A stretch of DNA of 64,000 bases from Bryobacterales bacterium (GTDB lineage Bacteria; Acidobacteriota; Terriglobia; Bryobacterales; Bryobacteraceae): contig PMTR01000080.1 in the NCBI GenBank assembly GCA_003167255.1, positions 114,591 to 178,590 of the forward strand. The letters are read 5' to 3'. Below, piece by piece: positions 1 through 64,000 of the stretch. The notes beneath the pieces were generated by a model, which was given only the letters and a program-made list of their open reading frames with translations, was not told the DNA's origin and searched no databases. Numbering within the stretch: the stretch's first letter is position 1; every line of letters starts with the position of its first letter. The position numbers and the translations under genes were made by a program.

Positions 1-64
1 CTTTAGCCGGCTTCCCGTGCTGCGCAGCCCGCTTTCGCCTGCAAACGACTTTTTCAACGGCCTC

Positions 65-2500
65 TCAGTGTGCTATCTGCCGCAAGCCTGCCACGAACGG
101 GTGCTTATCAAAGAAAGAGCCATAGGCCCGTTCGGCGGTATGCACACCCCGCTGCGCCATATCGGCGGCTTCCTGGCTCTTCCCCTGGGAGGCCAGCAAT
201 TGCGCCAGCCGCAGGTAAATCTCCACGCGGTCCGCCGGCTGCCGGGGCACATCTTGTTCGCTGATGGCGAGGGCTGAGCGCAGGTACCGTTCCGCCGATT
301 CGCCTGAGCCGCAGTGGGCTTCCACAATCCCGGAGATCAACTCGAATCGCAGGCGCTCCATCGCGCAGAGCGTTCCGGTTTGCAGACGCTCCCACGCGCC
401 CCTCGCCAGCGGCAGGGCCTGCTGGTTGCCCGATAGCGCCTCGTCCGCCGCCAGTTCCATTTGAAATTGTTCGCTTCCGTAATAGGAAGTGGGCCGCTGC
501 GTCAGCAAATCGACGGCCTCTTGCGCGTATTTCAGCGCTTCGCCATAGTCGCCGTGCACTCGTGCCGCGTACGCTATCCCCAACAGTGTCGGGACAATCT
601 CGATCGGCGGCCCCGGTTCGCTGCGCAACACCCGTTCGGCTCCATGCAACAGGCTGGCGCCTTCCGCCAGGTCGCCCTGCCGAACGCGAAGATCGCCGAT
701 TCGTGTATTGGTCAGGGCGGGAAAGAACTTCGATGTGAGTGGATTGTCCTGAGGTTGCAGCAGGGCTTCCCGATAGAGCTTTTCGGCCTCTTCGAAGGGT
801 GCTCCGCTCTTTACGGCCATGAAGGCAGTGTCGTGCATGATGCCGCCAAGGTCGAATTCCGAGCCGCTTGCCTTGGCCAGCGCCAGCGCCTCGCGGCAAG
901 CCGCCAAAGCCTGCACGTAGTGGCCTTGATAAGAGCGCGCGTTGCACAAAAGAAGTTGCAGACCGGCGGCCAGGCGCGAAACTCTCTCCGGGGTCTGCCG
1001 CAGCTCTTGAATGGCCAGGCTGAGTTGCGCTTCTCCTTTGACCGGGTCGCCCAGAACCGCGTAGGTGCTGCCCAGCGTCCCCCGCAAATCGGCCTCGGCC
1101 ACCGGGTCGTCCTTCAACTCCTGCCCTACCCGCTCCGTGGCGTTGTCCAGGATGTCGCCGAATTGAATGGGCGTACTTTTTCCGCGCAAAGGACTTGACC
1201 ACACCGAGCTGGCGGAAAGAAACGTGTGCTTGGCAAATTCGCTGATGTGCTTGGCCCGCGTGGCCTGTTCCCTGGCAACCCGCGCCTGACGCACGGCCAC
1301 GATGGTCGAGACTCCCAGCGCCAGCGCGACTCCCGCCGCGGCCGTCACCGGCAGCCACCGCCGCCGCAGGAATTTGCCCGCTTGATACAGTGCGGTCTGC
1401 GGGCGCGCCTGCACCGGCCGCCCGTCCAGATAGGCGCCGATATCGTCGGCGAACTGCCGCACCGTGCCGTAGCGCCGCGCCGGGTCGTTTTCCAGAGCCT
1501 TCCCGACGACCGCTGACAAATCTCCTTTGAGCAGGCGCCCCAGTTGCTCGCCCGATACCGACCGGGTCTCGGCCGTTTGCGGCGTCACGGCGGTAGCCAG
1601 CGGCCTCACCGGGATATCCGCCACCGCGCGGTGCAATTCGCTCACGATCGAAGTCTCTTTGCCGAACGGCCACGCTCCCGTCAGAAGCTCGTACAGAACC
1701 ACGCCCAACGAAAAAACGTCGCTCGACGTGTTGGCGCGCTCGCCGCGCAGTTGTTCCGGGCTGGCGTAACGCGGCGTCAGCATACGCATTCCCGTCACGG
1801 TGGCGGCGCTGTTCTCAACCAGCAGCGAGGCCGTGCCGAAATCCAGAAGCTTCAATTGCCCCGGCTGTCCGCTGTCGGACGCCGCCACCAGAATGTTGCT
1901 GGGCTTCAGATCGCGATGCACAATCAAAAGCCGGTGAGCGTAGGCTACCGCGTCGCACACTTGCAGAAACAAACGCAGCCGCGCCTCCACGGATAGCTTG
2001 TGGCTGTCGCAATAGCGATCCAGGTGCTCGCCGTCCACGTGTTCCATCACCAGGTATGGGTCGCCGGTCGAGGAAACGCCTCCATCCAGCAGGCTGGTGA
2101 TATTCGGGTGATGCAGCGTCGCCAGCAGTTGGCGTTCGGTTTTGAAACGCCGCAGGAACTCCGGTCCGGCCAGGTGCGCGCCCATCACTTTCAAGGCCGC
2201 CGTCTGGCGAAACTGGCCGTCCGTGCGCTCCGCCAGGTATACCGCGCTCATGCCGCCGCGGCCGATCAGCTTCACCGGCCGGTAGGCGCCGAACTGTCCG
2301 GATGGCATGACCGGCTCCGGCTGGGGCTCCTCAGCCTCCGGGCCCGACATCTCCGCGTGGGCCTTGAGTAGCGAAGAGACTTCCGTGAAGAGTTCGCGGT
2401 CGCTTTGGCAACGCCGGTCCAGCCATTGAATCCGGTCCTCGCCATCGGGAAGCGACAGCGCTTCGTGAAACAGCGATTCGATCTGCTGCATGCGCGCCAT
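65..2500 (-). CDS. Ser/Thr protein kinase with TPR-type C-terminus
   Basis: Membrane-anchored Hanks-type kinase, 811 aa. Seen: glycine loop GRGGMSAVY (residues 80-88), ATP lysine K104 in AALK, catalytic HRDLKPSN (195-202), DFG (220-222), SPEQ activation-segment end (247-250), one hydrophobic span at about 383-403, then roughly 400 residues of helical TPR-like repeats. The N-terminal 65 residues (IESLFHEALSLP) are the leader usual in acidobacterial kinases of this type. The kinase domain should be cytoplasmic and the TPR part across the membrane. Such kinases commonly follow an ECF sigma gene; here only a short sigma-like remnant lies directly upstream. The substrate is unknown. Confidence 0.93.
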   Translation of the reverse strand: MARMQQIESLFHEALSLPDGEDRIQWLDRRCQSDRELFTEVSSLLKAHAEMSGPEAEEPQPEPVMPSGQFGAYRPVKLIGRGGMSAVYLAERTDGQFRQTAALKVMGAHLAGPEFLRRFKTERQLLATLHHPNITSLLDGGVSSTGDPYLVMEHVDGEHLDRYCDSHKLSVEARLRLFLQVCDAVAYAHRLLIVHRDLKPSNILVAASDSGQPGQLKLLDFGTASLLVENSAATVTGMRMLTPRYASPEQLRGERANTSSDVFSLGVVLYELLTGAWPFGKETSIVSELHRAVADIPVRPLATAVTPQTAETRSVSGEQLGRLLKGDLSAVVGKALENDPARRYGTVRQFADDIGAYLDGRPVQARPQTALYQAGKFLRRRWLPVTAAAGVALALGVSTIVAVRQARVAREQATRAKHISEFAKHTFLSASSVWSSPLRGKSTPIQFGDILDNATERVGQELKDDPVAEADLRGTLGSTYAVLGDPVKGEAQLSLAIQELRQTPERVSRLAAGLQLLLCNARSYQGHYVQALAACREALALAKASGSEFDLGGIMHDTAFMAVKSGAPFEEAEKLYREALLQPQDNPLTSKFFPALTNTRIGDLRVRQGDLAEGASLLHGAERVLRSEPGPPIEIVPTLLGIAYAARVHGDYGEALKYAQEAVDLLTQRPTSYYGSEQFQMELAADEALSGNQQALPLARGAWERLQTGTLCAMERLRFELISGIVEAHCGSGESAERYLRSALAISEQDVPRQPADRVEIYLRLAQLLASQGKSQEAADMAQRGVHTAERAYGSFFDKHPFVAGLRQIAH

Positions 2501-2504
2501 TCAG

Positions 2505-2576
2505 TTAGCCTTGTGCGCGGCCGTCGCCGTCGCCTTGTTTCCAGCGCGATAACAGCGTCGTGATTTCTCCCGGACC
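2505..2576 (-). pseudogene. Possible remnant of an ECF sigma factor N-terminus
   Basis: The reading frame just upstream of the kinase start encodes GPGEITTLLSRWKQGDGDG and a few more residues, then stops TAA 4 nt before the kinase ATG. The segment EITTLLSRWKQGD resembles the first residues of acidobacterial ECF sigma factors, which often precede this kinase type. No good start codon is visible and nothing of the sigma2/sigma4 domains remains. I read it as a deletion remnant; a leader peptide is the alternative. Confidence 0.4.
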
Positions 2577-2833
2577 GCGGTTCTCCCAGGCATTGATTCC
2601 CTATTTGGTTTATCTTACCCTGAACCGCGCTCCGCTTTTCCGCTTAGGGCTTGCGCGCAACGCGAACCCTCGCACTCGGCCATCGGCGGCTGAGAGCCCC
2701 ATTTTAGGAGCGCTTGCCAGGCGACTTGCTTTGAGGGCGCTTCAAGGGAGAGATTCTTCCGGGGGAAGGGGCAGGGCGGCACGCACCGTAGGCCCGGAGC
2801 ATTCGGTCTTCTGGCTCCTGACTTCCAGCTCCC
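2577..2833. other. Intergenic stretch, no gene recognised
   Basis: About 260 bases between the sigma-like remnant and the hairpins downstream of the next gene. I see no convincing coding frame, RNA gene or clear promoter. Short frames here lack recognisable motifs. Confidence 0.4.
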
Positions 2834-2868
2834 ATATCCCGAAGGGATATCAAGGGCGGAAGCCCTTG
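2834..2868 (-). terminator. Two adjacent hairpins downstream of the 80-aa gene
   Basis: ATATCCC-GAA-GGGATAT (2834-2850) is followed directly by CAAGGGC-GGAA-GCCCTTG (2851-2868). Both are perfect 7-bp stems with 3-4-nt loops, just past the stop codon of the minus-strand gene at 2876. There is no long T tract, so this is a terminator or mRNA-end structure rather than a textbook intrinsic terminator. Confidence 0.5.
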
Positions 2869-2875
2869 GGCTGAT

Positions 2876-3118
2876 TTATTGCGGTTGCCTGGCCACTTCG
2901 GTCATTTCTTTCAACTCGTTCGATTCGATCGTGTACCGGCACTCGAGTCCGCGGCCAGGCCGCAGGCCATTGATCCGCACAAATCTCGCCTCTGACGGCG
3001 ATTCCTGTCCATCCACCAGCATCAGCAACTCGCCCGCATCGAACTTCTCGCGCCTGCGCGAGGCCACGGCCTTCGCGTTGAACGCTTGCGTGACTCTGAG
3101 TTTGGTATTCACTGCCAC
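2876..3118 (-). CDS. Small hypothetical protein, 80 aa
   Basis: Unrecognised soluble protein beginning at GTG, with a GAGGT purine stretch shortly upstream. It is basic near the N-terminus (ASRRREKF) and has a likely beta-rich middle (GELLMLVDG, ARFVRINGL, ECRYTIES). No signal peptide or membrane segment. It runs in the same direction as the next 101-aa gene, about 50 nt upstream, so the two may be co-transcribed. Function unknown; coding status rests on the clean frame and position. Confidence 0.5.
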   Translation of the reverse strand: MAVNTKLRVTQAFNAKAVASRRREKFDAGELLMLVDGQESPSEARFVRINGLRPGRGLECRYTIESNELKEMTEVARQPQ

Positions 3119-3168
3119 CTCATCAAAATGGTTGTATGCGGGCCGCGCCCGCAGATGTCAAGGGATCG

Positions 3169-3474
3169 TCACATCTCAGCGAGTGCGGCCTTCCCGCTCT
3201 CTACCGCCGCAACTTGATCTTTGCGCCGGATCGCCCGCACCAGCGACTTCACGTGCGGAACGGCTCGGGCGGCCCTTTCGGCAACCGGCACGAGCATGGC
3301 CGCTTTATTCACAGAATCAGTCCTGTACCCTTTGTACAGTAAACGGGCCATCTGGTGCACCTCGTACGAACATTCGCCGGCCAATTCCAACTGATCTTCC
3401 CAGCCAATCTTTCCTGCGCTCTCGAGCGACCGCAGAATGCCGCTCAAAAGAACCTTTGTGCTGTCATATAGCAT
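3169..3474 (-). CDS. Small hypothetical helical protein, 101 aa
   Basis: Unrecognised. The sequence looks almost entirely alpha-helical (LLSGILRSLESAGKIGWEDQ; VAERAARAVPHVKSLVRAIRRKDQ) with no membrane segment or cysteine motif. It may share a transcript with the 80-aa gene downstream. It is divergent from the RRM protein gene at 3712, so the roughly 237-nt gap between them should hold both promoters. Confidence 0.5.
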   Translation of the reverse strand: MLYDSTKVLLSGILRSLESAGKIGWEDQLELAGECSYEVHQMARLLYKGYRTDSVNKAAMLVPVAERAARAVPHVKSLVRAIRRKDQVAAVESGKAALAEM

Positions 3475-3711
3475 TCATACACCTGTTCTCCCCGTAGACT
3501 GATCCTTCTTCCGAGCCTTTTGGGGCTTGGGGATAAGTCTGTAGCGGGCACGAGTGGAGATTTACTGATATTATAGCATACGCCGAATCTGTGGTACACT
3601 CAGTACTGGATTTGATGCTCCCGCCGATTCAAGGCCGACCTGTCTAGCCCTGCTAAATTAGTCCCCCTTCCCAATTAGCCGCCTTCAAGTCAGAAGAGGA
3701 ACCATAAGAAC

Positions 3712-4002
3712 ATGAAGAATATTTACGTAGGAAATCTCAGCTTCGGATCGACGGAAGACTCCGTCCGTTCGCTTTTTGAAACTCACGGCGCCGTTGGGCG
3801 CGTCAACCTCGCCACCGATCGCGATACCGGGCAGCCCAGGGGATTTGGGTTCGTCGAAATGAGCAATGATGGCGAGGGCGAGAAGGCCATCGCGGCTCTA
3901 AACGGGACGGACTTCGATGGTAGAGCGCTGAGCGTCAATGAAGCGCGCCCCAAAACCGAGCGGTCGGGCGGCGGCGGCGGCTTCGGTCGAAAACGTTATT
4001 AA
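3712..4002 (+). CDS. RRM-domain RNA-binding protein
   Basis: Single RNA-recognition-motif protein of 96 aa. RNP2 is IYVGNL (residues 4-9) and RNP1 is RGFGFVEM (43-50), with the conserved aromatics for base stacking. A short glycine-rich tail (SGGGGGFGRKRY) follows. This is the typical size and layout of the small bacterial RRM proteins of cyanobacteria and acidobacteria, which are often cold- or stress-induced and thought to act on mRNA. The gene is monocistronic: a GC-rich hairpin follows the stop and the neighbours are on the other strand. A purine stretch (AGAGGA) lies about 12 nt before the ATG. Confidence 0.93.
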   Translation: MKNIYVGNLSFGSTEDSVRSLFETHGAVGRVNLATDRDTGQPRGFGFVEMSNDGEGEKAIAALNGTDFDGRALSVNEARPKTERSGGGGGFGRKRY

Positions 4003-4035
4003 TCAGGCGGCAGCAACTTCACCCCTGACAGGAAT

Positions 4036-4060
4036 CCGGGGCCGGTTCCAGAGGCCCCGG
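4036..4060 (+). terminator. Hairpin after the RRM gene
   Basis: Perfect 8-bp stem CCGGGGCC / GGCCCCGG with a 9-nt loop, 33 nt after the RRM stop codon. It is followed by TAAATA rather than a T run, so the role in termination is plausible but not certain. Confidence 0.5.
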
Positions 4061-4146
4061 TAAATACCTGCCCATATCACCACGTAACGAACCCTCCTGC
4101 ACATCCGATCAGCCCGTCCTGGGTACTGCCCACGCATACGCATACC

Positions 4147-4168
4147 GGGGACAGTGCCAAATTACCCC
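4147..4168. repeat. REP-like GGGGACAG...CCCC element
   Basis: A short GGGG(acagtgccaaatta)CCCC palindrome-like element lies between the convergent RRM and permease genes. It resembles the GGGGAC-type elements at 10232-10313, 27428-27484 and 40109-40124, the last next to a REP-associated transposase gene. Confidence 0.4.
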
Positions 4169-4188
4169 TTTTGGTCCTCCGCGCATTC

Positions 4189-6651
4189 TTACTCGATCCT
4201 TAGCGCCTCCATCGGGTCCACCGCCGTAGCCCGCCGCGCCGGAAGGTAGCTGGCCAGCGCCGCCGCTGCGATCAGGAGTACCGCAACTGCCGCATAAGTC
4301 ACCGGGTCGAGCGCTTTCACACCGAACAGCAGCGACTCGACCAGCCGCGTCAACCCGGCCGCCGCGGCCAGCCCGAGCCCCGCGCCGATACCCGCCAGCA
4401 GCAACCCGTGCCACACAAACATGCGCCGCAGTCCCGCCGCCGGCGCGCCCAGCGCGATGCGGATGCCGATCTCGCGCGTCCGCTGTGACACCGCGTACGC
4501 GATCACGCCATAAATCCCCACCACTCCCAGCAGCAACGCCATGGCCCCGGCGATCGCCAGCATCACCAGCGCAAAGGAAGCTCGCGCCATCGACTTCCCG
4601 TAGACATCCTGGAGCGTCTGCACCTGGAACACCGGCAAGTTCGCGTCCACCCGCCAGATGGCTTGGCGCGCCTCCGCCAGGAAACTCTGCGTCGCCGCCC
4701 GCCTGGTGCGGATCAGGAACACTCCGTCGCGGCGGACGTGCACCGGGTCGCCCGGAAACCCATCCATGAGGGCTGGCCAGTAAGAAAATGTCGGCGCCTT
4801 CTGCTGCGCGCCGTCATCGTACACGTCGCCCACCACGCCCACAATTTCGCGCCACGGATCTTTGAGGCCCTCCCGAATCCGCTTGCCCAGCGCGGCGCCG
4901 GGTGAGCCCCACATCTCCCGCGCCGTGTTCTCGGAAACTATCGCCACGCGCCGCTTCTCATACAGGTCGGTCCAGGTGAAATCGCGCCCCGCCATCAGCG
5001 GCGTGCCAATGGTCTGGAAGATCCCCGGCGCGGTGAACCGGTATCGCCGCAACGGCGGAATCTGCCCCTCGCCATAGTGCTTGTCTTCAGCGTACAGAAG
5101 GTCGGTCATGTTGTTTCCTTCCAGCGGCGCGCCATTGGCAAAGGCAACGGAAGTGACGCCCGAGATCGCCGCCAGCCTGTCTATCATGTCGTTTTCCATG
5201 CGCATCACGCGTTCCGGTTCCTTCACCTCGCCTGAGGGAATGGAAATGCGAAGGAGTTGGACTTCCTCGGGCCGCGTAAATCCCGGCCGGAAGTTTCGCA
5301 GCGCCTGGAATGTGCGGATCATCAGGCCGGAGCCCACCAGCAGGACCAGCGCTAATCCCACCTGGACCACCACCAGCGTGTCGCGCGCCCGGTGCCGTTC
5401 CCGGCCCTGGCTCATGGTGCGTCCACCGCCCCGCAGGGTCCCAGCCAGATGTGGTCCCGCGTACTTCAGCACCGGGAGCAGACCGAACAGCAGACCCGCC
5501 AGCAGAGAAACCGCCAGCGTAAACGCCAGCACCAACGGATCGATGGCGATTTCGTTCAGCCGCGGCAGCGTTGCCGGCCCCATGGCCACCAGCCCGCGCA
5601 ACGCCGCATACGCCAGCCCCAGGCCCAGGCCGCCGCCCAACAAGCCCAGCGTCACGCTCTCCAGCAGCAACTCCTTCGCGATTCTTCCCCATCCCGCGCC
5701 CAGCGCCGCCCGGATCGCCAGTTCCTGCTGCCGCCCTTCGGCGCGCACCAGCAGCAGATTGGCCACATTCGCGCAGGCGATCAACAGCACCAGTCCGATG
5801 GTCCCCATCAGAACCCACAGCGTGCCGCCGATGTCGCCCACCACTTCCTGCTTCAGCGGCTGCACCTTGGGACCGAACCGCGCATTTTCAAACAGGGTGC
5901 GGCTGAATCCCGGAGGCGGCGGCCACGCCTTGAGCCAGATCCCCAGCATCCGCGCCACGTCGGCGTTCGCCTGCCGCGGAGTGACGCCGGCCTTGAGCCG
6001 CGCGATGCCCTGGTAGCTGAAATTCCCCAGGACCATCTTGTTGCGCTCGAACCGCGCCGGCAGAATCATATCCGCCTTGGCATTCAGAAACCGGAAATCC
6101 CGCGGCATCACCCCGATCACCGTGTGTGGTCTTGCATCCACCGTGAGCGTGCGCCCCACCGCCGATCGGTCGCCGCCGAAGCGCCGCTGCCAATAGCCGT
6201 ACATCAGCATCACCGTTTCGGGTGTGCCCGGAGTGGCGTCGGCCTGGGAGAACCAGCGTCCCACCACGGGTTGCATGCCCAGCGCTTGCAGCGTGCCGTA
6301 AGTGACATCCAAGGCTTGGACCTGTTCCGGCTCACCCATCCCGGTGACGCTGGCGTCGTCGTTCGACCATAACCCGAACTCTTGAAAGGTGTGGCTTTCT
6401 TCGCGATAGGTGAAGTACATGGTGGGCGAGCAGTTGATGTTCCCCAGGATCCCGGCGATCCCCGGCGCCACATGCCAGACCCCTACCAACTCCTGGCTTC
6501 GCGGATAGGGCAGCGCCTTGATCAGCACCCCGTTGAGTACGCTGAAAATAGCGGTATTGGCGCCGATTCCGAGCGCCAGCGTGACCAGCGCAATTGCCGT
6601 GAACCCCGGCGCCCGCCGCAGCCGCCGCACGACATGCTGGAGGGCTCTCAT
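4189..6651 (-). CDS. MacB/FtsX-type orphan ABC permease (ADOP family)
   Basis: Large permease of about 820 aa with two FtsX/MacB_PCD halves and no ATPase domain. Seen: N-terminal RRLRRAPGFT and hydrophobic ALVTLALGIGANTAIFSVLN, a MacB-PCD periplasmic domain, a membrane segment cluster (GLVLLIACANVANLLLVRA), a second periplasmic region, and a C-terminal cluster ending GIRIALGAP...LLAGIGAGLGLAAAAGL. This duplicated layout is the acidobacterial 'orphan permease' architecture. Start at 6651 (MRALQHVVRRLRRAP) is preferred over 6723 because the family begins there; no strong ribosome site is visible. Substrate unknown; the ATPase partner is not nearby. Confidence 0.9.
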   Translation of the reverse strand: MRALQHVVRRLRRAPGFTAIALVTLALGIGANTAIFSVLNGVLIKALPYPRSQELVGVWHVAPGIAGILGNINCSPTMYFTYREESHTFQEFGLWSNDDASVTGMGEPEQVQALDVTYGTLQALGMQPVVGRWFSQADATPGTPETVMLMYGYWQRRFGGDRSAVGRTLTVDARPHTVIGVMPRDFRFLNAKADMILPARFERNKMVLGNFSYQGIARLKAGVTPRQANADVARMLGIWLKAWPPPPGFSRTLFENARFGPKVQPLKQEVVGDIGGTLWVLMGTIGLVLLIACANVANLLLVRAEGRQQELAIRAALGAGWGRIAKELLLESVTLGLLGGGLGLGLAYAALRGLVAMGPATLPRLNEIAIDPLVLAFTLAVSLLAGLLFGLLPVLKYAGPHLAGTLRGGGRTMSQGRERHRARDTLVVVQVGLALVLLVGSGLMIRTFQALRNFRPGFTRPEEVQLLRISIPSGEVKEPERVMRMENDMIDRLAAISGVTSVAFANGAPLEGNNMTDLLYAEDKHYGEGQIPPLRRYRFTAPGIFQTIGTPLMAGRDFTWTDLYEKRRVAIVSENTAREMWGSPGAALGKRIREGLKDPWREIVGVVGDVYDDGAQQKAPTFSYWPALMDGFPGDPVHVRRDGVFLIRTRRAATQSFLAEARQAIWRVDANLPVFQVQTLQDVYGKSMARASFALVMLAIAGAMALLLGVVGIYGVIAYAVSQRTREIGIRIALGAPAAGLRRMFVWHGLLLAGIGAGLGLAAAAGLTRLVESLLFGVKALDPVTYAAVAVLLIAAAALASYLPARRATAVDPMEALRIE

Positions 6652-6787
6652 GATGCATACTACGTCGCGGCGCCGCTTTAGTTCGCAAAAACTCACAATC
6701 CTTATAATTGGTGGGGTGGGCAATCCTGCCCGCAGCCGGCTCTAGCCGGCCCCGTTTCACTTTCCCCTTGACTTCTGCCTCGTTTAG

Positions 6788-6803
6788 TACTAATTAATTA
6801 GTA
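6788..6803. promoter_or_regulatory. Palindromic BlaI-type operator at the blaI start codon
   Basis: TACTAATTAATTAGTA is a perfect 16-bp palindrome whose last base is the A of the blaI ATG. BlaI/MecI repressors are known to bind dyads with outer TAC/GTA, so this fits an autoregulatory operator. There is no Shine-Dalgarno sequence upstream, so the transcript could be leaderless or nearly so. Confidence 0.75.
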
Positions 6804-7174
6804 TGCGAAGGCGCAGCAGTACCCTCACCGAGCACGAGCTCGAAATCATGAAGATCGTCTGGCTGCACGACACCTCCACGGTCCGCGACGTCTATGAGGC
6901 TTTGCTCGAGAAGCGCAAGGTTGCCTACACCACCGTCATGACCATGATGAAGGTCCTCGAACAGAAGAAGTACCTGAAAAAGAGCCAGGCTGAACGCGCT
7001 TACGTTTACCGCCCGGCCCAGCCCCAACGCCAGGTCATCGGCGCCATGGTCCGCGACTTCGTCAACCGCGTCTTCAACGGCTCGGCCTCGCCGCTGCTCG
7101 TCCACCTGGTCGAAGAACACGATCTCTCCCGCGAAGATTTGGAAGAGATCGCGCGCCTACGGAGAAAACCATGA
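6803..7174 (+). CDS. BlaI/MecI/CopY-family transcriptional repressor
   Basis: Penicillinase-repressor-type winged-helix protein of 123 aa. The HTH spans about residues 8-75 (LTEHELEIMKIVW, VAYTTVMTMMKVLEQK, wing RAYVYRPA), followed by a helical dimerisation region that carries the site cut by M56 sensors in the family. It overlaps the downstream M56 sensor gene by ATGA, so the two are translationally coupled. The start codon sits on a perfect palindrome, indicating autoregulation. The target pathway is not necessarily beta-lactam resistance: no beta-lactamase is adjacent. Confidence 0.93.
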   Translation: MRRRSSTLTEHELEIMKIVWLHDTSTVRDVYEALLEKRKVAYTTVMTMMKVLEQKKYLKKSQAERAYVYRPAQPQRQVIGAMVRDFVNRVFNGSASPLLVHLVEEHDLSREDLEEIARLRRKP

Positions 7175-9132
7175 GCACCAACCTCATCCTGAACAACCTG
7201 GTGTCGTACAGCCTGCAGATCGGGATGCTGGTGGGCCTGGCGGCCTTTGTTCCGGCTTTGCTGCGCCTGCGGCAACCGGGCGCCCGGCTGGTCTATTGGC
7301 ACATCCTGCTGGCGGCCTGCCTGCTGTTGCCACTGGCGCAGCCCTGGAAACCGGCGATCGTCGCCGGCACCGTCGAGATCACCACCGTCATCACGGCTGT
7401 GCGGCCGGCCGCGCACGCCTCGCACTTCTCCATTCCCAGGAGCGAAATCGCCTTGATGGTGCTGGCCGCCGGCGTGCTGGTTCGCCTCTTTTGGCTGGCG
7501 GTGGGCTTTTGGAAATTGCGGCGTTATCGCAGGCGCTCCCAGCCGCTCTATCCGTCGCCCACTTGGGGCGTGGAGGCCTCCTTGCGTGTTTCCGGCGACG
7601 TCTCCAGCCCCGTCACTTTCGGATGGCGCAAGCCCGTCGTGCTGCTGCCCAAGACCTTCCCGGCCCTGGACGCGCGCGTGCAAGATGCCATCCTCTGCCA
7701 CGAGGTGTTGCACGTGCGGCGCCGCGATTGGCTCTTCACGTTGGCCGAAGAACTGGTGCGTGCCGCTTTCTGGTTTCACCCCGCCATCTGGTGGCTGCTG
7801 GGTGAGATCGGGTTGGCGCGCGAGCAGGAAGTCGACCGCCTCGCCATTGAGATCACGCAGCAGCGCGACGAGTACATGGATGCGCTGCTGGCCATCGCCG
7901 GCTCGCGCGGCGGCCTCGACCTGGCGCCCGCCCCGCTATTCCTGCGCAAGCGTCACCTGAAACAAAGAGTCATTCTCATTCTTACGGAGGCTCGTATGTC
8001 CAAAACGCGTTTGATTTCCGCCCTCATGGCGAGCGTGGCTGTGTTGATGGCGGCCTGCTGGCTGGTAACCGGGACGTTTCCGCTGATGGCGGCGCCCCAA
8101 GTCGTCAACGATTCGCCCGGCGTCACCGTCGGGTTGAGCGGCGCTTCCTTGCTGCACCGTTTTCCGGTGGAGTATCCCGTCGCGGCTCTGCGAGCGGGCA
8201 TCCAGGGGACTTTGTCCGTGGAAGTCAAGCTTGACGCCAAGGGCAATGTCGCCGACGCGCATGTGCTGAGCGGGCCGGATGAACTGCGCAAGGCCGCGTT
8301 GCAATCCGTCTTGCAGTGGCACTTCGCGAGCGATTCGGCCGGGGCTACGCGAGTGGTCCAGATCAACTTCGAGCTGCCCAAAACGATACCGACGGAGCTG
8401 AACGGTCAATCGGTGACCGTATCGGGCAGCATGGTTCCCGGCGTGGTGGGTGGTGTCCGCAGCGGGGCGCTAGGTGGAGTCGCTGGGGGTGCAGTGGGCG
8501 GCGTCGTTCGCGGCACCATCGGATCCGTAGGTAGCTTGCCGCCACAGCCACTACCGGGCGTCGTCTCCCCCTTCGGCGGGGTCCAGATCCAGCGAGAACC
8601 TTATTATCCCTCGGGCTCCATCAAGAACATCACGATTATCGGGCTACCCGATCAGGCTCGCAACGAACTGCTGTCCAGGCTGCCGGTGCACGAAGGGGAC
8701 ACCTTCTCCCCCGAAGCCCTCCAGAAAATCACCCAAGCAGCCCAAGAGTTCGACGAACACCTGTCCACGCGGATGCAGAGCGGCGACATTGGCGGCGTGA
8801 CCATCCTGATCGCTGCGCCGGGCGCTCAACTGCCCGCGCCGCAGAGAATCAAGGTCGGCGGCAACGTGCAGGCGGTCATGGTAGTGAGCAAAGTGACGCC
8901 CGTGTACCCGGAACTGGCCAAGTCCGCCCGCGTCTCGGGTGTCGTTCAGCTCGCCGTCATCATCAACAAGGACGGCACGGTGCAGGAGATTCACTCGCTC
9001 GGCGGCCCGGCCCTGCTGATTCAAGCGGCCATGGATGCCGTCAAACAGTGGGTGTACCGGCCAACGCTGCTGAACGGCCAGCCGGTGCAGGTAGAAACCA
9101 CGGTGGACGTCAACTTCACGCTGAACCAGTAG
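7171..9132 (+). CDS. BlaR1-like M56 metallopeptidase fused to TonB-C domains
   Basis: Membrane sensor-protease partner of the upstream BlaI. The M56 domain with several membrane helices covers residues about 10-260 and carries the zinc motif HEVLH (177-181) and a downstream acidic stretch (REQEVDR, 217-223). A further membrane span (282-305) leads to an outside region made of a TonB C-terminal-like domain (about 328-395), a Gly/Val-rich linker, a POTRA-like segment (IKNITIIGL...VHEGD) and a second TonB-C-like domain at the end. No penicillin-binding domain is present, so the signal is unknown. An internal GGAGG-ATG at 7986-7998 could give a second, protease-free product. Confidence 0.9.
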   Translation: MSTNLILNNLVSYSLQIGMLVGLAAFVPALLRLRQPGARLVYWHILLAACLLLPLAQPWKPAIVAGTVEITTVITAVRPAAHASHFSIPRSEIALMVLAAGVLVRLFWLAVGFWKLRRYRRRSQPLYPSPTWGVEASLRVSGDVSSPVTFGWRKPVVLLPKTFPALDARVQDAILCHEVLHVRRRDWLFTLAEELVRAAFWFHPAIWWLLGEIGLAREQEVDRLAIEITQQRDEYMDALLAIAGSRGGLDLAPAPLFLRKRHLKQRVILILTEARMSKTRLISALMASVAVLMAACWLVTGTFPLMAAPQVVNDSPGVTVGLSGASLLHRFPVEYPVAALRAGIQGTLSVEVKLDAKGNVADAHVLSGPDELRKAALQSVLQWHFASDSAGATRVVQINFELPKTIPTELNGQSVTVSGSMVPGVVGGVRSGALGGVAGGAVGGVVRGTIGSVGSLPPQPLPGVVSPFGGVQIQREPYYPSGSIKNITIIGLPDQARNELLSRLPVHEGDTFSPEALQKITQAAQEFDEHLSTRMQSGDIGGVTILIAAPGAQLPAPQRIKVGGNVQAVMVVSKVTPVYPELAKSARVSGVVQLAVIINKDGTVQEIHSLGGPALLIQAAMDAVKQWVYRPTLLNGQPVQVETTVDVNFTLNQ

Positions 9133-10222
9133 GCACGATGGCCACTGCAAGCGTCACTTGACGCAAAGAGTTATGCTCGTTCTTACGGAGGCTGGTATGT
9201 CCAAAACGCGCTTCATTTCCGCCCTCGCCGCGGGCGTGGCTGCGCTGTTCGGGGTCTGCTGGATCGTAACCGGGACGTTTCCGCTGATGGCGGCGCCCCA
9301 AGTCGTCAACGATGATCCCGGCGTCACCGTCGGGTTGAGCGGCGCTTCTTTACTGCACCGCGTTCCGGTGGAGTATCCCGCCGCGGCCGTGCGCGCGGGC
9401 GTCCAGGGAACCTTGTCCGTGGAAGTCAAACTTGACGCGAAGGGCATTGTCGCCGATGTGCGCGTGCTGAGCGGCCCGGATGAACTGCGCAAGGCCGCGC
9501 TGCAATCCGTCTTGCAGTGGCACTTCACCGGCGATTCGGCCGGCGCCACCCGAGTGATCCAGATCACCTTCGAGCTGCCCAAGATGCAAGAGGCGCAGGC
9601 GGCGGCTACCCAATCGGGCACCGTGTCGAGCGGTGCAGCAAGTGGCGCCCAGGCGCGGCCCTATGCCGGGTCGTTTGGTGGCTCGCTACCGCCACCGACT
9701 CCGCTGCGCATCCAGTTCATCAACGTGGACGGGCTCCCCCAGCAAGCTCGCGACGAACTGGTCTCCAGGCTGCCAGTGCACGAGGGCGATATTTACTCCG
9801 CCGAAGCTCTGCAGAAGATCGCCCAGGCGGCTCACGACTTCGACGAACATCTGATCACTCGCTTCCAGGGTGGCAACGGCAACGGCGTGTCCATCCAGAT
9901 CCTCGCGCCGGGCGCTCAACCGCCCGCGACGCAAATGATCAAGGTCGGTGGCAACGTGCAGGCGGCCATGGTGCTGAAGAGAGTGACGCCCGTGTACCCG
10001 GACGCGGCCAAGTCCCTTGGCGTCGAGGGTGTCGTCCATCTCGCCGTCACCATCGCCAAGGACGGCACCGTGCAGGAGGTTCATGTTCTCGGGGGCCATC
10101 CCCTGCTGATTATGTCGGCCATGGATGCCGTCAGACAGTGGGTCTACCGGCCGACGCTGCTGAACGGTCAGCCGGTCCAGGTAGAAACCACGGTGGACAT
10201 CAACTTCACGCTGGCCCAGTAG
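7946..10222 (+). repeat. Tandem partial duplication of the blaR1-like gene
   Basis: The DNA from about 7946 (starting GCAAGCGTCAC) to the end of the M56 gene recurs from 9147 (again GCAAGCGTCAC) to 10222. Encoded segments are nearly identical over the first 120 residues (for example GVTVGLSGASLLHR and VEVKLDAKG in both) and diverge in the linker. The copied unit includes the GGAGG site and ATG that lie inside the first gene. Confidence 0.88.
9197..10222 (+). CDS. Membrane-anchored TonB-C / POTRA-like protein, paralog of the BlaR1-like C-terminus
   Basis: 341 aa from ATG 9197, which has GGAGG 5 nt upstream; the frame is open from 9158. One membrane span near the N-terminus (ISALAAGVAALFGVCWIVTG), a TonB-C-like domain, a short variable linker, a POTRA-like segment (FINVDGLPQQARDELVSRL) and a second TonB-C-like domain ending QWVYRPTLLNGQPVQVE. 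It lacks the M56 protease. It begins 64 nt after the M56 gene stop and belongs to the same operon. It could bind the same ligand or partner as the full-length sensor, acting as decoy, co-receptor or energy-coupling protein; that is inference. Confidence 0.85.
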   Translation: MSKTRFISALAAGVAALFGVCWIVTGTFPLMAAPQVVNDDPGVTVGLSGASLLHRVPVEYPAAAVRAGVQGTLSVEVKLDAKGIVADVRVLSGPDELRKAALQSVLQWHFTGDSAGATRVIQITFELPKMQEAQAAATQSGTVSSGAASGAQARPYAGSFGGSLPPPTPLRIQFINVDGLPQQARDELVSRLPVHEGDIYSAEALQKIAQAAHDFDEHLITRFQGGNGNGVSIQILAPGAQPPATQMIKVGGNVQAAMVLKRVTPVYPDAAKSLGVEGVVHLAVTIAKDGTVQEVHVLGGHPLLIMSAMDAVRQWVYRPTLLNGQPVQVETTVDINFTLAQ

Positions 10223-10231
10223 GCAGGGGGG

Positions 10232-10313
10232 GACAGACGATCGGTTTCCGTCGTCTGTCAAACGCCTTGTGCTTCAGCGAAACATGACAGGCCACGGAAG
10301 GCGATGGCCTGTC
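10232..10313. terminator. Pair of strong hairpins between convergent genes
   Basis: GACAGACGA...TCGTCTGTC (10232-10259) can extend to about 12 bp with one bulged T. GACAGGCCA...TGGCCTGTC (10286-10313) has a perfect 9-bp stem. They sit between the convergent sensor operon and lolC, so a bidirectional terminator or REP-type element is likely. Confidence 0.6.
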
Positions 10314-10317
10314 CCAC

Positions 10318-11556
10318 TCATTCGTAACGCAGCACTTCGGCCGGCGCAATGCGCGTGGCGTTCTTCGCGGGGTAGAGCGTCGCCACAAAACTGATAGCGA
10401 TGGCTACCGCCGCGATCCAGATGCCGTGTACCCAGTGCGCTTCAAACGGCACGTAGGAGAAGGCATATACCGATTCGTCGATGCGGATCCACTGGTACTT
10501 GTCAGCCAGGTAACAAAGTGGGTAGCCCACCGCCAGGCCGATGGCGCTGCCCACCACCCCAATCAGCACGCCCTGCAGCATGAAAATCTTGCGGATCTGC
10601 TGGCGCCGCGCCCCCATCGACATCAGCACCGCGATGTCGCGGTACTTTTCCATGACCATCATCACCAGCACGATCAGGATGTTCAGAGCCGCCACCAGCT
10701 CGATCAACCCGATCACGATCATGGTCACGATCTTTTCGCCGCTCAGCGCATTGAACAGCTTGGAATTCTGCTCCTGCCAGGCGGTCGCGGTGTAGTGCGT
10801 GCCCAGCATCTTCTCCAGTTCCCTGGCGATCTCCGGCGCGCGGTTGAGGTCGTCCACCATCAGCGCGATGTCGTTCACCTGGTCTTCAATGCCGAGCATT
10901 CTCTGCACCGCGGCGATGGAAGCGTAGGCGTAGTGTTCGTCGAAATCGTAGAAGCCGCTCTCGAAAATGCCGGCCACGCGAAACTCGCGTGCGATCGGCG
11001 TAGAGCCGAACGGCGTGAGTTCGCCGCCCTCCGGAGAGAGCACGCGGACGCGGTTATTCACCCGGATGGCGCCTTCCTCCGCCATGCGCCTGCCCAGCAC
11101 GATGCCCGGCGGCTTGGCCGTGGGGTCGCGCAGCAGATCGAGCGATCCGGCCTGCAAGTGTCGCAGGGTTTCGCTCACCGCCAATTCCGCGCCGACATCG
11201 ATGCCCTTGACCACCCCCGAGCCCGATTGCACGCCCGTTACCATGAACGGGCTATAGAGCTCCGGCGCGGCCGCCGTCACATGCGGCGCCTGGCGCAGTT
11301 TCGCCATGAGGCCGCGCCAATCGTCGATGCCTTCGCCCGGCACTTTGGGGATCACGTTGATGTGCGCCATGGCGCCCAGCAGGCTGCGTTGCAGCGAATT
11401 GCGCATTCCGGTGGTCACGGCCATCGCGATCACCAGCGCCATCACCCCCGCCGCCACGCCAATCACCGAAATCACCGTGATGACCGACACTACCGCATGT
11501 TTGCGGCGGGCCCGCAGATAGCGGCTGGCGATGAACAGCTCGAAGGTGGACTTCAC
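10318..11556 (-). CDS. lolC: LolC/LolE-type lipoprotein-releasing ABC permease
   Basis: Inner-membrane permease of 412 aa for lipoprotein release to the outer membrane. Seen: N-terminal [23 protein letters not shown], the first membrane helix, a periplasmic MacB-PCD domain, then FtsX-type helices ([39 protein letters not shown]). Start is GTG at 11556, overlapping the lysS stop as GTGA, so the genes are translationally coupled; a longer in-frame opening upstream is just lysS DNA. The usual lolD ATPase gene is not downstream; a convergent operon follows instead, so the ATPase must be elsewhere. Confidence 0.9.
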
Positions 11557-13058
11557 AGCTTGTCGAGTTCGCGCATCAGGCTCACCAGCTCGATGGGGCC
11601 TTCCGGCCGCAGCAGTGGGAACAGGATCACGTCGCGGATGGACCGGCAGCCCGTCAGGATCATGGTCAGGCGGTCGATGCCGATGCCTTCCCCGCCGGTG
11701 GGCGGCATGCCGTAAGCCAGCGCGCGCACATAGTCCTCGTCCATCTGGTGCGCTTCTTCGTCGCCGCGCTCCCGCATGGCGATCTGCATTTCGAAGCGGC
11801 GGCGCTGTTCCTGCGGATCGTTCAGCTCGGTGAACGCGTTGCCGATTTCCATCCCCGCGGCGAAGATTTCGAAGCGCTCCACCATCGTCGGATCGTCGGG
11901 TTTCTGTTTGGAAAGCGGCGAGGTTTCCACCGGATAGTCGTAAACAAACGTCGGCTGGATCAGCTTGTGCTCCGCGTGGCGTTCGAACAGCTCCGTCAGC
12001 GCTTCGCCGGGCGTGGCTCTGCCGGAATGGCGGCGCAGCCACTCCGGATCGCCGGCCTCTTCCACGGTGGGCTTGCCGTCGCCTTCCCAGAAATGCGATA
12101 CGGCCTCGCGCATGGTGTAGCGATCGAAGCGGCTGAAATCGAGGTGGTGGCCATCGAATTCCACCTGGTGGCCGCCGGTCGCTTCCACTGCCACCTGCCC
12201 CAGCAGTTCTTCCGATAAGTCCATCAGGCCGCGGAAATCCGTGTAGGCCTGGTAAAACTCCAGCATGGTGAACTCGGGGTTGTGGTTCTTGGAAAGGCCC
12301 TCGTTGCGGAAGTTGCGGTTGATCTCATAGACCCGCTCCATGCCGCCCACTACCAGGCGCTTCAAATACAACTCCGGCGCGATGCGCAGGTACAGATCGA
12401 TATCCAGGGTGTTGTGATGCGTCACAAAAGGGCGCGCCGCCGCGCCGCCATAGAGCGGCTGCATCATGGGCGTTTCCACTTCGATGAAGCCCTTGGCCTC
12501 CAGTTGGCGCCGCAGGGAAGAGACGATGCGCGCGCGCGTGACGAAGACTTTCCGCACCTCCGGATTGGCAATCAGATCCAGATACCGCTGGCGATAGCGG
12601 ATCTCCACGTCTTCCAGGCCGTGCCACTTCTCCGGCATGGAGAGCAGCGTCTTGGAAAGGAACTCCAGCCTCTCCGCATGAATGCTCAACTCGCCCGTGC
12701 GCGTGCGAAACAGGTAGCCTTCCACCCCGACGATGTCGCCGATATCCAGCAGTTTGAAAAGCTGGAAATCGCGCTCGCCCACGGCGTCTTTCTTTACGTA
12801 GATCTGCAGCCGCTCGCCGTTTTGCTGCAGGTGGGCGAACCCGGCCTTGCCCATGTGGCGCAGGGCCATCAGGCGCCCGGCAACGCGGACGCGCACCTCC
12901 GGCGCGAGCTCTTCGGCGGTCTTCGAGCCATAGCCCGCCAGGATGTCCGCAATGGTGTGGGTGAACTCGAACCGCTGTCCGTAAGCGCGGTAGCCCAGGG
13001 CCTCGATCTCGCGAATGCGCGACAGGCGTTGTTTGAGTAGCTCGTCTTCTAGCGACAA
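11553..13058 (-). CDS. lysS: Lysyl-tRNA synthetase, class II
   Basis: 501 aa, the normal length. N-terminal OB-fold anticodon-binding domain ([20 protein letters not shown]), then the class II catalytic core with motif 2 ([14 protein letters not shown]) and motif 3 (GIGIDRLTM). The start is most likely TTG at 13058 ([15 protein letters not shown]), with GGGAG about 8 nt upstream; the open frame beyond it runs into the repeat and is not conserved. First gene of a lysS-lolC unit. The divergent glycosyltransferase gene begins 231 nt away across an inverted-repeat element. Confidence 0.96.
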
Positions 13059-13107
13059 ATGGATGTCTCCCTTGAAATGGTGGAACGGTGCTGACGATAG
13101 AAAGAAA

Positions 13108-13242
13108 GATTTCACCGCAGAGACGCGGAGACGCGGAGAAAAACAACGTTTGTCAAAAACGTATGATCCGTGTTTATCGGCACTGCTGACTGTCCATCTC
13201 TTTTTGATCTTCTCAGCGCCTCCGCGTCTCTGCGGTGAAATC
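13108..13242. repeat. Inverted-repeat pair with CACCGCAGAGACGCGGAG arms
   Basis: Left arm 13108-13130 and right arm 13220-13242 are perfect 23-bp inverted copies, with weaker matching continuing inward, around about 90 nt of non-coding DNA. The same arms recur at 21446-21617. It fills most of the 231-nt gap between lysS and the glycosyltransferase. Confidence 0.8.
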
Positions 13243-13289
13243 TTCGCCGGCCAACAACCTGCACCAAACCAGCTATTATAAGTCTTCGC

Positions 13290-14003
13290 TTGCGAAGATC
13301 CATTTCCATTATCATTCCTGCGTACAACGAAGAGAAGCGGCTGCCGGCTACCTTGCGGACAGTCCAGGCCTGGTTGCAGGCCGGTTCGTGGGAATTCGCC
13401 GAGATCGTCGTAGTGGATGACGGCTCGCGCGATGCCACCGTGGAGCTGGCCCGCAATGCCGGCGCCCGCGTGCTGCTCAACCCGGGCAACCGCGGCAAGG
13501 GCTACACCGTGCGCCACGGCATGCTGGAAGCCCGAGGCGAGTGGACGCTCTTCACGGATGCCGATCTTTCCTCGCCCATCGAGGAACTGGACAAGTTAAC
13601 CGCCGCGGTGGACCGCGAACAGGCGCGCGCGGCCATCGGCTCGCGGGCGCTCGACCGGTCGCTCATCGGCGTGCGCCAGCCCCTCTTCCGGGAATACGTG
13701 GGACGCTTTTTCAACCTGGTGATCCGCGCGGTCACCGGCCTGCCGTTTCACGACACCCAGTGCGGCTTCAAACTTTTCGAAACCGCCGCGGCCCGCGAGA
13801 TCTTCAAACGCCAGCGGCTGGACGGTTTCGGGTTCGATGTGGAAGTGCTGTTCATCGCACGGCGGCTGGGATATCGCGCCGTGGAAGTGCCCGTCCGCTG
13901 GAACGACGCGGCCGGCACCAAAGTCAGCATGTGGCGCGGCATGGCGGCCTTTTTTGACCCGCTGAAGGTGCGCTGGAACTCGATCCTGGGTCGCTATCGA
14001 TAG
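13290..14003 (+). CDS. Family 2 glycosyltransferase, dolichyl-phosphate-sugar-synthase-like
   Basis: 237-aa GT-A-fold enzyme. Seen: [17 protein letters not shown] at the N-terminus, [11 protein letters not shown] (about 40-50), [11 protein letters not shown], the metal-binding FTDADLSSP (about 87-95), and DTQCGFKLF in the acceptor half, a motif of polyprenyl-phosphate glucosyl/mannosyl transferases. No membrane segments, so it is a peripheral cytoplasmic enzyme. Start is TTG at 13290 directly before RRSISIIIP; no earlier start fits. Likely makes a lipid-linked sugar used in envelope glycosylation. Confidence 0.9.
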
Positions 14004-14033
14004 CGGCGGCGGGCGCGTCTAATCTAACAAACT

Positions 14034-14108
14034 GACCCCAACACGGGTCGGTTTCAGACTTAAGTTCTTTGTTTGCGTAAGAAAGTGAGCCCAACACGGG
14101 TCACTTGG
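14034..14108. repeat. Two CCCAACACGGGTC hairpin repeats upstream of the permease
   Basis: GACCCcaacacGGGTC at 14034-14049 and a longer AAGTGAGCCCaacaCGGGTCACTT hairpin ending near 14108 share a 13-nt core. The second abuts the GGAG ribosome site of the permease gene at 14119 and could influence its translation. Confidence 0.55.
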
Positions 14109-14118
14109 AGCAACGCCC

Positions 14119-16608
14119 ATGTGGAAAGACATCGCTTTTTCCTTTCGTACGCTGCGGCGCAGCCCTCTGTTCACCGTGGTGGCCGTGCTTTCGCTGGCCC
14201 TCGGCATCGGAGCCAACACCGCCATCTTTTCGCTGCTCGACCAGGTGACGCTCCGCTCGCTTCCGGTGGCCGATCCGGAACGCCTGCTGGTGCTCCACTC
14301 CACTTACAATCCGCCGGGAACCAGCACCAGCGACAGTTCCGAAACCGTCTACTCCTACCCGATGTACCGTGACCTGCGCGACCGCGACTCGGCCTTCAGC
14401 GGCATCATCGCGCGCATGAGCGCCGGGGTGACCCTCACGCGGCAAGGCAACTCCGAGCAGGGCTCGGCGGAAATGGTCTCAGGCAATTTCTTCCGCACGC
14501 TGGGCGTGGGAGCCGCCATGGGGCGCGTGCTCACTCCGGATGACGATGGCGCGCCGGGCGCCAACCCGGTAGCGGTGTTGAGCTACAGGTACTGGGCCAA
14601 CCACCTGGCATCGTCGCCCGCCGTCCTGAACCAGACCATCGCCATCAACGGCCATCCGCTGGTGGTGGTGGGGGTCGCGGCGGCGCCGTTCCATGGACTG
14701 CTCTCCGGGCAAACGCCCGATGTGTATGTCCCCATCGCCATGCAGAAGTTGGTGCGGCCTACCTGGGACGTGTTGGAAAACCGCAAGTTCCACTGGTTGA
14801 ACCTGTTCGCGCGGCTCAAGCCCGCGACCACCGCGCAACGCGCGCAGGCGGCCACCGACGTGGTCTACCGCTCCATCCTCAACGAGGAATTGGCCCGCAT
14901 GGGTAGCATGCGCACCGATAAGGGCCGCGACGAGTTTCTCAACCACCGGGCGCAGCTCAAACCGGCGGCCCACGGCATCAACGCGCTGGGCGAGCAGTTC
15001 GGAAAACCGCTGCGGGTGTTGATGGCGATGGTAGGGCTGGTGCTGCTGATCGCCTGCGCCAACGTGGCCAACCTGATGTTGGCGCGCGCGGCCGGACGGC
15101 AGCGGGAGATTGCCATTCGCCTCGCCATCGGCGCCAGCCGCGCATCGCTGCTCAAGCAATTGCTGGTGGAGGGCCTCATGGTGGCGGTGGCGGGCGGCGC
15201 GTTCGGCCTGCTGGTAGCGCACCTGAGCCTGGAGGCCTTGCTGCGGCTGCTGCCGGAGGATGCCGCCGGGCCTTGGCTCAGTGCACAATTGAGCTGGCCT
15301 CTGCTTGGTTTCACGGCGGCGCTCTCGGCGGTCTGCGGGCTGCTGTTCGCGCTGGTCCCAGCGCTCCAGGCGACCCGGCCGAACCTGGCGGCGACTCTGA
15401 AAAACCAGGCGCTCAACGTGGCCGGCGGCCCGGCGCGCTTCCGCCAGGCGCTGGTGGTGGCGCAAGTGGCGCTCTCCCTGCTGCTGGTGGTGGGCGCGGG
15501 ACTGTTCACCGGCAGCTTGCTGAACCTCACGCGCGTGAACCTGGGCTTCCGCACCCAGCGGCTTCTCATGTTCGGAGTGAACGCCTCCACCAGCCGGCCG
15601 CAGGCTGCCACGGCGACGGCCTTCTACCGCGATTTTCAGGCGAGGCTGGCCGCCATTCCGGGCGTGACCGGCGTGGGCGCGGCGGAGAACGGACCATTCT
15701 CCGGCGGAAACCGCGGAGGCAATCTCACCGTTGAGGGCTACCAGCCCGGGCCGGACGAGTACGTGGGATCCTCGAGTGTCGGCTCGAGCGCGGGCTTCTT
15801 CCGCGCCGTGGGCATCCCGCTGCGCGGGGGCCGGGAGTTCATGGACCGCGACCAGGACGGCGCGCCCAAAGTCGCGCTGGTCAACGAGGCCTTCGCGAAA
15901 AAGTATTTTGCCGGGCGCGATCCGGTGGGCCGCCACATGATGAACGGTGGCAGCAACCATCCCGTGCTGGATATCGAAATTGTGGGCGTGGTGGCGGACA
16001 GCCGCGTGGACGTTCGCAATCCGGCCAAAGAGACGTGGTATTACCCCTACGCGCAGTGGGACAAGCCCGACCGGCTGCAGTTCTATGTCCGCACCGCCGG
16101 GGACGAGAACCGCGTTGCCTCGGAGATTCGCCGGGTGTTGCGCGCCGCCGACCCCAACGTGCCCATGGGCGCACTCAAGCCGATGGACGTCTGGATCGGG
16201 GAGTCCATTTATACCGAGCGGCTCATCGCCCTTCTCTCGGGCGCCTTCGGACTGTTGGCCACGCTGCTGGCTGCGATCGGGTTGTATGGCGTGGTGGCTT
16301 ACGCGGTGGCGCGCCGCACCTCCGAGATTGGTGTGCGGATGGCGCTGGGCGCGCCGCCGGCGGCAGTGCTGCGCCTGATTCTGTGGGAAGCCGGCCGCAT
16401 GGCCGCGTTGGGGATCGCGATCGGCCTGGCCGCCGCGCTGGCCCTGAGCCGCATGGTGGAATCCCAATTATTCGGCGTCAAAGGCGCCGACCCCGCCGTC
16501 CTGGCGCTGGCCGCGGCGGTGCTGGCGCTGGTCGCGCTGCTGGCGGCGCTGGCGCCCGGCTGGCGCGCATCGCGCATCTCGCCGGTGGTCGCGTTGAAAT
16601 ACGAGTAG
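14119..16608 (+). CDS. MacB/FtsX-type orphan ABC permease (ADOP family)
   Basis: 829 aa, same two-half architecture as the permease at 4189-6651 but not a close copy. Seen: RTLRRSPLFTVVAVLSLALG and GANTAIFSLLDQ at the N-terminus, central VGLVLLIACANVANLMLARA, a second periplasmic domain, and C-terminal YGVVAYAVARRTSEIGVRMALGAPPAAVLRL. The start ATG has GGAG 8 nt upstream. No ATP-binding domain is encoded next to it. It sits alone between the glycosyltransferase and a repeat element. Export of a small molecule or peptide is the family expectation; substrate unknown. Confidence 0.9.
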   Translation: MWKDIAFSFRTLRRSPLFTVVAVLSLALGIGANTAIFSLLDQVTLRSLPVADPERLLVLHSTYNPPGTSTSDSSETVYSYPMYRDLRDRDSAFSGIIARMSAGVTLTRQGNSEQGSAEMVSGNFFRTLGVGAAMGRVLTPDDDGAPGANPVAVLSYRYWANHLASSPAVLNQTIAINGHPLVVVGVAAAPFHGLLSGQTPDVYVPIAMQKLVRPTWDVLENRKFHWLNLFARLKPATTAQRAQAATDVVYRSILNEELARMGSMRTDKGRDEFLNHRAQLKPAAHGINALGEQFGKPLRVLMAMVGLVLLIACANVANLMLARAAGRQREIAIRLAIGASRASLLKQLLVEGLMVAVAGGAFGLLVAHLSLEALLRLLPEDAAGPWLSAQLSWPLLGFTAALSAVCGLLFALVPALQATRPNLAATLKNQALNVAGGPARFRQALVVAQVALSLLLVVGAGLFTGSLLNLTRVNLGFRTQRLLMFGVNASTSRPQAATATAFYRDFQARLAAIPGVTGVGAAENGPFSGGNRGGNLTVEGYQPGPDEYVGSSSVGSSAGFFRAVGIPLRGGREFMDRDQDGAPKVALVNEAFAKKYFAGRDPVGRHMMNGGSNHPVLDIEIVGVVADSRVDVRNPAKETWYYPYAQWDKPDRLQFYVRTAGDENRVASEIRRVLRAADPNVPMGALKPMDVWIGESIYTERLIALLSGAFGLLATLLAAIGLYGVVAYAVARRTSEIGVRMALGAPPAAVLRLILWEAGRMAALGIAIGLAAALALSRMVESQLFGVKGADPAVLALAAAVLALVALLAALAPGWRASRISPVVALKYE

Positions 16609-16618
16609 GGCTACAGCC

Positions 16619-16733
16619 TTGTGGGGTAGGATGGTATCCTGCGGCGGGTTGGTAACCCGCCTGCTGGCGTTTGCCAATGGCCGCCGAGCGCCGGTTGCCA
16701 ACCAGCGCGCAGGATACCATCCTGCCCCACAAA
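16619..16733. repeat. 115-nt palindromic repeat, copy A
   Basis: Begins TTGTGGGGTAGGATGG and ends CCATCCTGCCCCACAAA, with internal hairpins GCGGGTTggtAACCCGC and GCCGGTTgccAACC. Copies B (55628-55743) and C (63437-63551) are nearly the same. Lies between the convergent permease and carboxypeptidase-regulatory genes. Confidence 0.85.
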
Positions 16734-16795
16734 GGGTCGCCGAAATACCCGCTAAAGTTGTTCGCCCATCGCGTTATGTTGCCAACCGAAGTGTC

Positions 16796-17902
16796 TCACC
16801 GGATTGGAGAAGCGGTGAGGGATACATTGGTAAGATCAGTGTCGGCGACATTGACATCTACGGACGCGGGCCCGTACCTCTGCACAAGCGTTCGCTCTTG
16901 ATAGCGCTGTCCACCATCACCCTTGGGAGTCAGCTTCCAATCGCTCGCGTCCTCTACCAGGATTGTGTAACGGTCCGCGGGAATCCGATGAAAGCTGAAG
17001 GTGCCGTCGCCCTTCAACGGAGCCGCGAGAGAGAAACGCGGCTCTCCCCTCGGGTAGAGACGGACCAAGCCGTGATTCAGCCGGTGCCCATCCGACGCCG
17101 CTACAGCCCCGCTTATTTCATGGACGCCGGTCAGCGGAATCGTAATGTTCACTCCCGCGTAGTCCTTCGGGGCGCCCACATCAATAACGCGGGCCTTACT
17201 GGGCCGCATTCCGCCGCCTGCGAAAATCATCAAGCCACCGCCTCCGGCCAGATCGCCGCCGAAGACAGGGACCATAGCTCCTTCAATTCCAGCAAGAACG
17301 ACGTACGAGCCGTCGGCCAATCCGTCGATGCGGTAATGACCGGCGCTGTCGGTGTGGAAGGCCCCAGTGCCGGAGTCCGCAAACTTGCCGTCGCTTAGTT
17401 TAAATTTTGGCGTCAGCGCAACATTGGGAATCGGAGCACCATCGCTATATGAGACGGAGCCGCTAATCGATCCCCCTCTCTTCACGTGGATCTCGACACG
17501 CTCGGTTTTGCCGGACGCAATGGTTACCCGCGGTACAAATGACGGCAACGGTTCCCGTCCGCCACTCACCTCGATTGATAGGGCGCCGGGAAAGATGTAT
17601 TCCTTGGCAGAAATGTATCCCGGGTACCATGTGATTACATAATATTCGCCCGGCGTGACGTTTGAAATGGTAAACGAGCCGTCTGGGTCGGTTGTCGCGC
17701 CGAAAGCCTCTCCCTGAGGCATGAACGCACCCGGTTTATTACTTATGGGCGCCTGCAGAAAAACATTCGCATGACGGGCAGGCCCCTGCGTGTCCTCGCA
17801 GAGAACCGTCCCGGTGACGGAACCTCCACTTGCACTTTGTTGCGCTGTGGCAGCGGTCACAACAAGCAAGAACGTCAGCGAGATGGAGGAAAGCGGCTTC
17901 AT
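16796..17902 (-). CDS. Secreted carboxypeptidase-regulatory-like domain protein
   Basis: 368 aa with a signal peptide (MKPLSSISLTFLLVVTAATA, likely cut before QQ). At least three beta-sandwich repeats of the CarboxypepD_reg/Cna-B type follow: VTGTVLCEDTQGPARHANVFLQ with DGSFTISNVTPGEYYVITWYPGY, then ISGSVSYSDGAPIPNVALTP with GHYRIDGLADGSYVVLAG, then ISGAVAASDGHRLNHGLVRLYP with GTFSFHRIPADRYTILVED. No catalytic residues are seen, so an adhesive or structural cell-surface role is likely. Abundant family in Acidobacteriota. Stand-alone gene. Confidence 0.8.
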   Translation of the reverse strand: MKPLSSISLTFLLVVTAATAQQSASGGSVTGTVLCEDTQGPARHANVFLQAPISNKPGAFMPQGEAFGATTDPDGSFTISNVTPGEYYVITWYPGYISAKEYIFPGALSIEVSGGREPLPSFVPRVTIASGKTERVEIHVKRGGSISGSVSYSDGAPIPNVALTPKFKLSDGKFADSGTGAFHTDSAGHYRIDGLADGSYVVLAGIEGAMVPVFGGDLAGGGGLMIFAGGGMRPSKARVIDVGAPKDYAGVNITIPLTGVHEISGAVAASDGHRLNHGLVRLYPRGEPRFSLAAPLKGDGTFSFHRIPADRYTILVEDASDWKLTPKGDGGQRYQERTLVQRYGPASVDVNVADTDLTNVSLTASPIR

Positions 17903-17981
17903 GGAGGCCAGTATGCGCTATCTCTAATCAAGCCACAATGGACACCATTGGTCCGCTGAACCCGCCGCAGCGGCCATTGCC

Positions 17982-18689
17982 CTACACCTTCACGATGACT
18001 TCGCGCAGGCGGTCGCGGGTCAGGAAAAACTTCACCGATTCGGCCCGGCCGAAGAGTTTCTCCAGGCTGCGGTTGTTGAACAATTGCGCCGGCTTGCGGG
18101 TGCTGGTCTGGGCCACCTGCAGGCTGTTCATATCCTGTATGCGGAAGGTGTAGAACGGCACCGACTCCAGCTTGTCGTCGGAGTGGAAGAACGCCAGCAT
18201 GTAGCCCTTGGGCCGCACGATTTTCATGAGCCGCTCCACCACCGCGGCCAGCAGCGCGGGCGCCAGGTATTCCAGCAGGTCCCAGATCAGCACGCCGTCG
18301 AAATGGCCCTCGGGGTAGTCCAGCGCCTGGTGCAGGAAGTAGTCGATGCTGCCGGAGTTGGATTGCGCCGCCAGGTCGTCCGATCCGAAGCTCTCGTTCA
18401 AAAGCTGCAGGAAGTCTTCCGCGTAGAGGCGATGGCCCAGGTTGGTGATGAAACTCACGTTCTGCTGGCTGGCGCTTCCGAGATCGAGGATGGTGAGGCC
18501 GCTCTGGTCGCGGATGCAGTTGAAAAACTCTTCGATCCCGCGGCTGGGCCGCGTGGTGGTGGTGAACGTTCGGGCGCCGCCGGGCTGCTGTGAGGGCGGC
18601 CCGCCCGCCGGACCGGCGGACTTCTCACCGGCGGATTGGCCGCCGCGCGAGCCGCGCATAATGTTCTTCAGCGGTCCGGGAAGCAGCAT
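17982..18689 (-). CDS. Class I SAM-dependent methyltransferase-like protein
   Basis: 235 aa. After a Gly/Pro-rich tail (about 1-40) comes a Rossmann-like fold: LTILDLGSASQQNVSFI (motif I, DLGSAS in place of the usual DxGxG), HFDGVLIWDLLEYL (motif IV-like) and VRPKGYMLAFFHS (post-motif). The glycine-poor motif I makes SAM binding uncertain. It starts 15 nt after the bactofilin stop on the same strand and has AAGG 5 nt before its ATG, so the two form an operon. A role tied to the bactofilin scaffold is possible but inferred. Confidence 0.7.
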   Translation of the reverse strand: MLLPGPLKNIMRGSRGGQSAGEKSAGPAGGPPSQQPGGARTFTTTTRPSRGIEEFFNCIRDQSGLTILDLGSASQQNVSFITNLGHRLYAEDFLQLLNESFGSDDLAAQSNSGSIDYFLHQALDYPEGHFDGVLIWDLLEYLAPALLAAVVERLMKIVRPKGYMLAFFHSDDKLESVPFYTFRIQDMNSLQVAQTSTRKPAQLFNNRSLEKLFGRAESVKFFLTRDRLREVIVKV

Positions 18690-18704
18690 GAGCGCCTTCG
18701 CAGG

Positions 18705-19274
18705 TTACCGTTTGATTTCCGGGGCAGCGGCCGCCATGGGCACGGCGGCAGAGGGAGCGGGCGCGATCGCCGCCGGCTTGGGCACCACCTTGGCCGGTTC
18801 GGGCCGGATGATATCGATGCTGCCCTTAAAGTACGCGCCGTCTTCGATGATGATGCGGGCCGTACGGATATCGCCCATCAGTTTGGCGTCTTTGCGGATC
18901 TCGATGCGCTCGGTGGCCTCCACGTTGCCTTGAATGGTGCCGAGCGCCAGGACCTCGCGCGCCTTGATGGCGGCCTGCACGGTGCCGTGCGGTCCGATGG
19001 TGAGCTTATGTTCCAGGGCTTCTACCGTACCTTCCACGGTGCCATCCACGTAGAGATCTTCCTTGCTGAAGATCTGGCCGACCACTTTGACCGATTTCCC
19101 AATGGTCGCCGCGCCGCCGCGGCTCTCAGGCTCGAACGTTCGCACGGGGGTACTGGACATGGGTGTAGCCTCCTTCTTCACTTCGACTGGATTAGGCGCC
19201 GGCGGCGCCGGAGAGGGCACGATTCCCTGGGAAATGGGTTTGGGCGGTTCTTCATCGCGGCGCTTATTCCACAT
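18705..19274 (-). CDS. Bactofilin (polymer-forming cytoskeletal protein)
   Basis: 189 aa with the central DUF583 beta-helix at about residues 60-155: IGKSVKVVGQIFSKEDLYVDG, VEGTVEALEHKLTIGPHG, IKAREVLALGTIQGNVEA, IRTARIIIEDGAYFKGSI. Flanked by disordered Pro/Ala-rich ends, as usual. Bactofilins self-assemble into filaments at the inner membrane and position cell-wall or motility proteins. The ATG has GGGAGG about 8 nt upstream. Co-transcribed with the methyltransferase-like gene; der lies upstream and is separated by 90 nt. Confidence 0.92.
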   Translation of the reverse strand: MWNKRRDEEPPKPISQGIVPSPAPPAPNPVEVKKEATPMSSTPVRTFEPESRGGAATIGKSVKVVGQIFSKEDLYVDGTVEGTVEALEHKLTIGPHGTVQAAIKAREVLALGTIQGNVEATERIEIRKDAKLMGDIRTARIIIEDGAYFKGSIDIIRPEPAKVVPKPAAIAPAPSAAVPMAAAAPEIKR

Positions 19275-19364
19275 GCGGCCGCCCTCCCGATTTAAATATG
19301 AGTTCGTTCATGATGACTGCTCTCTAGTCTAAGGGGCATCGGCGGAAATGGCAATCCTGAACTG

Positions 19365-20678
19365 TTAGCGTTTAACCTTTTTGGCCTTGGCGCGGGTCTG
19401 AAGCAGGATGGGTGTGCCGCGGAATCCAAACTTCTTGCGGATCTGGTTGATGATCTGGCGCTCGTGCGAGAAGTGCAGCGGCCCGCCGCGGTCGGTGAAG
19501 ATGGCGAATGCCGGCGGGCGGATGGAATGCTGGGTGATGTAAAAGATCTTGCGTTCCTCGAAGCGGAGGTGCTCCACAAAGCGGTTCAATTCGCCGGTAG
19601 TGATGCGCCGCGAGGCCGATTCGTACACTTCCTTGATGAGCGGGAACAGCGTGCGCACCCCCGAGCCGGTCTTGGCCGACATAAAGACGATGGGGGCGTA
19701 CTCCAGAAACTTGAAGTTGTCGTGTACCTCGTGTTCGAAATCCAGTTTCTTTTTGCCCTGGACGCCGTGCGCCTCGTCCCACTTGTTGACGCAGACGATC
19801 ACCGCGCGGCCGCCTTCGTGCGCGTAGCCGGCGATGGTGGCGTCGAGCGCTACCACGCCTTCGGTCGCATCCAGCATCAGCAGCACCACGTGGGCCATGC
19901 GGATGTTGCGGCGCGCCATCACCACGCTCAGCTTTTCGGCCATGTCCTTGGTCTTGCCTTTGCGGCGGATGCCGGCGGTATCGACGAAGACGTACTCCAC
20001 GCCATCGCGGATCACCTTTTCATCCACCGCGTCGCGGGTGGTTCCGGCGACGGGGGAAACGATGGCACGCTCCTGGCCGGTGAGGGTGTTGAGCAGGGTC
20101 GATTTGCCGACGTTGGGGCGGCCGACGATGGCGACCTTGATGCCGGTTTCCGGTGGCGCCTCGTCGGGAGGCTCGGTGGAGAAGCCTTCCGTGACGCGGT
20201 CGAGCAGGGCGTCGATGCCGGTGCCGTGCTCGGACGAAATGGGGTAGACGCCGGGGATTCCGAGCTCGTGGAATTCGTGGGCGAGCACTTCGCGCCCGGC
20301 GGAATCGATTTTGTTGACGGCCAGCGTGACGGGCTTGCCCAACTTGCGGAGCATGGCCGCCAGATCGCGGTCGGGGGCGGTGATTTCGGCGTGGCCATCC
20401 ACCAGGAAGATGATGTGGGCAGCGCTCTGGAGGACCATTTCCGCCTGGTGGAGGATCTGCGCGGGAATGTACTCCTGGTCGTGGATCACGATGCCGCCGG
20501 TATCGACCACCTCAAAGCGGCGGCCTTCGTGTTCGGCAAGCCCGTGGATGCGGTCGCGCGTGATGCCGGGCTCATCGCCGACTATGGCGCGCCGCTGCCC
20601 TGTAATGCGATTGAAGAGGGTGGACTTTCCAACGTTGGGCCTGCCCACAATGACGACTGTGGGAATGGCATGGGACAT
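19365..20678 (-). CDS. der: Ribosome-assembly GTPase Der (EngA)
   Basis: 437 aa with two tandem GTPase domains, the hallmark of Der: GRPNVGKS at about residues 12-19 and again at about 187-194, DTGG and DTAG switch motifs, NKxD in both (NKID, NKWD), and a C-terminal KH-like domain (FYITQHSIRPPAFAIF). Acts in 50S subunit maturation. The C-terminus is basic (TRAKAKKVKR). Same strand as the bactofilin pair but spaced from it. Confidence 0.97.
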   Translation of the reverse strand: MSHAIPTVVIVGRPNVGKSTLFNRITGQRRAIVGDEPGITRDRIHGLAEHEGRRFEVVDTGGIVIHDQEYIPAQILHQAEMVLQSAAHIIFLVDGHAEITAPDRDLAAMLRKLGKPVTLAVNKIDSAGREVLAHEFHELGIPGVYPISSEHGTGIDALLDRVTEGFSTEPPDEAPPETGIKVAIVGRPNVGKSTLLNTLTGQERAIVSPVAGTTRDAVDEKVIRDGVEYVFVDTAGIRRKGKTKDMAEKLSVVMARRNIRMAHVVLLMLDATEGVVALDATIAGYAHEGGRAVIVCVNKWDEAHGVQGKKKLDFEHEVHDNFKFLEYAPIVFMSAKTGSGVRTLFPLIKEVYESASRRITTGELNRFVEHLRFEERKIFYITQHSIRPPAFAIFTDRGGPLHFSHERQIINQIRKKFGFRGTPILLQTRAKAKKVKR

Positions 20679-20740
20679 GAAACTTCATGATAGCAGTCTG
20701 CGGGCGGAGGATCGCGCCGCCGGGCCTAGTGGCGGATGGA

Positions 20741-21157
20741 TCAGAGGACACGGCGGGAGGAATCGAGGACGGTGAGCGAAGGGAACAGCTTGCGATAGAA
20801 GCCACGGTCGCGGGAAACCAGCCGGTTGGTCTGAGCCTGGGCGTGGGCGCCGATCAGGAAGTCCGAAAGGATGCGGGATCGCGGGCCGCCTTGCTGACGG
20901 TACTTCCGCCAGATTCTGCCTGCCAGGAAATGCGCGTCGCGATCCAGCGCCTCGACGCGGATTTCGTTACTCTCGAGAAACCGGTCGCACTCCTGCCGGG
21001 CTGGAAAATGAACGCACAGCTCGGCATAAACCAAATCGCAGACCACCAGGGAACCTTCCGCGGCGGCGTCTTCCAGCACGGCGATTGAACTGTCGACGAA
21101 GCTTTCGTTGGGTAATAGGATATCGAGCAGAACGTTAGTGTCAATGGCTGTGATCAT
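20741..21157 (-). CDS. VapC-type PIN-domain toxin
   Basis: 138-aa PIN ribonuclease. The acidic metal-binding residues are in place: D6 (in IDTN), E46, D99 (LSDFLIGAHA) and D117 (RDRGFY). Starts 9 nt after the antitoxin gene, giving the normal antitoxin-then-toxin order. Cleaves RNA (often tRNA) when the antitoxin is lost, by family knowledge. Confidence 0.9.
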   Translation of the reverse strand: MITAIDTNVLLDILLPNESFVDSSIAVLEDAAAEGSLVVCDLVYAELCVHFPARQECDRFLESNEIRVEALDRDAHFLAGRIWRKYRQQGGPRSRILSDFLIGAHAQAQTNRLVSRDRGFYRKLFPSLTVLDSSRRVL

Positions 21158-21166
21158 CGGCCGGGG

Positions 21167-21397
21167 TCACCGCCCGCGAACGTCGTCAATGTATTTATCC
21201 ACGGAGGAGTAGCCCAGCGCCGTAAGGCTCTCCCGGCATTTGCCCTTCCATCGGCAGAGCGAAAGCCTGGCAGGCGTCTTTCTCAGCACGATGGCGCCTC
21301 TGACGAGGTGGAATTCCACTTCGGAATTCGGCTGGATACCAAATCGTTCGCGAATCTCTTTCGGGATGGTGACTTGTCCCCGCTCGCCCACTTTCAT
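21167..21397 (-). CDS. AbrB/MazE-fold antitoxin (VapB type)
   Basis: 76 aa. The N-terminal swapped-hairpin DNA-binding fold is clear: VGERGQVTIPKEIRERFGIQPNSEVEFHL. The C-terminal part (about 45-76, RWKGKCRESLTALGYSSVDKYIDD) should wrap the PIN toxin encoded 9 nt downstream. Expected to repress its own promoter; no clear palindrome was resolved upstream. Confidence 0.88.
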   Translation of the reverse strand: MKVGERGQVTIPKEIRERFGIQPNSEVEFHLVRGAIVLRKTPARLSLCRWKGKCRESLTALGYSSVDKYIDDVRGR

Positions 21398-21445
21398 ATT
21401 TTCCAGTATGAATCAAAATACATATTTACGCAAACAGCAAGAGGG

Positions 21446-21617
21446 GATTTCACCGCAGAGACGCGGAGACGCTGAGAAAACCTAAAGAGAATTGGAGAGT
21501 TGGCTGAGTCGAGATTCGGTTGATGTGAAGATTGGCAGGCGAAAGCGCCTGCCCCACAACGAGGGAGAATTCGCGTATTGGTTCTCTTAGTTTTCTCCGC
21601 GTCTCCGCGGTGAGTTC
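21446..21617. repeat. Inverted-repeat pair, second copy of the CACCGCAGAGACGCGGAG family
   Basis: Left arm GATTTCACCGCAGAGACGCG and on to 21480; right arm 21591-21617 is an imperfect inverted copy (CTCCGCGTCTCCGCGGTGA). Between them is a perfect GCAGGCG-AAAG-CGCCTGC hairpin (21535-21552) followed by CCCCACA. Fills the 228-nt gap between the VapB and DinG genes. Confidence 0.78.
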
Positions 21618-21646
21618 AAAGCTACTTGCTAGAATCAAAGCATCCG

Positions 21647-23578
21647 ATGCCCACCCAGGCCCGCACATCCTCCGCGCGTTCCTTCTTCTCGCGGCATGGG
21701 ACGCTCTCCAAGTGGCACCCCAAATACGAATTCCGGAAGGGACAGGTGGAGATGGCGGAGGCCGTGGAATCGGCGCTGGCGGAGAAGCGGCACCTGATTG
21801 TCGAGGCCGGCACGGGCACCGGGAAAACGCTGGCGTACCTGGTGCCGGCGCTGCTCTCGGGCAAGCGCATCGTGGTCTCCACCGGCACCAAGAATCTCCA
21901 GGAGCAGCTTTTCTTTAAGGACGTCCCTTTCCTGCAGCAGCACTTTCCGCGGCCGCTGAAGGTGTGCTACATGAAGGGGCGCAACAATTACGCCTGCCGG
22001 CAGAAAATCTACGACGCTGAGAAATCGCCGGTGCTCACCGGCCTGGAGGAAGTGGCGGATTTCGAAATTATCCGGCAGTGGGAGAAGACTACCGAATTCG
22101 GGGACCGCTCCGAGATCAAGCGGCTGCCGGAAGGCTCGACGGCCTGGGCCAAGGTGGATGCGCGCAGTGACCTGTGCAGCGGCCAGAAGTGCCAGAACTT
22201 CGAGCGCTGCTTCATCACGGCGATGCACCAGCGGGCGGCGGAGAGCGACATCATCATCGTCAACCACCACCTGTTTTTCGCCGACCTCGCCTTGAGGGAC
22301 GAGAGCTACGAAGGCGGGATTCTGCCGGAGTATCACGCGGTGGTGTTCGACGAAGCCCACGAAATCGAGGACGTGGTGGGCCAGTACTTTGGCGTCGCGG
22401 TCAGCAATTACCGCCTGCATGACCTGGGGCGCGATATCGGCGTGATCGGCCGCATGAAGAAATTCGGCACTCAGGAGTTGGACCGCACGCTCGCACGGCT
22501 GGACGAAAACACGGCGCGATTTTTTGCCCTGTTCGGAGACACCGAGCGGCGGGTGGCCTTTCACGGACGCGACGCATTTCGCGAGGACAACGAAGAAGCC
22601 TATACGGATCTGCTGGCGGCGCTCGAATTGATCGGTTCGCACCTGAAGCTGCTGGCGACGCCGCCGGAGGAGGTCATCCCGCTGTTCCGGCGCACGCAGG
22701 AACTGGCCAGGGCGCTGAAGTTCGTAATGGAAGAAGACGACGAACGGTTCGTGTACTGGGTGGAGAAGCGCGGGCGCGGCTGTTTTCTGCAGGCCACGCC
22801 GATCGAAGTGGCGGAGATTGTCTCCGAGCGGCTGTTCCGCAAGATCGATACGGTGGTGTTGACCTCGGCGACGCTGGCGGTGGCCGGCGGATTCGAATAC
22901 GTGCAGAAGCGGCTGGGGCTCGACAATCCGCGCACGCTGATTGTGGGCGGCCACTTCGACTACCAGAAGCAGGCGCTGTTTTACGTGCCGCAGCACCTGC
23001 CGGAGCCGAAAAACCCGGCCTTCACGCGGGCGGCCGGCGAGGAAGTGATCCGCATTCTGAACCACAGCCGGGGCCGCGCGTTCGTGCTCTTCACCAGCTA
23101 CCAGCAGATGCGGCTGGTTTACGACGCGGTCTCTTTCGAAGTGGAATACCCGACGTTGCTGCAAGGCACCGGGCCGCGCAACGCGCTGCTGGGCGAGTTT
23201 CGAGAGACGCCCAACTGCGTGCTGTTCGCGACGTCTTCATTCTGGCAGGGCGTGGACGTGCCGGGCGAGCAACTGAGCTGCGTTATCATTGATAAACTGC
23301 CTTTTGCAGTTCCCAACGACCCGGTGGTGAGTGCCCGCATCGAGAGCATACGCAAGGCGGGCGGGAATCCATTTTACGATTATCAGATTCCGCAAGCCGC
23401 CATCGCGCTGAAACAGGGGTTCGGACGGCTGATTCGCAGCAAGACGGACCGCGGCGTGCTGGTGCTGCTGGATAATCGAATCACCAAGCAGCGGTACGGC
23501 CAGGTGTTCTTCGACAGCCTGCCGGACTACCGGTTCACGACCGAACTGGAAGACGTGGAGAAGTTTTTCGATGTTTGA
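21647..23578 (+). CDS. dinG: DinG/XPD-type ATP-dependent DNA helicase
   Basis: 643 aa from ATG 21647 (an in-frame TTG at 21626 is the alternative). Walker A EAGTGTGKT (about 53-61), DEAH box FDEAHEIED (about 234-242), and four cysteines placed for a 4Fe-4S cluster (C117, C177, C182, C188), then motifs V-VI near the end (SSFWQGVDVPG, QGFGRLIRSKTDRG). Superfamily 2 iron-sulfur helicase acting on forked or R-loop DNA in repair. The queD gene overlaps its 3' end by 8 nt. Confidence 0.94.
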   Translation: MPTQARTSSARSFFSRHGTLSKWHPKYEFRKGQVEMAEAVESALAEKRHLIVEAGTGTGKTLAYLVPALLSGKRIVVSTGTKNLQEQLFFKDVPFLQQHFPRPLKVCYMKGRNNYACRQKIYDAEKSPVLTGLEEVADFEIIRQWEKTTEFGDRSEIKRLPEGSTAWAKVDARSDLCSGQKCQNFERCFITAMHQRAAESDIIIVNHHLFFADLALRDESYEGGILPEYHAVVFDEAHEIEDVVGQYFGVAVSNYRLHDLGRDIGVIGRMKKFGTQELDRTLARLDENTARFFALFGDTERRVAFHGRDAFREDNEEAYTDLLAALELIGSHLKLLATPPEEVIPLFRRTQELARALKFVMEEDDERFVYWVEKRGRGCFLQATPIEVAEIVSERLFRKIDTVVLTSATLAVAGGFEYVQKRLGLDNPRTLIVGGHFDYQKQALFYVPQHLPEPKNPAFTRAAGEEVIRILNHSRGRAFVLFTSYQQMRLVYDAVSFEVEYPTLLQGTGPRNALLGEFRETPNCVLFATSSFWQGVDVPGEQLSCVIIDKLPFAVPNDPVVSARIESIRKAGGNPFYDYQIPQAAIALKQGFGRLIRSKTDRGVLVLLDNRITKQRYGQVFFDSLPDYRFTTELEDVEKFFDV

Positions 23579-23942
23579 AGTGACCATTGAAGAGACATTC
23601 GCCGCCGGTCATGCGCTGCGCAACTACAAAGGCAAGTGCGAGAACGTGCACGGCCACAACTACCGCTGCCACGTGACGCTGGAAGGCGCCGAGCTGGACG
23701 CCATCGGGCTGCTGGTCGATTTCGTGGAATTGAAACGCATCGTGCACGGCGTGCTGGACCGCATGGATCACCAGTGGCTGAACGAGTTTCCGCCGTTCGA
23801 TGCCATCAACCCATCGGCCGAGAACATGGCCAGGTACATTTACGAGGAAGTGCACCGGGAATTGCAAACCCGCGCAGGCGTGCGGGTGAGCTTTGTGAGA
23901 CTATGGGAGACCGATACGGCGTTCGCGACTTACCGGCCGTAG
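23571..23942 (+). CDS. queD: 6-carboxy-tetrahydropterin synthase family (QueD)
   Basis: 123 aa, the usual length. Zinc ligands H14 (FAAGHAL), H27 and H29 (VHGHNY); catalytic-type C23 (KCENVHGH); LVDFVELKRIV and MDHQWLNE match the family. Converts dihydroneopterin triphosphate in queuosine/7-deazaguanine synthesis. Overlaps dinG by 8 nt, so translation is probably coupled. Other queuosine genes are not in this window. PTPS-like relatives are the alternative. Confidence 0.92.
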   Translation: MFEVTIEETFAAGHALRNYKGKCENVHGHNYRCHVTLEGAELDAIGLLVDFVELKRIVHGVLDRMDHQWLNEFPPFDAINPSAENMARYIYEEVHRELQTRAGVRVSFVRLWETDTAFATYRP

Positions 23943-24001
23943 GGGCTGTCAGCGGTCAGCTTTGAAACGTTTTCTTGAGGGGGTTTTTGCCGATCTCCCG
24001 C

Positions 24002-24283
24002 TTAGGCGGCCTCGAGATCGACCCGCACGCGGCAACCCAGCGCCGTCGAGATGTTCACCAACGCGTCCAGCGAGAAGCGCGAGACACGTCCGCGCAACAA
24101 ATCGTTGATCCGCGGTTGCGTCACCCCGCAGTGCTTTGCCGACGCGACCTGCGTCCAGCCCTTCCGTTTCACGAAGGCCGCGATCTGCCGCATCAGTTCG
24201 GCCCGCGCCCGCAGGTTCGCCGCCTGCCCTGGCGTGTCCGCGATGGCGTCCCAAACACTGGCGTAGCTCTCGGGTTTGCTCAT
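24002..24283 (-). CDS. XRE-family antitoxin (HigA-like)
   Basis: 93 aa. The helix-turn-helix at about residues 35-85 reads FVKRKGWTQVASAKHCGVTQPRINDLLRG, the DUF/XRE type that pairs with Gp49-like toxins. Overlaps the toxin gene by 4 nt (ATGA), in toxin-first order. Expected to bind the 18-bp palindrome just upstream of the toxin gene. Confidence 0.9.
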   Translation of the reverse strand: MSKPESYASVWDAIADTPGQAANLRARAELMRQIAAFVKRKGWTQVASAKHCGVTQPRINDLLRGRVSRFSLDALVNISTALGCRVRVDLEAA

Positions 24284-24606
24284 TTCGCACCTCTCGGTAA
24301 TTGCGCAAAGCGTTTCCTGGCGGTGTCGATGTCCTTCTTCGGGGTGGCTTGCGTCTTCTTCTGGAAAGCGTGCAGCACATACACGGCATCCGCGCGCCGT
24401 GCCACATAGATCACGCGGTAAGCGCCGCTCTCGTCCGTTATGCGAATCTCCTCGACACCCTTGCCAATCACGGCCATCGGCTTGAAATCGTCGGACTGCT
24501 CCCCCCGTTGCGCCTTGTCTAACTGATAGCCCGCATCGTGTCGCCCGGACTCGGGGAAGTCTCGCAGGCACTTGAGCGAGTCGCCGAGGAAGCGCACGGG
24601 CCGCAT
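24280..24606 (-). CDS. RelE/HigB-type toxin (phage Gp49-like family)
   Basis: 108 aa. PVRFLGDSLKCLRDFPESGRHDAGYQLDKAQRG at the start and GVEEIRITDESGAYRVIYVARRADAVYVLHAFQKKTQATPKK in the second half are the Gp49/HigB signature (core YRVIYVA...YVLHAF.KK). A ribosome-associated mRNase by family knowledge. Promoter-proximal gene of the pair, 8 nt from the operator palindrome. Confidence 0.92.
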   Translation of the reverse strand: MRPVRFLGDSLKCLRDFPESGRHDAGYQLDKAQRGEQSDDFKPMAVIGKGVEEIRITDESGAYRVIYVARRADAVYVLHAFQKKTQATPKKDIDTARKRFAQLPRGAK

Positions 24607-24614
24607 GTTCCGAT

Positions 24615-24632
24615 TATATCCAATTGGATATA
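24615..24632. promoter_or_regulatory. 18-bp palindromic operator of the higBA pair
   Basis: TATATCCAATTGGATATA is a perfect palindrome 8 nt upstream of the toxin start, at the place where the promoter -10 region should lie. Its symmetry and position fit binding by the HigA dimer. Confidence 0.75.
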
Positions 24633-24705
24633 GGACGCAAGTGCTCGGCGATGCCGGGGCGGCCCCATGGCCGCTGTGAGCTGAGCGCTGAAAGCTGACG
24701 GTTGC

Positions 24706-24966
24706 TTACCGGCCGAAGTATGCGGCGTTCTTGGGCGTGAAGCTGTTCCATTTTTCCGGGAGATCGTCGAGGGCGAAGATCGCCGAAACCGGGCAAACGG
24801 GAACACACGCGCCGCAATCGATGCATTCCACCGGGTCGATGTAAAGCATCTCCGCTTCCGCGTGGTTGGGCTCATCTTTTTTCGGATGAATGCAATCGAC
24901 CGGGCAGGCGTCGACGCAGGCGGTGTCCTTGGTGCCGATGCAGGGTTCTGCTATTACGTATGCCAT
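24706..24966 (-). CDS. Ferredoxin, 7Fe/8Fe type (FdxA-like)
   Basis: 86 aa. First cluster motif C9-x7-C17-x3-C21-x3-C25 (IGTKDTACVDACPVDCIHP), second CIDCGACVPVC followed by P, i.e. CxxCxxCxxxCP. The seven-residue gap in the first motif is typical of [3Fe-4S][4Fe-4S] ferredoxins. Small cytoplasmic electron carrier. Divergent from galU across a 96-nt gap that contains an AT-rich TATTTATAAATA stretch near its own start. Confidence 0.93.
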   Translation of the reverse strand: MAYVIAEPCIGTKDTACVDACPVDCIHPKKDEPNHAEAEMLYIDPVECIDCGACVPVCPVSAIFALDDLPEKWNSFTPKNAAYFGR

Positions 24967-25062
24967 TGCTGTTGTCCCAGGTATTTATAAATAGCACAGC
25001 GGGAGTGGAAACACAAACTCACCAGTTGCCAACGGAGCCATCGTGGCACCAAACTGTAGTAG

Positions 25063-25947
25063 ATGACCGCCAAAGTGCGCAAGGCAGTATTCCCAGCGGC
25101 GGGGCTGGGCACGCGATTTCTTCCCGCCACCAAGGCTCAACCCAAGGAAATGCTGCCGATCGTGGACAAGCCCATCATCCAGTACGGGGTGGAAGAGGCG
25201 GTCCATTCGGGTATCCAGAACATTATTATCGTGACGGGCCGCGGCAAAACAGCCATCGAAGATCACTTCGATGTGAGCTTTGAGCTGGAAAACCTGCTGG
25301 AGATGCGCGGCAAGAAGGAACTGCTGGCGATTGTGCGCGGCATCTCCGATATGATCGACGTTTCCTACGTCCGGCAGAAAGAGGCGCTGGGGCTGGGACA
25401 TGCCGTGCTGCGCGCTTCCGCGCTGGTGGGGCAGGAGCCCTTTGCGGTAGTGCTGGCCGACGATGTGATCGAGGCGGAAACGCCTTGCTTGCGCCAACTG
25501 CTGGACGTCTACAGCTTCTTCGGAGCGCCGGTGCTGGCGGTGATGGAAGTGCCGCGCGAGAGCATTTCCTCTTATGGCGCGATAGACGCCGAGCCGGTGG
25601 CGCACAACGGCTCACACGACCGGGTCTACCGCATCCGCAACCTGGTGGAGAAGCCCAAGGCTTCGGAGGCGCCGTCGAACCTGGCGATCATCGGGCGCTA
25701 TGTGCTGACGCACGACATTTTCGAATCGCTGCAGGCCATCGACCCCGGTTCGGGCGGCGAGATCCAGCTCACCGACGCGCTGAGACACCTGTTGCGCACG
25801 CGGCCGATCTACGCCTACCGCTTCGAAGGCACGCGCTACGACGCGGGAGACAAGCTCGGATTCCTGAAGGCCACGGTGGAATTCGCGCTGCGGCGGCGGG
25901 ACCTGGGCGGCCCGTTCCGGGAGTATTTGAAGGGTCTGACGCTATAA
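25063..25947 (+). CDS. galU: UTP-glucose-1-phosphate uridylyltransferase
   Basis: 294 aa. N-terminal nucleotide-binding GLGTRFLPATKAQPKEMLP (about 14-32), VDKPIIQYGVEEA, VLADDVI (metal site), LVEKPK and GRYVLT are all GalU signatures. Makes UDP-glucose for envelope polysaccharides. The next gene starts 2 nt after its stop, so the two are co-transcribed. Confidence 0.95.
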   Translation: MTAKVRKAVFPAAGLGTRFLPATKAQPKEMLPIVDKPIIQYGVEEAVHSGIQNIIIVTGRGKTAIEDHFDVSFELENLLEMRGKKELLAIVRGISDMIDVSYVRQKEALGLGHAVLRASALVGQEPFAVVLADDVIEAETPCLRQLLDVYSFFGAPVLAVMEVPRESISSYGAIDAEPVAHNGSHDRVYRIRNLVEKPKASEAPSNLAIIGRYVLTHDIFESLQAIDPGSGGEIQLTDALRHLLRTRPIYAYRFEGTRYDAGDKLGFLKATVEFALRRRDLGGPFREYLKGLTL

Positions 25948-25949
25948 AT

Positions 25950-27383
25950 ATGCTGCCGGCTGGTTCGACCGAACGCATCGCGGCGCTGGTGGGCAAGCGC
26001 GGCTATCTCGACCGGCCGGAAGATCTGGCGCTCTACGAATACGACGGCTCGCAGGAAAAACATCGGCCGGATCTGGTGGTGTTTCCGCGCACCACGGCGG
26101 ACGTGGCGGCCATCGTGAAGATCGCGGGGGAATTCAAGCTGCCGGTGGTGGGGCGTGGAGCCGGCACCGGACTTTCCGGCGGCGCGATCCCGCGCGAGGG
26201 CGGAATCCTGATCGGGTTCGCGCGCATGAACCGGATTGTCGAGCTCGACCTGGAGAACGAGCGCGCGGTGGTGGAGCCCGGCGTGGTGAACCTGGATGTC
26301 ACTCTGGCGGTGGAGCGCGACGGCTTTTTCTATGCACCGGACCCTTCCAGCCAGCGCGCCTGCACGATTGGCGGGAACGTGGCGGAGAACGCCGGCGGCC
26401 CGCACACACTGGCGTACGGCGTGACCACCAATCACGTGATGGGCCTCGAACTGGTGCTGGCGGACGGCACGGTGGTGGAGACCGGCGGCAAGGAAGCTGA
26501 CCTGCCGGGGTACGACCTGACGGGGCTGCTGACCGGGTCGGAAGGCACCATGGCGCTGGTGACCAAGGTGACGCTGCGGCTCATGCACAAGGCGGAAGCC
26601 GTCAAAACGATTCTGGTGGTCTACGATTCCAACGAGGACGCCGGCCGCACGGTGGCCGAGATCACCGCCCGCGCCATTACACCGGTGGCGGTGGAGATGC
26701 TGGACGGGGTGATGCTGCGAATGGTGGAAGAGGCCACCCACGCGGGCTACCCGATGGACGCGTCGGCGGTGCTGCTGATCGAGTTGGAGGGCCCGTCCGA
26801 CGTGGTGGAAGAACAGGTGGGGCAGATTCGCGCGGCCTGCCTGGAGTGCGGAGCGCGCGAATTTCGCGTGGCGCAGAGCGCGGCGGAGCGCGACCTGCTG
26901 TGGAAGGGCCGCAAGAACGCCTTTGGCGCCGTGGGCCGCGTGAGCCCCACCTACTATGTGCAGGATGGCGTGGTGCCGCGCACCAAGATCGCGCCGACGC
27001 TGCGGTTTATCGGCGAGGTGGCCGAACGGCGCGGGCTGACCATCAGCAACATCTTCCACGCCGGCGACGGCAATATGCACCCGATCATACTATTCGACGC
27101 GCGCAAGCCGGGCGAACTGGAACGGGCGCGTGCCGCGGGGGAAGAGATTCTCGCGTACTGCGTGGAAGCGGGAGGATCGATCACCGGCGAGCACGGCGTC
27201 GGCATGGAAAAGAACGAGCTGATGAGCAAGCAGTTCCCGGCGGAGACGCTGGACATGATGGGCCGATTGAAGCGATTGTTCGACCCGGAGGGCCGGCTCA
27301 ACCCGGGGAAAATGCTGCCGACGGGGCGGGGGTGCCTGGAGATTCGGCAGGGGCCGCTCGAGGCGGGCGGGGCGACGTATTAG
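25950..27383 (+). CDS. FAD-linked oxidase, glycolate oxidase GlcD / D-lactate dehydrogenase family
   Basis: 477 aa. FAD-binding_4 domain with GRGAGTGLSGGAIP (about 65-78) and GGNVAENAGGPHTLAYG (about 138-154); C-terminal FAD-oxidase_C domain with ISNIFHAGDGNMHPIILFD and GSITGEHGVGMEK, the metal/substrate histidine motifs. Oxidises a 2-hydroxy acid. Start ATG 25950 is 2 nt after galU; a longer upstream opening only overlaps galU and is rejected. No GlcE/GlcF partners adjoin it. Confidence 0.9.
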   Translation: MLPAGSTERIAALVGKRGYLDRPEDLALYEYDGSQEKHRPDLVVFPRTTADVAAIVKIAGEFKLPVVGRGAGTGLSGGAIPREGGILIGFARMNRIVELDLENERAVVEPGVVNLDVTLAVERDGFFYAPDPSSQRACTIGGNVAENAGGPHTLAYGVTTNHVMGLELVLADGTVVETGGKEADLPGYDLTGLLTGSEGTMALVTKVTLRLMHKAEAVKTILVVYDSNEDAGRTVAEITARAITPVAVEMLDGVMLRMVEEATHAGYPMDASAVLLIELEGPSDVVEEQVGQIRAACLECGAREFRVAQSAAERDLLWKGRKNAFGAVGRVSPTYYVQDGVVPRTKIAPTLRFIGEVAERRGLTISNIFHAGDGNMHPIILFDARKPGELERARAAGEEILAYCVEAGGSITGEHGVGMEKNELMSKQFPAETLDMMGRLKRLFDPEGRLNPGKMLPTGRGCLEIRQGPLEAGGATY

Positions 27384-27427
27384 CGAAGTGCGTCGCAAAT
27401 TGCTCGAAACATGGTCTCCAAAAGGGC

Positions 27428-27484
27428 AAAGCGGGGACAGCTATCCAATTCCAAAGACGGGAATTGGTAGCAGTCCCCGTTTTG
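27428..27484. terminator. Long hairpin between convergent genes, REP-like
   Basis: AAAGCGGGGACAGCTATCCA is answered by an almost complementary arm ending CAGTCCCCGTTTT, with CCAATTCC/GGAATTGG at the tip; about 24 bp with a few mismatches. The T-rich 3' end on the plus strand suits termination after glcD. The GGGGACAG edges also match the REP-like elements elsewhere. Confidence 0.6.
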
Positions 27485-27517
27485 CGACGACGCGTGCTCC
27501 CGGGTGGGTTTAAGTCT

Positions 27518-28786
27518 CTACTTATTCGTACCGTTGCCGTGGACCTGCTGCTGGCGGGTCCAAGTGCCATTGAGGGTGCCATTGGGATCGGCATTCACGA
27601 GGTTTGTCTGGTAGCTGTTTTTGCCGGAGCTGTCGACCCATGTATAGCTGTATGCGCTCGACACCTTGCTCATCTGCCCGGTAATTGGGTCGCGGACGGT
27701 TTGCTGATCGAGCGAGTAGTCAACCCAGTCCGACGCGATGGTGTGGTTGGAGTTGGCAATCTGCGCCGCCTGGTTCATCGACATGTCCGTGCCGCGCTGC
27801 ATGGTGGAGAGGAACTCCTCATGCATCTGCTGGCGCACCCCCTGGTCGTGGGCGAACTGCTGGGCGCTGGTTGCGCGCCAGGCCGCGGCTGCTGCATTCA
27901 TGTCGTTAATGGCTTGCCAAGTCTGCCGATTACTTCTGTCTAGGAAGGCCTGCGTCCACGCGGGAAGCTCAGTCGGGCCCACATTGATTGAATCCAGCAT
28001 GCTGACGGTGGCCTGGTATTGGTTCTCCGGAGCGGACATGAACTGGACAAAGGCATAGCACTGGTCTAGGTCCCAGGGCTGGCCTGGTTGAATCCGAGGC
28101 GGTCTGCCTACCAGCATTGAGGGCGCCCGCCCCTGCGTCTCGATGCAATCGACGGTGGTTTCGAGCCGGCCCTTCATGACGAAGGTGCCGTTCCTGTAGC
28201 GGACGGTTGCCCAGGCCAGTTGCTTGGTATTCTTCGGTGGCGCGGCGCCCATGGCGGCGTACTTCGGGGCATAGTACGCATCGGAGTCGGCAGCTGCCTT
28301 CTGGGCTTTCGCGCGGATGGCGGCCGGGACTGGCTCGTCGGCGAGGTACTCGACCTTGAGCGTGGCGGAGATGTACTTCAGGAAGTCCTGCGCGCCCATG
28401 GCCTGCTTCAGGGGGAGGCAGTCGGTCTGGGCCGAGGGGCCCGTACCCCAGAACCAACCGAGAACGGGCATTTGCTCGACGAAGGTTAGGCCATCCGGAC
28501 TAGTGGCGCGGAAGACCACCGAGGGCAACGTGTAGCAGTGGCCTTGCTGGTTGAATATGCCCTGAAAGTGCCACTTCGCGGGGACGTTGACCTCATTGAA
28601 GTTCATGTCCAGCGAGGGATCGCGGATGAACTCCTTGCGCGTGCCGCCGGAGGTGGAGGCTGCCCCACGCGCCGCACCTGTAGAAGTATTGGCGTTCGAC
28701 TGCGGAGATGCCGGCGGCTTCTGGCCGCAAGCGATTCCCAAACCTGCCAGGGCGATGGTCGCCCGAATCAAATACTTACTTGACAT
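27518..28786 (-). CDS. Unknown lipoprotein, paralog 1
   Basis: 422 aa. Lipoprotein signal: KYLIRATIALAGLGIAC with lipobox LGIAC, then a Ser/Thr/Ala-rich tether. The body has no recognised domain; it carries a Gln/His/Met-rich helical stretch (QFAHDQGVRQQMHEEFLSTM) and a conserved end (DWVDYSLDQQTVRDPITGQ, SSAYSYTWVDSSG). AGGAG lies 8 nt before the ATG. It is downstream of, and same strand as, a close paralog. Probably outer-membrane or periplasmic; function unknown. Confidence 0.8.
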   Translation of the reverse strand: MSSKYLIRATIALAGLGIACGQKPPASPQSNANTSTGAARGAASTSGGTRKEFIRDPSLDMNFNEVNVPAKWHFQGIFNQQGHCYTLPSVVFRATSPDGLTFVEQMPVLGWFWGTGPSAQTDCLPLKQAMGAQDFLKYISATLKVEYLADEPVPAAIRAKAQKAAADSDAYYAPKYAAMGAAPPKNTKQLAWATVRYRNGTFVMKGRLETTVDCIETQGRAPSMLVGRPPRIQPGQPWDLDQCYAFVQFMSAPENQYQATVSMLDSINVGPTELPAWTQAFLDRSNRQTWQAINDMNAAAAAWRATSAQQFAHDQGVRQQMHEEFLSTMQRGTDMSMNQAAQIANSNHTIASDWVDYSLDQQTVRDPITGQMSKVSSAYSYTWVDSSGKNSYQTNLVNADPNGTLNGTWTRQQQVHGNGTNK

Positions 28787-28831
28787 ACGTTTTTCTCCTG
28801 GGCCAAGCGGCCCCGGTTGGACTCAAGGTCT

Positions 28832-30127
28832 TTACTTGCCGGTGCCGTCGCCGTGGACCTGCTGCTGGCGGGTCCAATTGCCCGTCAGGACGCCGTTGGG
28901 ATCGGCATTAGGGGACATAGTCTGGTAGCTGTTCTTGCCGGAGCTGTCGACCCATGTATAGCTGTACGCGCTCGATACCTTGCTGACCTGCCCGGTATTC
29001 GGGTCGCGGACGGTCTGCTGATCGAGCGCGTAGTCCACCCAGTCCGATGCCGCCGTGCTCCTGGCATTCATGTTCGCCTGGGTCCGCGCCATCGACATGT
29101 CCGTTCCCCGCTGCATGGTGGCCAGAAACTGCTCATGCATCTGCTGCCGCACCGCCTGGTCGTGGTTGAATTGCTGCTGCTGCGCCTGCCGCTGCGCCGC
29201 CGCGGCCCGGTTCATATCGGCGGTCATCTGTTGCATCTGCGCGGTGTTCCGCTGGGACCAGGCATTCGCCCACTCTGGCTCCCCGCCATTCGCCCCCATC
29301 CCAGGCGCCAGCCATGGCTTCATCACCGCCTCAAACTGATTCTGCGGGGCAGTGGCGTACCGCACAGCCGCCGTGCATGTGTGGATGGTCGACGGAGGCC
29401 CGGTAGTCACCGTCACCGGATGGCCGGGCGACCACTTGGAAAGCCCCGACATCCCCGCCTGATGGGTCTCAACACAGTGGATCCGTACGGCCAACGCTCC
29501 CTTCATGGCGAATGTCCCATTCTGGAAGCTGACAAATGCCTGGGCCAATTCCGCCGTGTTTTTCGGAGGCTGCACATGCATCTGCGCATACCGGGAAACC
29601 ATCGACGCATCGGAGTCATCCCATACTTTCTGCGCAGCGGCTTTCTGCTCCGCCGGAACCGGATCGTCCGCTACGTACTGCACCTTCATGGTCGCCGCCA
29701 TGAACTTCAGAAAATCCTGCGCCTTCATCGGCCCCGTCAACGGCAAGCAGTCTTTCGGTAGGAACTGAGAATATGGGCCTTCGGCCCAGGTCCAGCCCAA
29801 CTCTGGCAACCGCTCCACAAAACTCAGGCCGTCCGGACTCGTCGCCCGGAACACGCCGAAGGGCATCGACGCGCACTTGCCCCCTTGGTACAGCACTCCC
29901 TGAAAGTGCCACTTCGCCGGAACCTTCACCGCAATCGCCTTCATGTCATTCAGCGTTGGGTCGGTGACGTACTCCACGCGAGTGCCGCCGGACGTGGAAG
30001 CTGCCACACGCGCTGCTCCTGTAGAGGTAGTGCCGCCCGACTGCGGAGATGCCGCCGGCTTCTGGCCGCAAGCGATTCCCAAACCTGCCAGGGCGATGGT
30101 CGCCCGAATCAAATACTTGCCTGACAT
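28832..30127 (-). CDS. Unknown lipoprotein, paralog 2
   Basis: 431 aa from ATG 30127; the frame is open further upstream but the lipoprotein signal (KYLIRATIALAGLGIAC) starts here, after a GGGGGG purine stretch. Nearly identical to paralog 1 in the signal/tether and the last 60 residues (DQQTVRDPNTGQ, SSAYSYTWVDSSG), more diverged in the middle. The helical segment QQQQFNHDQAVRQQMHEQF precedes the conserved end. The 45-nt spacing to paralog 1 indicates one operon created by tandem duplication. Function unknown. Confidence 0.8.
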   Translation of the reverse strand: MSGKYLIRATIALAGLGIACGQKPAASPQSGGTTSTGAARVAASTSGGTRVEYVTDPTLNDMKAIAVKVPAKWHFQGVLYQGGKCASMPFGVFRATSPDGLSFVERLPELGWTWAEGPYSQFLPKDCLPLTGPMKAQDFLKFMAATMKVQYVADDPVPAEQKAAAQKVWDDSDASMVSRYAQMHVQPPKNTAELAQAFVSFQNGTFAMKGALAVRIHCVETHQAGMSGLSKWSPGHPVTVTTGPPSTIHTCTAAVRYATAPQNQFEAVMKPWLAPGMGANGGEPEWANAWSQRNTAQMQQMTADMNRAAAAQRQAQQQQFNHDQAVRQQMHEQFLATMQRGTDMSMARTQANMNARSTAASDWVDYALDQQTVRDPNTGQVSKVSSAYSYTWVDSSGKNSYQTMSPNADPNGVLTGNWTRQQQVHGDGTGK

Positions 30128-30206
30128 ACGTTTTCCCCCCAAATGAATGCCGCGCTGTAAGAAGCACGCCCGTCTGAGTAGCCAGCCTATTGTACTGCAC
30201 CGCGAG

Positions 30207-33149
30207 CTACGGGCGTTGTTCGGCGCGGTAGCTTTCGGGCGGGCCGAGGTAGCTGGGCTTGACTCCACCCAGGTTCACCACGAGTTTTTCCAGCACGATG
30301 CCGGGGTCGACCGTCCAGATTCTTAGCGTGTGGTAGCCGGGTGCTGCGATGGTGAAATTGGATTTGACATGGCGGACGCTGTCTTTGACAGTGGTCTCCC
30401 AGTCGCGGTTCGAATTCTGTGCAAGAGTATCGATGACTTGCGGGGGCTGGTCATCGAAAGCCATGGCAAAGCGCAGGCCGCGGCCCGGAGTGAAGTTCTG
30501 GGTGGGGCCGAGGATGGCGTCCACTTCGGCTTTCCCGGCGTCGAACAGGTACATCCGATATTCGAGAGACGGTGCATTCTTGCCGGGGTCGAGGCTGGGG
30601 CCATTGACGGGGAAGACCGACAACCCTGAGAGAGTGCGGCCGTAGTCATCGATCTTTTCCCACCGGGCAGCGGGGCTGGCGTTGTTCTTCGAGTAATGCT
30701 CGGCTTCGATGGAGACGTAGCCGTTGGCTTCGACGAAGCCGCGGAGCGTGGCGGGTGTGACCTCGCGCGGATTGGAGGCGGTGAGATTGACGGTGACCCC
30801 GGCGCCGCCGGCGCCCGAGATCTTGACGGAGCCGTCAGACGATCCGGCGGGCGCCTTGCTCCAATCGACGCTGACCCAAAGGCGCTGCTCCTTTTCGATG
30901 GACCCCTGCGGTAGGCTCACGGAGATCCACGGGACGCTGGGCGCGGCGGAGAATTGAAACGGCGCTGTGCCTTTGGCGAAGATGTCGATGTAACGGCGCT
31001 GCTGATTGAAGGCGTCGAAGGCGGGGAGCGCCGGATCGGACTTGGCGCTTGGCCAGGAATCGGCGGACCCTTCCACGGCGACACCCATGGCGGCGGCCTC
31101 GGGGAGATTGATCTCTCTGACGGCGGGCATGGTGTTGCGGGGAGGTTCCTGCCACATGGTGTAGCCGATGTGAGTCTGATCCATCATGTGGTTCCACTTG
31201 CCGTTCAAGAGCGTGTGGTTGTAGTAGCCGGAGAGATCGGCATCGGCCTGGAAGAGCGCCCTGGTTTGGGCGGCGTAATCGTTGGCGGAGGCGCGTCCCT
31301 GGGAGGCGTAGAGTTGATTCTTGGCGGCGGCGATGTAGAGCTCGGCAACCTGGGCGTAGGACTTGGCAGGATGCAGCACGAGCTCGAAGAAGGCTTCGTG
31401 GGCATTTTCGGGTAACGCGGTTTGCAGGGCTTCGGCTTTGGAAACGAGTGCGTGAAAATCGGCCACGACGCGATCGGCCTCCTGGTAGTCGGTGAGGCTG
31501 AAGGTCGCCGGATCGAGGAGTTCCGGCTTGCGGCGGCCGTTGTACTTGAGGTAGGTGGATACCAGATCGGCGATCTCCGCGGCGTGCGCGGCGCCAAATT
31601 CGCGTTCGGCCCAGAGGCGCGTGAACTCGCCGAGTTTATCCTTGGACCAGCGCTGGGGATCGCGGCCGAGATCGAGGAAGAACTCGATGGGGAATTCCAT
31701 GGGCTTGAGATCGCCCACGTTGACGATCCAGATCTGTTTGGCGTCGTACTCGAGGGCCAGATTCATCTGCTCCCAGATTTTGGGGATGGGATTGGTGTCG
31801 ATCCACTTGTAATTGCGCGGACCGCCGACGTAATCGAAGTGATAATAGATGCCAGCGCCGCCCGCGCGTTTGCGTTCGTCGGGCGTGGGAAGGCGGCGAA
31901 TGTTACCCCAGTTGTCGTCGCACCAGAGGAGCGTGACATCGTCGGGGACGCGCATGCCTTGCTCGTAGTAGCCCTGAACCTCTTTATAGAGCGCCCAGAG
32001 TTGGGGAATTTTCGTGACGTCGGGGTTGACCTGCCCGGAGAGGATTTTGCGCTGATCCGCGACGATCTTCTCAAGCAGCGCGACGTTGGCCTCGAGCGAT
32101 GTGCCGGCCATGGGCCTGTCGCCATCGCCGCGCATGCCGATGGTGGTGATGCTTTCGTAGTCTTTGTTGCGCTTGACGCCTTCTTCCCAGAAGGCTTTGA
32201 GCACATCGGCGTTTTTGGAATAATCCCAGGGGCCTTTGCCGTGGCGCGTCCACTCCTTCTGGGCGCGCAGCATGGGCTCATGGTGCGAGTTGCCCATGAC
32301 GATGCCGTACTCGTCGGCGATCTTCGGATTCAGCGGGTCGTCCTCATTGAAGGCGTTGTTCCACATGGCGGGCCACAGGTAGTTGCCCTTGAGACGCAGG
32401 ATCAACTCGAAGACCTTGGAGTAGAACTCGTGGTTCATGTTCACGACGTCGGAAGGTCTCGCCGGATTGTTCGACACCGGCGCCATGCCGTACTTCTCTC
32501 TCACCCAACCGCTCAAGGCAGGCGCTTCGTCGTTCAAGAAGATGCCGCGATACTTCACGGCTGGCTCGCCTTCGAAATATCTGCCGGCTTTCACGAAGAG
32601 GGCGTCTTTGTGGACGGTGGGCACGTCGGCCCAGTAATACCAAGGGGAGACGCCGATTTGTTCGGAGACGTCATAGATGCCGAAAATGGAGCCGCGTTTG
32701 TCGCTGCCGGCGATGACCAGGGCGCTCGCCAGGCCCGGCAGGGGATTGGCCACCACCTGGATGACGAAGGCCTCCCACTTGCCGGCGACCTGCGCGGTAT
32801 CGATCTTCTTTTCGCGCACCAACCGGTCGATGATGGGGCTGCGGCCGATGGTTCCGACGATGATGGCGGCGCGGCCGAGTCCTTTGGTGTCGCGGAGCAG
32901 CGCGGGAGTGACGGCGGTAACACGGGCGATATCGGCCTGCAAGTCCGCGGCCGCACGCGCGACGCCGGGCCAATCGGCGGGGTCGACATAGATGGCCGCG
33001 GCGGTCTTGGCTTGCACGATGGGGAATGCGCCGGGTGCGGGCTTCTCGATGATATAGCGCGTCTGGCCGATGGCGTGGGCGGTGCGAGGGGACGCGAAGA
33101 GACAGAGGCCGAGCAGCGCGGCAAGAGGAAGGCGGCGTCGCATGATCAT
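30207..33149 (-). CDS. GH115 xylan alpha-glucuronidase
   Basis: 980 aa with a signal peptide (PLAALLGLCLFASPRTAHA). The body matches the GH115 family: GSDKRGSIFGIYDVSEQIGV, SPWYYWADVP, YRGIFLNDEAPALSGW, NMNHEFYSKVFELILRLKGN, YLWPAMWNNAFNEDDPLNP, GNSHHEPMLRAQKEW, IGMRGDGDRPM, and a C-terminal beta-rich region. GH115 enzymes remove (4-O-methyl)glucuronic acid from internal xylose residues of polymeric xylan. Overlaps the GH10 gene by 4 nt (ATGA). Likely periplasmic or secreted. Confidence 0.93.
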   Translation of the reverse strand: MIMRRRLPLAALLGLCLFASPRTAHAIGQTRYIIEKPAPGAFPIVQAKTAAAIYVDPADWPGVARAAADLQADIARVTAVTPALLRDTKGLGRAAIIVGTIGRSPIIDRLVREKKIDTAQVAGKWEAFVIQVVANPLPGLASALVIAGSDKRGSIFGIYDVSEQIGVSPWYYWADVPTVHKDALFVKAGRYFEGEPAVKYRGIFLNDEAPALSGWVREKYGMAPVSNNPARPSDVVNMNHEFYSKVFELILRLKGNYLWPAMWNNAFNEDDPLNPKIADEYGIVMGNSHHEPMLRAQKEWTRHGKGPWDYSKNADVLKAFWEEGVKRNKDYESITTIGMRGDGDRPMAGTSLEANVALLEKIVADQRKILSGQVNPDVTKIPQLWALYKEVQGYYEQGMRVPDDVTLLWCDDNWGNIRRLPTPDERKRAGGAGIYYHFDYVGGPRNYKWIDTNPIPKIWEQMNLALEYDAKQIWIVNVGDLKPMEFPIEFFLDLGRDPQRWSKDKLGEFTRLWAEREFGAAHAAEIADLVSTYLKYNGRRKPELLDPATFSLTDYQEADRVVADFHALVSKAEALQTALPENAHEAFFELVLHPAKSYAQVAELYIAAAKNQLYASQGRASANDYAAQTRALFQADADLSGYYNHTLLNGKWNHMMDQTHIGYTMWQEPPRNTMPAVREINLPEAAAMGVAVEGSADSWPSAKSDPALPAFDAFNQQRRYIDIFAKGTAPFQFSAAPSVPWISVSLPQGSIEKEQRLWVSVDWSKAPAGSSDGSVKISGAGGAGVTVNLTASNPREVTPATLRGFVEANGYVSIEAEHYSKNNASPAARWEKIDDYGRTLSGLSVFPVNGPSLDPGKNAPSLEYRMYLFDAGKAEVDAILGPTQNFTPGRGLRFAMAFDDQPPQVIDTLAQNSNRDWETTVKDSVRHVKSNFTIAAPGYHTLRIWTVDPGIVLEKLVVNLGGVKPSYLGPPESYRAEQRP

Positions 33150-34258
33150 TTTGCTCCAGTCGCCGCGCCGATCACGGAAGTGAAGGCCGGTTTGGTTTTT
33201 CCCTCGCGATCGAAGAGCAACGGATAGTTAGTGCGGCCGCGGATGGGGAAACCGTTCAACCAGGAGTCGCCATCGGTTACGCCCCAGAAAGTGACGCGGG
33301 TGATGGAGGCGCGGTATTTGACGAAGATTTTGAAGAGCTCGGCGTAGCGTTGGGCGAGCGCCTGCTGGACCGCGTCGGGAAGGCCGGCGGTGTACGGGTT
33401 GGAGCCCGAGCCGCCGGCGGAGGTGGCGGAGACGTCGGCCGAATTTCCGGGGGCATTGCGCGGCAGCACGTCGACATCGAGCTCGGTGATGTTCACCTTG
33501 ATGCCGAGCGCGGCGAAGGCCTCGATGGTGTCGGCCTGCTGTCGGGCGGTGGGCCAATCCATCTTGTCGTGGCCTTGCAGTCCGATGGCCGTGATGGGGA
33601 CGCCCTGGGCTTTGAGCTTTTTGATGAGTTCGACGGCGCCCTTGCGCTTGGCCTCGTTTTCGAGCGAGTAGTCGTTGTAATAGAGCTCGGCTTTGGGGTC
33701 GGCTTCATGGGCGAACTGAAAGGCCTTGGCGATGAAGTCGTCGCCGATGATGTTCAGCCATGGCGATTTGCGCAGCGTGCCGTCTTCGTTGAGGGCTTCG
33801 TTGACTACGTCCCAGCCGGCGATGCGGCCCTTGTAGCGGCCCACCACGGTCCGGATGTGATCGTGCATTCGCTCCAACAAGGCATCGCGGGTGAGCGGAG
33901 CGCCCTTGTCGTCCTGGAAGACCCAGCGGGGCACCTGGCTGTGCCAGACCAGGCAGTGACCGATGATGAACATCTTGTTCTTTTCGCCGAAAGCCACGTA
34001 GTGGTCGGCGGGATCGAAGTTGTAGCCATCGAGCCGGGGGTGGATGGATTCCCACTTGAGCGCGTTTTCCGGGCTAATGGTGTTGAACTGCGCGGCGATG
34101 ATGGCATCGCCGCGGGCGTCCTTCTCCTCGAACTGCGACTGATTGATAGCCGCGCCAATGCGGAAGATTCCCTGGAAGGCGTCTTTCAAAGTGGCCGGTT
34201 GCGCGTGGGACACGCCAGCCAGCAGCAGGCCTAAGATTGCGACGGATTTCACGGACAT
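33146..34258 (-). CDS. GH10 endo-1,4-beta-xylanase
   Basis: 370 aa with a signal peptide (SVAILGLLLAGVSHAQ). GH10 signatures: HCLVWHSQVPRW (101-112), acid/base E154 in GWDVVNEALNEDG, nucleophile E259 in VNITELDVDVLP, and WGVTDGDSWLNGFP near the end. Single catalytic domain, no carbohydrate-binding module. Cuts the xylan backbone. Directly upstream of and coupled to the GH115 gene; the 162-nt gap on its 5' side contains the 56-nt palindromic repeat, so it may have its own promoter or be read through from the GH3/GPH genes. Confidence 0.96.
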   Translation of the reverse strand: MSVKSVAILGLLLAGVSHAQPATLKDAFQGIFRIGAAINQSQFEEKDARGDAIIAAQFNTISPENALKWESIHPRLDGYNFDPADHYVAFGEKNKMFIIGHCLVWHSQVPRWVFQDDKGAPLTRDALLERMHDHIRTVVGRYKGRIAGWDVVNEALNEDGTLRKSPWLNIIGDDFIAKAFQFAHEADPKAELYYNDYSLENEAKRKGAVELIKKLKAQGVPITAIGLQGHDKMDWPTARQQADTIEAFAALGIKVNITELDVDVLPRNAPGNSADVSATSAGGSGSNPYTAGLPDAVQQALAQRYAELFKIFVKYRASITRVTFWGVTDGDSWLNGFPIRGRTNYPLLFDREGKTKPAFTSVIGAATGAK

Positions 34259-34320
34259 GATGTGAGGTGTTCCTTATCCACCCTTAGTACATGGTTAAAC
34301 AAATACACGCATTGGGCACA

Positions 34321-34376
34321 GACCGCTCCCTTACGGTCGCGGCTCGCATGCGAGCCGCGCGCGTCAGCAAGCGGTC
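34321..34376. repeat. 56-nt palindromic repeat, copy 1
   Basis: Outer arms GACCGC...GCGGTC enclose a perfect 18-bp palindrome CGGCTCGCATGCGAGCCG. A second copy with two base changes lies at 57109-57164. Here it sits between the transporter and GH10 genes, inside a same-strand run. Confidence 0.85.
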
Positions 34377-34420
34377 TTGGACACGTAAGCGAGTTTCTGA
34401 ATCAGGCACTCTTATCACGC

Positions 34421-35908
34421 TTATTCAGCGGGGGCGAACTTCTTGCGGCGCTCGGCCAGTTCGTCCTGTATCTGGAGGTTCAGGTTCTTGCCGATCCTGT
34501 AGCAGACCAGGCAAATGATGACGATTACGAAAAAGATGGCGGGAAAGACGCTGATGGTGAGGCGTATGCCGCGCAAGGCGCCGGCGCTTTGCACGGCGTT
34601 GGCGCGATACCCAAAGCCGGAAAGCAGCCAGCCAGCCATGGCGCCACCCAGGCTGAGGCCGGTTTTGAGGCCGAACAGGATGGTGGCATAGATCACGCCG
34701 GTGATGCGGCGGCCAGTCTTCCATTCGGAATAATCCACGACGTCGGCGAACATCGACCAGATGAGCGGAATGGTGGGAGCGTAGGTGAGGGCGCGGGCGT
34801 ATTCGAGAATGAACAACGTGCCGATGGCATCGCGCGGCAGCAGAGCGAACAACGCCATAAAGATAGTGGTGAGCGAAAAGCCCACGATGGCAACGGTCTT
34901 CTTGCCGAACCGCATGGAGAGGAACGTGGAACACAGGACTCCCACCACGGTGACGAACTGGCTGGACATGTTGAAGAGGCTGAAGCCGACCGAGGAGACG
35001 TTGGCTCTCTTGGAATCGATCACCAGGCCGAAGGTGTTCAGCAAGTACGACCAGACGCCGTGCGCGGTGGGGTTGACGAGGCCGACGCTTTGCAGCAGGC
35101 CGAAGAGGCGATCGTGGTTGACGTAATACTGGAAGTAATAAGACAGAGTGCCGCCGCGCATGGCTAGCACGACGAAGTGGGCCAGCGTGAGGATGAACAT
35201 GGCGACCCAGGGGCCGGTTTTAACCAGGGTGCCGAAGTCGCGTTTGGCGTCGGATTTCTGCCTGGGATCGGGCTGGATGCGTTCTCGCGTGGTGAGAAAG
35301 GTGATGACGAAGAGGACCACGCAGATGGTGGCCCACAGGCCCATGGTGATCTGCCAGCCCTTGGCGTTATTGCCCTGGCCGAACTTGGCGACCAGGGGCA
35401 GGGTGAAACCGCCGACGATCAATTGCGCGATCATGGCGGCGACGAAGCGATAGGAGGAAAGGCTGGTGCGCTCGTTCACGTCGCCGGTCATGACGCCCGT
35501 CATGGCGGAGTAGGGAGTGTTGTTGGCGGAGTAGAGCGTCATCAGCAGCATGTTGGTGATGCAAGCGTAGACGATCTTGCCGGTGGTACCGAAGTTGGGG
35601 GTGGTGTAGGCGACCACCATGACGACGCCCCAGGGGATGGCGGTCCATAGCACCCAGGGGCGGAACTTGCCCCAGCGAGTGTTGGTGCGGTCGGCCATCA
35701 GGCCCATCATGGGATCGAAGAAGGCGTCCCAGAGGCGGCCGATCAGGAGCAATGAGCCAGCGGTAGCGGCGGCGATGCCCAGGGTGTCGGTGTAGAAATT
35801 CAACTGGAACAGGATCATCGTCATGAAGACGAAGTTGGCGGCGCCGTCACCGAGGCTGTAGCCGGCCTTTTCAGCGAACGAGAGCTTTTGTAACGACGGC
35901 TTGTTCAT
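34421..35908 (-). CDS. GPH-family sugar:cation symporter (MFS_2, XynP/MelB-like)
   Basis: 495 aa with about 12 membrane helices. N-terminal KLSFAEKAGYSLGDGAANFVFMTM and LLIGRLWDAFFDPMMGLMADRT (helix 1-2 loop) are typical of glycoside-pentoside-hexuronide symporters; YSANNTPYSAMTGVMTGD is also family-like. Overlaps the GH3 gene by 4 nt and lies upstream of GH10/GH115, so it most likely takes up xylo-oligosaccharides or (methyl)glucurono-xylo-oligosaccharides across the inner membrane. Confidence 0.92.
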   Translation of the reverse strand: MNKPSLQKLSFAEKAGYSLGDGAANFVFMTMILFQLNFYTDTLGIAAATAGSLLLIGRLWDAFFDPMMGLMADRTNTRWGKFRPWVLWTAIPWGVVMVVAYTTPNFGTTGKIVYACITNMLLMTLYSANNTPYSAMTGVMTGDVNERTSLSSYRFVAAMIAQLIVGGFTLPLVAKFGQGNNAKGWQITMGLWATICVVLFVITFLTTRERIQPDPRQKSDAKRDFGTLVKTGPWVAMFILTLAHFVVLAMRGGTLSYYFQYYVNHDRLFGLLQSVGLVNPTAHGVWSYLLNTFGLVIDSKRANVSSVGFSLFNMSSQFVTVVGVLCSTFLSMRFGKKTVAIVGFSLTTIFMALFALLPRDAIGTLFILEYARALTYAPTIPLIWSMFADVVDYSEWKTGRRITGVIYATILFGLKTGLSLGGAMAGWLLSGFGYRANAVQSAGALRGIRLTISVFPAIFFVIVIICLVCYRIGKNLNLQIQDELAERRKKFAPAE

Positions 35909-38250
35909 TGGACCGCCAGGACTACTTTTTGGAGATCGGCATCGCGCGAGGAATTGCCGACCATGATTTCGAAATCGCCGGGCTCGACGGTGAATTTCAT
36001 ATTGGCATCATAGAAGGCCAGCAGTTCGGGCGTGATGTCGAAGGTAATGGTGCGGGTTTCGCCGGGCGCGAGCAAGATGTGGCGAAACCCCTTCAGCTCT
36101 TTCATGGGGCGGGTGGCGGAGCTGACCAGGTCGCGAATGTACAGTTGCACGGTTTCGCCGCCGGCGCGGCTGCCGGTGTTGGTGACGTCGGCTGAAACGC
36201 GCGCGGAAGCGTCTTGCTTGATCTTCTTCTTGTCGAGGCGGACGTTGGCGATCGTGAAGGTGGTGTAGCTGAGGCCAAAGCCGAACGGGAAGAGCGGGGC
36301 GACCTCGTCGAAGAGATAGCCGCGGCGCGCGGTGGGCTTGTAGTTGTAAAACGCGGGGAGGTGGCCGGCGGAACGCGGAATGGTGATGGGGAGCTTGCCG
36401 CCGGGGTTGAAATCGCCGAACAAAACCTCGGCGACGGCATGACCGGTTTCCTGGCCGAGGTACCAGCATTCGAAAATCACCGGCACATCGCGGCTGAGGG
36501 CGTTGATGGAAATGGGGCGGCCGTTGAAGAGGAGGGCGACGACCGGTTTGCCGGTCGCGACCATGGCGCGGACGAGATCGTCCTGGCGGCCGATGAGCGA
36601 GAGGCTGGCGCGGTCGCCCATGTGCACGAAGGACCAGGCTTCGCGCGAAGTCTGCTCGTTGCCGCCGATGGCAAGCACGATGACGTCGGCCTTTCTGGCC
36701 ACTTTGACGGCTTCGGCGATCTGGCGGCGATCTTCGGCGGGATCGCTGGGGACCACTTCATCCTGCACCCAGGAGCCGCCGATGGTGATCTTGCAGCCTT
36801 CGCTATAGAGCACTTTGGCGCGGTTGCCGACCCTGGCTTTGATACCGTCGAGGACCGTGACGTCGTGCTTGGGAATGCCGCTGTAGCCGCCCAGCAGGCT
36901 GCGGTGGGCGTTGGGTCCGATGACCGCGATGGTCTTGATGCGATCGAGATTCAGCGGGGCAACCTGGTTTTCGTTCTTGAGGAGGGTGATGGTCTGGCGC
37001 GCCGCCTGAAGGGCTAGTTGTCGGTGGGCATCGCAGCCCACGATGGCGTCGGCGGCATCGGGATCGACGTACGGGTCGTCGAAGAGCCCCATTTGGAATT
37101 TCCAGTGGAGCATGGGCGCCACCAGATCGTCGAGCTGCCGCTCCTTCAGCACGCCTTTGCGGACCAGTTCGACCAGGTGCAGGTAGCATTCCGGTTCCGG
37201 CAATTCAATATTGACGCCGGCTTCGACGGCAAGACGGCAGGCTTCTTTCTTATCCTTGGCCACCGAGTGGCCGCGGACATCGGCGCGGTAATTCAGCTCG
37301 GTGATGGCGTAGTAGTCGGAGACCACGAAGCCTTTGAAACCCCATTCCTTGCGGAGGACATCGCGTAAGAGCCAGCGATTGGCGTGAGACGGGATGCCGT
37401 CGATCTCGTTGTAGGATGCCATCACGCTGATGGCTCCGCCCTTGTGGATGGCTTCCTTGAAGGTGAAGAGGAAGGTCTCGCGAAGCACACGCAGGGAAAC
37501 ATTCACGGGCGAGCAGTTCATGCCGGATTCGGGCTGGCCGTGGGCGGCAAAATGTTTCAGCGTGGCGATGATGTGTTGCTTGTCGCGAAAAGTAGCATCG
37601 CCCTGAAAGCCGCGCACGGCGGCGATGCCCATGCGCGACACCAGGTACGGATCTTCCCCGTAGGTCTCCTCGACGCGGCCCCAGCGGGGATCGCGAGCGA
37701 CATCGACGACCGGGGTCAAGGCCTGATGGGTTCCGCGCGATCTGGCTTCGGCGGCGGTCATAGTGAAGAGCGCCTCCACCAGTTCGGGATCGAAGGTGGC
37801 ACCCAGTCCGATGGGCTGCGGGAAACTGGTGCCGCCGATGGCGGCATGGCCGTGCAGGCACTCTTCGTGAAAGATCACCGGAATCCCGAGGCGGCTGTTT
37901 TCCAGGAAAAATCTCTGAATGGCGTTGGTGAGCTCCGCCATGGTGCGCGCGTTGCGGCCCTTGGCGGAATCGCGGGGACCTCCGGCGTCGCTGGGGCGTC
38001 CGACCTGGCCGAGGCCGCGGCGGTCTTTGAAGGCCTTGCGGGCTTTTGGCAAGTCGAAATTGCCGTCGTCATCGACGAGGGTATCGGCCTTTTTCTGCCA
38101 GACGCACATCATCTGCGCGGCTTTTTCCTCCAGGGTCATGCGGGACAGAAGATCCTTGACGCGTCTGGCGGGCGGCAGCGCGGGATTGCGATAAGCGGGG
38201 ATCTTCTTCGGGGGGATTTCAGATTGGGGTGCGGGAGATGGCTTTTTCAT
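35905..38250 (-). CDS. GH3 beta-glycosidase (beta-xylosidase/glucosidase), no signal peptide
   Basis: 781 aa from ATG 38250. N-terminal GH3 barrel with VKDLLSRMTLEEKAAQMMCVWQ, FHEECLHGH, VVDVARDPRWGRVEETYGED, the KH...AHG motif and nucleophile D in GFVVSDYYAI; alpha/beta sandwich domain; C-terminal FnIII-like domain (GLSYTTFTI, NTGSRAGGETVQLYIRD). No signal peptide visible, so probably cytoplasmic, splitting oligosaccharides imported by the coupled GPH symporter. A longer open frame to 38487 lacks homology-like sequence. Confidence 0.92.
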   Translation of the reverse strand: MKKPSPAPQSEIPPKKIPAYRNPALPPARRVKDLLSRMTLEEKAAQMMCVWQKKADTLVDDDGNFDLPKARKAFKDRRGLGQVGRPSDAGGPRDSAKGRNARTMAELTNAIQRFFLENSRLGIPVIFHEECLHGHAAIGGTSFPQPIGLGATFDPELVEALFTMTAAEARSRGTHQALTPVVDVARDPRWGRVEETYGEDPYLVSRMGIAAVRGFQGDATFRDKQHIIATLKHFAAHGQPESGMNCSPVNVSLRVLRETFLFTFKEAIHKGGAISVMASYNEIDGIPSHANRWLLRDVLRKEWGFKGFVVSDYYAITELNYRADVRGHSVAKDKKEACRLAVEAGVNIELPEPECYLHLVELVRKGVLKERQLDDLVAPMLHWKFQMGLFDDPYVDPDAADAIVGCDAHRQLALQAARQTITLLKNENQVAPLNLDRIKTIAVIGPNAHRSLLGGYSGIPKHDVTVLDGIKARVGNRAKVLYSEGCKITIGGSWVQDEVVPSDPAEDRRQIAEAVKVARKADVIVLAIGGNEQTSREAWSFVHMGDRASLSLIGRQDDLVRAMVATGKPVVALLFNGRPISINALSRDVPVIFECWYLGQETGHAVAEVLFGDFNPGGKLPITIPRSAGHLPAFYNYKPTARRGYLFDEVAPLFPFGFGLSYTTFTIANVRLDKKKIKQDASARVSADVTNTGSRAGGETVQLYIRDLVSSATRPMKELKGFRHILLAPGETRTITFDITPELLAFYDANMKFTVEPGDFEIMVGNSSRDADLQKVVLAVQ

Positions 38251-38510
38251 ATGCCTGCCGGAGTGTCCGCAGGGATTTCGTTGTGGATTCAAACTATACC
38301 TGGATTGCAAAGAGGAAAGCAAGGAGGGATGGTTGGGGACGGCGCGGAGGGCTTTGGAAATAGAAGCCCCGGTCGTTTCGCCGGATGGGATCGGCGGTGC
38401 TGGCACTTGGTTCGCGGCTAGCAGGCGCTGACTGTTCAAAAATGGGACTGGGTTCGTTTGGAAATTATCCCCTCTAGGCAAGTACACTAGAAAACATATA
38501 TGCTTCGTTC

Positions 38511-39224
38511 ATGGGTGTATCTCTTGATCTAATCCGCGAGAAGATCAGATGGGCTGAAGTACATCGTCAAGCGGCGCACGCCGAGATTATTCGGTACCAC
38601 AAGAGCAGCGCGGGCCTCGTTGTGGCTGAGGTAGAGCCACATGCGTACGGAACTGGCATCCGTAGCTTCTACGGTCCTGAAGTACCCCTTGTAATTCCGC
38701 ACATCATCGGAGACTGTGTTCAGAATCTTCGGTCCGCTCTGGACCACCTTGTATGGGAACTCTGTTCTGCTGCGAATGGTTATTCCGAAGAATTGCGTTG
38801 TCAGTTCCCCGTTTGCTGCTGCGCAAAAACTTTCAAAAAGAATCTGAAAAGGGATCTCCCGGGGCTGTCCGGCACCGTTATTGCAGAGATTGACGCCTTG
38901 CAGCCGTACCACAGTGGGCAAGACTTCGAGGCCACCCAACTGTGGATCTTGAATGAACTTTGCAACATCAGCAAGCACCGGAGGATACTTTTTACAGGGC
39001 TTAGCGTCGATCACGTTGATGCCGACACCGGAGTTGTAATTGGCAGTCAGGCAGAAGCCCGTCCCGACTTCCCCGGTGAGATGCAGATGGACGACGATCT
39101 TACCGCGTTCGTAAAGTTCAACGAGGGAGTCGTTGAAGGAAAGGAAATCGGCGTCGTCTTTCGGCAAATGTTTGATTTCGTCAATCTTGTGGTGATCCCT
39201 AGATTTGAGCAGTTCTTCGTTTAG
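38511..39224 (+). CDS. Hypothetical protein with HEPN-like Rx4H motif
   Basis: 237 aa, not confidently recognised. A helical segment CVQNLRSALDHLVWEL contains R-x4-H, the spacing seen in HEPN domains; LNELCNISKHRRILF is a second helical motif. The second half is beta-rich. It is visibly lower in GC and uses different codons from its neighbours, suggesting horizontal acquisition. It stands between the GH3 gene and a REP-associated transposase. The HEPN reading is inference; relatives are uncharacterised as far as I know. Confidence 0.7.
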   Translation: MGVSLDLIREKIRWAEVHRQAAHAEIIRYHKSSAGLVVAEVEPHAYGTGIRSFYGPEVPLVIPHIIGDCVQNLRSALDHLVWELCSAANGYSEELRCQFPVCCCAKTFKKNLKRDLPGLSGTVIAEIDALQPYHSGQDFEATQLWILNELCNISKHRRILFTGLSVDHVDADTGVVIGSQAEARPDFPGEMQMDDDLTAFVKFNEGVVEGKEIGVVFRQMFDFVNLVVIPRFEQFFV

Positions 39225-39348
39225 CACGGCATGAGCCTTTCCGGGGATCGTGATACACTACCCCTAGGAAGGCTTCAGATGCGGCGGTGGCACGCTGCGA
39301 ATGAATAGGCCCACTAGAGGTATAAGGGCCAGACGCATTTTCCAGCCT

Positions 39349-40074
39349 TCACTCGTCGCTGCCGGCGAACAAACATCCTTGTAAACCTGTTGCTCGTGGT
39401 GGGCTCGGCGCAAGCTTTGGCCGGCCGCGGGGGAAGACGCGCAGCCTCCGGCCCGCTTGTCTTTCCAGTTGGCCCACGAATTCCCGCGAGCCGAGCGGCG
39501 AGCCGGTTTGCGTCGCCTGCCGAACCGCGGTCGATTCATCATCGGGCATTTCAGCAAGGAGCAGATCCTTCCATTCGCCGTAGTCCCAATGCCCACAATA
39601 GGCCGCCCAGTCGCAGTCTACACCGGGTCGCGGGCGTGTTCCAAGGTATGGGCGCGCGCGCTCGACCAGGGCCAATCCCATGGCTTGGCGGCTAGGCCGG
39701 CCGGGATTCAGGTCGATGTAGCGCAAGGCGGTGATGAGATGCGACTCGTCCAATGGGCAGGAGAAGAAGCGGTTCTGCCAGAGGTGTCCGGTGCGGCCAT
39801 CCACGCGATTGAACCCCAGAGCGTACTCGGAGTGCACGCGTTTCAGGGCGCGGGCGAGCGAATCCTCGCGCTCGGGCACGACTACGAGATGGATATGGTT
39901 GGTCATCAGGCAGTAGCCCAGGAGGCGTTCGCCGGAGCGCGCGGCGTGATGGCTGAGAAGGTCCAGGTAGAGACGGCGATGGTCCGGCGAGTGGAAGACG
40001 GGTTGGCGGTCGTTGCCACGCTGGGTGACATGATGGGCAACGCCCGGAAAAACTACGCGGGGACGGCGGGGCAC
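39349..40074 (-). CDS. REP-associated tyrosine transposase (RAYT, Y1/HUH family)
   Basis: 241 aa starting at GTG (PRRPRVVFPGVAHHVTQRGN). HUH motif in MTNHIHLVVVPERED, then YALGFNRVDGRTGHLWQNRF and ALRYIDLNPGRP, all typical of RAYT (TnpA_REP) proteins. These single-stranded-DNA nucleases are linked to the spread of REP palindromes. A GGGGA-aatacg-TCCCC element lies 35 nt upstream of its start. No insertion-sequence ends are visible, as usual for domesticated RAYTs. Confidence 0.93.
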   Translation of the reverse strand: MPRRPRVVFPGVAHHVTQRGNDRQPVFHSPDHRRLYLDLLSHHAARSGERLLGYCLMTNHIHLVVVPEREDSLARALKRVHSEYALGFNRVDGRTGHLWQNRFFSCPLDESHLITALRYIDLNPGRPSRQAMGLALVERARPYLGTRPRPGVDCDWAAYCGHWDYGEWKDLLLAEMPDDESTAVRQATQTGSPLGSREFVGQLERQAGRRLRVFPRGRPKLAPSPPRATGLQGCLFAGSDE

Positions 40075-40108
40075 AACAAGTGGTGGGACGAGAAAGGAGA
40101 GTATCTCA

Positions 40109-40124
40109 GGGGAAATACGTCCCC
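40109..40124. repeat. REP-like palindrome next to the transposase gene
   Basis: GGGGAAATACGTCCCC followed by TTTTT, 35 nt beyond the 5' end of the transposase gene. Similar GGGGAC/GTCCCC edges are found in the hairpins at 4147, 10232 and 27428. Confidence 0.5.
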
Positions 40125-40213
40125 TTTTTCGGGCACGAAAATTAGCAAGATGAGCAGGGTGCGCGGAGCCGTGCTAAAACGTTACGATGAAAGCGGAGAA
40201 TGGAGAACCGGCC

Positions 40214-40501
40214 ATGCAATTGAACGTCCCTCCCGACCTTGAGACGCTTATCAACAAACGCCTTTCCAGTGGCGGCTACAAGGGCATCGAAGATGTTTTG
40301 CGCCGCGCCCTTGAAGCTCAGGACGCCGAGGAAACCTGGACCGACGAGGAACGCCGGGCGTTGTCCGCTCATATCGAAAAAGGCTATCTACAGGCAGAGC
40401 GCGGGGGGCTTATAGACGGAGCTCAGGCCCGCAGTGACATTCAGGCGATGAAAGACAATTGGCTTAAAGAGCGTGCAGTTGCACTTCCGACTCCTTTCTG
40501 A
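40214..40501 (+). CDS. ParD-like antitoxin, apparently without a toxin partner
   Basis: 95 aa from ATG 40214 (GGAG about 8 nt upstream; an in-frame ATG at 40187 is possible). MQLNVPPDLETLINKRLSSGGYKGIEDVLRRALEAQDAEE is the ribbon-helix-helix DNA-binding part of CC2985-type ParD; the tail would bind ParE. No ParE-like frame follows. A different toxin-antitoxin pair starts 105 nt downstream. May be an orphan antitoxin or regulator. Confidence 0.8.
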   Translation: MQLNVPPDLETLINKRLSSGGYKGIEDVLRRALEAQDAEETWTDEERRALSAHIEKGYLQAERGGLIDGAQARSDIQAMKDNWLKERAVALPTPF

Positions 40502-40605
40502 CTCCAGAGGCAATCGCGTAAACCCAAAACCGCCACGAACAGGATCCATAGCGGGAGGCCTTGAACTGTGGCACCCAGTGCTATAAAATTGATCTGGGCG
40601 CATTT

Positions 40606-40977
40606 GTGCGAATCTTCAAATCCAGGTGGTTTCAGCGCTTTGCCCGAAAGGAAGGGATTGCGGAAGCGGCCTTGCGTGAGGCGGTTGCTCGGGCCGAAAA
40701 TGGCCAGATCGACGCCGACCTTGGCGGTGAGGTCATCAAACAGCGGATTGCCAGGCCAGGGCAGGGTAGGTCGAAAGGCTACCGGACCATCATCCTTTTC
40801 CGGCGCGGTGCCAAGGCATTTTTCGTGTACGGGTTCTCCAAGAGCCAGCGGGCAAACATCAATGACGATGAGGAGCAACAGTTCAAGGAAGCTGCGAAGA
40901 TCGTCCTGTCATTGACGGAGAACGCACTCGCGGTGCGGTTGAAGAGAGGCGACTTTGTGGAGGCAAAAAGCGAATGA
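40606..40977 (+). CDS. RelE/HigB-type toxin
   Basis: 123 aa from GTG 40606: VRIFKSRWFQRFARKEGIAEAALREAVARAENG, then GYRTIILFRRGAKAFFVYGFSKSQRANINDDE, the HigB2/RelE signature including the conserved GFxKxxRANI. The open frame extends upstream to 40561 but family members begin at this point. Overlaps the antitoxin gene by 4 nt; toxin-first order. Confidence 0.9.
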   Translation: MRIFKSRWFQRFARKEGIAEAALREAVARAENGQIDADLGGEVIKQRIARPGQGRSKGYRTIILFRRGAKAFFVYGFSKSQRANINDDEEQQFKEAAKIVLSLTENALAVRLKRGDFVEAKSE

Positions 40978-41291
40978 GCAAAAAGTATAAAAGCGATGCG
41001 ATGGCGGCCATTCATGAAATGATGGAGGACTTGCACGTTGGTGGGGTCATCGACAAGCAAACCATGCGGCGTTTCGACGATGCCTGCCTTACGCCGATCC
41101 GGCCATTGAAGCCTGACGAGATCAAGGCGATCCGGGAGAGAGAGCACGTCAGCCAAACCGTTTTCGCCAATTACCTGAACGTGACGAGTAGTCTTGTCAG
41201 CAAGTGGGAGCGCGGCGAAAAGCGGCCCTCCGGGGCTTCGCTCAAGCTGCTATCGCTGGTCGAGAAGAATGGGCTTGCCACCGTTGCGTAG
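40974..41291 (+). CDS. XRE-family antitoxin (HigA2-like)
   Basis: 105 aa. N-terminal toxin-binding part (SKKYKSDAMAAIHEMMEDL) and C-terminal helix-turn-helix (IREREHVSQTVFANYLNVTSSLVSKWERGEKRPSG). Partner of the upstream HigB-like toxin. Ends 43 nt before the convergent ROK gene, at the right edge of a small accessory island. Confidence 0.92.
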   Translation: MSKKYKSDAMAAIHEMMEDLHVGGVIDKQTMRRFDDACLTPIRPLKPDEIKAIREREHVSQTVFANYLNVTSSLVSKWERGEKRPSGASLKLLSLVEKNGLATVA

Positions 41292-41334
41292 TCGCAAGGG
41301 AAATGCGTCTGTTTCCCTTTTCGTTCCTTTTCGT

Positions 41335-42519
41335 TCAGAAGTAGACGCCGAAATCTTTCTGCAGGATGAGGGCGACGGTGCCGCGGAGGCGCGCCATGCC
41401 GCCTTCGCCGGAGGCATCGAGACGGGGGATCGAGCCGCCGGGCAGAACCTGGTCCTGGACTTCGGCTTCAATCACCGGTCCGAAGCGATTCCAGGAGCGG
41501 GTGAGATCACCGACTACGATGATGCGCTCGGGGGCCAGGCCGGCGACGATCATGCGCATGCCGCGGCCAAGGTAATGGGCCATGGTTTCGAGGGCCTTGA
41601 CGGCGCGGACGTCGCCGTGGTCGGCGCGGCTGAGAAGATCGGGAAAGGTCATGCCGTCGGTTGTGGAGCCGGATTCGAGGTAATAGCGGAGGGCGGCTCG
41701 ATTGGAGGCGTAGACCTCCCAACAACCGCGGCCGCCACAGCCGCAAACGGGGCCCTTGGGATCGAGGGGCACGTGGCCGAATTCGCCGGCCATGCCGTTG
41801 GCGCCGCGCACCAACTGGCCATTCAACAGGATTCCGGTGCCGATGCCCTCCGAGACGGTGACGACGACCAGGTTACGGCAGGCATCCGCATGTTCAAACC
41901 AAACGGTGGCGAGCACGCAGGCGTTAGCGGCGTTTTCGAGCTCCACCTCGACGCCGGTGGCCTTCATGATGGGAGTGCGCAGATCGAAATCGCGCCACTT
42001 CAGATTGGGGGCGAAGACCAGGCGATCGGAGCCCTGGTTGAAGCGGCCGGGGAGGCTGATGCCGATGCCTTCGAGCTTCTTGCCGCGGCAGGAATTCATA
42101 ACGCGTTGAATGGATTGGAGGAGTTCGTCGACGGCGGTCTTGGGATCGGAAGGGGTGGTGATGACTTCGCGAGAGGTGAACTTGCCGTTGGCATCGGCGA
42201 GGGCCACGGTGGTTTGCCCGGGGCGGATGTCGACGCCCACGATGACGCGGTCGTCATTGAGACGGAGGAAGGTGGGACGGCGTCCGCGGGGCAGGCGGCC
42301 GGTGGGGCCTTCGATGACCCAGGACTCGTTGATCAATTGTTCGACGATCAAAGAAATGGTGCTGCGCTGCAAGCCGCAGAGGCGGGCGAGATCGGCGCGC
42401 GAGATGGGCTGGCGGGTGCGAATGAGGTTGAGGACGATGCGGCGGTTGATATCGCGCACCACTTCGCTGGACGCGCCTTGAATGCGCTTGGGGTCGATCA
42501 CTCTCATCTTGCGATCCAC
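41335..42519 (-). CDS. ROK-family transcriptional regulator (XylR/NagC-like)
   Basis: 394 aa. N-terminal winged helix (VVRDINRRIVLNLIRTRQPISRADLARLCGLQRSTISLIVEQL), then a ROK sugar-kinase-fold domain with VGVDIRPGQTTVALAD, the zinc motif CGCGGRGCWE and EFGHVPL. Lies 34 nt downstream of the GH3 xylosidase gene on the same strand, so it is probably the local xylan/xylose regulator; sugar binding would lift repression. Starts GTG; GGAGGAG lies rather far (14 nt) upstream. Confidence 0.92.
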   Translation of the reverse strand: MDRKMRVIDPKRIQGASSEVVRDINRRIVLNLIRTRQPISRADLARLCGLQRSTISLIVEQLINESWVIEGPTGRLPRGRRPTFLRLNDDRVIVGVDIRPGQTTVALADANGKFTSREVITTPSDPKTAVDELLQSIQRVMNSCRGKKLEGIGISLPGRFNQGSDRLVFAPNLKWRDFDLRTPIMKATGVEVELENAANACVLATVWFEHADACRNLVVVTVSEGIGTGILLNGQLVRGANGMAGEFGHVPLDPKGPVCGCGGRGCWEVYASNRAALRYYLESGSTTDGMTFPDLLSRADHGDVRAVKALETMAHYLGRGMRMIVAGLAPERIIVVGDLTRSWNRFGPVIEAEVQDQVLPGGSIPRLDASGEGGMARLRGTVALILQKDFGVYF

Positions 42520-42553
42520 TGCCGGCGTATGGACTCCTCCTTAGGCGATGCTA

Positions 42554-45154
42554 TCAAAGGACCGTGTCGAGGTGGGGAATTTTTCCGACGGGGGGGCCGC
42601 CGCCGACGCTGATCCGCAGCTTGTCTTTGGGCAGTTCGGCCGCGGGGATGGAGAAATCGACTTCGCCGGATTCACCGGGACGCAGATGAATGCGCTGGAA
42701 TCCGCGGAGTTGGCGCACGGGGTCGTCCGGGCCGCCGGCGCCGCCGACGTAAAGCTGGACCACTTCGTCGCCCTCGCGGTTGGACGAGTTCCTGACTTTG
42801 ACGGAAATCTGCGCGCCGCGGGGCGCGCGTTGGGCGCGCAGGGCGGAATAATCGAACTTGGAGTAGGTGAGGCCGAAGCCGAACGAGTAAAGCGGGTCGC
42901 CCTGGAAATAACGGTAGGTGCGGCCCTTCATGGAATAGTCTTCGAAGGGAGGCAACTGTTCGGCGCCGCGATAAAAAGTGATGGGCAGGCGGCCGGCAGG
43001 GTTGTTGACGCCGGCCAGGGTCTGGGCGATGGCGGTGCCGGCTTCTTCGCCTCCGTACCAGAGTTCCAGGACGGCGGCGGCGCGCTCGGCCGCGAAATTG
43101 ACGGCGATGGCGCTGCCGCTGGTGAGCACGACGATGACGGGCTTGCCGGCGGCGATGGCGGACTCGACGAGGCGCTCCTGCGGATCGGGCAATTTGAGAT
43201 CGGTGCGATCACCGCCCGAGAAGCCGGGAAGATTGACCTGCATCTCTTCGCCTTCGAGATTGGGATTGAGGCCGACGAAGGCCACGGTGACGTCGGCATT
43301 CTTGACGGTTTCGACGGCCTCAGCCAGGAGCGGCTCTGCGGGAGGAAGCCAGAGGAGTTGCGCGCCGGCGGCGGCGGGATTCTGGGGTTTGTATTCGACG
43401 CGGAGGCGGTAAGCGCGATCGGCTTCCAGTTGCGCGTGGGCGGGAGAGACGGAGCCGCGGGGTTGCGCACCGGCGCCGGGACCGGCGGGGTTGGAGGGCG
43501 CGGGTTCGGGCAGCAATTCTTTGTCGTCGAGGAAAATGCGCAAGGCGGAGCCAAATCCGCCTCGGCCGGCAATGGCATAATCGCCGGTGACCGGAGGCCG
43601 AAGACTGCCGGTCCAGCGCACCGCGGCGGCGTGCTGCGGGAGTGCGGCAGCCACTTCCGGATCGACGATCGCGGCTTGTTGAAAGACGCGGGGTTCCACG
43701 CGCGCGAGTTTCGGCTGGCCGGTGAAAGCGGCGTTGTCGAAGTATTCAGCGAGGAGGCCTCGGCCGGCGCCGGTAGGGGGCACGAGAGCGTTCGAGGGCA
43801 CGAGGGCCTGCGATTGCGGGGTGTAAGGGGCGCCGAGCGCGAAGCGCACGTCGGCCCTTTTGAACTGCTGCTCGATCGCTTCGAGGGGGGTTACCTGTTT
43901 TTGAGAGAAGCCATTGTAGTTGCCGAGTAGCGCGACCGGGTCGTCGGCGGAGGGGCCGATCACCGCGATCTTGCGGACGGAGGTTTTGAGAGGCAGGATG
44001 CCGCCTTCGTTCTTCAGCAACACAATGGATTCGCAGGCGGCATCCAAGGCGATTTTGCGGTGAGCCGCGGAATCGTTTTCGGAGTAGGGGATTTTGGAAA
44101 ATGGCACGCGGTCGGGAGGATCGAACATGCCGAGTTTGAAGCGCGCCACGAAAAGGCGCTCCACGGAGCGGTTGATCTCGGCTTCGGTGATCTGGCCGGC
44201 CTTGACGGCATCCACGAGCGAACGGTATTCGGTGCCGCAGGTGAGATCGGTGCCGGCCTTGACGGCCAGAGCGGAAGCCTCGGCGGCGGTGGGCTTGTAC
44301 TTGTGGGCGGTCTCGTTGTAGATGTCGCGGATGGCGCCGCAATCGCTGACTACATAGCCCTGGAAGCCCCAGGCTTGGCGGAGAGTCTTCTGCAGCAGCT
44401 CGGTCGAGGCGCAGGCGGGCACGCCGTTGACGCTATTGTAGGCGCACATGATGGAATCGACGTGGCCCTCGACCACGGCGGCGCGGAAAGCGGGCAGGTA
44501 GGTTTCGTTGAGATCGCGCTCGCTCGGCTGGACATCGAACTTGTGCCGCAAGGGTTCGGGCCCGCTGTGGACGGCGTAGTGCTTGGCGGTGGCGATGGTC
44601 TTGAAGTATTTCGGATCGTCGCCTTGCAGTCCTTTGATGAAGGCTACGGCCAGTTCGCCGGTGAGGAAGGGATCTTCGCCGTAGGTTTCCTGGCCGCGGC
44701 CCCAGCGCGGATCGCGGAAGATATTGATGTTGGGGGACCAGAAGGTGAGGCCCAGGTATTGTTTATAGGTGTTGGTGCGAATGGCTTCGTTGTACTTGGC
44801 GCGAGCTTCGGTGGAGATGGTGTCGGCGATCCGTTGCATGAGCTCGGTATCCCACATGGCCGCGAGCCCGATGGCCTGGGGGAAAACCGTAGCTTGGCCG
44901 CCGCGGGCCACGCCGTGCAGCGCTTCATTCCACCAGTTGTAGGCCGGAATTCCCAGCCGCTCGATGGCCGGGGCGGAGTTTTGCATCTGCAAAACTTTCT
45001 CTTCCAGGGTCATCTGCGCGACCAACTCGGCGGCGCGCTTTTCGGCGGGGAGCTCCGGGTTGCGATAGGCGACGTTCCCGATCTGTTGTCCAAATAACAC
45101 GGCGGCTAAAGCCATGAATAGAACGCCGCAAGTCCGTAAGGCACCTTTGTGCAT
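42554..45154 (-). CDS. GH3 beta-xylosidase with PA14-like insert, secreted
   Basis: 866 aa from ATG 45154 (GGAG 8 nt upstream). Signal peptide (CGVLFMALAAVLFGQQ). GH3 barrel: RAAELVAQMTLEEKVLQMQN, YNWWNEALHGVAR, FRDPRWGRGQETYGEDP, SIMCAYNSVNGVPACAS, nucleophile D in GYVVSDCGAI. A PA14-like segment (GRGLLAEYFDNAAFTG to PAAAGAQLLWLPP) interrupts the second domain, then a FnIII-like end. The layout and NWWNEALHG motif match bacterial xylan 1,4-beta-xylosidases. Promoter-proximal gene to the ROK regulator and divergent from the TonB receptor. Confidence 0.93.
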   Translation of the reverse strand: MHKGALRTCGVLFMALAAVLFGQQIGNVAYRNPELPAEKRAAELVAQMTLEEKVLQMQNSAPAIERLGIPAYNWWNEALHGVARGGQATVFPQAIGLAAMWDTELMQRIADTISTEARAKYNEAIRTNTYKQYLGLTFWSPNINIFRDPRWGRGQETYGEDPFLTGELAVAFIKGLQGDDPKYFKTIATAKHYAVHSGPEPLRHKFDVQPSERDLNETYLPAFRAAVVEGHVDSIMCAYNSVNGVPACASTELLQKTLRQAWGFQGYVVSDCGAIRDIYNETAHKYKPTAAEASALAVKAGTDLTCGTEYRSLVDAVKAGQITEAEINRSVERLFVARFKLGMFDPPDRVPFSKIPYSENDSAAHRKIALDAACESIVLLKNEGGILPLKTSVRKIAVIGPSADDPVALLGNYNGFSQKQVTPLEAIEQQFKRADVRFALGAPYTPQSQALVPSNALVPPTGAGRGLLAEYFDNAAFTGQPKLARVEPRVFQQAAIVDPEVAAALPQHAAAVRWTGSLRPPVTGDYAIAGRGGFGSALRIFLDDKELLPEPAPSNPAGPGAGAQPRGSVSPAHAQLEADRAYRLRVEYKPQNPAAAGAQLLWLPPAEPLLAEAVETVKNADVTVAFVGLNPNLEGEEMQVNLPGFSGGDRTDLKLPDPQERLVESAIAAGKPVIVVLTSGSAIAVNFAAERAAAVLELWYGGEEAGTAIAQTLAGVNNPAGRLPITFYRGAEQLPPFEDYSMKGRTYRYFQGDPLYSFGFGLTYSKFDYSALRAQRAPRGAQISVKVRNSSNREGDEVVQLYVGGAGGPDDPVRQLRGFQRIHLRPGESGEVDFSIPAAELPKDKLRISVGGGPPVGKIPHLDTVL

Positions 45155-45520
45155 AGCAACCACTCCTTTTCGTTGGGCTCCCGTGCTGCGCCGGAAGTGC
45201 TGCGGCCCGTTGCGGACTCCGGCCAGCTCCGAACGGGGGAGCGAAAAGCTAATAGTACAGCCTAGACGGTCCCGGCGGAGCGATTTCCGCCCGGGCCTTT
45301 AGTTTACGCACCAGACTATAGACGCTATCACGCCCGAAATCAAGCCGGGGCAGGAAGGGTGAAAAGGGGCAGGACGGTTAATTTCGCATGGCTTACGAAG
45401 AGCTGCCGGGGAAATCCGCTGCCGGGCTGGCTTGACTTTTACGGTGCAAGGTGTATATATAGTTTGAAGCTACAACGAAGTGGTTTTGGTCGGGAAGAAG
45501 CTGGTTGAAAGGGTCAAAGA
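45155..45520. promoter_or_regulatory. Divergent regulatory region of GH3 xylosidase and TonB receptor
   Basis: 366 nt with no gene. On the plus strand TTGACT (45432-45437) and TATATA (about 45454-45461, spacer 16-18) form a good sigma-70-type promoter for the receptor. A GTTTGAAGCTACAAC element follows at 45462-45476 and recurs as GTTTTAAGCTACAAC at 49234-49248. It could be part of the transcript start or a binding site; the ROK protein is one candidate. Confidence 0.6.
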
Positions 45521-48500
45521 ATGACGACACGAACTCCGTTTATCGTTCGCTGCGCTGTTGCACTTCTCGCAGTCATATGGGCCGGCAGTGTTTGCCACGC
45601 TCAAGTCCTTTATGGTTCGCTCACTGGAAATGTCAGCGATCCGACCGGGGCCGCCGTGCCCGGCGTGCATGTGGAAGCAGTTAACCTGGGCACCAACGTC
45701 AAGGCTGAAACCGACACTGACGGAAGTGGTGTCTACCGTTTCACCAACTTGCAACCAGGGTTCTACAAAGTCACGGTCACGGCCAAATCGTTCCGCACTT
45801 TCATCGAAACCAACACTGAGGTGCAGGGAAGCGCCATTCGGCGCGTGGACGTGGCACTTCAGGTCGCGGCGACCACCGAGTCGGTAGAGGTCTCGGCGAA
45901 TTCGGTAGTGCTGCAAACCGATAAGGCCGACATCCATGCGGAGATTACGCCGACGGAAGTGGAAAATCTGCCATACAACGGCACGGAAGGCAGAAACTTC
46001 CAGGCGCTGCTGCTGCTGCAACCGGGCGCCAATACCACGGCGGGCACGGGCGAAGCCAATTCGGCGGCGGGAAACCCGCAGCGCGCCATTACGGTATCTC
46101 AGAACGGCATTTCGTCCCAAGCCAACAACACCCGCCTCGATGGCGCGACCGATTCCTATCCATGGCTGCCGGTCAACGTAGCGTACGTGCCATCGCCGGA
46201 AGCCATCGACACGGTGGTGGTGAGCACCAACTCGTTCGACGCCGAGTTGGGCGCGGCGGGCGGCGCGGCGATTAACGTCAACATCAAATCGGGAACCAAC
46301 AGTCTGCACGGAGTTGCGTTCGAACGCAATACGAACAACGCTTTTGACGCCATCAACAATTATTTCAGCCACCCCGGCCGCCTGGCGAAGAACATCCAAA
46401 ACCAGTACGGATTCGCGATTGGCGGCCCGGTGTGGATTCCCAAGATCGTTCATGGCAAGAACAAGCTGTTCTGGTTCATGGATTATGAGGGCACCAGGCA
46501 GAGCCAATTTGCGACCACTCCGAACCTGACTCTTCCCACCGCGGCCATGCGCACGGGCGATTTCAGCGCCATTTCCACAATCATCTACGATCCGACGTCG
46601 GGCAATGCCGACGGAACCGGCCGCACACCGTTCCCGAGTAATATGGTTCCCTCCGCCCGTATTGCTTTTGCGTCGAAGACACTCACGGCTCTGCTGCCGG
46701 CGCTGACCAGGCCGACTGCGCTCACCAGCAATTACGATGCATACGGCGCCACGACGTACAACGTGGGTCGCTGGGATTGGAAGGTCAACTACAATCCCAA
46801 CGGGAAGTCGATGATCTGGGGCCGGTACAGCGTTTCTCCCATGGACATTGTGGCCCCGCTGGTTCTGGGCCCGGCGGGCGGCGATGCCTTTAACGGCGGC
46901 AATCCGATTCATGCGGGCGGCCGCGTGCAGGTGGTGGCAGCGGGCCTCACGTATGCCTTCACGCCCACGCTTCTGTTGGACGGCAACGCCGGCTACACGC
47001 GACAGAACATCGGCGCCAATGGCGACGTACAGGATGGCGATTACGGCTTGAACGTGTTGAAAATTCCGGGTACGAATGGCGTCGGTCCGAACTACGCAGG
47101 CATTCCGGGCTTCCAGATTGCCGGCATTGCCAACATTGGAAACACCAATACGGGCAGCCCTTTCCAGTTCCGCGACAACCAATACACCGGCGTCATCAAC
47201 GTGACCAAAATCAAGGGCGCGCACAACATGCGTTTCGGCTTCGAATATGAGAAGTTCGCGCTGAATCACTTCCAGCCGCAGGGCGGAACCTTCGGCACGG
47301 CCCGCGGTACTTTCGGCTTTGACGGCTCATTGGCGTCCCTGAAAGGCGGCACGGCGATTAACACCGGCAGTCCTTCCAACTCATGGGCGCAGTTCCTCCT
47401 CGGCTTTCCGTCGGAGACCGGCAAAGTCACGCAATTCACCAATCCCATCGCGCTGCGTTTTGCCAACTGGTCGGTGTACGCGCGCGATCAGTGGCAGGTC
47501 GGCAAGAACCTGACGATCGATTACGGCCTGCGCTGGGAATACTACCCGATCTACTCGCACGACCATTTCGGAGCCACTCGCTTCGATCCTTCGACGGACA
47601 ACATCTTAGTCGGCGGCCAAGGCGGCGTGCCTTGGAACACCGGTGCAACGGCCAACAAGAAAGACTTTGCTCCGCGCATTGGAGCGGCTTACCGCCTCAA
47701 CGAGAAAACCGTGATCCGCGGCGGTTTCGGCATCAGCGTCGATCCCGACAACATGCGCAACCAGCGGAACCAATACCCGTCCATTGTCAACCAGGTCTAT
47801 CAACCGCTGAATACGTACCAATTCATCAGCTACGCCGGCGTTCCGAACTCAAGCGGGGCCGCGCAGGTATCGCTGGCGGACGGCGTTCCTTTGCCCAACT
47901 TCCCGACTATCTCAGTGGGCACGATCAAGCCGTCGTCCACGGCGTCGTTGACTACCTATCTGCCGAGTGTGAGCACCGTGACTTTCCCGGCCAACTTCGA
48001 CCGTGGATATTACGAGAGCTGGAATTTCACCGTTCAGCGCGACATCTCCCCGACTCTGACCGCGCAGGCCGCGTATGTGGGCACACACGGTGTCCATCTG
48101 AACATGGGAGTCAATATCAACGGGTCGGCTCCGGGCACGGGCACCGCCGGCCGCCAGCTTTATCCTTACGTCACGAGCGACATGAATTCGTATGAACCGT
48201 TCGGGTCCATGACATACGAAGGCTTGCAGATGACCATGAGGAAGCGCATCGGGAGTTCGATCATCGGCGCCAGCTACGCATTCTCCAAGGGCATCGATGA
48301 CGCCAATGGCGACAACGGCGACGCCACTTTGTGGCGCGCCTACCCGGTATCTTACTCGCTGGACAAGCAACTATCCGGCATCAACCGCGCCCAGACACTA
48401 AGCATCTACTGGGTATACAACTTGCCTTTCGGCAAGGGACACACCATGTTCACTAGCGGACCGGCAGCCTACATCATCGGCGGCTGGCAGATTTCCGGCA

Positions 48501-48958
48501 TCCTCACCCGGTTCAGCGGCCTGCCGTTTACAGTCGGGACCACTTCCGCCATCAACGCCGGCGGCCAGGGGACCAGCGCCAGCCAGATCAATACGAACGT
48601 GGCGATTCTGGGCGGCCATGATGCCAACAACCCCTATTACGACGGCACGGCTTTTGCCAACCCCCCGGGCGGCGTCCTAGGTACCACCGGCAGGGACCTG
48701 CTGATCGGGCCCGGATACTTCCAGTTGAACGCGAGCGTCCGGCGCACCTTCGCTTTCAAGTCGGAGAAGATCAGGTTCGAACTGGTGGGCGAGGCATACA
48801 ATCTGACGAATACGGTGGTGTTCGCCAACCCCGGCGGCAGTTGCTGCTGGACAACCAACGCGACTACCGGCGCCACCGTCTACAACGGCTTCGGCATCAT
48901 CAGCGGCACACAATCCACCCCGCGATATATAGAGGTGGGCGGCTATCTGCGGTTCTAA
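45521..48958 (+). CDS. TonB-dependent receptor-like outer-membrane protein (Oar/carboxypeptidase-regulatory type)
   Basis: 1145 aa. Signal peptide (CAVALLAVIWAGSVCHAQ), carboxypeptidase-regulatory-like domain (about 30-115: GSLTGNVSDPTGAAVPGVHVEAVN, GVYRFTNLQPGFYKVTVTAKSF), plug (about 125-240: LPYNGTEGRNFQALLLLQPGA, NNTRLDGA, NVNIKSGTN) and a long beta-barrel ending in F (YIEVGGYLRF). This is the acidobacterial counterpart of SusC-like receptors. Its place among xylan genes suggests it takes up xylan oligosaccharides across the outer membrane. No SusD-like gene is adjacent. A hairpin terminator follows. Confidence 0.92.
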   Translation: MTTRTPFIVRCAVALLAVIWAGSVCHAQVLYGSLTGNVSDPTGAAVPGVHVEAVNLGTNVKAETDTDGSGVYRFTNLQPGFYKVTVTAKSFRTFIETNTEVQGSAIRRVDVALQVAATTESVEVSANSVVLQTDKADIHAEITPTEVENLPYNGTEGRNFQALLLLQPGANTTAGTGEANSAAGNPQRAITVSQNGISSQANNTRLDGATDSYPWLPVNVAYVPSPEAIDTVVVSTNSFDAELGAAGGAAINVNIKSGTNSLHGVAFERNTNNAFDAINNYFSHPGRLAKNIQNQYGFAIGGPVWIPKIVHGKNKLFWFMDYEGTRQSQFATTPNLTLPTAAMRTGDFSAISTIIYDPTSGNADGTGRTPFPSNMVPSARIAFASKTLTALLPALTRPTALTSNYDAYGATTYNVGRWDWKVNYNPNGKSMIWGRYSVSPMDIVAPLVLGPAGGDAFNGGNPIHAGGRVQVVAAGLTYAFTPTLLLDGNAGYTRQNIGANGDVQDGDYGLNVLKIPGTNGVGPNYAGIPGFQIAGIANIGNTNTGSPFQFRDNQYTGVINVTKIKGAHNMRFGFEYEKFALNHFQPQGGTFGTARGTFGFDGSLASLKGGTAINTGSPSNSWAQFLLGFPSETGKVTQFTNPIALRFANWSVYARDQWQVGKNLTIDYGLRWEYYPIYSHDHFGATRFDPSTDNILVGGQGGVPWNTGATANKKDFAPRIGAAYRLNEKTVIRGGFGISVDPDNMRNQRNQYPSIVNQVYQPLNTYQFISYAGVPNSSGAAQVSLADGVPLPNFPTISVGTIKPSSTASLTTYLPSVSTVTFPANFDRGYYESWNFTVQRDISPTLTAQAAYVGTHGVHLNMGVNINGSAPGTGTAGRQLYPYVTSDMNSYEPFGSMTYEGLQMTMRKRIGSSIIGASYAFSKGIDDANGDNGDATLWRAYPVSYSLDKQLSGINRAQTLSIYWVYNLPFGKGHTMFTSGPAAYIIGGWQISGILTRFSGLPFTVGTTSAINAGGQGTSASQINTNVAILGGHDANNPYYDGTAFANPPGGVLGTTGRDLLIGPGYFQLNASVRRTFAFKSEKIRFELVGEAYNLTNTVVFANPGGSCCWTTNATTGATVYNGFGIISGTQSTPRYIEVGGYLRF

Positions 48959-48976
48959 CCAGCAGGAGAAACGACA

Positions 48977-49017
48977 AGCGAGCCTTCGCGGAAGCGCGGG
49001 GGCTCGCTATTATTGTA
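48977..49017 (+). terminator. Terminator after the TonB receptor
   Basis: AGCGAGCC (48977-48984) pairs with GGCTCGCT (49001-49008) around a 16-nt GC-rich loop, followed by ATTATTGTAG. Placed 18 nt after the stop codon. Confidence 0.7.
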
Positions 49018-49406
49018 GGGCGGCTCGCGGGCTGCCCGATTGACAAGCGGTGCGCAGGATATCATCCTGCCCCACGTCCGGGCCGGCAACCGCTCCCTAA
49101 TTGGTCCTAATCGCCTTTAGTTTCTGCCTGAAACCAGGAAGACGCCCCGGCGTGCGCCTCTCTTTGAGTGACAGCGCGGTCACCCGTTTCCACTGGGATA
49201 ATCCCCTCTGAAATTACCCTTGACAACGACTTTGTTTTAAGCTACAACTATTTCGACAAGTGTGGGGTTTTAAATCGATGCGAACCCCATGGCATCGCGC
49301 AAGCTGCCTGCCGGACTCTCTTTCGCTCTATGACGCTTTACGCCCATCGCATCAACTCTACCTCCCGCAAGCGCCGGGCGCCGAGAACGAGGCGGATGGC
49401 GCCGCA
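49018..49406. other. Intergenic region with a repeat fragment and a receptor-promoter-like element
   Basis: About 390 nt between convergent genes. GCGCAGGATATCATCCTGCCCCAC (49052-49075) is the right arm alone of the 115-nt repeat. TTGACA (49220-49225) followed by GTTTTAAGCTACAAC (49234-49248) repeats the element at the TonB-receptor promoter, yet no recognisable gene follows on the plus strand. It may be a promoter left from a deleted gene. Confidence 0.45.
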
Positions 49407-50702
49407 CTACTTGGACGGGTCGCGGGCCAGGTCCCCATTCGGCTTGAATTCGCCGCCATTCAAAATGACGCCGAGCACTTCCTTGGAGCGGGCATTATAC
49501 GCGCCTTGTTTTTCAGGCGTCTTGTTATTGTGGTCAGACTCAATCATGGCGATGACTTCCCTGGCGCCGGGGATCTGGTTGATGGTTGTCCAAATACCGG
49601 CGGGTGGGGCGATGGTGTCGATGAAGCCGAGGGCGGCGAGAACCGGGGCCTTGATCCGCGGGGCGAAATTTACAGTGTCGAAATAGAGGGCCGTTTCCAT
49701 GACTTTAGGGTTGTTGGAGGGCCAGTTCGGGTATCCTGTCTGGCGGCCATGTAAGTCGCCATTGGAATCCGCGCCGGAAGGTTCGTTTACGATCACTGCA
49801 GTTACTCTTGGCTGTAAGGCGGCAGTAACAAGGCTTTGTTGGCCTCCCATGCTGGTACCCATGATGACGATGGTCTTGCCGTCCCAATCGGGTCGGCTCG
49901 TTATGTAATCGATGGCGCGCGAGTCACGGAGATACATGTTGAGAAAGTAAGACGTCTCCCTGTCGGTGTTGCCAATCGCGAAATAGTTCGTGCCGACTCC
50001 AGCAGCCTGGCTGGGCGGGATGTCGTGCGAATCCACGTCAAACGCGAGCCAGCCCTCCGCCGCGCGATCGAGGACAGTGTTCGGCTGGAGGGCATACACG
50101 CCGGCGTACTGAAAGATGACCAGGGCTGGGAACCTGGCTTCCCTGGCCGGCTTGGCGAGGTAACCCTGGACATGCGAGCCGAGGCTGTCCAGCTTGACTG
50201 TGTAGAACTCCAGGCCTGGCTTATTGGCGGGACCAGGCGAAAGGACGGGATTGATCGGAATCTCGCCGAGGGCTTTGAGTTTGGCGTCCCAGAAGCTGTC
50301 AAAATCGGCAGGGCGCGGGACTGAAGGCTGCAACCGCGACGGGGCGATGGCTGCGCCAAGATGGACGGCACCGGCGCCTGCATCCACTTCGACATACAGC
50401 ATGGCCGGTTCATTGAGCGCGGTCTCAATGGTCGCGGCTCCGGACGAGAGGTCGAGAACACCCGTCTTGATGGTGTCCAAATTGTTCTTCTTAATGATGT
50501 AGGTGTAACCGGCGGCGGGCCCAGCCGCACCTTGCGGGAGCGTCATGGTCCACCCGGCTTTTTCGCCAACATCGTAAATACCGCTTGGGTGAAACGGCGT
50601 GAAGCTCAAGGGCTGGGAACCGGCCAGGCGGGCGGTCAGGAACAGCGCGCAGGCAACGACGTACCGGTGGAACGGGATGCGGAGAGCAGGATGTTTCATC
50701 AT
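49407..50702 (-). CDS. CE7-family acetyl-xylan esterase (AXE1-like)
   Basis: 431 aa with a signal peptide (YVVACALFLTARLAGSQ). An N-terminal beta-rich domain (about 30-125) precedes the alpha/beta hydrolase: VPRPADFDSFWDAKL, nucleophile S284 in MGTSMGGQQS, then D362 (GFIDTIAPP) and H391 (ESDHNN) as the rest of the triad. The family removes acetyl groups from xylan and its oligomers. Divergent from the SGNH esterase gene, 55 nt apart, so the two could share regulation. Confidence 0.9.
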   Translation of the reverse strand: MMKHPALRIPFHRYVVACALFLTARLAGSQPLSFTPFHPSGIYDVGEKAGWTMTLPQGAAGPAAGYTYIIKKNNLDTIKTGVLDLSSGAATIETALNEPAMLYVEVDAGAGAVHLGAAIAPSRLQPSVPRPADFDSFWDAKLKALGEIPINPVLSPGPANKPGLEFYTVKLDSLGSHVQGYLAKPAREARFPALVIFQYAGVYALQPNTVLDRAAEGWLAFDVDSHDIPPSQAAGVGTNYFAIGNTDRETSYFLNMYLRDSRAIDYITSRPDWDGKTIVIMGTSMGGQQSLVTAALQPRVTAVIVNEPSGADSNGDLHGRQTGYPNWPSNNPKVMETALYFDTVNFAPRIKAPVLAALGFIDTIAPPAGIWTTINQIPGAREVIAMIESDHNNKTPEKQGAYNARSKEVLGVILNGGEFKPNGDLARDPSK

Positions 50703-50757
50703 GCGGACCTGACAGGCGTCGCAAACACGAACAGAATCACACTATTCTCAATATAGT

Positions 50758-51594
50758 ATGGAAACCCCAAATGTTCCTTTCGCCGCTGCGGCCCCTTGTT
50801 TCATCGCCGGGCTATTGGCCGTCATGCCGGCGCTCAGCCTGCTAGGACAGCAGTCGCCTTCGCCGCTTCCGGCCGATCAACCGGTTTCGAGAACCGACCA
50901 GAACTCTTTGACCGCCCATGCTCAATTATTGGAGAAAGCCAGGAAGGGCGGGATCGATGCCTATTTTGAAGGCGACTCCATCACACGGCGATGGGGGGCG
51001 ACCGATTATCCGGAGTTGCTGGCCAACTGGCGGCAGAACTTCTTCGGCTGGAATGCGGCCGATTTCGGATGGGGCGCGGATCTGACCCAGAACATCCTGT
51101 GGCGTCTCGAACACGGCGAGCTGGATGGTGTCAACCCGAAAGTCGTCGTGCTGCTGGCGGGCACCAATAACGTGGGCCGCGGCGTGCGCGCGGGCACGGA
51201 GGAGGCGAAGATCGCAGACGTCACCAAGGGGATCGAAGCGATTCTGCGGGTGATCGAGGAGAAGGCGCCGCGAGCGGCGATCATTCTGACGGCGATCTTT
51301 CCGCGCAACGACAGCATGGCGGCGATGCCGGTGATCCAGCGGATCAACGGCAACCTGTCCAAGCTGGCCGACGGGAAGAAGATCCGGTATCTCGACGTCA
51401 ACGACAAGCTGGCGGACGCGGATGGCAAGCTGTTCGAGGGCATGATGAATGCTGGAGACAAGCTGCATCCGACGCTGAAGGGCTACCAGGTTTGGGCGGA
51501 CGCGCTGAAGCCGGTCTTCACGGAACTGCTGGGCCCGCCGGCGAAGGAAGACCACGCTCCGGAGCCGACGGGCGATCCGAACGCGAAGAAGTAG
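50758..51594 (+). CDS. Secreted SGNH/GDSL esterase
   Basis: 278 aa with an N-terminal hydrophobic export segment (FIAGLLAVMPALSLLG). SGNH blocks: FEGDSITRRWG (nucleophile S74), GWGADLTQNILWR (block II glycine), LLAGTNNVG (N137) and GDKLHPTLKGY (D234, H237). Related enzymes deacetylate sugars or lipids; the xylan neighbourhood favours a carbohydrate deacetylase. The ATG follows CAATATAGT with no ribosome site, so initiation may be leaderless. Confidence 0.9.
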   Translation: METPNVPFAAAAPCFIAGLLAVMPALSLLGQQSPSPLPADQPVSRTDQNSLTAHAQLLEKARKGGIDAYFEGDSITRRWGATDYPELLANWRQNFFGWNAADFGWGADLTQNILWRLEHGELDGVNPKVVVLLAGTNNVGRGVRAGTEEAKIADVTKGIEAILRVIEEKAPRAAIILTAIFPRNDSMAAMPVIQRINGNLSKLADGKKIRYLDVNDKLADADGKLFEGMMNAGDKLHPTLKGYQVWADALKPVFTELLGPPAKEDHAPEPTGDPNAKK

Positions 51595-51723
51595 CCAGTT
51601 GGGTCGCGGTAGGGATGCCGGTTGCCCGGCACCGACTTTGGCCTCCCTCTTGACGTAACATGTTACGAGAGGGAAGGTCTTGTGACCCGCCGAACCGGAC
51701 ATCACGTGCCTGCTGTCGAACGC

Positions 51724-51912
51724 ATGGCAAACTACCGCCTTCGCATGCGTGCCGCGGGGATGAGGTTGATACAGATCTGGGTGCCGGATACGCAGGCGCC
51801 AGCCTTCGTAAAAAAGTGCCGCGCGCAGTCGCGCTCGATTGCGCGGCACGACGAGGCCGGCGATGAAGCGCTGAGCTTCATCGAATCGACTTACGATTGG
51901 CCTAGACCTTGA
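51724..51912 (+). CDS. MazE-like antitoxin (DUF3018 family)
   Basis: 62 aa. MRAAGMRLIQIWVPDTQAPAFVKKCRAQSRSIARHDEAGDEALSFI matches the small DUF3018 antitoxins that pair with MazF. ATG 51724 fits the family start; the longer open frame upstream does not. Its stop overlaps the start of a truncated mazF (TTGA). Confidence 0.85.
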   Translation: MANYRLRMRAAGMRLIQIWVPDTQAPAFVKKCRAQSRSIARHDEAGDEALSFIESTYDWPRP

Positions 51913-52085
51913 TCCGGCGCGGCGATTTTGTGGTCGTGGAGTTACCGGGCGTTTATGGCAAACCCCGGCCTGCCCTTGTGGTGCAATCCGATCTTTTTTC
52001 CGCCCTGCCGTCAGTAACCTTGTGTCCGCTGTCAATCGTGCTTTGATTTGACCGTGTTCCTTGGTATCGCGTGACAGGCTGAAGC
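51909..52085 (+). pseudogene. Decayed mazF toxin
   Basis: From TTG 51909 the frame reads IRRGDFVVVELPGVYGKPRP, then ALVVQSDLFSALPSVTLCPL, an unmistakable MazF N-terminus, but stops TGA at 52044-52046 after 45 codons. In the next frame, after a shift near 52040, VFLGIA-stop-QAEAA resembles the following MazF segment, with a further in-frame stop. The remainder is missing and the GH67 gene ends at 52096. MazF is normally about 110 aa, so the toxin is dead. Confidence 0.8.
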
Positions 52086-52095
52086 GGCTCGTCGT

Positions 52096-54696
52096 CTACT
52101 TCTTGTCGGGTTGGATCTCCACATAGTCGAGCGGCGCCAATTCGTTGCCGCCGGGCTTGCCTTCGATGCGGATTTCGTCGCCCGGCCGCAATGCCACACC
52201 CGCAATCACGCGCCGTGTGGAGGCCCCGGCGTCCATGCGGCGCGACGGCAGGCGCAGATCGGCGGACCACTCGTCGATCAATTGTTTTCCCATAAACACG
52301 CGGTACTGAGAAACGCCGGTGGGCAAGTCGAAGTATTCCACGTTCAAGGTGTACCAGCCGGCTTCGCCCGCGTATTTCATGCTGGCGCTGCACGTGGACC
52401 CGGCCGGGCAGGTGACGATCTTGCCGCCGGAGGCATCTTCTTCAGGCGTCGTCGGCGGCGTAAACCCGCCCCGCCCGGGCCCCGCGGCGGCAGGCGGCTG
52501 AGCAGGCGCAGGCGGCGCTTCTCCCGGTGGTGGAGGGCCGAAGGAGCGTACGGTGTACCCCTGCAATTCCATAGCTTCGGCTTCGAAGCGCCCGGGGTAA
52601 TGTCCCACGCGCCCCTTCGCGTCAGCGATCTTCGAGGCCTTCTGGAACCACGTGTTTACGGCGTCGCGCCACACGATTGCCTGGCCGGCCTGGTATTGAA
52701 GCTGCGCCAGCACCTGGTGGTAGCGCTGTTCGTCCACTAGCCCCGCCAGGCTTTTCCACTGCCGAACATAGGCAGCCACGGCATCCGCGCCCTCGTAGTG
52801 GGAATCGTAAATGTACTGCACCACGGTCTTGCCGGAGTGCAGTTTGTAGGTATAGGGAACGTGGTGCAGGAAGAGCAACAGATCGTCTGGGCAGGTGGCC
52901 AGCGATTCATAGACCTTGGCGACCTCCGGCCGATACTGCCCGATAAACCCCGTGCCGGTGTCCACGGTGCGGTCCATGCCGACGCCGGTTTCGTCGGCGC
53001 GATGCCACTGGCCCCAGCCGTTGCGCTCGGAGGCCTCCACGTTGACGCTATAGTGATCGCCCACGATGTCGGTGAGGGTCTGCAAGCCCAGCGGTCCGGT
53101 GTAGTTTTCGTAGGTGCGCCAGGTGCCGAGTTGCATGGCGGAGATGGTATCGACCACTTTGGGGTCGAGCCCGAAAGTGAGTTTGCTCCATTCGTCAATG
53201 ATGCGCTTGGAGCTCAGATCGGGGTTCCAGGCCAGGCGGCCGAAGCCGTACAGGTTGGCCTGGGAAAGCTGGCTGCCGAACCAGTTGTCATCCAGCCCGA
53301 CGTTGGATACGCCCACGAAGCCGCCTGACGGGCGGTCGAACGTCTTGCCGGCGACCAGGGCTTTCACCGGAGTGGGCGCCGTGCCCTTGGCGTGCATGTC
53401 GAAATCCAGCGTTTCTTTCCAATAGGGGACCAGGAAGACGTTGTGTTTGGCTTGGCCGAAGTATTCCTGAGTGATCTGCAGCTCGACAACCTGGTTGGTC
53501 TTCTCCAGCGCGCCGAAAAGCGGCGAGGCCGGTTCGCGCACCTGGAAATCGATGGGGCCGTTCTTGATCTGGATGAAGGCGTTGTCGTCGAACTTGCCGT
53601 CGAGCGAGTGGAAGTTATCCCAGGCGGCGCGCCCGCGGTCGTTCTTCAGGTTGCGCCAGTCCATGTGGTTGTCGTACACGAACCCACGGTAGAACAGCAG
53701 GCCGCCGTGCGGTTTCAGCGCCTGTGCCACCACGTTGGCGGCGTCGGCGTGGGTGCGGCCATAGGCGGAAGGGCCCACCCGGCCTTCCGAATCGGTCTTC
53801 ATGACGAACCCGGCCAGGTCGGGCACCGCGCGATAGATGTCGTCGGCGCGGGCCTTCCACCACTCGGCGACTGTCGGGTCGAGCGGATCGAACGTGCTCA
53901 GACCGCCCATTCTCTGGGGGCTGCCGAAGTCCACGGAAATCGCCACCCGCACGCCCCAGGGGCGGAGCGCGTCGGCGATGCGCGCGATCTGCGGAGCCAG
54001 TTCCGGAGTGAGGATCTTCAGGTCTGCGTTGACATTGTTGATGGAGCAGCCGTTGATGCCGAGCGAGGCCAGGAGCCGGCCGTAGTCGCTGACGCGGCCG
54101 AGATCGTCGCGGACCTTGCCGCCGTCCCAGAAGATGGAGCGCCCGCCGTAGCCGCGCTCGATGGTGCCGGGCAGATTGTCCCAGTGGTTCACCCAACGGA
54201 CGGACGCATAGGGCGTTTCGCGCTGGTCGAGCGAGGCGATAGTCTCGCCCATGGCGATCTTGCGCAGCAGGGCGAAGGCGCCATAGAGCAGACCGCGGTC
54301 ATTGGAGGCGGTGACGATGGTGTAACGAAGCGGGCCGTCGTCGGCGGATTTCAGCCAGAAGGCGTCGGGGGCCAGGCGGACGTCGGGAAGCAGGCGCGGC
54401 GCCGCGCGGCGGATCTCCTCGACGGTTCCGATGAGAATGGCGCTCTCACGTGGGATGTCGGATTCGGCGCGCAGCGTGCGGCCGAGCATGCCCTTCACTC
54501 CGCGGATGAGCTCGGCGCAAGCGCTCGACGCGACGGTGGATTGGTCAAGCACCGAGACGACGGCCGGCACGGCCTGACGAACCTGATCGGGAGCGGCGCC
54601 TTGGAGCGGCGCGTATCGCAGCCAGGCATCGTAGCCGGTTTCGGCGTACAGCGCGGCGGCGGCGACAAGAAGCGAAAGAAGACGAAGTTTCGACAT
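52096..54696 (-). CDS. aguA: GH67 alpha-glucuronidase
   Basis: 866 aa from ATG 54696 (AGGAG about 7 nt upstream). Signal peptide (LRLLSLLVAAAALYAETGYDAW). GH67 signatures throughout: DAFWLKSADDGPLRYTIVTAS, GLLYGAFALLRKI, WVNHWDNLPGTIERGYGGRS, FWDGG, GINGCSINNVNAD, FVMKTDSEGRVGPSAYGRTHADAAN, QIKNGPIDFQVREPASPLFG, LQITQEYFGQ, and YTYKLHSGKTVVQYIYD. A Pro/Gly-rich linker and a beta-rich end (about 755-866) are extra to the core. Cleaves (4-O-methyl)glucuronate from the non-reducing end of xylo-oligosaccharides. Follows the SDR gene by 38 nt. Confidence 0.95.
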   Translation of the reverse strand: MSKLRLLSLLVAAAALYAETGYDAWLRYAPLQGAAPDQVRQAVPAVVSVLDQSTVASSACAELIRGVKGMLGRTLRAESDIPRESAILIGTVEEIRRAAPRLLPDVRLAPDAFWLKSADDGPLRYTIVTASNDRGLLYGAFALLRKIAMGETIASLDQRETPYASVRWVNHWDNLPGTIERGYGGRSIFWDGGKVRDDLGRVSDYGRLLASLGINGCSINNVNADLKILTPELAPQIARIADALRPWGVRVAISVDFGSPQRMGGLSTFDPLDPTVAEWWKARADDIYRAVPDLAGFVMKTDSEGRVGPSAYGRTHADAANVVAQALKPHGGLLFYRGFVYDNHMDWRNLKNDRGRAAWDNFHSLDGKFDDNAFIQIKNGPIDFQVREPASPLFGALEKTNQVVELQITQEYFGQAKHNVFLVPYWKETLDFDMHAKGTAPTPVKALVAGKTFDRPSGGFVGVSNVGLDDNWFGSQLSQANLYGFGRLAWNPDLSSKRIIDEWSKLTFGLDPKVVDTISAMQLGTWRTYENYTGPLGLQTLTDIVGDHYSVNVEASERNGWGQWHRADETGVGMDRTVDTGTGFIGQYRPEVAKVYESLATCPDDLLLFLHHVPYTYKLHSGKTVVQYIYDSHYEGADAVAAYVRQWKSLAGLVDEQRYHQVLAQLQYQAGQAIVWRDAVNTWFQKASKIADAKGRVGHYPGRFEAEAMELQGYTVRSFGPPPPGEAPPAPAQPPAAAGPGRGGFTPPTTPEEDASGGKIVTCPAGSTCSASMKYAGEAGWYTLNVEYFDLPTGVSQYRVFMGKQLIDEWSADLRLPSRRMDAGASTRRVIAGVALRPGDEIRIEGKPGGNELAPLDYVEIQPDKK

Positions 54697-54734
54697 GACA
54701 AATCTCCTGCTCACCGGCAATAAGATTGCCGGCG

Positions 54735-55511
54735 CTACGAATTCACGCCGGAGGCCAGGTAGCCTCCGTCGACGGCGATGCACTGGCCGGTGAGAAAGCT
54801 GACGGCATCGGAAGAGAGCAGAACCGCGAGCCCCACCAACTCTTCGGGTGACCCGAAGCGCTTCATGGGCGTGCGCATGAGGATTTCCTGACCGCGGGCG
54901 GTTCCCATCACCAGGTTTCGATTCAGTTCCGTGGGGAAGACGCCGGGCGCGATGGCGTTGACGACGATACCGTATTCGGCCCACTCACAGGCGAGGCTAC
55001 GGGTGAGCGACAGGATGGCGGTTTTCGCGGCGCAGTAGGCAGCCACCTGGTGAAACGCCAGGAACGAACCGAGCGACGCAATGTTGATGATTCGGCCGTG
55101 GCCGCTCGACGCCAGCAGCCCATGGAACGACTGGCAGGCGCGCAGGACGCTCATCAAGTGGGTATCCATGAGCGCCGAGAAGCGGAACTCGTCCACGCTG
55201 ACGGTGGGCTCTTTGAAGGTGTAGCCGGCGGCATTGATCAGAATATCGACGTGGCCCAGGCGGGCGACGACGGCTTCGCGCAGAGCGTTGATGGACTCGC
55301 GGTTGCGGGCGTCGGCTCTGCAGCGCACTGTCTGGCGGCCGAGGGCTTCGATCTCGTCGGCGGCCGATTCGACTTCTTTCTCACGCCGGCCGGTGGCCAC
55401 GACGTGCGCACCGTGCCGGGCGAGTCCTACAGCCAGGGCCCGGCCGATGCCGGAGGTGCCGCCGATGACGACGGCGACGCGGTCTTCAATGCTGAGGTCA
55501 TTTGCGAACAT
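54735..55511 (-). CDS. Classical SDR oxidoreductase
   Basis: 258 aa. NAD(P)-binding GGTSGIGRALA (about 17-27), NAAG (about 93-96), catalytic S of NIASLGSF, YCAAK (Y and K spaced by 3), and C-terminal FLTGQCIAVDGGYLASG. Resembles gluconate 5-dehydrogenase/KduD-type enzymes and SDR-type fructuronate reductases; not the shorter-motif uronate dehydrogenase type. First gene of an SDR-GH67 operon, so a uronate or ketouronate is the likely substrate. Inference only. Confidence 0.9.
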   Translation of the reverse strand: MFANDLSIEDRVAVVIGGTSGIGRALAVGLARHGAHVVATGRREKEVESAADEIEALGRQTVRCRADARNRESINALREAVVARLGHVDILINAAGYTFKEPTVSVDEFRFSALMDTHLMSVLRACQSFHGLLASSGHGRIINIASLGSFLAFHQVAAYCAAKTAILSLTRSLACEWAEYGIVVNAIAPGVFPTELNRNLVMGTARGQEILMRTPMKRFGSPEELVGLAVLLSSDAVSFLTGQCIAVDGGYLASGVNS

Positions 55512-55552
55512 GCTGATGGTTCCGTTTTAGCAAGATCCCGGGAAAACCAAAT

Positions 55553-55823
55553 TGAGCCGCCGATAAACACAGATGAACGCAGATGGGCTATAGCGGCTCG
55601 CAAAATACAGTGACGAAAAGTGCCGGCTTGTGGGGCAGGTTGGCAACCTGCGGCGGGTTGGTAACCCGCCTGCCGGCATTTGCAAATGGCCGCCCGGCGC
55701 CGGTTGGCAACCGGCGCGCAGGATACCATCCTGCCCCACAAAACCCACTGCGCGCGACCGTATTTCGCGAGTCTCAATATTTGTTTTCAATCTGCATTTA
55801 TCGGCGTTCATCGGCGGCTAACC
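55553..55823. repeat. 115-nt palindromic repeat copy B nested in a larger inverted repeat
   Basis: Core copy B is 55628-55743, with shared flank to 55776 (ending TTCGCGAGTCTCA as in copy C). Outside it, GCCGCCGATAAACACAGATG (from 55556) and CTGCATTTATCGGCGTTCAT...CGGCGGCT (to about 55821) form looser inverted arms. This fills the 327-nt gap between the SDR and the 109-aa protein genes; no gene seen. Confidence 0.8.
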
Positions 55824-55838
55824 TTTCTCATCAACCTG

Positions 55839-56168
55839 CTAAAGGCTGATGAACAGGGCGCCATCCTCCACGCTCAGCTCGATCGCGGCCGCGGCGGCGG
55901 CTTCATCCAGGGCGGCGCGCAGCATGGCGACGGGGTCCGGGCCTTTCTCGAGCCGGCGCATCAGCCCTTCGCCCTTTTTGGCGCCGGCCGAAAGGACGAT
56001 CTTCAAGCCGCGGCGTTTGCATTTCACAACCGTGCCGTCCTCCAGTTTGGCGTTCATCGGTTTGATGTAGGCATCGACGTAGTGGACGCCGATGCCGGAC
56101 TTGTCGGCGGCGAATTGTGGGAGCTTTTCGGGAGCCGCGGGATTGACGTCGCAGAGTTTGGTTTTCAT
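55839..56168 (-). CDS. Unknown 109-aa protein coupled to homocysteine methyltransferase
   Basis: Not recognised. Starts MKTKLCDVNPAAPEKLPQFA; the middle (GTVVKCKRRGLKIVLSAGAKKGEG) is basic and beta-like; then a helix (PVAMLRAALDEAAAAAAIEL) and a short beta end. Two cysteines only, no signal peptide. Its ATG overlaps the methyltransferase stop (ATGA), so it is the last, translationally coupled gene of the corrinoid operon. An accessory, chaperone or substrate-binding role there is possible; nothing in the sequence proves one. Confidence 0.75.
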   Translation of the reverse strand: MKTKLCDVNPAAPEKLPQFAADKSGIGVHYVDAYIKPMNAKLEDGTVVKCKRRGLKIVLSAGAKKGEGLMRRLEKGPDPVAMLRAALDEAAAAAAIELSVEDGALFISL

Positions 56169-57085
56169 AGGGAATCCGAATATTGATCGATGGCCTGGCG
56201 CACCGCACGGATGTGTTCTGGAGTGCTGCCACAGCAGGCGCCGATGAGATTGGCGCCGCTCTGGAGCAGCGGCACGACGCCCACAACCATCTGTTCCGGT
56301 GTTTCGTCGTAGACCACTTTCATGTTGATGAGCTTGGGCTGGCCGGCGTTGGGTTGGACCATCACGGGCAGGCCGGTGACCTTCTTATAGCGCTCGACCG
56401 CATGGCGGGCGCGCTGCATGTCCATTCCGGTGCCGCAGTTCAGGGCGACCATGTGGGCGCCGTGCTCTTCCATGAAGACGGCGGCGCGCTCGGGATCGAT
56501 GCCCATCATGGTGCGGAAAGTGGATCCGTCCAGCGTGACGTCGTAGGCCATGGAGCCGATGATGGTGGCGGCGCCGGCTTCGCGGGCGGCGTGGATTCCG
56601 AGCAGCAGCTCTTCGAGAGAAGTCTGGGTCTCAATGATGATGGCGTCGGCTCCGGCATCCACCAGGGCAGCGGCCTGCTCGCGGAAAGCGTCGCGCACCT
56701 GGGCTTCGGTGAAATCGCCGTAGGGTTCGAGGAGGCCGCCGAAGGGACCGATATCGCCGATGACGAATCCATGGCGGCCGTTGAAGGCGCGGCGGGCGAT
56801 TTCCACTCCGGCGCGGTTGATTTCCGCGACATGGTCAGCGTGGGAATGGCGGTTCAACATGATGCGCGAACCGCCGAAGGTGTTGGTGAGGATGCAATCC
56901 GAGCCCGCTTCGGCATAGCGGCGCTGAATGGCCAGGACGCGTTCAGGGTGCGTGAGATTCCAGGCCTCGCCGCAATTGCCCTGCTCCAGGCCGGCCAGCA
57001 TTAATTGCGTGCCCATGGCGCCATCGCCCAGCAGCGGACGTTCGCGGACGGCATCGTGCAGTGGTTTCCTGGTGGAGGGTTTCAT
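56165..57085 (-). CDS. Homocysteine S-methyltransferase (BHMT/MetH N-domain type)
   Basis: 306 aa from ATG 57085 (57100 gives 311). LLGDGAMGTQLMLAGLEQG near the N-terminus, TNTFGGSRIML, and the zinc-thiolate cysteines in VALNCGTGMDM and GACCGST (about 217, 284, 285). This is the homocysteine-binding module of cobalamin-dependent methionine synthase as a separate protein. In this operon it should accept the methyl group from the corrinoid protein and make methionine. Separated from the upstream gene by a 56-nt repeat. Confidence 0.92.
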   Translation of the reverse strand: MKPSTRKPLHDAVRERPLLGDGAMGTQLMLAGLEQGNCGEAWNLTHPERVLAIQRRYAEAGSDCILTNTFGGSRIMLNRHSHADHVAEINRAGVEIARRAFNGRHGFVIGDIGPFGGLLEPYGDFTEAQVRDAFREQAAALVDAGADAIIIETQTSLEELLLGIHAAREAGAATIIGSMAYDVTLDGSTFRTMMGIDPERAAVFMEEHGAHMVALNCGTGMDMQRARHAVERYKKVTGLPVMVQPNAGQPKLINMKVVYDETPEQMVVGVVPLLQSGANLIGACCGSTPEHIRAVRQAIDQYSDSL

Positions 57086-57108
57086 TAATACATCTCGCAT
57101 TCCGCAAA

Positions 57109-57164
57109 GACCGCTCCCTCACGGTCGCGGCTCGCATGCGAGCCGCGCGCGTTAGCAAGCGGTC
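57109..57164. repeat. 56-nt palindromic repeat, copy 2
   Basis: Same element as 34321-34376 with two base changes, again with the perfect palindrome CGGCTCGCATGCGAGCCG and GACCGC/GCGGTC ends. The preceding bases (CGCATT..GCA.A) are also shared. Sits inside the corrinoid operon, 8 nt beyond the more distal possible methyltransferase start. Confidence 0.85.
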
Positions 57165-57181
57165 CTGCCATACGTGAATGT

Positions 57182-58405
57182 CTAGCGGTTGTCGGCATGG
57201 GTTTCGGGATGGTGCAGCGCGTAGTGAATAGTTTCGAGGACCAGTCCCCACTTGTGTTCCCGGCTGGCGGCTTCGCAATAGCAGCCGGAGGCGGCTTCGG
57301 AGCGATGCCAGCCGAGCACCTCAGCAAGGGGACGGCCCGCGAGGGGCTTCTCGCGGCCGATGGCGGCCATCAGGCCGGAGGCGTCGGTGATGTACTGGCA
57401 CATGGAGGCGTGGCCGGTATCGCCGGGAGCCGGAGTACAGCTCTGGCCGCGGATGGGATAGCCATCCTGGCGGGTCCCCAGATCCACGTCGTAATGGAAC
57501 GCGAGCGGGCGCCCCATGTTGGTGCAGGTGGTGCCGTCATAGCGGAAGCGCGCGTGGAGCGTGCCGTCTTCGCGGGTTTCGAGCACCAGCCGTTCGGCGG
57601 CCCATCGTCTGAGCGCTTTGACATTGACCGAATAGGCGGCGGTAGTCTGCGGCTCGGGCGATTCCTGTTCGAGGCGCGGGTGGGCGCGCAGGTAGGGAGT
57701 GCGGCGGTATAGGCAGTTGACGAGCGAGCACTGCTGGCACGGGACCAGGTCCGCGAGGCGCGCCACGCGGTCCACGTGGCGGGTGATTCCAAAAACGGCC
57801 AACTGCGATTTCTTGGGACGCAGAGCGCCGGAATCGAGCGCCTCCAGCGCGCCGGGGAGCGCGACGGCGCCCTCGCGCCGGATGAGGCGCAGCAGACGGC
57901 CCTGCTCGGCGACGTCCCATTGGGAATAGCCGGGGCTGTGGTGGGGCAGCACGGCCATGGCGTGAGCGTCCGCCCAGGCGCACAAACCGGCGCCGGCCAT
58001 GGCGATCAAATGCTCCACCACGCAAGAGCCAAACATTTCGAGGAAGAAATATTCGTCGGGCTTGTCGTCGCGCCAAAGCCGCTGGGCCTCTTCCTCGGCT
58101 TCGGGGCCCGCGCCGGCCGCGGCCAGGAACACCGTATGAGCCTCGGCCTGCTGCAACGCGGTTCGAAGCCGGCTGCTGTTGAAGGCGACGCCATCGATCT
58201 CGACCTCGCCATCCGCTATGTTGAGGCTGGCGGCGCAACGCGCATAGATCCAGGGGCGCCCGTGGCTCCGGTACCAATCGCGCGCCCAATCGGCCAGCTC
58301 GAGCGAGCGCTCGCCGGGCACGGCATCGCGCGGGTAACCGAGCAGGCGGTGATACTCGGCTGGGGCCACCTCGACGGTGGGAAAGGATTGAACGAATTCG
58401 ATCAT
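57182..58405 (-). CDS. Cys-rich protein with MetH-activation-like segment
   Basis: 407 aa. Middle part FLEMFGSCVVEHLIAMAG and MAVLPHHSPGYSQWDVAEQGRLLRLI resemble the AdoMet-binding activation domain of methionine synthase (SPGY motif). The C-terminal half has a cysteine cluster C223-x2-C226-x4-C231 and further C294, C323, C336, C375, C377, suggesting an iron-sulfur or metal centre. Overlaps the reactivator gene by 4 nt. It probably helps reactivate oxidised corrinoid, possibly using AdoMet and electrons; this assignment is inferred from motif and context. Confidence 0.75.
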   Translation of the reverse strand: MIEFVQSFPTVEVAPAEYHRLLGYPRDAVPGERSLELADWARDWYRSHGRPWIYARCAASLNIADGEVEIDGVAFNSSRLRTALQQAEAHTVFLAAAGAGPEAEEEAQRLWRDDKPDEYFFLEMFGSCVVEHLIAMAGAGLCAWADAHAMAVLPHHSPGYSQWDVAEQGRLLRLIRREGAVALPGALEALDSGALRPKKSQLAVFGITRHVDRVARLADLVPCQQCSLVNCLYRRTPYLRAHPRLEQESPEPQTTAAYSVNVKALRRWAAERLVLETREDGTLHARFRYDGTTCTNMGRPLAFHYDVDLGTRQDGYPIRGQSCTPAPGDTGHASMCQYITDASGLMAAIGREKPLAGRPLAEVLGWHRSEAASGCYCEAASREHKWGLVLETIHYALHHPETHADNR

Positions 58406-60045
58406 CCGGCCACCTGGTGCGCGGGCTCCATGGGTTTGAAGAGGCAGCCCTCGACGAAGAAATCGAAGAAACGCGGGTGAGTCTCCAGGCGGCAGTGCTC
58501 CACCTGACGGACGAGTTGTTCGAGCTCGCGGCGCTTGGATTGCGAGAGCAGCGCGAGCGAAGCGCCTTCAATGGCGGCGTTGCCGGCCTGCACTACGCGG
58601 TCTTCCGGGATGGTGGGGATGAGGCCGATGCGCGCGGCGGCGGGTACGTTCATGTGCCGGCCGAAGCCACCGGCCAGGTAAAAGACCTCGATCTGGTTGA
58701 AGTCGATTCCGTAATTGGCGAAGACCACTTCGAGGCCGGCGGAATTGGCGCCCTTGGCCTGCGCCAGCTCATTGACGTCGCTTTCCAGGAAGAAGACGGA
58801 GCCTTGCGGGTCGAGCGCGATGCGGTGGGGGCCCTCTTCGAAGCGGCCGCGTTCGTTCATCTGGCCGGTGCGCATCAACTCGCTCATCAGCGCCACCAGG
58901 CCGGAACCGCAGATGCCCTGGGGCGGGCCGCCGCCGATGACCTCGAGTTGGAAACTGCCGTCGGCGGCGATGCGAACGTCTTCGATGGCGCCATCGAGCG
59001 CGGGCATGCCGCAGGCGATAGCTCCGCCTTCGAAGGCCGGACCGGCGGGGCAAGAGGCCGCGAGAATGCGCCGGCGATTGCCTACGACCAGCTCGGTGTT
59101 GGTGCCGATGTCCATAATGGCGACGAGGCGCTCTTCGTGCGCCAGGCCGGCGGCCAGCATGCAGGCCGCGGCGTCGGCCCCGACGTGGCCGCTGATCACC
59201 GGTGCGCCCCATACGCGAGCCCTGGGATGGATGGGCAGCAGCGAGCGCCGGCCGGTTTCGGTGAGGCTGGTGGAGGCGCGGCGGCCCTCCGCCATCTGCA
59301 ATTCGGTGATGGACTGGTACGGGCTCTGGCCGATGGAGTGGACGCTCTGGCGGAAAAAGAGGTCGCGCATGGTGGAGTTGCCCACCACCACCATTTCGTA
59401 AATGGATTTGGGATCGACCGGAAACTCTTCGATGGCGTGGCTGAGGTAACCGGCCAGCGTGCGACGCAAGAGCTTGCCAGGATGGAGCGAATCGTAGTGA
59501 ATGCGCGCCATGACGTCGGAGCCGGCGAAGCGTTGCGGGTTCTCAAAAGACGTGCCGGCCACCAGGTCACCGGTCTCGAGGTTGAACAGGCGCAGCACGA
59601 CGGTGGTAGTGCCGAGGTCCATGGCGAGTCCGTGAATCGGGCCGGTGGAGCGATCGACTTCCTGACCATCGATGCAGATGGCGTCGCCGCGCCGGGTGAC
59701 GGCGGGATCGGGGGTGAGGCCGCGCAGAGTTTCGGGCAGGCCGCCGGCGGAGAGATCGATGCGCATTTGGCCGCGGCGCATGGTGTGGCAGTGGATCGCG
59801 CCGGCATCGGCAGAGACCACGGTGCGGCAGGAGAGGCGGAAGCGGCCGTCGAGATGTTTTTCCTCCGGCGTGCGCGGCGAGAGAGACTCCGCGCCTTCGA
59901 CCACTTCCACCACGCATTCCTTGCACTTGCCCTGCTTGTGGCAGGAGGTAGGCACGCGCACGCCGAGCGATTCGGCGCAGTCGAAGATAGTCGAGCCGAA
60001 GGCGGCGCTGATGGATTGCCCGTTGATGGTGAGTGTGGCCGGCAT
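58402..60045 (-). CDS. ASKHA-domain ferredoxin, corrinoid reductive activator (RACE/RamA-like)
   Basis: 547 aa. N-terminal plant-type 2Fe-2S domain: C35-x5-C41-x2-C44-x28-C73 (SCHKQGKCKECVVEV; FRLSCRTVV). A linker leads to the DUF4445 actin-like ATPase part: AMDLGTTTVVLRLFNLETG, MDIGTNTELVVGN, CPAGPAFEGGAIACGMPALD and FYLAGGFGRHMN. Such proteins reduce inactive Co(II) corrinoid to Co(I) with ATP hydrolysis. Overlaps the next gene by 4 nt and follows the PF13769 gene by 12 nt. Confidence 0.93.
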   Translation of the reverse strand: MPATLTINGQSISAAFGSTIFDCAESLGVRVPTSCHKQGKCKECVVEVVEGAESLSPRTPEEKHLDGRFRLSCRTVVSADAGAIHCHTMRRGQMRIDLSAGGLPETLRGLTPDPAVTRRGDAICIDGQEVDRSTGPIHGLAMDLGTTTVVLRLFNLETGDLVAGTSFENPQRFAGSDVMARIHYDSLHPGKLLRRTLAGYLSHAIEEFPVDPKSIYEMVVVGNSTMRDLFFRQSVHSIGQSPYQSITELQMAEGRRASTSLTETGRRSLLPIHPRARVWGAPVISGHVGADAAACMLAAGLAHEERLVAIMDIGTNTELVVGNRRRILAASCPAGPAFEGGAIACGMPALDGAIEDVRIAADGSFQLEVIGGGPPQGICGSGLVALMSELMRTGQMNERGRFEEGPHRIALDPQGSVFFLESDVNELAQAKGANSAGLEVVFANYGIDFNQIEVFYLAGGFGRHMNVPAAARIGLIPTIPEDRVVQAGNAAIEGASLALLSQSKRRELEQLVRQVEHCRLETHPRFFDFFVEGCLFKPMEPAHQVAG

Positions 60046-60057
60046 CGGAGCTTTAGC

Positions 60058-60315
60058 CTACCAGGCGGCCTGGGACTGAAGTTCGGCGGCGACGGCTTCG
60101 GCCACTTCGCTGGCCGTCCCGGGGCGTTCCTGGTCGTCGCTCCACTGCCACTGGGCGAGATAGTCGTCGGACTGCTGGAGCCCGCGCTTGGCGGCCAGTT
60201 GGTCGATGCGCTCCACGAACTTCGGGGGCATCGGAACGGTGACTTCGTCCTGGTCGTCCTCAGCCTTGACTTGAGACGGAACTTCCTGCCAATAGAGAAT
60301 CTTGTAGGTTGCCAT
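60058..60315 (-). CDS. PF13769 'virulence factor' family protein
   Basis: 85 aa: MATYKILYWQEVPSQVKAEDD, then VPMPPKFVERIDQLAAKRGL and DDYLAQWQW. This matches the small family labelled virulence factor, which as far as I know is often found beside corrinoid/homocysteine methyltransferase genes in alphaproteobacteria; no virulence role is implied. The upstream corrinoid gene runs 56 nt into it in another frame. Likely an accessory subunit of the methyl-transfer complex. Confidence 0.8.
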   Translation of the reverse strand: MATYKILYWQEVPSQVKAEDDQDEVTVPMPPKFVERIDQLAAKRGLQQSDDYLAQWQWSDDQERPGTASEVAEAVAAELQSQAAW

Positions 60316-60958
60316 CGTGATGTATGCCGGCCATCAGCCGAAGGAAAAGGTCCACGGCGGCGGAGGCGTTTTGGCCGTAGCCATCGGCGCCGATTTCGTC
60401 GGCGAACATCTGGCTGATGGGGGCTCCGCCGACGGCCATCTTGATTTGGGTGAGGCCGGCGGCCTGGAAACCATCGATCACCGTTTTCATGTAGGTCATG
60501 GTGGTGGTCAGCAGGGCGCTCATCCCAATGATATCGGGTTTGCACTTTTCGGCGGCGGCCATGAATTTGTCGACGCTCTGGTCCACGCCGATATCATGCA
60601 CTTCGAAGCCGGCGCCTTCGGCCATCATGCAGACCAGGTTCTTGCCGATGTCGTGCAGGTCGCCGCGAACGGTGCCCATCAGCAGGGTGCCAACGCGCTG
60701 GACGCCCTCGCGGGCGCTGAGGAGCGGCTTGAGCACTGCCATTCCGGCCTTCATGGCGCGCGCCGCGATCAGCACTTCGGGGACGTAGAGAATGTTGTGC
60801 TTGAAATCTTCCCCTACCACGCTCATGCCGGCGATCAGGCCCTCGTTTAGAATCTGCTGAGCGGATTGGCCTTCGGCCAGCGCGTCCCTGGTCATCTGCT
60901 CGACTTCCTTGGCCTTACCCTCGTACAGGCACTGATTCATCAGTGCGTAATCAACCAT
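60260..60958 (-). CDS. Free-standing corrinoid (B12-binding) methyl-carrier protein
   Basis: 232 aa from ATG 60958. Helical cap (about 5-85: CLYEGKAKEVEQMTRDALAEG, VPEVLIAARAMKAGM) and Rossmann B12-binding domain with the base-off motif D100-L-H102-D-I-G105 (RGDLHDIGKNLV), GMSALLTTTM and VGGAPIS. H102 should be the lower cobalt ligand. About 20 residues extend past the usual end and overlap the next gene by 56 nt. Overlaps the UroD-type gene by 8 nt. Confidence 0.95.
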   Translation of the reverse strand: MVDYALMNQCLYEGKAKEVEQMTRDALAEGQSAQQILNEGLIAGMSVVGEDFKHNILYVPEVLIAARAMKAGMAVLKPLLSAREGVQRVGTLLMGTVRGDLHDIGKNLVCMMAEGAGFEVHDIGVDQSVDKFMAAAEKCKPDIIGMSALLTTTMTYMKTVIDGFQAAGLTQIKMAVGGAPISQMFADEIGADGYGQNASAAVDLFLRLMAGIHHDGNLQDSLLAGSSVSSQG

Positions 60959-62024
60959 GGCGGACCCCTTGACCGGCGAGACGGCCCGCGTTGAATTCTT
61001 CGAGCGCGCGCTGCATGGCGACGATGTTCTGGCGCGGCATTCCGGGGCTGGTGCCGCCGCCCACGGAGAGAATGATGCCTTCGCCGCCGGAGCCTTCGAG
61101 CACATCGAGGGTGGCTGCGCGGACCTCTTCGGGTGTGCCGCGGACGCCGATTTCGAGCGGGTTCACGTTACCCATAAGACACATGCGATGGCCCACGCGC
61201 TGCTTCACTTCGCGAATGTCCTTCTGCTTGCCCCAGTTCAGCACGTTGAATCCGGCGTCGGGAATGTGGTCCAGGCAGGCGTCCACTTCGGCGTCGTTAT
61301 GGTAGATCTTGATCCAGTCCGCGGGAAAGGCGTCGCAGATGCGCTTGAGATAGGGGTGCGCGAACTCCATGTAGTGCTCTTCGTTGATGAAGCCCACGAT
61401 GTCGTCGAGGATAAAGATGCCCTCGACGGTCGAGCCCATGGCTTTGTGCTGGGCCTTCAACCAATCGATGACGACGCGCGTGCAGAGGTCGATCAGGCGG
61501 TGAGCGCCCGCGGGATTTTCGACCAGGTCGATCATGAAATGGGTGGTGCCGCGCACGAAGCCGGCGGTGCAGAGAGGCCCGCGCGAAGTCACCATGGGCA
61601 GGATGTAGCCATGGTCGAGGATACGTTGGCGCTGCATCTTAATGCGATGCAGGGTGAGGGCGGCGAAGGCGTCGTACTCCACCTCGTACTCCGGGAACTG
61701 ATCGATGTCTTCGAGACGATAGAGGGTGTGGTATTCGCTGGGAGTATTATCCTGCCAGAACTTGATTTTCGCGCCCAGGACCGATGGCTCGGCGGCCATT
61801 CCGTACTCCATCCACCAGGAGGGGACGAAGATGATGTCGGGGAACTCGCGCATTATGTCGAGATTGGCCTGGAACCAGACTTCGGGGTCGAGGTAATAGT
61901 CCAGGTGCTGTATGCCCAGATAGCCGGGCATCCACGGGCTATCGATAATGAGGGCCATCGGAATCCGCTCGAGTTTCTCGAGACGCGCGGCTCGTTTAAA
62001 AGTTTCCCACTGGTGCGGCAGCAT
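60951..62024 (-). CDS. UroD-superfamily methyltransferase (corrinoid methyltransferase partner)
   Basis: 357 aa from ATG 62024, 8 nt after the enolase-superfamily stop. Uroporphyrinogen-decarboxylase fold as in MtaA/MtbA and related methyltransferases: FVPSWWMEYG, ILPMVTSRGPLCTAGFVRG, ILDDIVGFINEEHYMEFAHPYLKRI, IKIYHNDAEVDACLDHI, GFNVLNWGKQ, MGNVNPL. Where MtaA-type enzymes have the zinc motif HxC, this has H242-N-D244, so the metal site differs. It should move a methyl group from an unknown donor to the corrinoid protein encoded next to it. Confidence 0.9.
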   Translation of the reverse strand: MLPHQWETFKRAARLEKLERIPMALIIDSPWMPGYLGIQHLDYYLDPEVWFQANLDIMREFPDIIFVPSWWMEYGMAAEPSVLGAKIKFWQDNTPSEYHTLYRLEDIDQFPEYEVEYDAFAALTLHRIKMQRQRILDHGYILPMVTSRGPLCTAGFVRGTTHFMIDLVENPAGAHRLIDLCTRVVIDWLKAQHKAMGSTVEGIFILDDIVGFINEEHYMEFAHPYLKRICDAFPADWIKIYHNDAEVDACLDHIPDAGFNVLNWGKQKDIREVKQRVGHRMCLMGNVNPLEIGVRGTPEEVRAATLDVLEGSGGEGIILSVGGGTSPGMPRQNIVAMQRALEEFNAGRLAGQGVRHG

Positions 62025-62032
62025 GACTTTTC

Positions 62033-63277
62033 TCAATAAGGAATCGCAACGGGGCGTCCATCGTTGGGGTCGGCCCACCGGTCATTCGGAATGATGGCAG
62101 TCCAGCCAGGCCGGCCGGGATCCTGGTCATAGGGATACCCGCCGAGACGCTGGTAGAGCTCGTGATACTCTCTGAGTTTTTCGCGATTGAGCCGGACGCC
62201 CAACCCAGGGCCTTCGGGGACGCGAATGCAACCGCTTTCATAACGAAGCAAGCCACCTTCAATGATATCGTCCCTGAGGTGGTGATAGTGGGCGTCGGCG
62301 GCGAAAGAAAGATTGGGAATCACGGCGCCCAGGTGCAGCATGGTGGCAAGTTGAATGCCGAGCTCGCCGGAGGAATGCACGGCCACGCCGATCTGGAAAG
62401 TTTCGCAGACCGCGGCGGCTTTCACACAGGCGCGGATGCCGCCCCAAAACGTGGTGTCGAGCAGGATGACGTCGACCGCGGGATCGAGCGCATTGGCGGC
62501 CAACTGCTCGAAGTTGACCACCACGGTGTTGGTGGCGAGCGGCACGCGCACCATCTGGCGGGTGCGGCGCATGCCGTTCAAGCCAAAGACCGGATCTTCC
62601 AGATAGTCGTTGCGCAGGCCCTCGATGGCCTGGCCGAAGCGGATGGCCTGCTCGGTGGACCATACGCCGTTGGGGTCGAAGCGCACGGAATCGTTGGGGA
62701 ATGTTTCGGCCAATGCGCGGTAGGCCTCAAGTTCGTAATCCGGGGGGAAAACGCCGGCCTTCATTTTGTGGGTGGTGAAGCCGAAGCGGCGTTTCAGGCA
62801 ATCGGCGTTGGCCAGCACCTGGTCGATAGTGCGGACCTCTCCATCGCCCGTGCGCGGGTCGGGGTAGCGGAAAAAGCAGTAGGCGGCGAAGGGAACGCGG
62901 TCGCGCAGGCGGCCGCCGAGAATTTCCGAAACCGGCACACCCCAAGCTTGCCCGAGAATGTCCAGGCAGGCGAATTCCAGCGCGGCCAGCACTTGCGTGC
63001 GGTTGTTGTAGAGCGAAGCGGTGGGATTGGCGATGAGGAAGCGCATTTCTTCGAGGCGCGCGGGGTCGTGGCCCACCAGATACTGCTTCATGGCGCGGAA
63101 AACTGCCTCGGCCGATTCACCGCCGCCGCCCATTTCGCCGAGCCCCACCAGACCGTTGTCAGTCTCGATTTCGACGACCGTTCGGACGAAGCGGCCCCAG
63201 TGACAACCGTTGGCATGGCGCAGAGGCGCCTCCAGCGGCACGGTGACCGTGGTGGCTCGGATGTCCACGATCTGCAT
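62033..63277 (-). CDS. Enolase-superfamily acid-sugar dehydratase, glucarate-dehydratase-like
   Basis: 414 aa. Capping domain with [12 protein letters not shown], then the barrel: K171-M-K173 (THKMKAG), metal ligands D201 (RFDPNGVW), E227 (YLEDPVFG) and N250 ([14 protein letters not shown]), and the D274/H301 pair ([13 protein letters not shown]). The KxK, Asn ligand and His-Asp pair match the glucarate dehydratase subgroup rather than mandelate racemase. Substrate probably a C6 sugar acid. First gene of the corrinoid operon, which is unusual for this enzyme class. Confidence 0.9.
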
Positions 63278-63436
63278 TTGGTTTTATGATACAACAATTT
63301 CCTGGTTAAGCAGGTCCCGAGGGCGCAATTTCGGCAGGCGGGCTTGACCGAAGGCCTACGCAGGCAACCTTGCGGGCGTCTGGCCGGCACCGGGAGACGC
63401 TCAGATAATTTGAGCATCAAACTAATCAGTGCAGGC

Positions 63437-63584
63437 TTGTGGGGCAGGTTGGCAACCTGCGGCGGGTTGGTAACCCGCCTGCCGACGTTTGCAAATGGCC
63501 GCTCGGCGCCGGTTCCAACCGGCGCGCAGGATTCCATCCTGCCCCACAAAACCCGCCGAGTGTAACCGTACTTCGCGAGTCTCA
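63437..63584. repeat. 115-nt palindromic repeat, copy C
   Basis: Core 63437-63551 matches copy B except for a few bases; the shared right flank ends TTCGCGAGTCTCA at 63584. It takes up the middle of the 408-nt gap between the enolase-superfamily gene and the peroxiredoxin gene; the rest of the gap should hold the corrinoid operon promoter, but no clear -35/-10 pair was resolved. Confidence 0.85.
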
Positions 63585-63685
63585 CTAATCTTCAAAGGGT
63601 TTTCCGCAATCGGGGGTGTTGTCTGGAATGATCCGGCGCGCGGGGCCGCAACGATCGCGGCCCTGCGCCTGGACGAGCGGAGCGC

Positions 63686-64000
63686 TTACTTCTGTTTTTC
63701 CGCCAGAGCGGCCAACACTTCTTCGCTGTGCTTGCCGGGGCTGACCTTCGTCCACACCTGCGCGATCTTCCCGTTGGGGTCGATCAGGAACGTGTTGCGT
63801 GAGGCCATACCACTCTGCCCGAGAGATCCGTACTGGTCCACCACCTTTTTATCGGTATCGGCCAACAGGCGGAAGGTGAGACTCTCCTTGGTGCAGAACT
63901 GTTGGTGGCTGTCGGTGTTGTCCACGCTGACGCCCACGATCACCGCGTTGTGTTCCTGATACTTGGGCAGGTCCTGCTGGAAATTGTGGGCCTCGATGGT
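63686..64000 (-). CDS. Peroxiredoxin (AhpC/TSA, Bcp-like), 5' end outside window
   Basis: The visible 104 codons run in frame to the window edge: TIEAHNFQQDLPKYQEHNAV, IVGVSVDNTDSHQQFCTKES, LTFRLLADTDKKVVDQYG, TFLIDPNGKIAQVWTKVSPG. The peroxidatic cysteine would be just before TIEA, outside the window; a cysteine in QQFCTK may be the resolving one. Reduces peroxides with thiol donors. The gene is truncated only by the window. Confidence 0.9.
   Translation of the reverse strand, partial: TIEAHNFQQDLPKYQEHNAVIVGVSVDNTDSHQQFCTKESLTFRLLADTDKKVVDQYGSLGQSGMASRNTFLIDPNGKIAQVWTKVSPGKHSEEVLAALAEKQK

Follow-up and report, generated by a model that had tools for sequence, protein, structure and literature searches.

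The described systems closest to the locus reported here are the O-demethylases for methoxylated aromatics (MtvABC of Moorella, Odm/Vdm of Acetobacterium and Mto of Methermicoccus), which, as outlined in PMC8630106, likewise combine a methyltransferase MT1 with a small corrinoid carrier, a RACo/Ram activase and a separate MT2, and take an oxygen ether as methyl donor. OdmB and VdmB are placed in the URO-D superfamily in the account of PMC10418091, which also describes type 1 mlp gene clusters, with URO-D proteins, a corrinoid protein and an activase in one operon, and S-methyltransferases that carry His-Cys-Cys. Modular corrinoid methyl transfer is shared, too, by the MtgBCDE glycine betaine demethylation/split methionine synthase system of marine bacteria, by which aerobes join demethylation, folate and homocysteine, as set out in PMC12478193. 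Finally, GH67 and uronate genes lie in one locus in glucuronate utilisation of the Geobacillus type.

The alpha-glucuronidases of families GH67 and GH115 have (methyl)glucuronate as their target, and in hardwood xylan many of the glucuronate side groups are 4-O-methylated. Whichever of the two standard glucuronate routes is followed, the dehydratase has to expel the very hydroxyl that bears this methyl. Cleavage of an alkyl methyl ether by Co(I) is chemically harder than that of an aryl one, a point against corrinoid demethylation of such a sugar. No paper on demethylation of 4-O-methylglucuronate was found in the open-licence literature, judged by titles and the beginnings of abstracts. The terms 'glucuronoxylan' and 'corrinoid' co-occur in PMC5723603 and PMC4253957.

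We have analysed a stretch of 64,000 nucleotides from a Bryobacterales bacterium (the window), in which eight genes, all on the minus strand at 55839-63277, form a corrinoid operon (Table 1). With a probability of about 0.7, its products make up a corrinoid-dependent O-demethylase that acts on 4-O-methyl-D-glucuronate released from glucuronoxylan by GH67/GH115; the best reading of the target is 4-O-methylglucuronate or its next intermediates.

Table 1. Features of the window, in order of position
Feature	Position	Strand	Remarks
GH115 alpha-glucuronidase	30207..33149	-	523 bits
GH10 xylanase	33146..34258	-	GH115 cluster
GH67 alpha-glucuronidase, apparently exported	52096..54696	-	three Pfam GH67 domains, 467, 311 and 83 bits
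SDR oxidoreductase	54735..55511	-	separate unit with GH67
109-aa conserved protein	55839..56168	-	without Pfam family
PF02574 homocysteine S-methyltransferase domain protein, proposed methyl-corrinoid:homocysteine methyltransferase (MT2)	56165..57085	-	
407-aa protein, proposed second corrinoid reactivation protein	57182..58405	-	without Pfam family; predicted fold
RACo-type corrinoid reductive activase, 2Fe-2S domain	58402..60045	-	PF14574, PF17651, Fer2
Small PF13769 ('Virulence factor' family) protein	60058..60315	-	
Corrinoid (methylcobamide) carrier protein	60260..60958	-	DxHxxG motif = DLHDIG; PF02310, PF02607
UroD, URO-D superfamily methyltransferase, proposed methyl-ether:corrinoid methyltransferase (MT1)	60951..62024	-	
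Enolase-superfamily acid-sugar dehydratase	62033..63277	-	MR_MLE, glucarate dehydratase subgroup; first gene of corrinoid operon

An earlier note on this DNA had described an operon headed by an acid-sugar dehydratase gene, and Pfam and NCBIfam bore this out, with URO-D, corrinoid protein, RACo and homocysteine methyltransferase also present; the genes for the PF13769, 407-aa and 109-aa proteins were missing from that description. Both alpha-glucuronidases that it had named were recovered, GH115 lying about 19 kb outside the coordinates given there, with GH10, an MFS transporter and GH3 as neighbours. The N-terminus of GH67 resembles a signal peptide; its gene is preceded, after 38 nt and on the same strand, by that of the SDR. 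The curated families nearest to the SDR are gluconate 5-dehydrogenase, KduD and mannonate oxidoreductase, those shown being under cut-off. Since a gap of 327 nt with a dispersed repeat inside separates the corrinoid operon from the SDR-GH67 unit, the two are probably separate transcripts. A search of the whole window with Rfam at gathering scores was without a match. Another genome (L024) carries seven of the eight operon genes, the dehydratase gene missing, in the same order and at 51-85% identity, so the arrangement is not due to chance; no GH67 was found within its 15 kb.

UroD (start ATG at 62024; residue numbering follows P0001, one codon shorter) matches PF01208 with 143 bits, and no NCBIfam model reached its cut-off. 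Fold comparison of the UroD model gave 4ay7, a methylcobalamin:CoM methyltransferase, as the nearest solved structure (Z 35.1, rmsd 2.6 over 327). His241-x-Asp243 occupies the place of the His-x-Cys of the S-methyltransferases, a correspondence drawn from the ligand numbering of MtaA and not from a superposition. The His-x-Asp, together with a Gly at the presumed place of the third Cys, was present in 45/45 aligned rows, made up of 38 of the 80 UroD loci collected, the window and six distant relatives. Judged from these residues, the predicted metal site of UroD is without the His-Cys-Cys set of S-methyltransferases.

The earlier note had named linkage to glucuronoxylan genes in other genomes as a check, and such linkage was found: GH67 and/or GH115 lay on 23/80 stretches around UroD relatives in seven phyla. 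The linked loci are scattered over these phyla, with at least 20 changes of state on the tree. GH115 was on 11 of the stretches and GH67 on 16, against 0.21 expected, although the relatives cluster by lineage, so that Fisher and Poisson values overstate independence. The linkage is not invariable, and an operon always beside GH67 was rejected; 57 of the stretches, many of them short, show neither gene. Nine longer UroD stretches from the window's phylum included one with GH67 (L027), and in 32/80 loci no corrinoid-protein gene was on the stretch. A UroD relative (34-36%) in G156, a genome in which no RACo match was found, lies beside GH67 with MFS, UxuA-like and SDR genes.

The same association was seen at the level of whole genomes. 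Among 396 genomes of the window's phylum, GH67 was present in 12/15 with UroD versus 24/381 without, and when the comparison was confined to genomes with a corrinoid activase, in 11/14 versus 1/56. In the family of an Opitutaceae genome the counts were 25/34 with and 31/166 without UroD. GH67 was lacking in 12/50 UroD genomes. These counts control partly for a xylan-degrading lifestyle. UroD is thus genomically linked to alpha-glucuronidases beyond chance, with lineage effects partly removed.

In another reading, the operon demethylates some other methyl-ether sugar or sugar acid from the polysaccharides of plants or algae, glucuronoxylan being a companion substrate. Alpha-L-fucosidase, arabinofuranosidase and Gfo/Idh genes at some UroD loci, and the 5/34 UroD genomes of the Opitutaceae-family sample that were without both GH67 and GH115, are in favour of such a substrate. 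We consider it unlikely, however, as GH67 and GH115 are the tested markers that stand out and both act, as noted above, on (methyl)glucuronate.

Methylated plant compounds released together with xylan, such as ferulate, vanillate or syringate, are a quite unlikely substrate. Xylan degraders do encounter methoxylated aromatics, these are the substrates of the known URO-D O-demethylases as presented in PMC8630106 and PMC10418091, and 50/80 UroD loci, many on short stretches, were without GH67, GH115, UxuA or a close dehydratase. Against this, the recurrent neighbours of UroD are GH67, GH115, GH43, UxuA, PfkB and an IlvD/Edd dehydratase, and no aromatic-degradation family was met among those representatives, drawn from part of all neighbour clusters, that were run against Pfam.

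The dehydratase bears on the choice of substrate. It keeps catalytic-type KxK, D, E, N, D and H residues, and glucarate dehydratase is its best curated family, yet its 160 bits against a cut-off of 828.7 rule it out as glucarate dehydratase (GlucD), and the label 'glucarate type' therefore holds for the subgroup and not for the activity. Its place in the operon is real in the window but not fixed elsewhere, as 8/80 UroD loci have a close copy (86-89%), 7 of these with GH67 on the stretch, and 10/80 have UxuA, directly upstream of UroD in 8 (Pfam was run on two of them); L079, from the Verrucomicrobium strain DG1235, is a candidate for UxuA, SDR and UroD in a row. The two types were never found on one stretch. 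As the enolase-type enzyme is no constant component, the loci do not establish glucarate as the intermediate, and the demethylation route put forward in the earlier note is partly supported; linkage and co-occurrence with GH67/GH115 speak for its core, corrinoid O-demethylation of 4-O-methylglucuronate from xylan. In the window's genome UxaC was not found, KdgD, sought as a test of the glucarate route, gave seven matches, none over cut-off, and UxuA was present as one frame on a different contig. Since UroD proteins that are 81-87% identical to that of the window (L034 and L059) adjoin either dehydratase, the shared precursor 4-O-methylglucuronate is the likeliest substrate.

It is very unlikely that methanol is first released from the 4-O-methylated acid by the dehydratase and then serves UroD as methyl donor for the corrinoid. 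The oxygen that leaves does carry the methyl in either route, and a dehydratase often adjoins UroD, the enolase type in the window and UxuA elsewhere. However, many UroD operons have no adjoining dehydratase, and the known methanol:corrinoid methyltransferase MtaB is not known to be a URO-D protein. In addition, the O-demethylase MtoB is reported in PMC8630106 to be inactive with methanol.

Least credible of all is that the operon has no tie to xylan and is either a split methionine synthase with a housekeeping role or a cluster for methylthio/selenide salvage (MGC type). Its modular make-up of corrinoid, activase and homocysteine-methyltransferase components is like that described in PMC12478193 and PMC10418091, but a 1185-aa frame elsewhere in the genome is MetH-like, a folate-binding subunit is absent from the window operon, UroD is without the Cys ligands kept by most MGC proteins, and it co-occurs with GH67.

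For O-demethylation of 4-O-methylglucuronate, the substrate, acceptor and chemistry that we infer from gene content, linkage and predicted fold would be as follows. RACo and the 407-aa protein would put the corrinoid of the carrier into the Co(I) state. The latter is proposed, from its model, as a second corrinoid reactivation protein; residues 1-208 have the predicted fold of the MetH activation (AdoMet-binding) domain, and the C-terminal part is Cys-rich. Against solved structures its sequence gave a weak, chance-level match (E 0.12) and its profile none, the likeness coming from fold comparison alone. UroD would then take up the sugar acid, whose ether oxygen would be activated by a metal bound at His-x-Asp, and the methyl would pass to Co(I), leaving glucuronate. 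The PF02574 protein, with Cys217, Cys284 and Cys285, would pass the methyl to homocysteine to give methionine. This gene points to homocysteine as acceptor, as previously suggested, for the window operon; in other phyla, folate enzymes near UroD suggest another, and there the acceptor is perhaps folate, a pterin-binding methyltransferase and MTHFR passing the methyl to and through it. Finally, the freed acid would be processed further and, its C4 hydroxyl no longer blocked, lose water there through the enolase-type enzyme in the window and through UxuA in other loci. The PF13769 protein was found on 40/80 UroD stretches.

On balance it seems probable that bacteria of at least seven phyla channel the methyl of hardwood 4-O-methylglucuronate into methionine or into the C1 pool of folate, and that dehydration of the acid has to wait for this. 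If so, a missing step in the degradation of a very abundant polymer would be supplied, with genes named for direct assay, and corrinoid ether cleavage would have its first sugar substrate known to us. Wood xylan would be a source of methyl groups, and B12 would have a use in xylan degraders of several phyla that ties it to hemicellulose breakdown.

Compared with the known systems, glucuronate utilisation of the Geobacillus type is described in the relevant part of PMC4194401 with no demethylation step, the released acid being termed glucuronic acid. Type 1 mlp clusters, as characterised in PMC10418091, have at least two URO-D proteins, almost invariably with His-Cys-Cys, and sulfur/selenium genes, and occur in obligate anaerobes, whereas the window operon has one URO-D gene and no His-Cys-Cys and is not such a cluster. 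The donor module of MtgBCDE is given in PMC12478193 as pfam06253, not URO-D, and its substrate is a quaternary amine. In contrast to Mtv, Odm and Mto, the predicted donor here is the alkyl ether of a sugar acid, the genes are linked to GH67, GH115 and UxuA, a homocysteine methyltransferase is the proposed MT2, and MetH-activation-like, PF13769 and 109-aa proteins are encoded in addition.

The genes named in the earlier note for a demethylation route were all found in the window, where they form two adjacent minus-strand units, a corrinoid operon (unit 1) and SDR-GH67 (unit 2), the latter beginning 327 nt beyond the former. At several junctions of unit 1 the genes overlap or are separated by a few bases. 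The label "glucarate-type" for its dehydratase holds for the subgroup and no further (best glucarate dehydratase score 160 bits versus a cut-off of 828.7). An IS200-like transposase (39349-40074) separates the GH115 cluster from the GH67 region. A dispersed repeat of about 150 bp flanks the entire operon in two copies of the same orientation (55619-55779 and 63428-63587); it has 62 matches in the genome, some being one site counted on both strands.

Features of the window and, for three of the proteins, their frequency on 80 stretches around UroD relatives
Feature	Position	Strand	Remarks
Unit 1	55839-63277	-	dehydratase, UroD (URO-D methyltransferase), corrinoid protein, PF13769, RACo activase, 407-aa, PF02574 homocysteine methyltransferase, 109-aa, in that order
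Enolase-superfamily dehydratase			first gene of unit 1
PF13769 protein	60058-60315	-	on 40/80 stretches
407-aa protein	57182-58405	-	no Pfam family; on 39/80 stretches
109-aa conserved protein	55839-56168	-	no Pfam family; on 34/80 stretches
SDR	54735-55511	-	unit 2
GH67	52096-54696	-	unit 2
GH115, GH10, MFS transporter, GH3	30-38 kb

Relatives of UroD, the URO-D methyltransferase of unit 1, were collected by scanning genome contigs once with a nine-row alignment, which gave at least 589 pattern matches, at least 561 of them relatives. The best 80 were retained; at 54-91% identity they are near relatives and not a random draw. They derive from Acidobacteriota, Planctomycetota, Verrucomicrobiota, Ignavibacteriota, Bacteroidota, Gemmatimonadota and KSB1, plus unplaced genomes, and the closest named one among the matches listed is from a Candidatus Sulfopaludibacter MAG (91%), which suggests Acidobacteriota as the phylum of the window. 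When proteins of the window were used as tblastn queries (1e-10), the stretches around these best 80 of at least 561 carried corrinoid protein (48/80), RACo (44), homocysteine methyltransferase (35), GH67 (16), SDR (14), GH115 (11) and enolase-type dehydratase (11, eight of them "close", 86-89% identical to the window's).

The linkage to alpha-glucuronidases that the earlier note proposed to look for by comparative genomics was thereby found: GH67 and/or GH115 occurred on 23 of the 80 stretches, and on 12 of the 29 that are at least 20 kb long. At least one of GH67, GH115, UxuA (mannonate dehydratase) and the close dehydratase was present on 30, and none of the four on the other 50. Nine stretches around UroD in the window's phylum (L024-L032) had been inspected earlier; only L027 has GH67, while L024 carries seven operon genes and lacks GH67 on its 15 kb, and L025 has no homologue of the window's genes besides UroD on its 7.5 kb. 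For a chance estimate, GH67 was searched in 50 of the 80 genomes (about 258 Mb) and found in 38, with 44 matches, pieces included. At this density 0.21 GH67 would be expected across the 80 stretches, whereas 16 were observed (Poisson 6e-25, the loci not being independent). Because of this dependence a tree was made from 75 of the loci, the window and three distant rows, by a quick method leaving many weak forks; the linked rows are scattered, requiring a minimum of 20 changes of state, and fall in all seven phyla named. Five loci in Planctomycetota, Ignavibacteriota and Verrucomicrobiota (L039, L040, L057, L058, L059) have a UroD that shares 80-86% identity with that of the window, which suggests that the cluster was transferred horizontally.

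Of 396 genomes from the window's phylum, 15 have UroD at E up to 1e-60, three of them a close one and 12 one at 34-37% identity, and 36 have GH67. GH67 was present in 12/15 genomes with UroD versus 24/381 without (Fisher 2e-11); eight of those 12 belong to one family (f29), and the independent events are therefore fewer. RACo, found in 70/396, served as control for a corrinoid-methyltransferase lifestyle. Among RACo genomes GH67 accompanied UroD in 11/14, versus 1/56 without UroD, and among the 14 such genomes of f29 in 8/9 versus 1/5. One single-contig genome (G156, locus L027) has UroD and no RACo match, so its corrinoid would need a different activator. A second sample comprised 200 genomes of one family, to which an Opitutaceae locus had led. 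Of these, 34 contain close UroD (33 with E below 1e-150, one partial); seven with distant UroD only (33-37%) were scored as lacking it. GH67 was present in 25/34 versus 31/166 and GH115 in 26/34 versus 51/166; five of the 34 have neither. Within 15 kb of UroD, start to start on the same contig, GH67 lay in 5/34, GH115 in 12/34 and either in 14/34.

Neighbouring ORFs were clustered and representatives run against Pfam, giving UxuA, SDR, MFS, PfkB kinase, GH43, IlvD/Edd dehydratase, FAA hydrolase, MTHFR, pterin-binding methyltransferase, alpha-L-fucosidase, arabinofuranosidase and Gfo/Idh; no aromatic-degradation family appeared among the clusters so compared, a subset of the total. These neighbours point to the pathway. 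UxuA occurs at 10/80 loci, in eight immediately upstream of UroD on the same strand, and in G156 a distant UroD stands in the order MFS-UroD-UxuA-SDR adjoining GH67. GH67 accompanies the close dehydratase at 7/8 loci, three of which (L035, L036, L103) have the order dehydratase-SDR-GH67. The close dehydratase and UxuA never share one of the 80 stretches, a pattern that would follow if both carried out the same step. An IlvD/Edd-type cluster lies near UroD at L067, L075, L079 and L083, with FAA-hydrolase genes at the last two (Pfam was run on the L079 pair); an oxidative pentose route adjoining the xylan genes is possible.

C4 of glucuronate becomes C3 of mannonate and C4 of glucarate, and UxuA and glucarate dehydratase remove the hydroxyl at these positions; a 4-O-methyl ether blocks the leaving group in both routes alike. 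UroD copies similarly identical to the window's adjoin either dehydratase (86% at L034, 81% at L059), and the most economical substrate would therefore be the 4-O-methylglucuronate monomer, the precursor common to both routes. The window's genome has no UxaC, and no KdgD above cut-off. Uronate dehydrogenase is described as accepting 4-O-methylglucuronate (PMC7071571), and catabolism could therefore proceed oxidatively.

Among solved structures, the AlphaFold model of UroD (mean pLDDT 93.6) is closest to methylcobalamin:CoM methyltransferase 4ay7 (Z 35.1, rmsd 2.6 over 327 residues), followed by uroporphyrinogen decarboxylases (Z up to 33.7). We take the 4ay7 ligands His237, Cys239 and Cys316 to correspond to His241, Asp243 and about Gly322, an assignment made other than by computed superposition. 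Glu72, Asp206, Asp207, His241, Asp243 and Gly322 are kept in all 45 rows of a second alignment (38 of the 80 loci, the window, six distant). S-methyltransferases are described as having His-Cys-Cys, with one or both Cys replaced in O-methyltransferases (PMC10418091).

Conserved in the PF02574 protein are Cys217, Cys284 and Cys285, the pattern of the MetH zinc site. Since the operon has no folate-binding subunit and a MetH-like frame lies elsewhere in the genome, it is plausible that demethylation yields methionine without being its sole supply. Other loci have MTHFR-like and pterin-binding genes in the company of UroD, pointing to folate as acceptor. Residues 1-208 of the 407-aa protein are predicted to fold like the MetH activation domain (1j6r, Z 20.7, rmsd 2.1 over 194) and are fused to a Cys-rich part that weakly resembles an Rnf complex chain (Z 6.2); by this model it is probably a second, stand-alone corrinoid reactivation protein beside RACo. 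The 109-aa gene often adjoins that for the 407-aa protein or homocysteine methyltransferase. The PF13769 name "Virulence factor" looks misleading for a small protein that is here a regular member of corrinoid methyltransferase operons.

Taken together, we predict a corrinoid O-demethylase, its likeliest substrate being 4-O-methylglucuronate or its next intermediates (probability about 0.7), with lifestyle effects partly controlled. Modular corrinoid demethylation in aerobes has a described precedent in MtgBCD (PMC12478193). The window system shares the parts of the aromatic O-demethylases and would work in a similar way.

Follow-up and report, generated by a model that had tools for sequence, protein, structure and literature searches.

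The locus analysed here raises the question of why a separate, cysteine-rich protein resembling the activation domain of methionine synthase (MetH) is encoded directly beside a RACo-type corrinoid activator. Judged from its predicted genes, the window (the whole analysed stretch of 64,000 nucleotides) is a glucuronoxylan locus of a soil bacterium, in which the listed features are accompanied by two GH3 proteins, an MFS sugar transporter, a ROK protein, an outer-membrane barrel and a GDSL esterase. We propose that the protein, called here the activator, is RACo’s reactivation partner for the corrinoid protein of the same operon and restarts a B12 demethylase acting on 4-O-methyl-glucuronate, a composite reading for which we see the chances as evenly balanced. 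In simpler terms, the activator probably keeps B12 working while the methyl group is removed from xylan-derived methyl-glucuronic acid.

Table 1. Features of the window; from the enolase-superfamily dehydratase down to GH67 the rows follow the gene order on the minus strand.
Feature	Coordinates	Strand	Remark
Enolase-superfamily sugar-acid dehydratase	62033..63277	(-)	best NCBIfam glucarate dehydratase, below its cut-off
UroD-superfamily methyltransferase, putative methyl-donor:corrinoid	60951..62024	(-)	85% mean column identity across relatives
Corrinoid protein, MtgC/MtbC type	60260..60958	(-)	B12-binding cap and B12-binding domain
Small protein, Pfam Virulence_fact (PF13769)	60058..60315	(-)	
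RACo-type corrinoid activator	58402..60045	(-)	2Fe-2S domain, RACo middle region, ASKHA C-terminal domain
MetH-activation-like two-domain activator (the finding)	57182..58405	(-)	407 aa, ATG start
Homocysteine S-methyltransferase, likely methyl acceptor enzyme	56165..57100	(-)	
Conserved 109-aa protein	55839..56168	(-)	in nearly all related clusters
SDR oxidoreductase, gluconate 5-dehydrogenase/KduD-like	54735..55511	(-)	
GH67 alpha-glucuronidase	52096..54984	(-)	PF07488 E 5.2e-140
Acetyl-xylan-esterase-like protein (AXE1)	49407..50702	(-)	weak glucuronoyl-esterase match
GH10 endo-xylanase	33146..34258	(-)	
GH115 xylan alpha-glucuronidase	30207..33149	(-)	

The sequence-only reading had described a separate protein overlapping the ASKHA ferredoxin gene by 4 nt, and this description is exact: the start of the activator and the stop of RACo share four nucleotides as ATGA. 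The SPGY motif (residues 157-160) and the eight cysteines which it listed are likewise correctly placed in the translated ORF, whose cysteines are residues 57, 128, 142, 223, 226, 231, 294, 323, 336, 375, and 377. The protein consists of an activation fold (residues 1-208), a linker with C223-C226-C231, and an extra cysteine domain (residues 262-400). A scan of genome contigs gave 45 related loci, mostly from Acidobacteriota and Verrucomicrobiota MAGs and one labelled Gammaproteobacteria; 38 full-length activators, including the window protein, were aligned, and they are 47-90% identical to the latter.

Structure prediction bore out the proposed likeness to the MetH activation domain. In the AlphaFold model (mean pLDDT 84.9), residues 1-208 match 1J6R (Foldseek E 1.2e-10; Z 21.2, rmsd 2.1 Å, 194 aligned residues), with MetH activation domains from Thermus, E. 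coli, and humans next in rank (Z 15-17; 15.7-16.2 for E. coli MetH against the N-terminal domain). The family profile searched against the PDB also placed 1J6R (TM0269 of Thermotoga) at the top (E 0.009), and none of the 38 activators had a Pfam match over the cut-off, PF02965 (Met_synt_B12) included. The activator is thus a remote relative of the MetH activation domain and not a member of PF02965, and the model makes us almost certain that its N-terminal domain adopts the MetH activation fold.

Both synteny and a natural fusion speak for the coupling to the ASKHA protein. RACo lies directly upstream of the activator on the same strand in 40 of the 41 genome-contig loci with upstream sequence, the exception (L054) being a partial activator copy. 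At that locus (L054:5771-6635, also L130), a dehydratase fragment directly precedes the partial activator at the contig end with no RACo between them, which looks like a decaying or rearranged copy. In L125:7934-10276, RACo and a short activation-fold protein are fused into one ORF of 780 residues, with the RACo domains extending to about residue 529 and the activator thereafter. In L125 and L126 the corrinoid protein is encoded together with an MttB-family methyltransferase (PF06253 E 1.5e-81 in L126; assigned by eye from the upstream ORF in L125), and therefore the RACo-activator pairing is not restricted to the UroD systems.

The window genome points in the same direction. The operon RACo, which aligns to 3ZYY and retains all three RACo domains, is its only RACo_C_ter match; its MetH is complete, activation domain included; and, MetH apart, a strong corrinoid-cap match was obtained only for the operon’s corrinoid protein. 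This corrinoid protein is therefore the probable client of the activator. The full MetH is also the reason why we reject replacement of methionine synthase as the sole role of the operon. To our knowledge, RACo acts without an activation-fold partner in the known systems, which counts against a partner role; nevertheless, we hold with good confidence that the activator is a partner of RACo in corrinoid reactivation.

What the cysteines contribute is less clear. C142, C223, C226, C231, C294, C336, C375, and C377 are invariant in all 38 aligned activators and C323 is kept in 37, while C57 and C128 vary; of the eight cysteines listed in the earlier reading, seven are therefore invariant and C323 is lost once. 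The relative on the plasmid of Gemmatirosa kalamazoonensis (Gemmatimonadota) is 57% identical and has all nine conserved cysteines. Nine near-invariant cysteines across three phyla form a pattern that is not due to chance. Neither of the outcomes which the earlier reading named as refuting it, a missing fold match or unconserved cysteines, was seen. Mean column identity is 54% for the activator, 70% for RACo and 85% for UroD, the three families aligned for comparison.

These cysteines do not form a single set. The family profile, run against 297 Acidobacteriota genomes, found distant activator relatives without the C-terminal domain in 28 genomes, and most of the readable ones have the activation motif together with a CxxC-type motif (such as CxxCx4C) near the C-terminus. 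Consequently, C223, C226, and C231 represent a feature common to separate activators, and only the last five cysteines (C294, C323, C336, C375, and C377), located in the extra C-terminal domain, are new. The linker trio falls into a region of low model confidence (residues ~219-254), and residues 256-407 predicted alone give a confident model (mean pLDDT 90.7, pTM 0.88) of a four-stranded sheet with helices. Foldseek with this domain returned no match at E 0.001 or better (the best Z of 6.4 was not convincing), and no sequence relatives of it were found in the PDB. Two candidate folds were considered and are not claimed: IscU/NifU_N, which is similar in topology and in a GK(T)xxEAL-like stretch (Z 5.4 with apo-IscU, hhalign probability 0.4%), and the FMN-binding fold of RnfG/NqrC, whose Z of 6.4 is within the stated noise of the tool.

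Among the 297 Acidobacteriota genomes, the C-terminal domain occurs only in the window genome and in G067, in the latter within the same protein, and among plasmids only in that of Gemmatirosa. It is absent without a remnant in L050 (the same gene in L129), and likewise in L061 and L062 (which are the genes of the MttB-type clusters L126 and L125, respectively), which means that it is not essential to the pairing with RACo.

The nine near-invariant cysteines are ligands of the kind expected of an Fe-S protein and are also compatible with zinc; the five-cysteine domain may bind either an Fe-S cluster or zinc, and we place Fe-S in the C-terminal half only tentatively, at somewhat less than an even chance. 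The best surviving alternative to our reading is that the cysteines form structural zinc sites or redox-sensing thiols and that the activator serves solely as a scaffold on which the corrinoid protein and RACo dock. The shortness of CxxCx4C, its position in a low-confidence linker, and the existence of relatives without the C-terminal domain agree with this explanation, while the concentration of nine near-invariant cysteines beside a low-potential electron donor suggests Fe-S at least as much as zinc; we judge the scaffold to be rather unlikely.

The other function ascribed to the activator, AdoMet-dependent reactivation, depends on the residues around SPGY. In MetH, the activation domain docks over the corrin ring during reactivation and AdoMet is bound through the RxxxGY motif. 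The activator has HxSPGY in its place, retaining the Gly and Tyr; the Arg position is His155 in 37 of the 38 activators and Asn in one, while Arg is present both in 1J6R and in the window genome’s own MetH (RYSFGY). Tyr160 and Glu131, the latter aligned with the MetH helix Glu, are invariant. Thus, the Glu and Tyr positions speak for the earlier proposal and the replacement of the Arg makes AdoMet binding uncertain, so that AdoMet use, as far as the sequences allow it to be judged, is doubtful.

A slightly less probable alternative than the scaffold, and the one put forward in the earlier reading, builds on this chemistry: the activator would bind AdoMet and methylate Co(I) by MetH-like reductive methylation, its Fe-S cysteines supplying the electron and RACo providing a parallel route. 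The activation fold and the invariant Glu131 and Tyr160 at MetH AdoMet-site positions agree with it, but the almost universal His at the Arg position, and the fact that low-potential electrons are already delivered by RACo, make it unlikely in our opinion.

Turning to the substrate, the operon unites a UroD methyltransferase, a corrinoid protein, an activator and an acceptor enzyme, i.e. the gene set of a corrinoid O-demethylase operon. For the corrinoid protein, translation was taken to begin at an internal ATG, which is codon 50 of the longest ORF. UroD shows the highest conservation of the three aligned families, which suggests, at the level of sequence, a fixed substrate. In MtaA the zinc ligands are provided by HxC and a second Cys; at these positions the UroD protein reads HND and GGGTSPG, and MtaA-type thiol methylation by it is unlikely. 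Cysteines 222, 289 and 290 of the homocysteine S-methyltransferase are placed as in the zinc site of its family.

The methyl acceptor may differ by lineage. Pterin-binding and MTHFR-type proteins adjoin the cluster in several related loci, suggesting methyl transfer to folate there. Several Verrucomicrobiota clusters (within L030-L046) have no homocysteine methyltransferase nearby, and some of them have the pterin-binding and MTHFR-type proteins instead. Gene order varies as well: in Opitutae it is RACo, activator, 109-residue protein, UroD, corrinoid protein, and PF13769. The 109-residue protein (P0007) is well conserved (74% mean column identity) and also found in the short-form cluster L125; its relatives include none in Pfam or the PDB. 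In Gemmatirosa kalamazoonensis (L089:5145-6134), a single ORF encodes the corrinoid protein together with PF13769, and this fusion suggests that PF13769, despite its Pfam name “Virulence factor”, is a partner of the corrinoid protein and not a virulence protein. Two direct copies of a 160-bp intergenic sequence (positions 55619-55779 and 63428-63587 of the window, 88-95% identical) flank the block from the dehydratase to the 109-residue protein; they may represent an interspersed element or have been left behind when a cassette moved.

The methyl donor is indicated by the association of the cluster with GH67. This gene was found in six of the seven genomes with an activator match versus 7/54 without one (Fisher p 0.0002); five of the six have it no more than ~6 kb from the gene for the activator. 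Altogether, 34 of the 40 genomes or records behind the activator loci have GH67; when two short-form MttB genomes without it (G086 and G312) are set aside, this becomes 34/38 with the full cluster family, leaving four without GH67. In the phylum-wide Acidobacteriota sample, GH67 occurs in 30 of the 297 genomes, two of which carry the cluster. The contrast between 34/38 genomes with the cluster and 28/295 without it is strong (Fisher p ~5e-25), with the reservations that the genomes are related and not phylogenetically independent, and that the former set includes Verrucomicrobiota and one plasmid while the latter is Acidobacteriota only. Dehydratase, SDR, GH67, and the UroD cluster occur together in three different arrangements in G036, G057, and G002 (L127-L129). 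Not every genome has GH67 next to the cluster; in Gemmatirosa the two are ~290 kb apart on the plasmid.

4-O-methyl-glucuronate is a major side group of hardwood xylan, and GH67 and GH115 split it off from the polymer or from fragments of it. Because both enzymes would free this compound, it is the most likely methyl donor, an assignment towards which the genomic association makes us lean. Some caution is needed: an aliphatic ether such as that of the sugar gives up its methyl group less readily than do the aryl ethers, which are the known ether substrates of UroD methyltransferases. The substrates described for UroD-family methyltransferases are aromatic ethers and haloalkanes (PMC13222342). 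We found no description of a bacterial demethylase for 4-O-methyl-glucuronate, corrinoid or other, in the mostly freely accessible literature searched.

A further alternative is demethylation of methoxylated aromatics from lignin-carbohydrate complexes, in the manner of the anaerobic UroD O-demethylases MtvB, OdmB, and VdmB. The UroD family and the gene set do resemble known O-demethylase operons (PMC13222342), but none of the scanned window proteins was recognised as belonging to aromatic catabolism, and the linked genes encode an alpha-glucuronidase, a sugar-acid dehydratase, and an SDR; we consider aromatic substrates distinctly unlikely. It is more improbable still that the donor is methanol or another small product of a pathway in which a 4-O-methyl sugar acid first passes through the dehydratase, the sugar ether itself not being the target of UroD: an enolase-superfamily dehydratase heading the operon could conceivably eliminate the 4-methoxy group, but the operon has no recognisable methanol methyltransferase of the MtaB type.

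Returning to the reading that we prefer, we suppose that the UroD protein would move the methyl group of 4-O-methyl-glucuronate, or of its SDR-oxidised form, to Co(I) of the corrinoid protein, from which the homocysteine methyltransferase would take it to form methionine; in the relatives with pterin-binding and MTHFR-type neighbours, the acceptor would be tetrahydrofolate. Upon oxidation of Co(I), RACo and the activator would restore it: the activator would keep the corrinoid protein, once oxidised to Co(II), ready for activation and RACo, with ATP, would push an electron into it. CxxCx4C and the five-cysteine domain may carry a metal centre, most likely Fe-S, which would relay this electron, with or without trapping of Co(I) by AdoMet. 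Extended to soil bacteria, including oxygen-living ones, the full scheme (UroD/B12 demethylation of 4-O-methyl-glucuronate, methyl transfer to homocysteine or folate, and reactivation by RACo with an activator bearing a cysteine-metal domain) is a speculative proposal, to which we give clearly less than an even chance.

If true, it would offer a testable B12 route for 4-O-methyl-glucuronate, extend the UroD methyltransferases to aliphatic sugar ethers, and link xylan breakdown with methionine or one-carbon supply. Two known principles of B12 reactivation, RACo and the MetH activation domain, would be joined, together with an unexplained cysteine domain, and this joining is possibly an adaptation to oxygen. 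The activator adds a variant to the separate MetH-activation proteins and suggests that xylan utilisation involves a B12 route not described before.

Among known proteins, TM0269 of Thermotoga maritima (1J6R, a 214-residue chain) shares with the activator the fold over residues 1-208, the SPGY loop, and the location in a separate gene; it differs in having Arg before SPGY and no C-terminal five-Cys domain, and it serves MetH, whereas the window activator is linked to a RACo demethylase operon. The split methionine synthase, which needs a RACo-type DUF4445 protein together with DUF1638 (Price et al., PMC5764234), is known from Phaeobacter, and this system and MtgBCD of Ruegeria (PMC12478193) resemble the window cluster in their separate homocysteine methyltransferase, corrinoid protein, and RACo, with which the methyl carrier is possibly also common. 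These systems use DUF1638 where the window cluster has the activation-fold protein; unlike them, the window genome has a complete MetH and no DUF1638 match. The type 1 mlp gene clusters (PMC10418091) also combine UroD-family methyltransferases with a corrinoid protein and RACo, but they have several UroD proteins, belong to obligate anaerobes, and are tied to Se/S metabolism, while the window operon has one UroD, a homocysteine methyltransferase, and xylan genes. Finally, the RACo/RamA-dependent demethylases (UroD O-demethylases, CdmBCA, and MttB) share with the operon a methyltransferase, a corrinoid protein, and an ATP-dependent activator, often encoded together; to this set the window operon adds an activation-fold protein and a homocysteine methyltransferase, within a glucuronoxylan locus.
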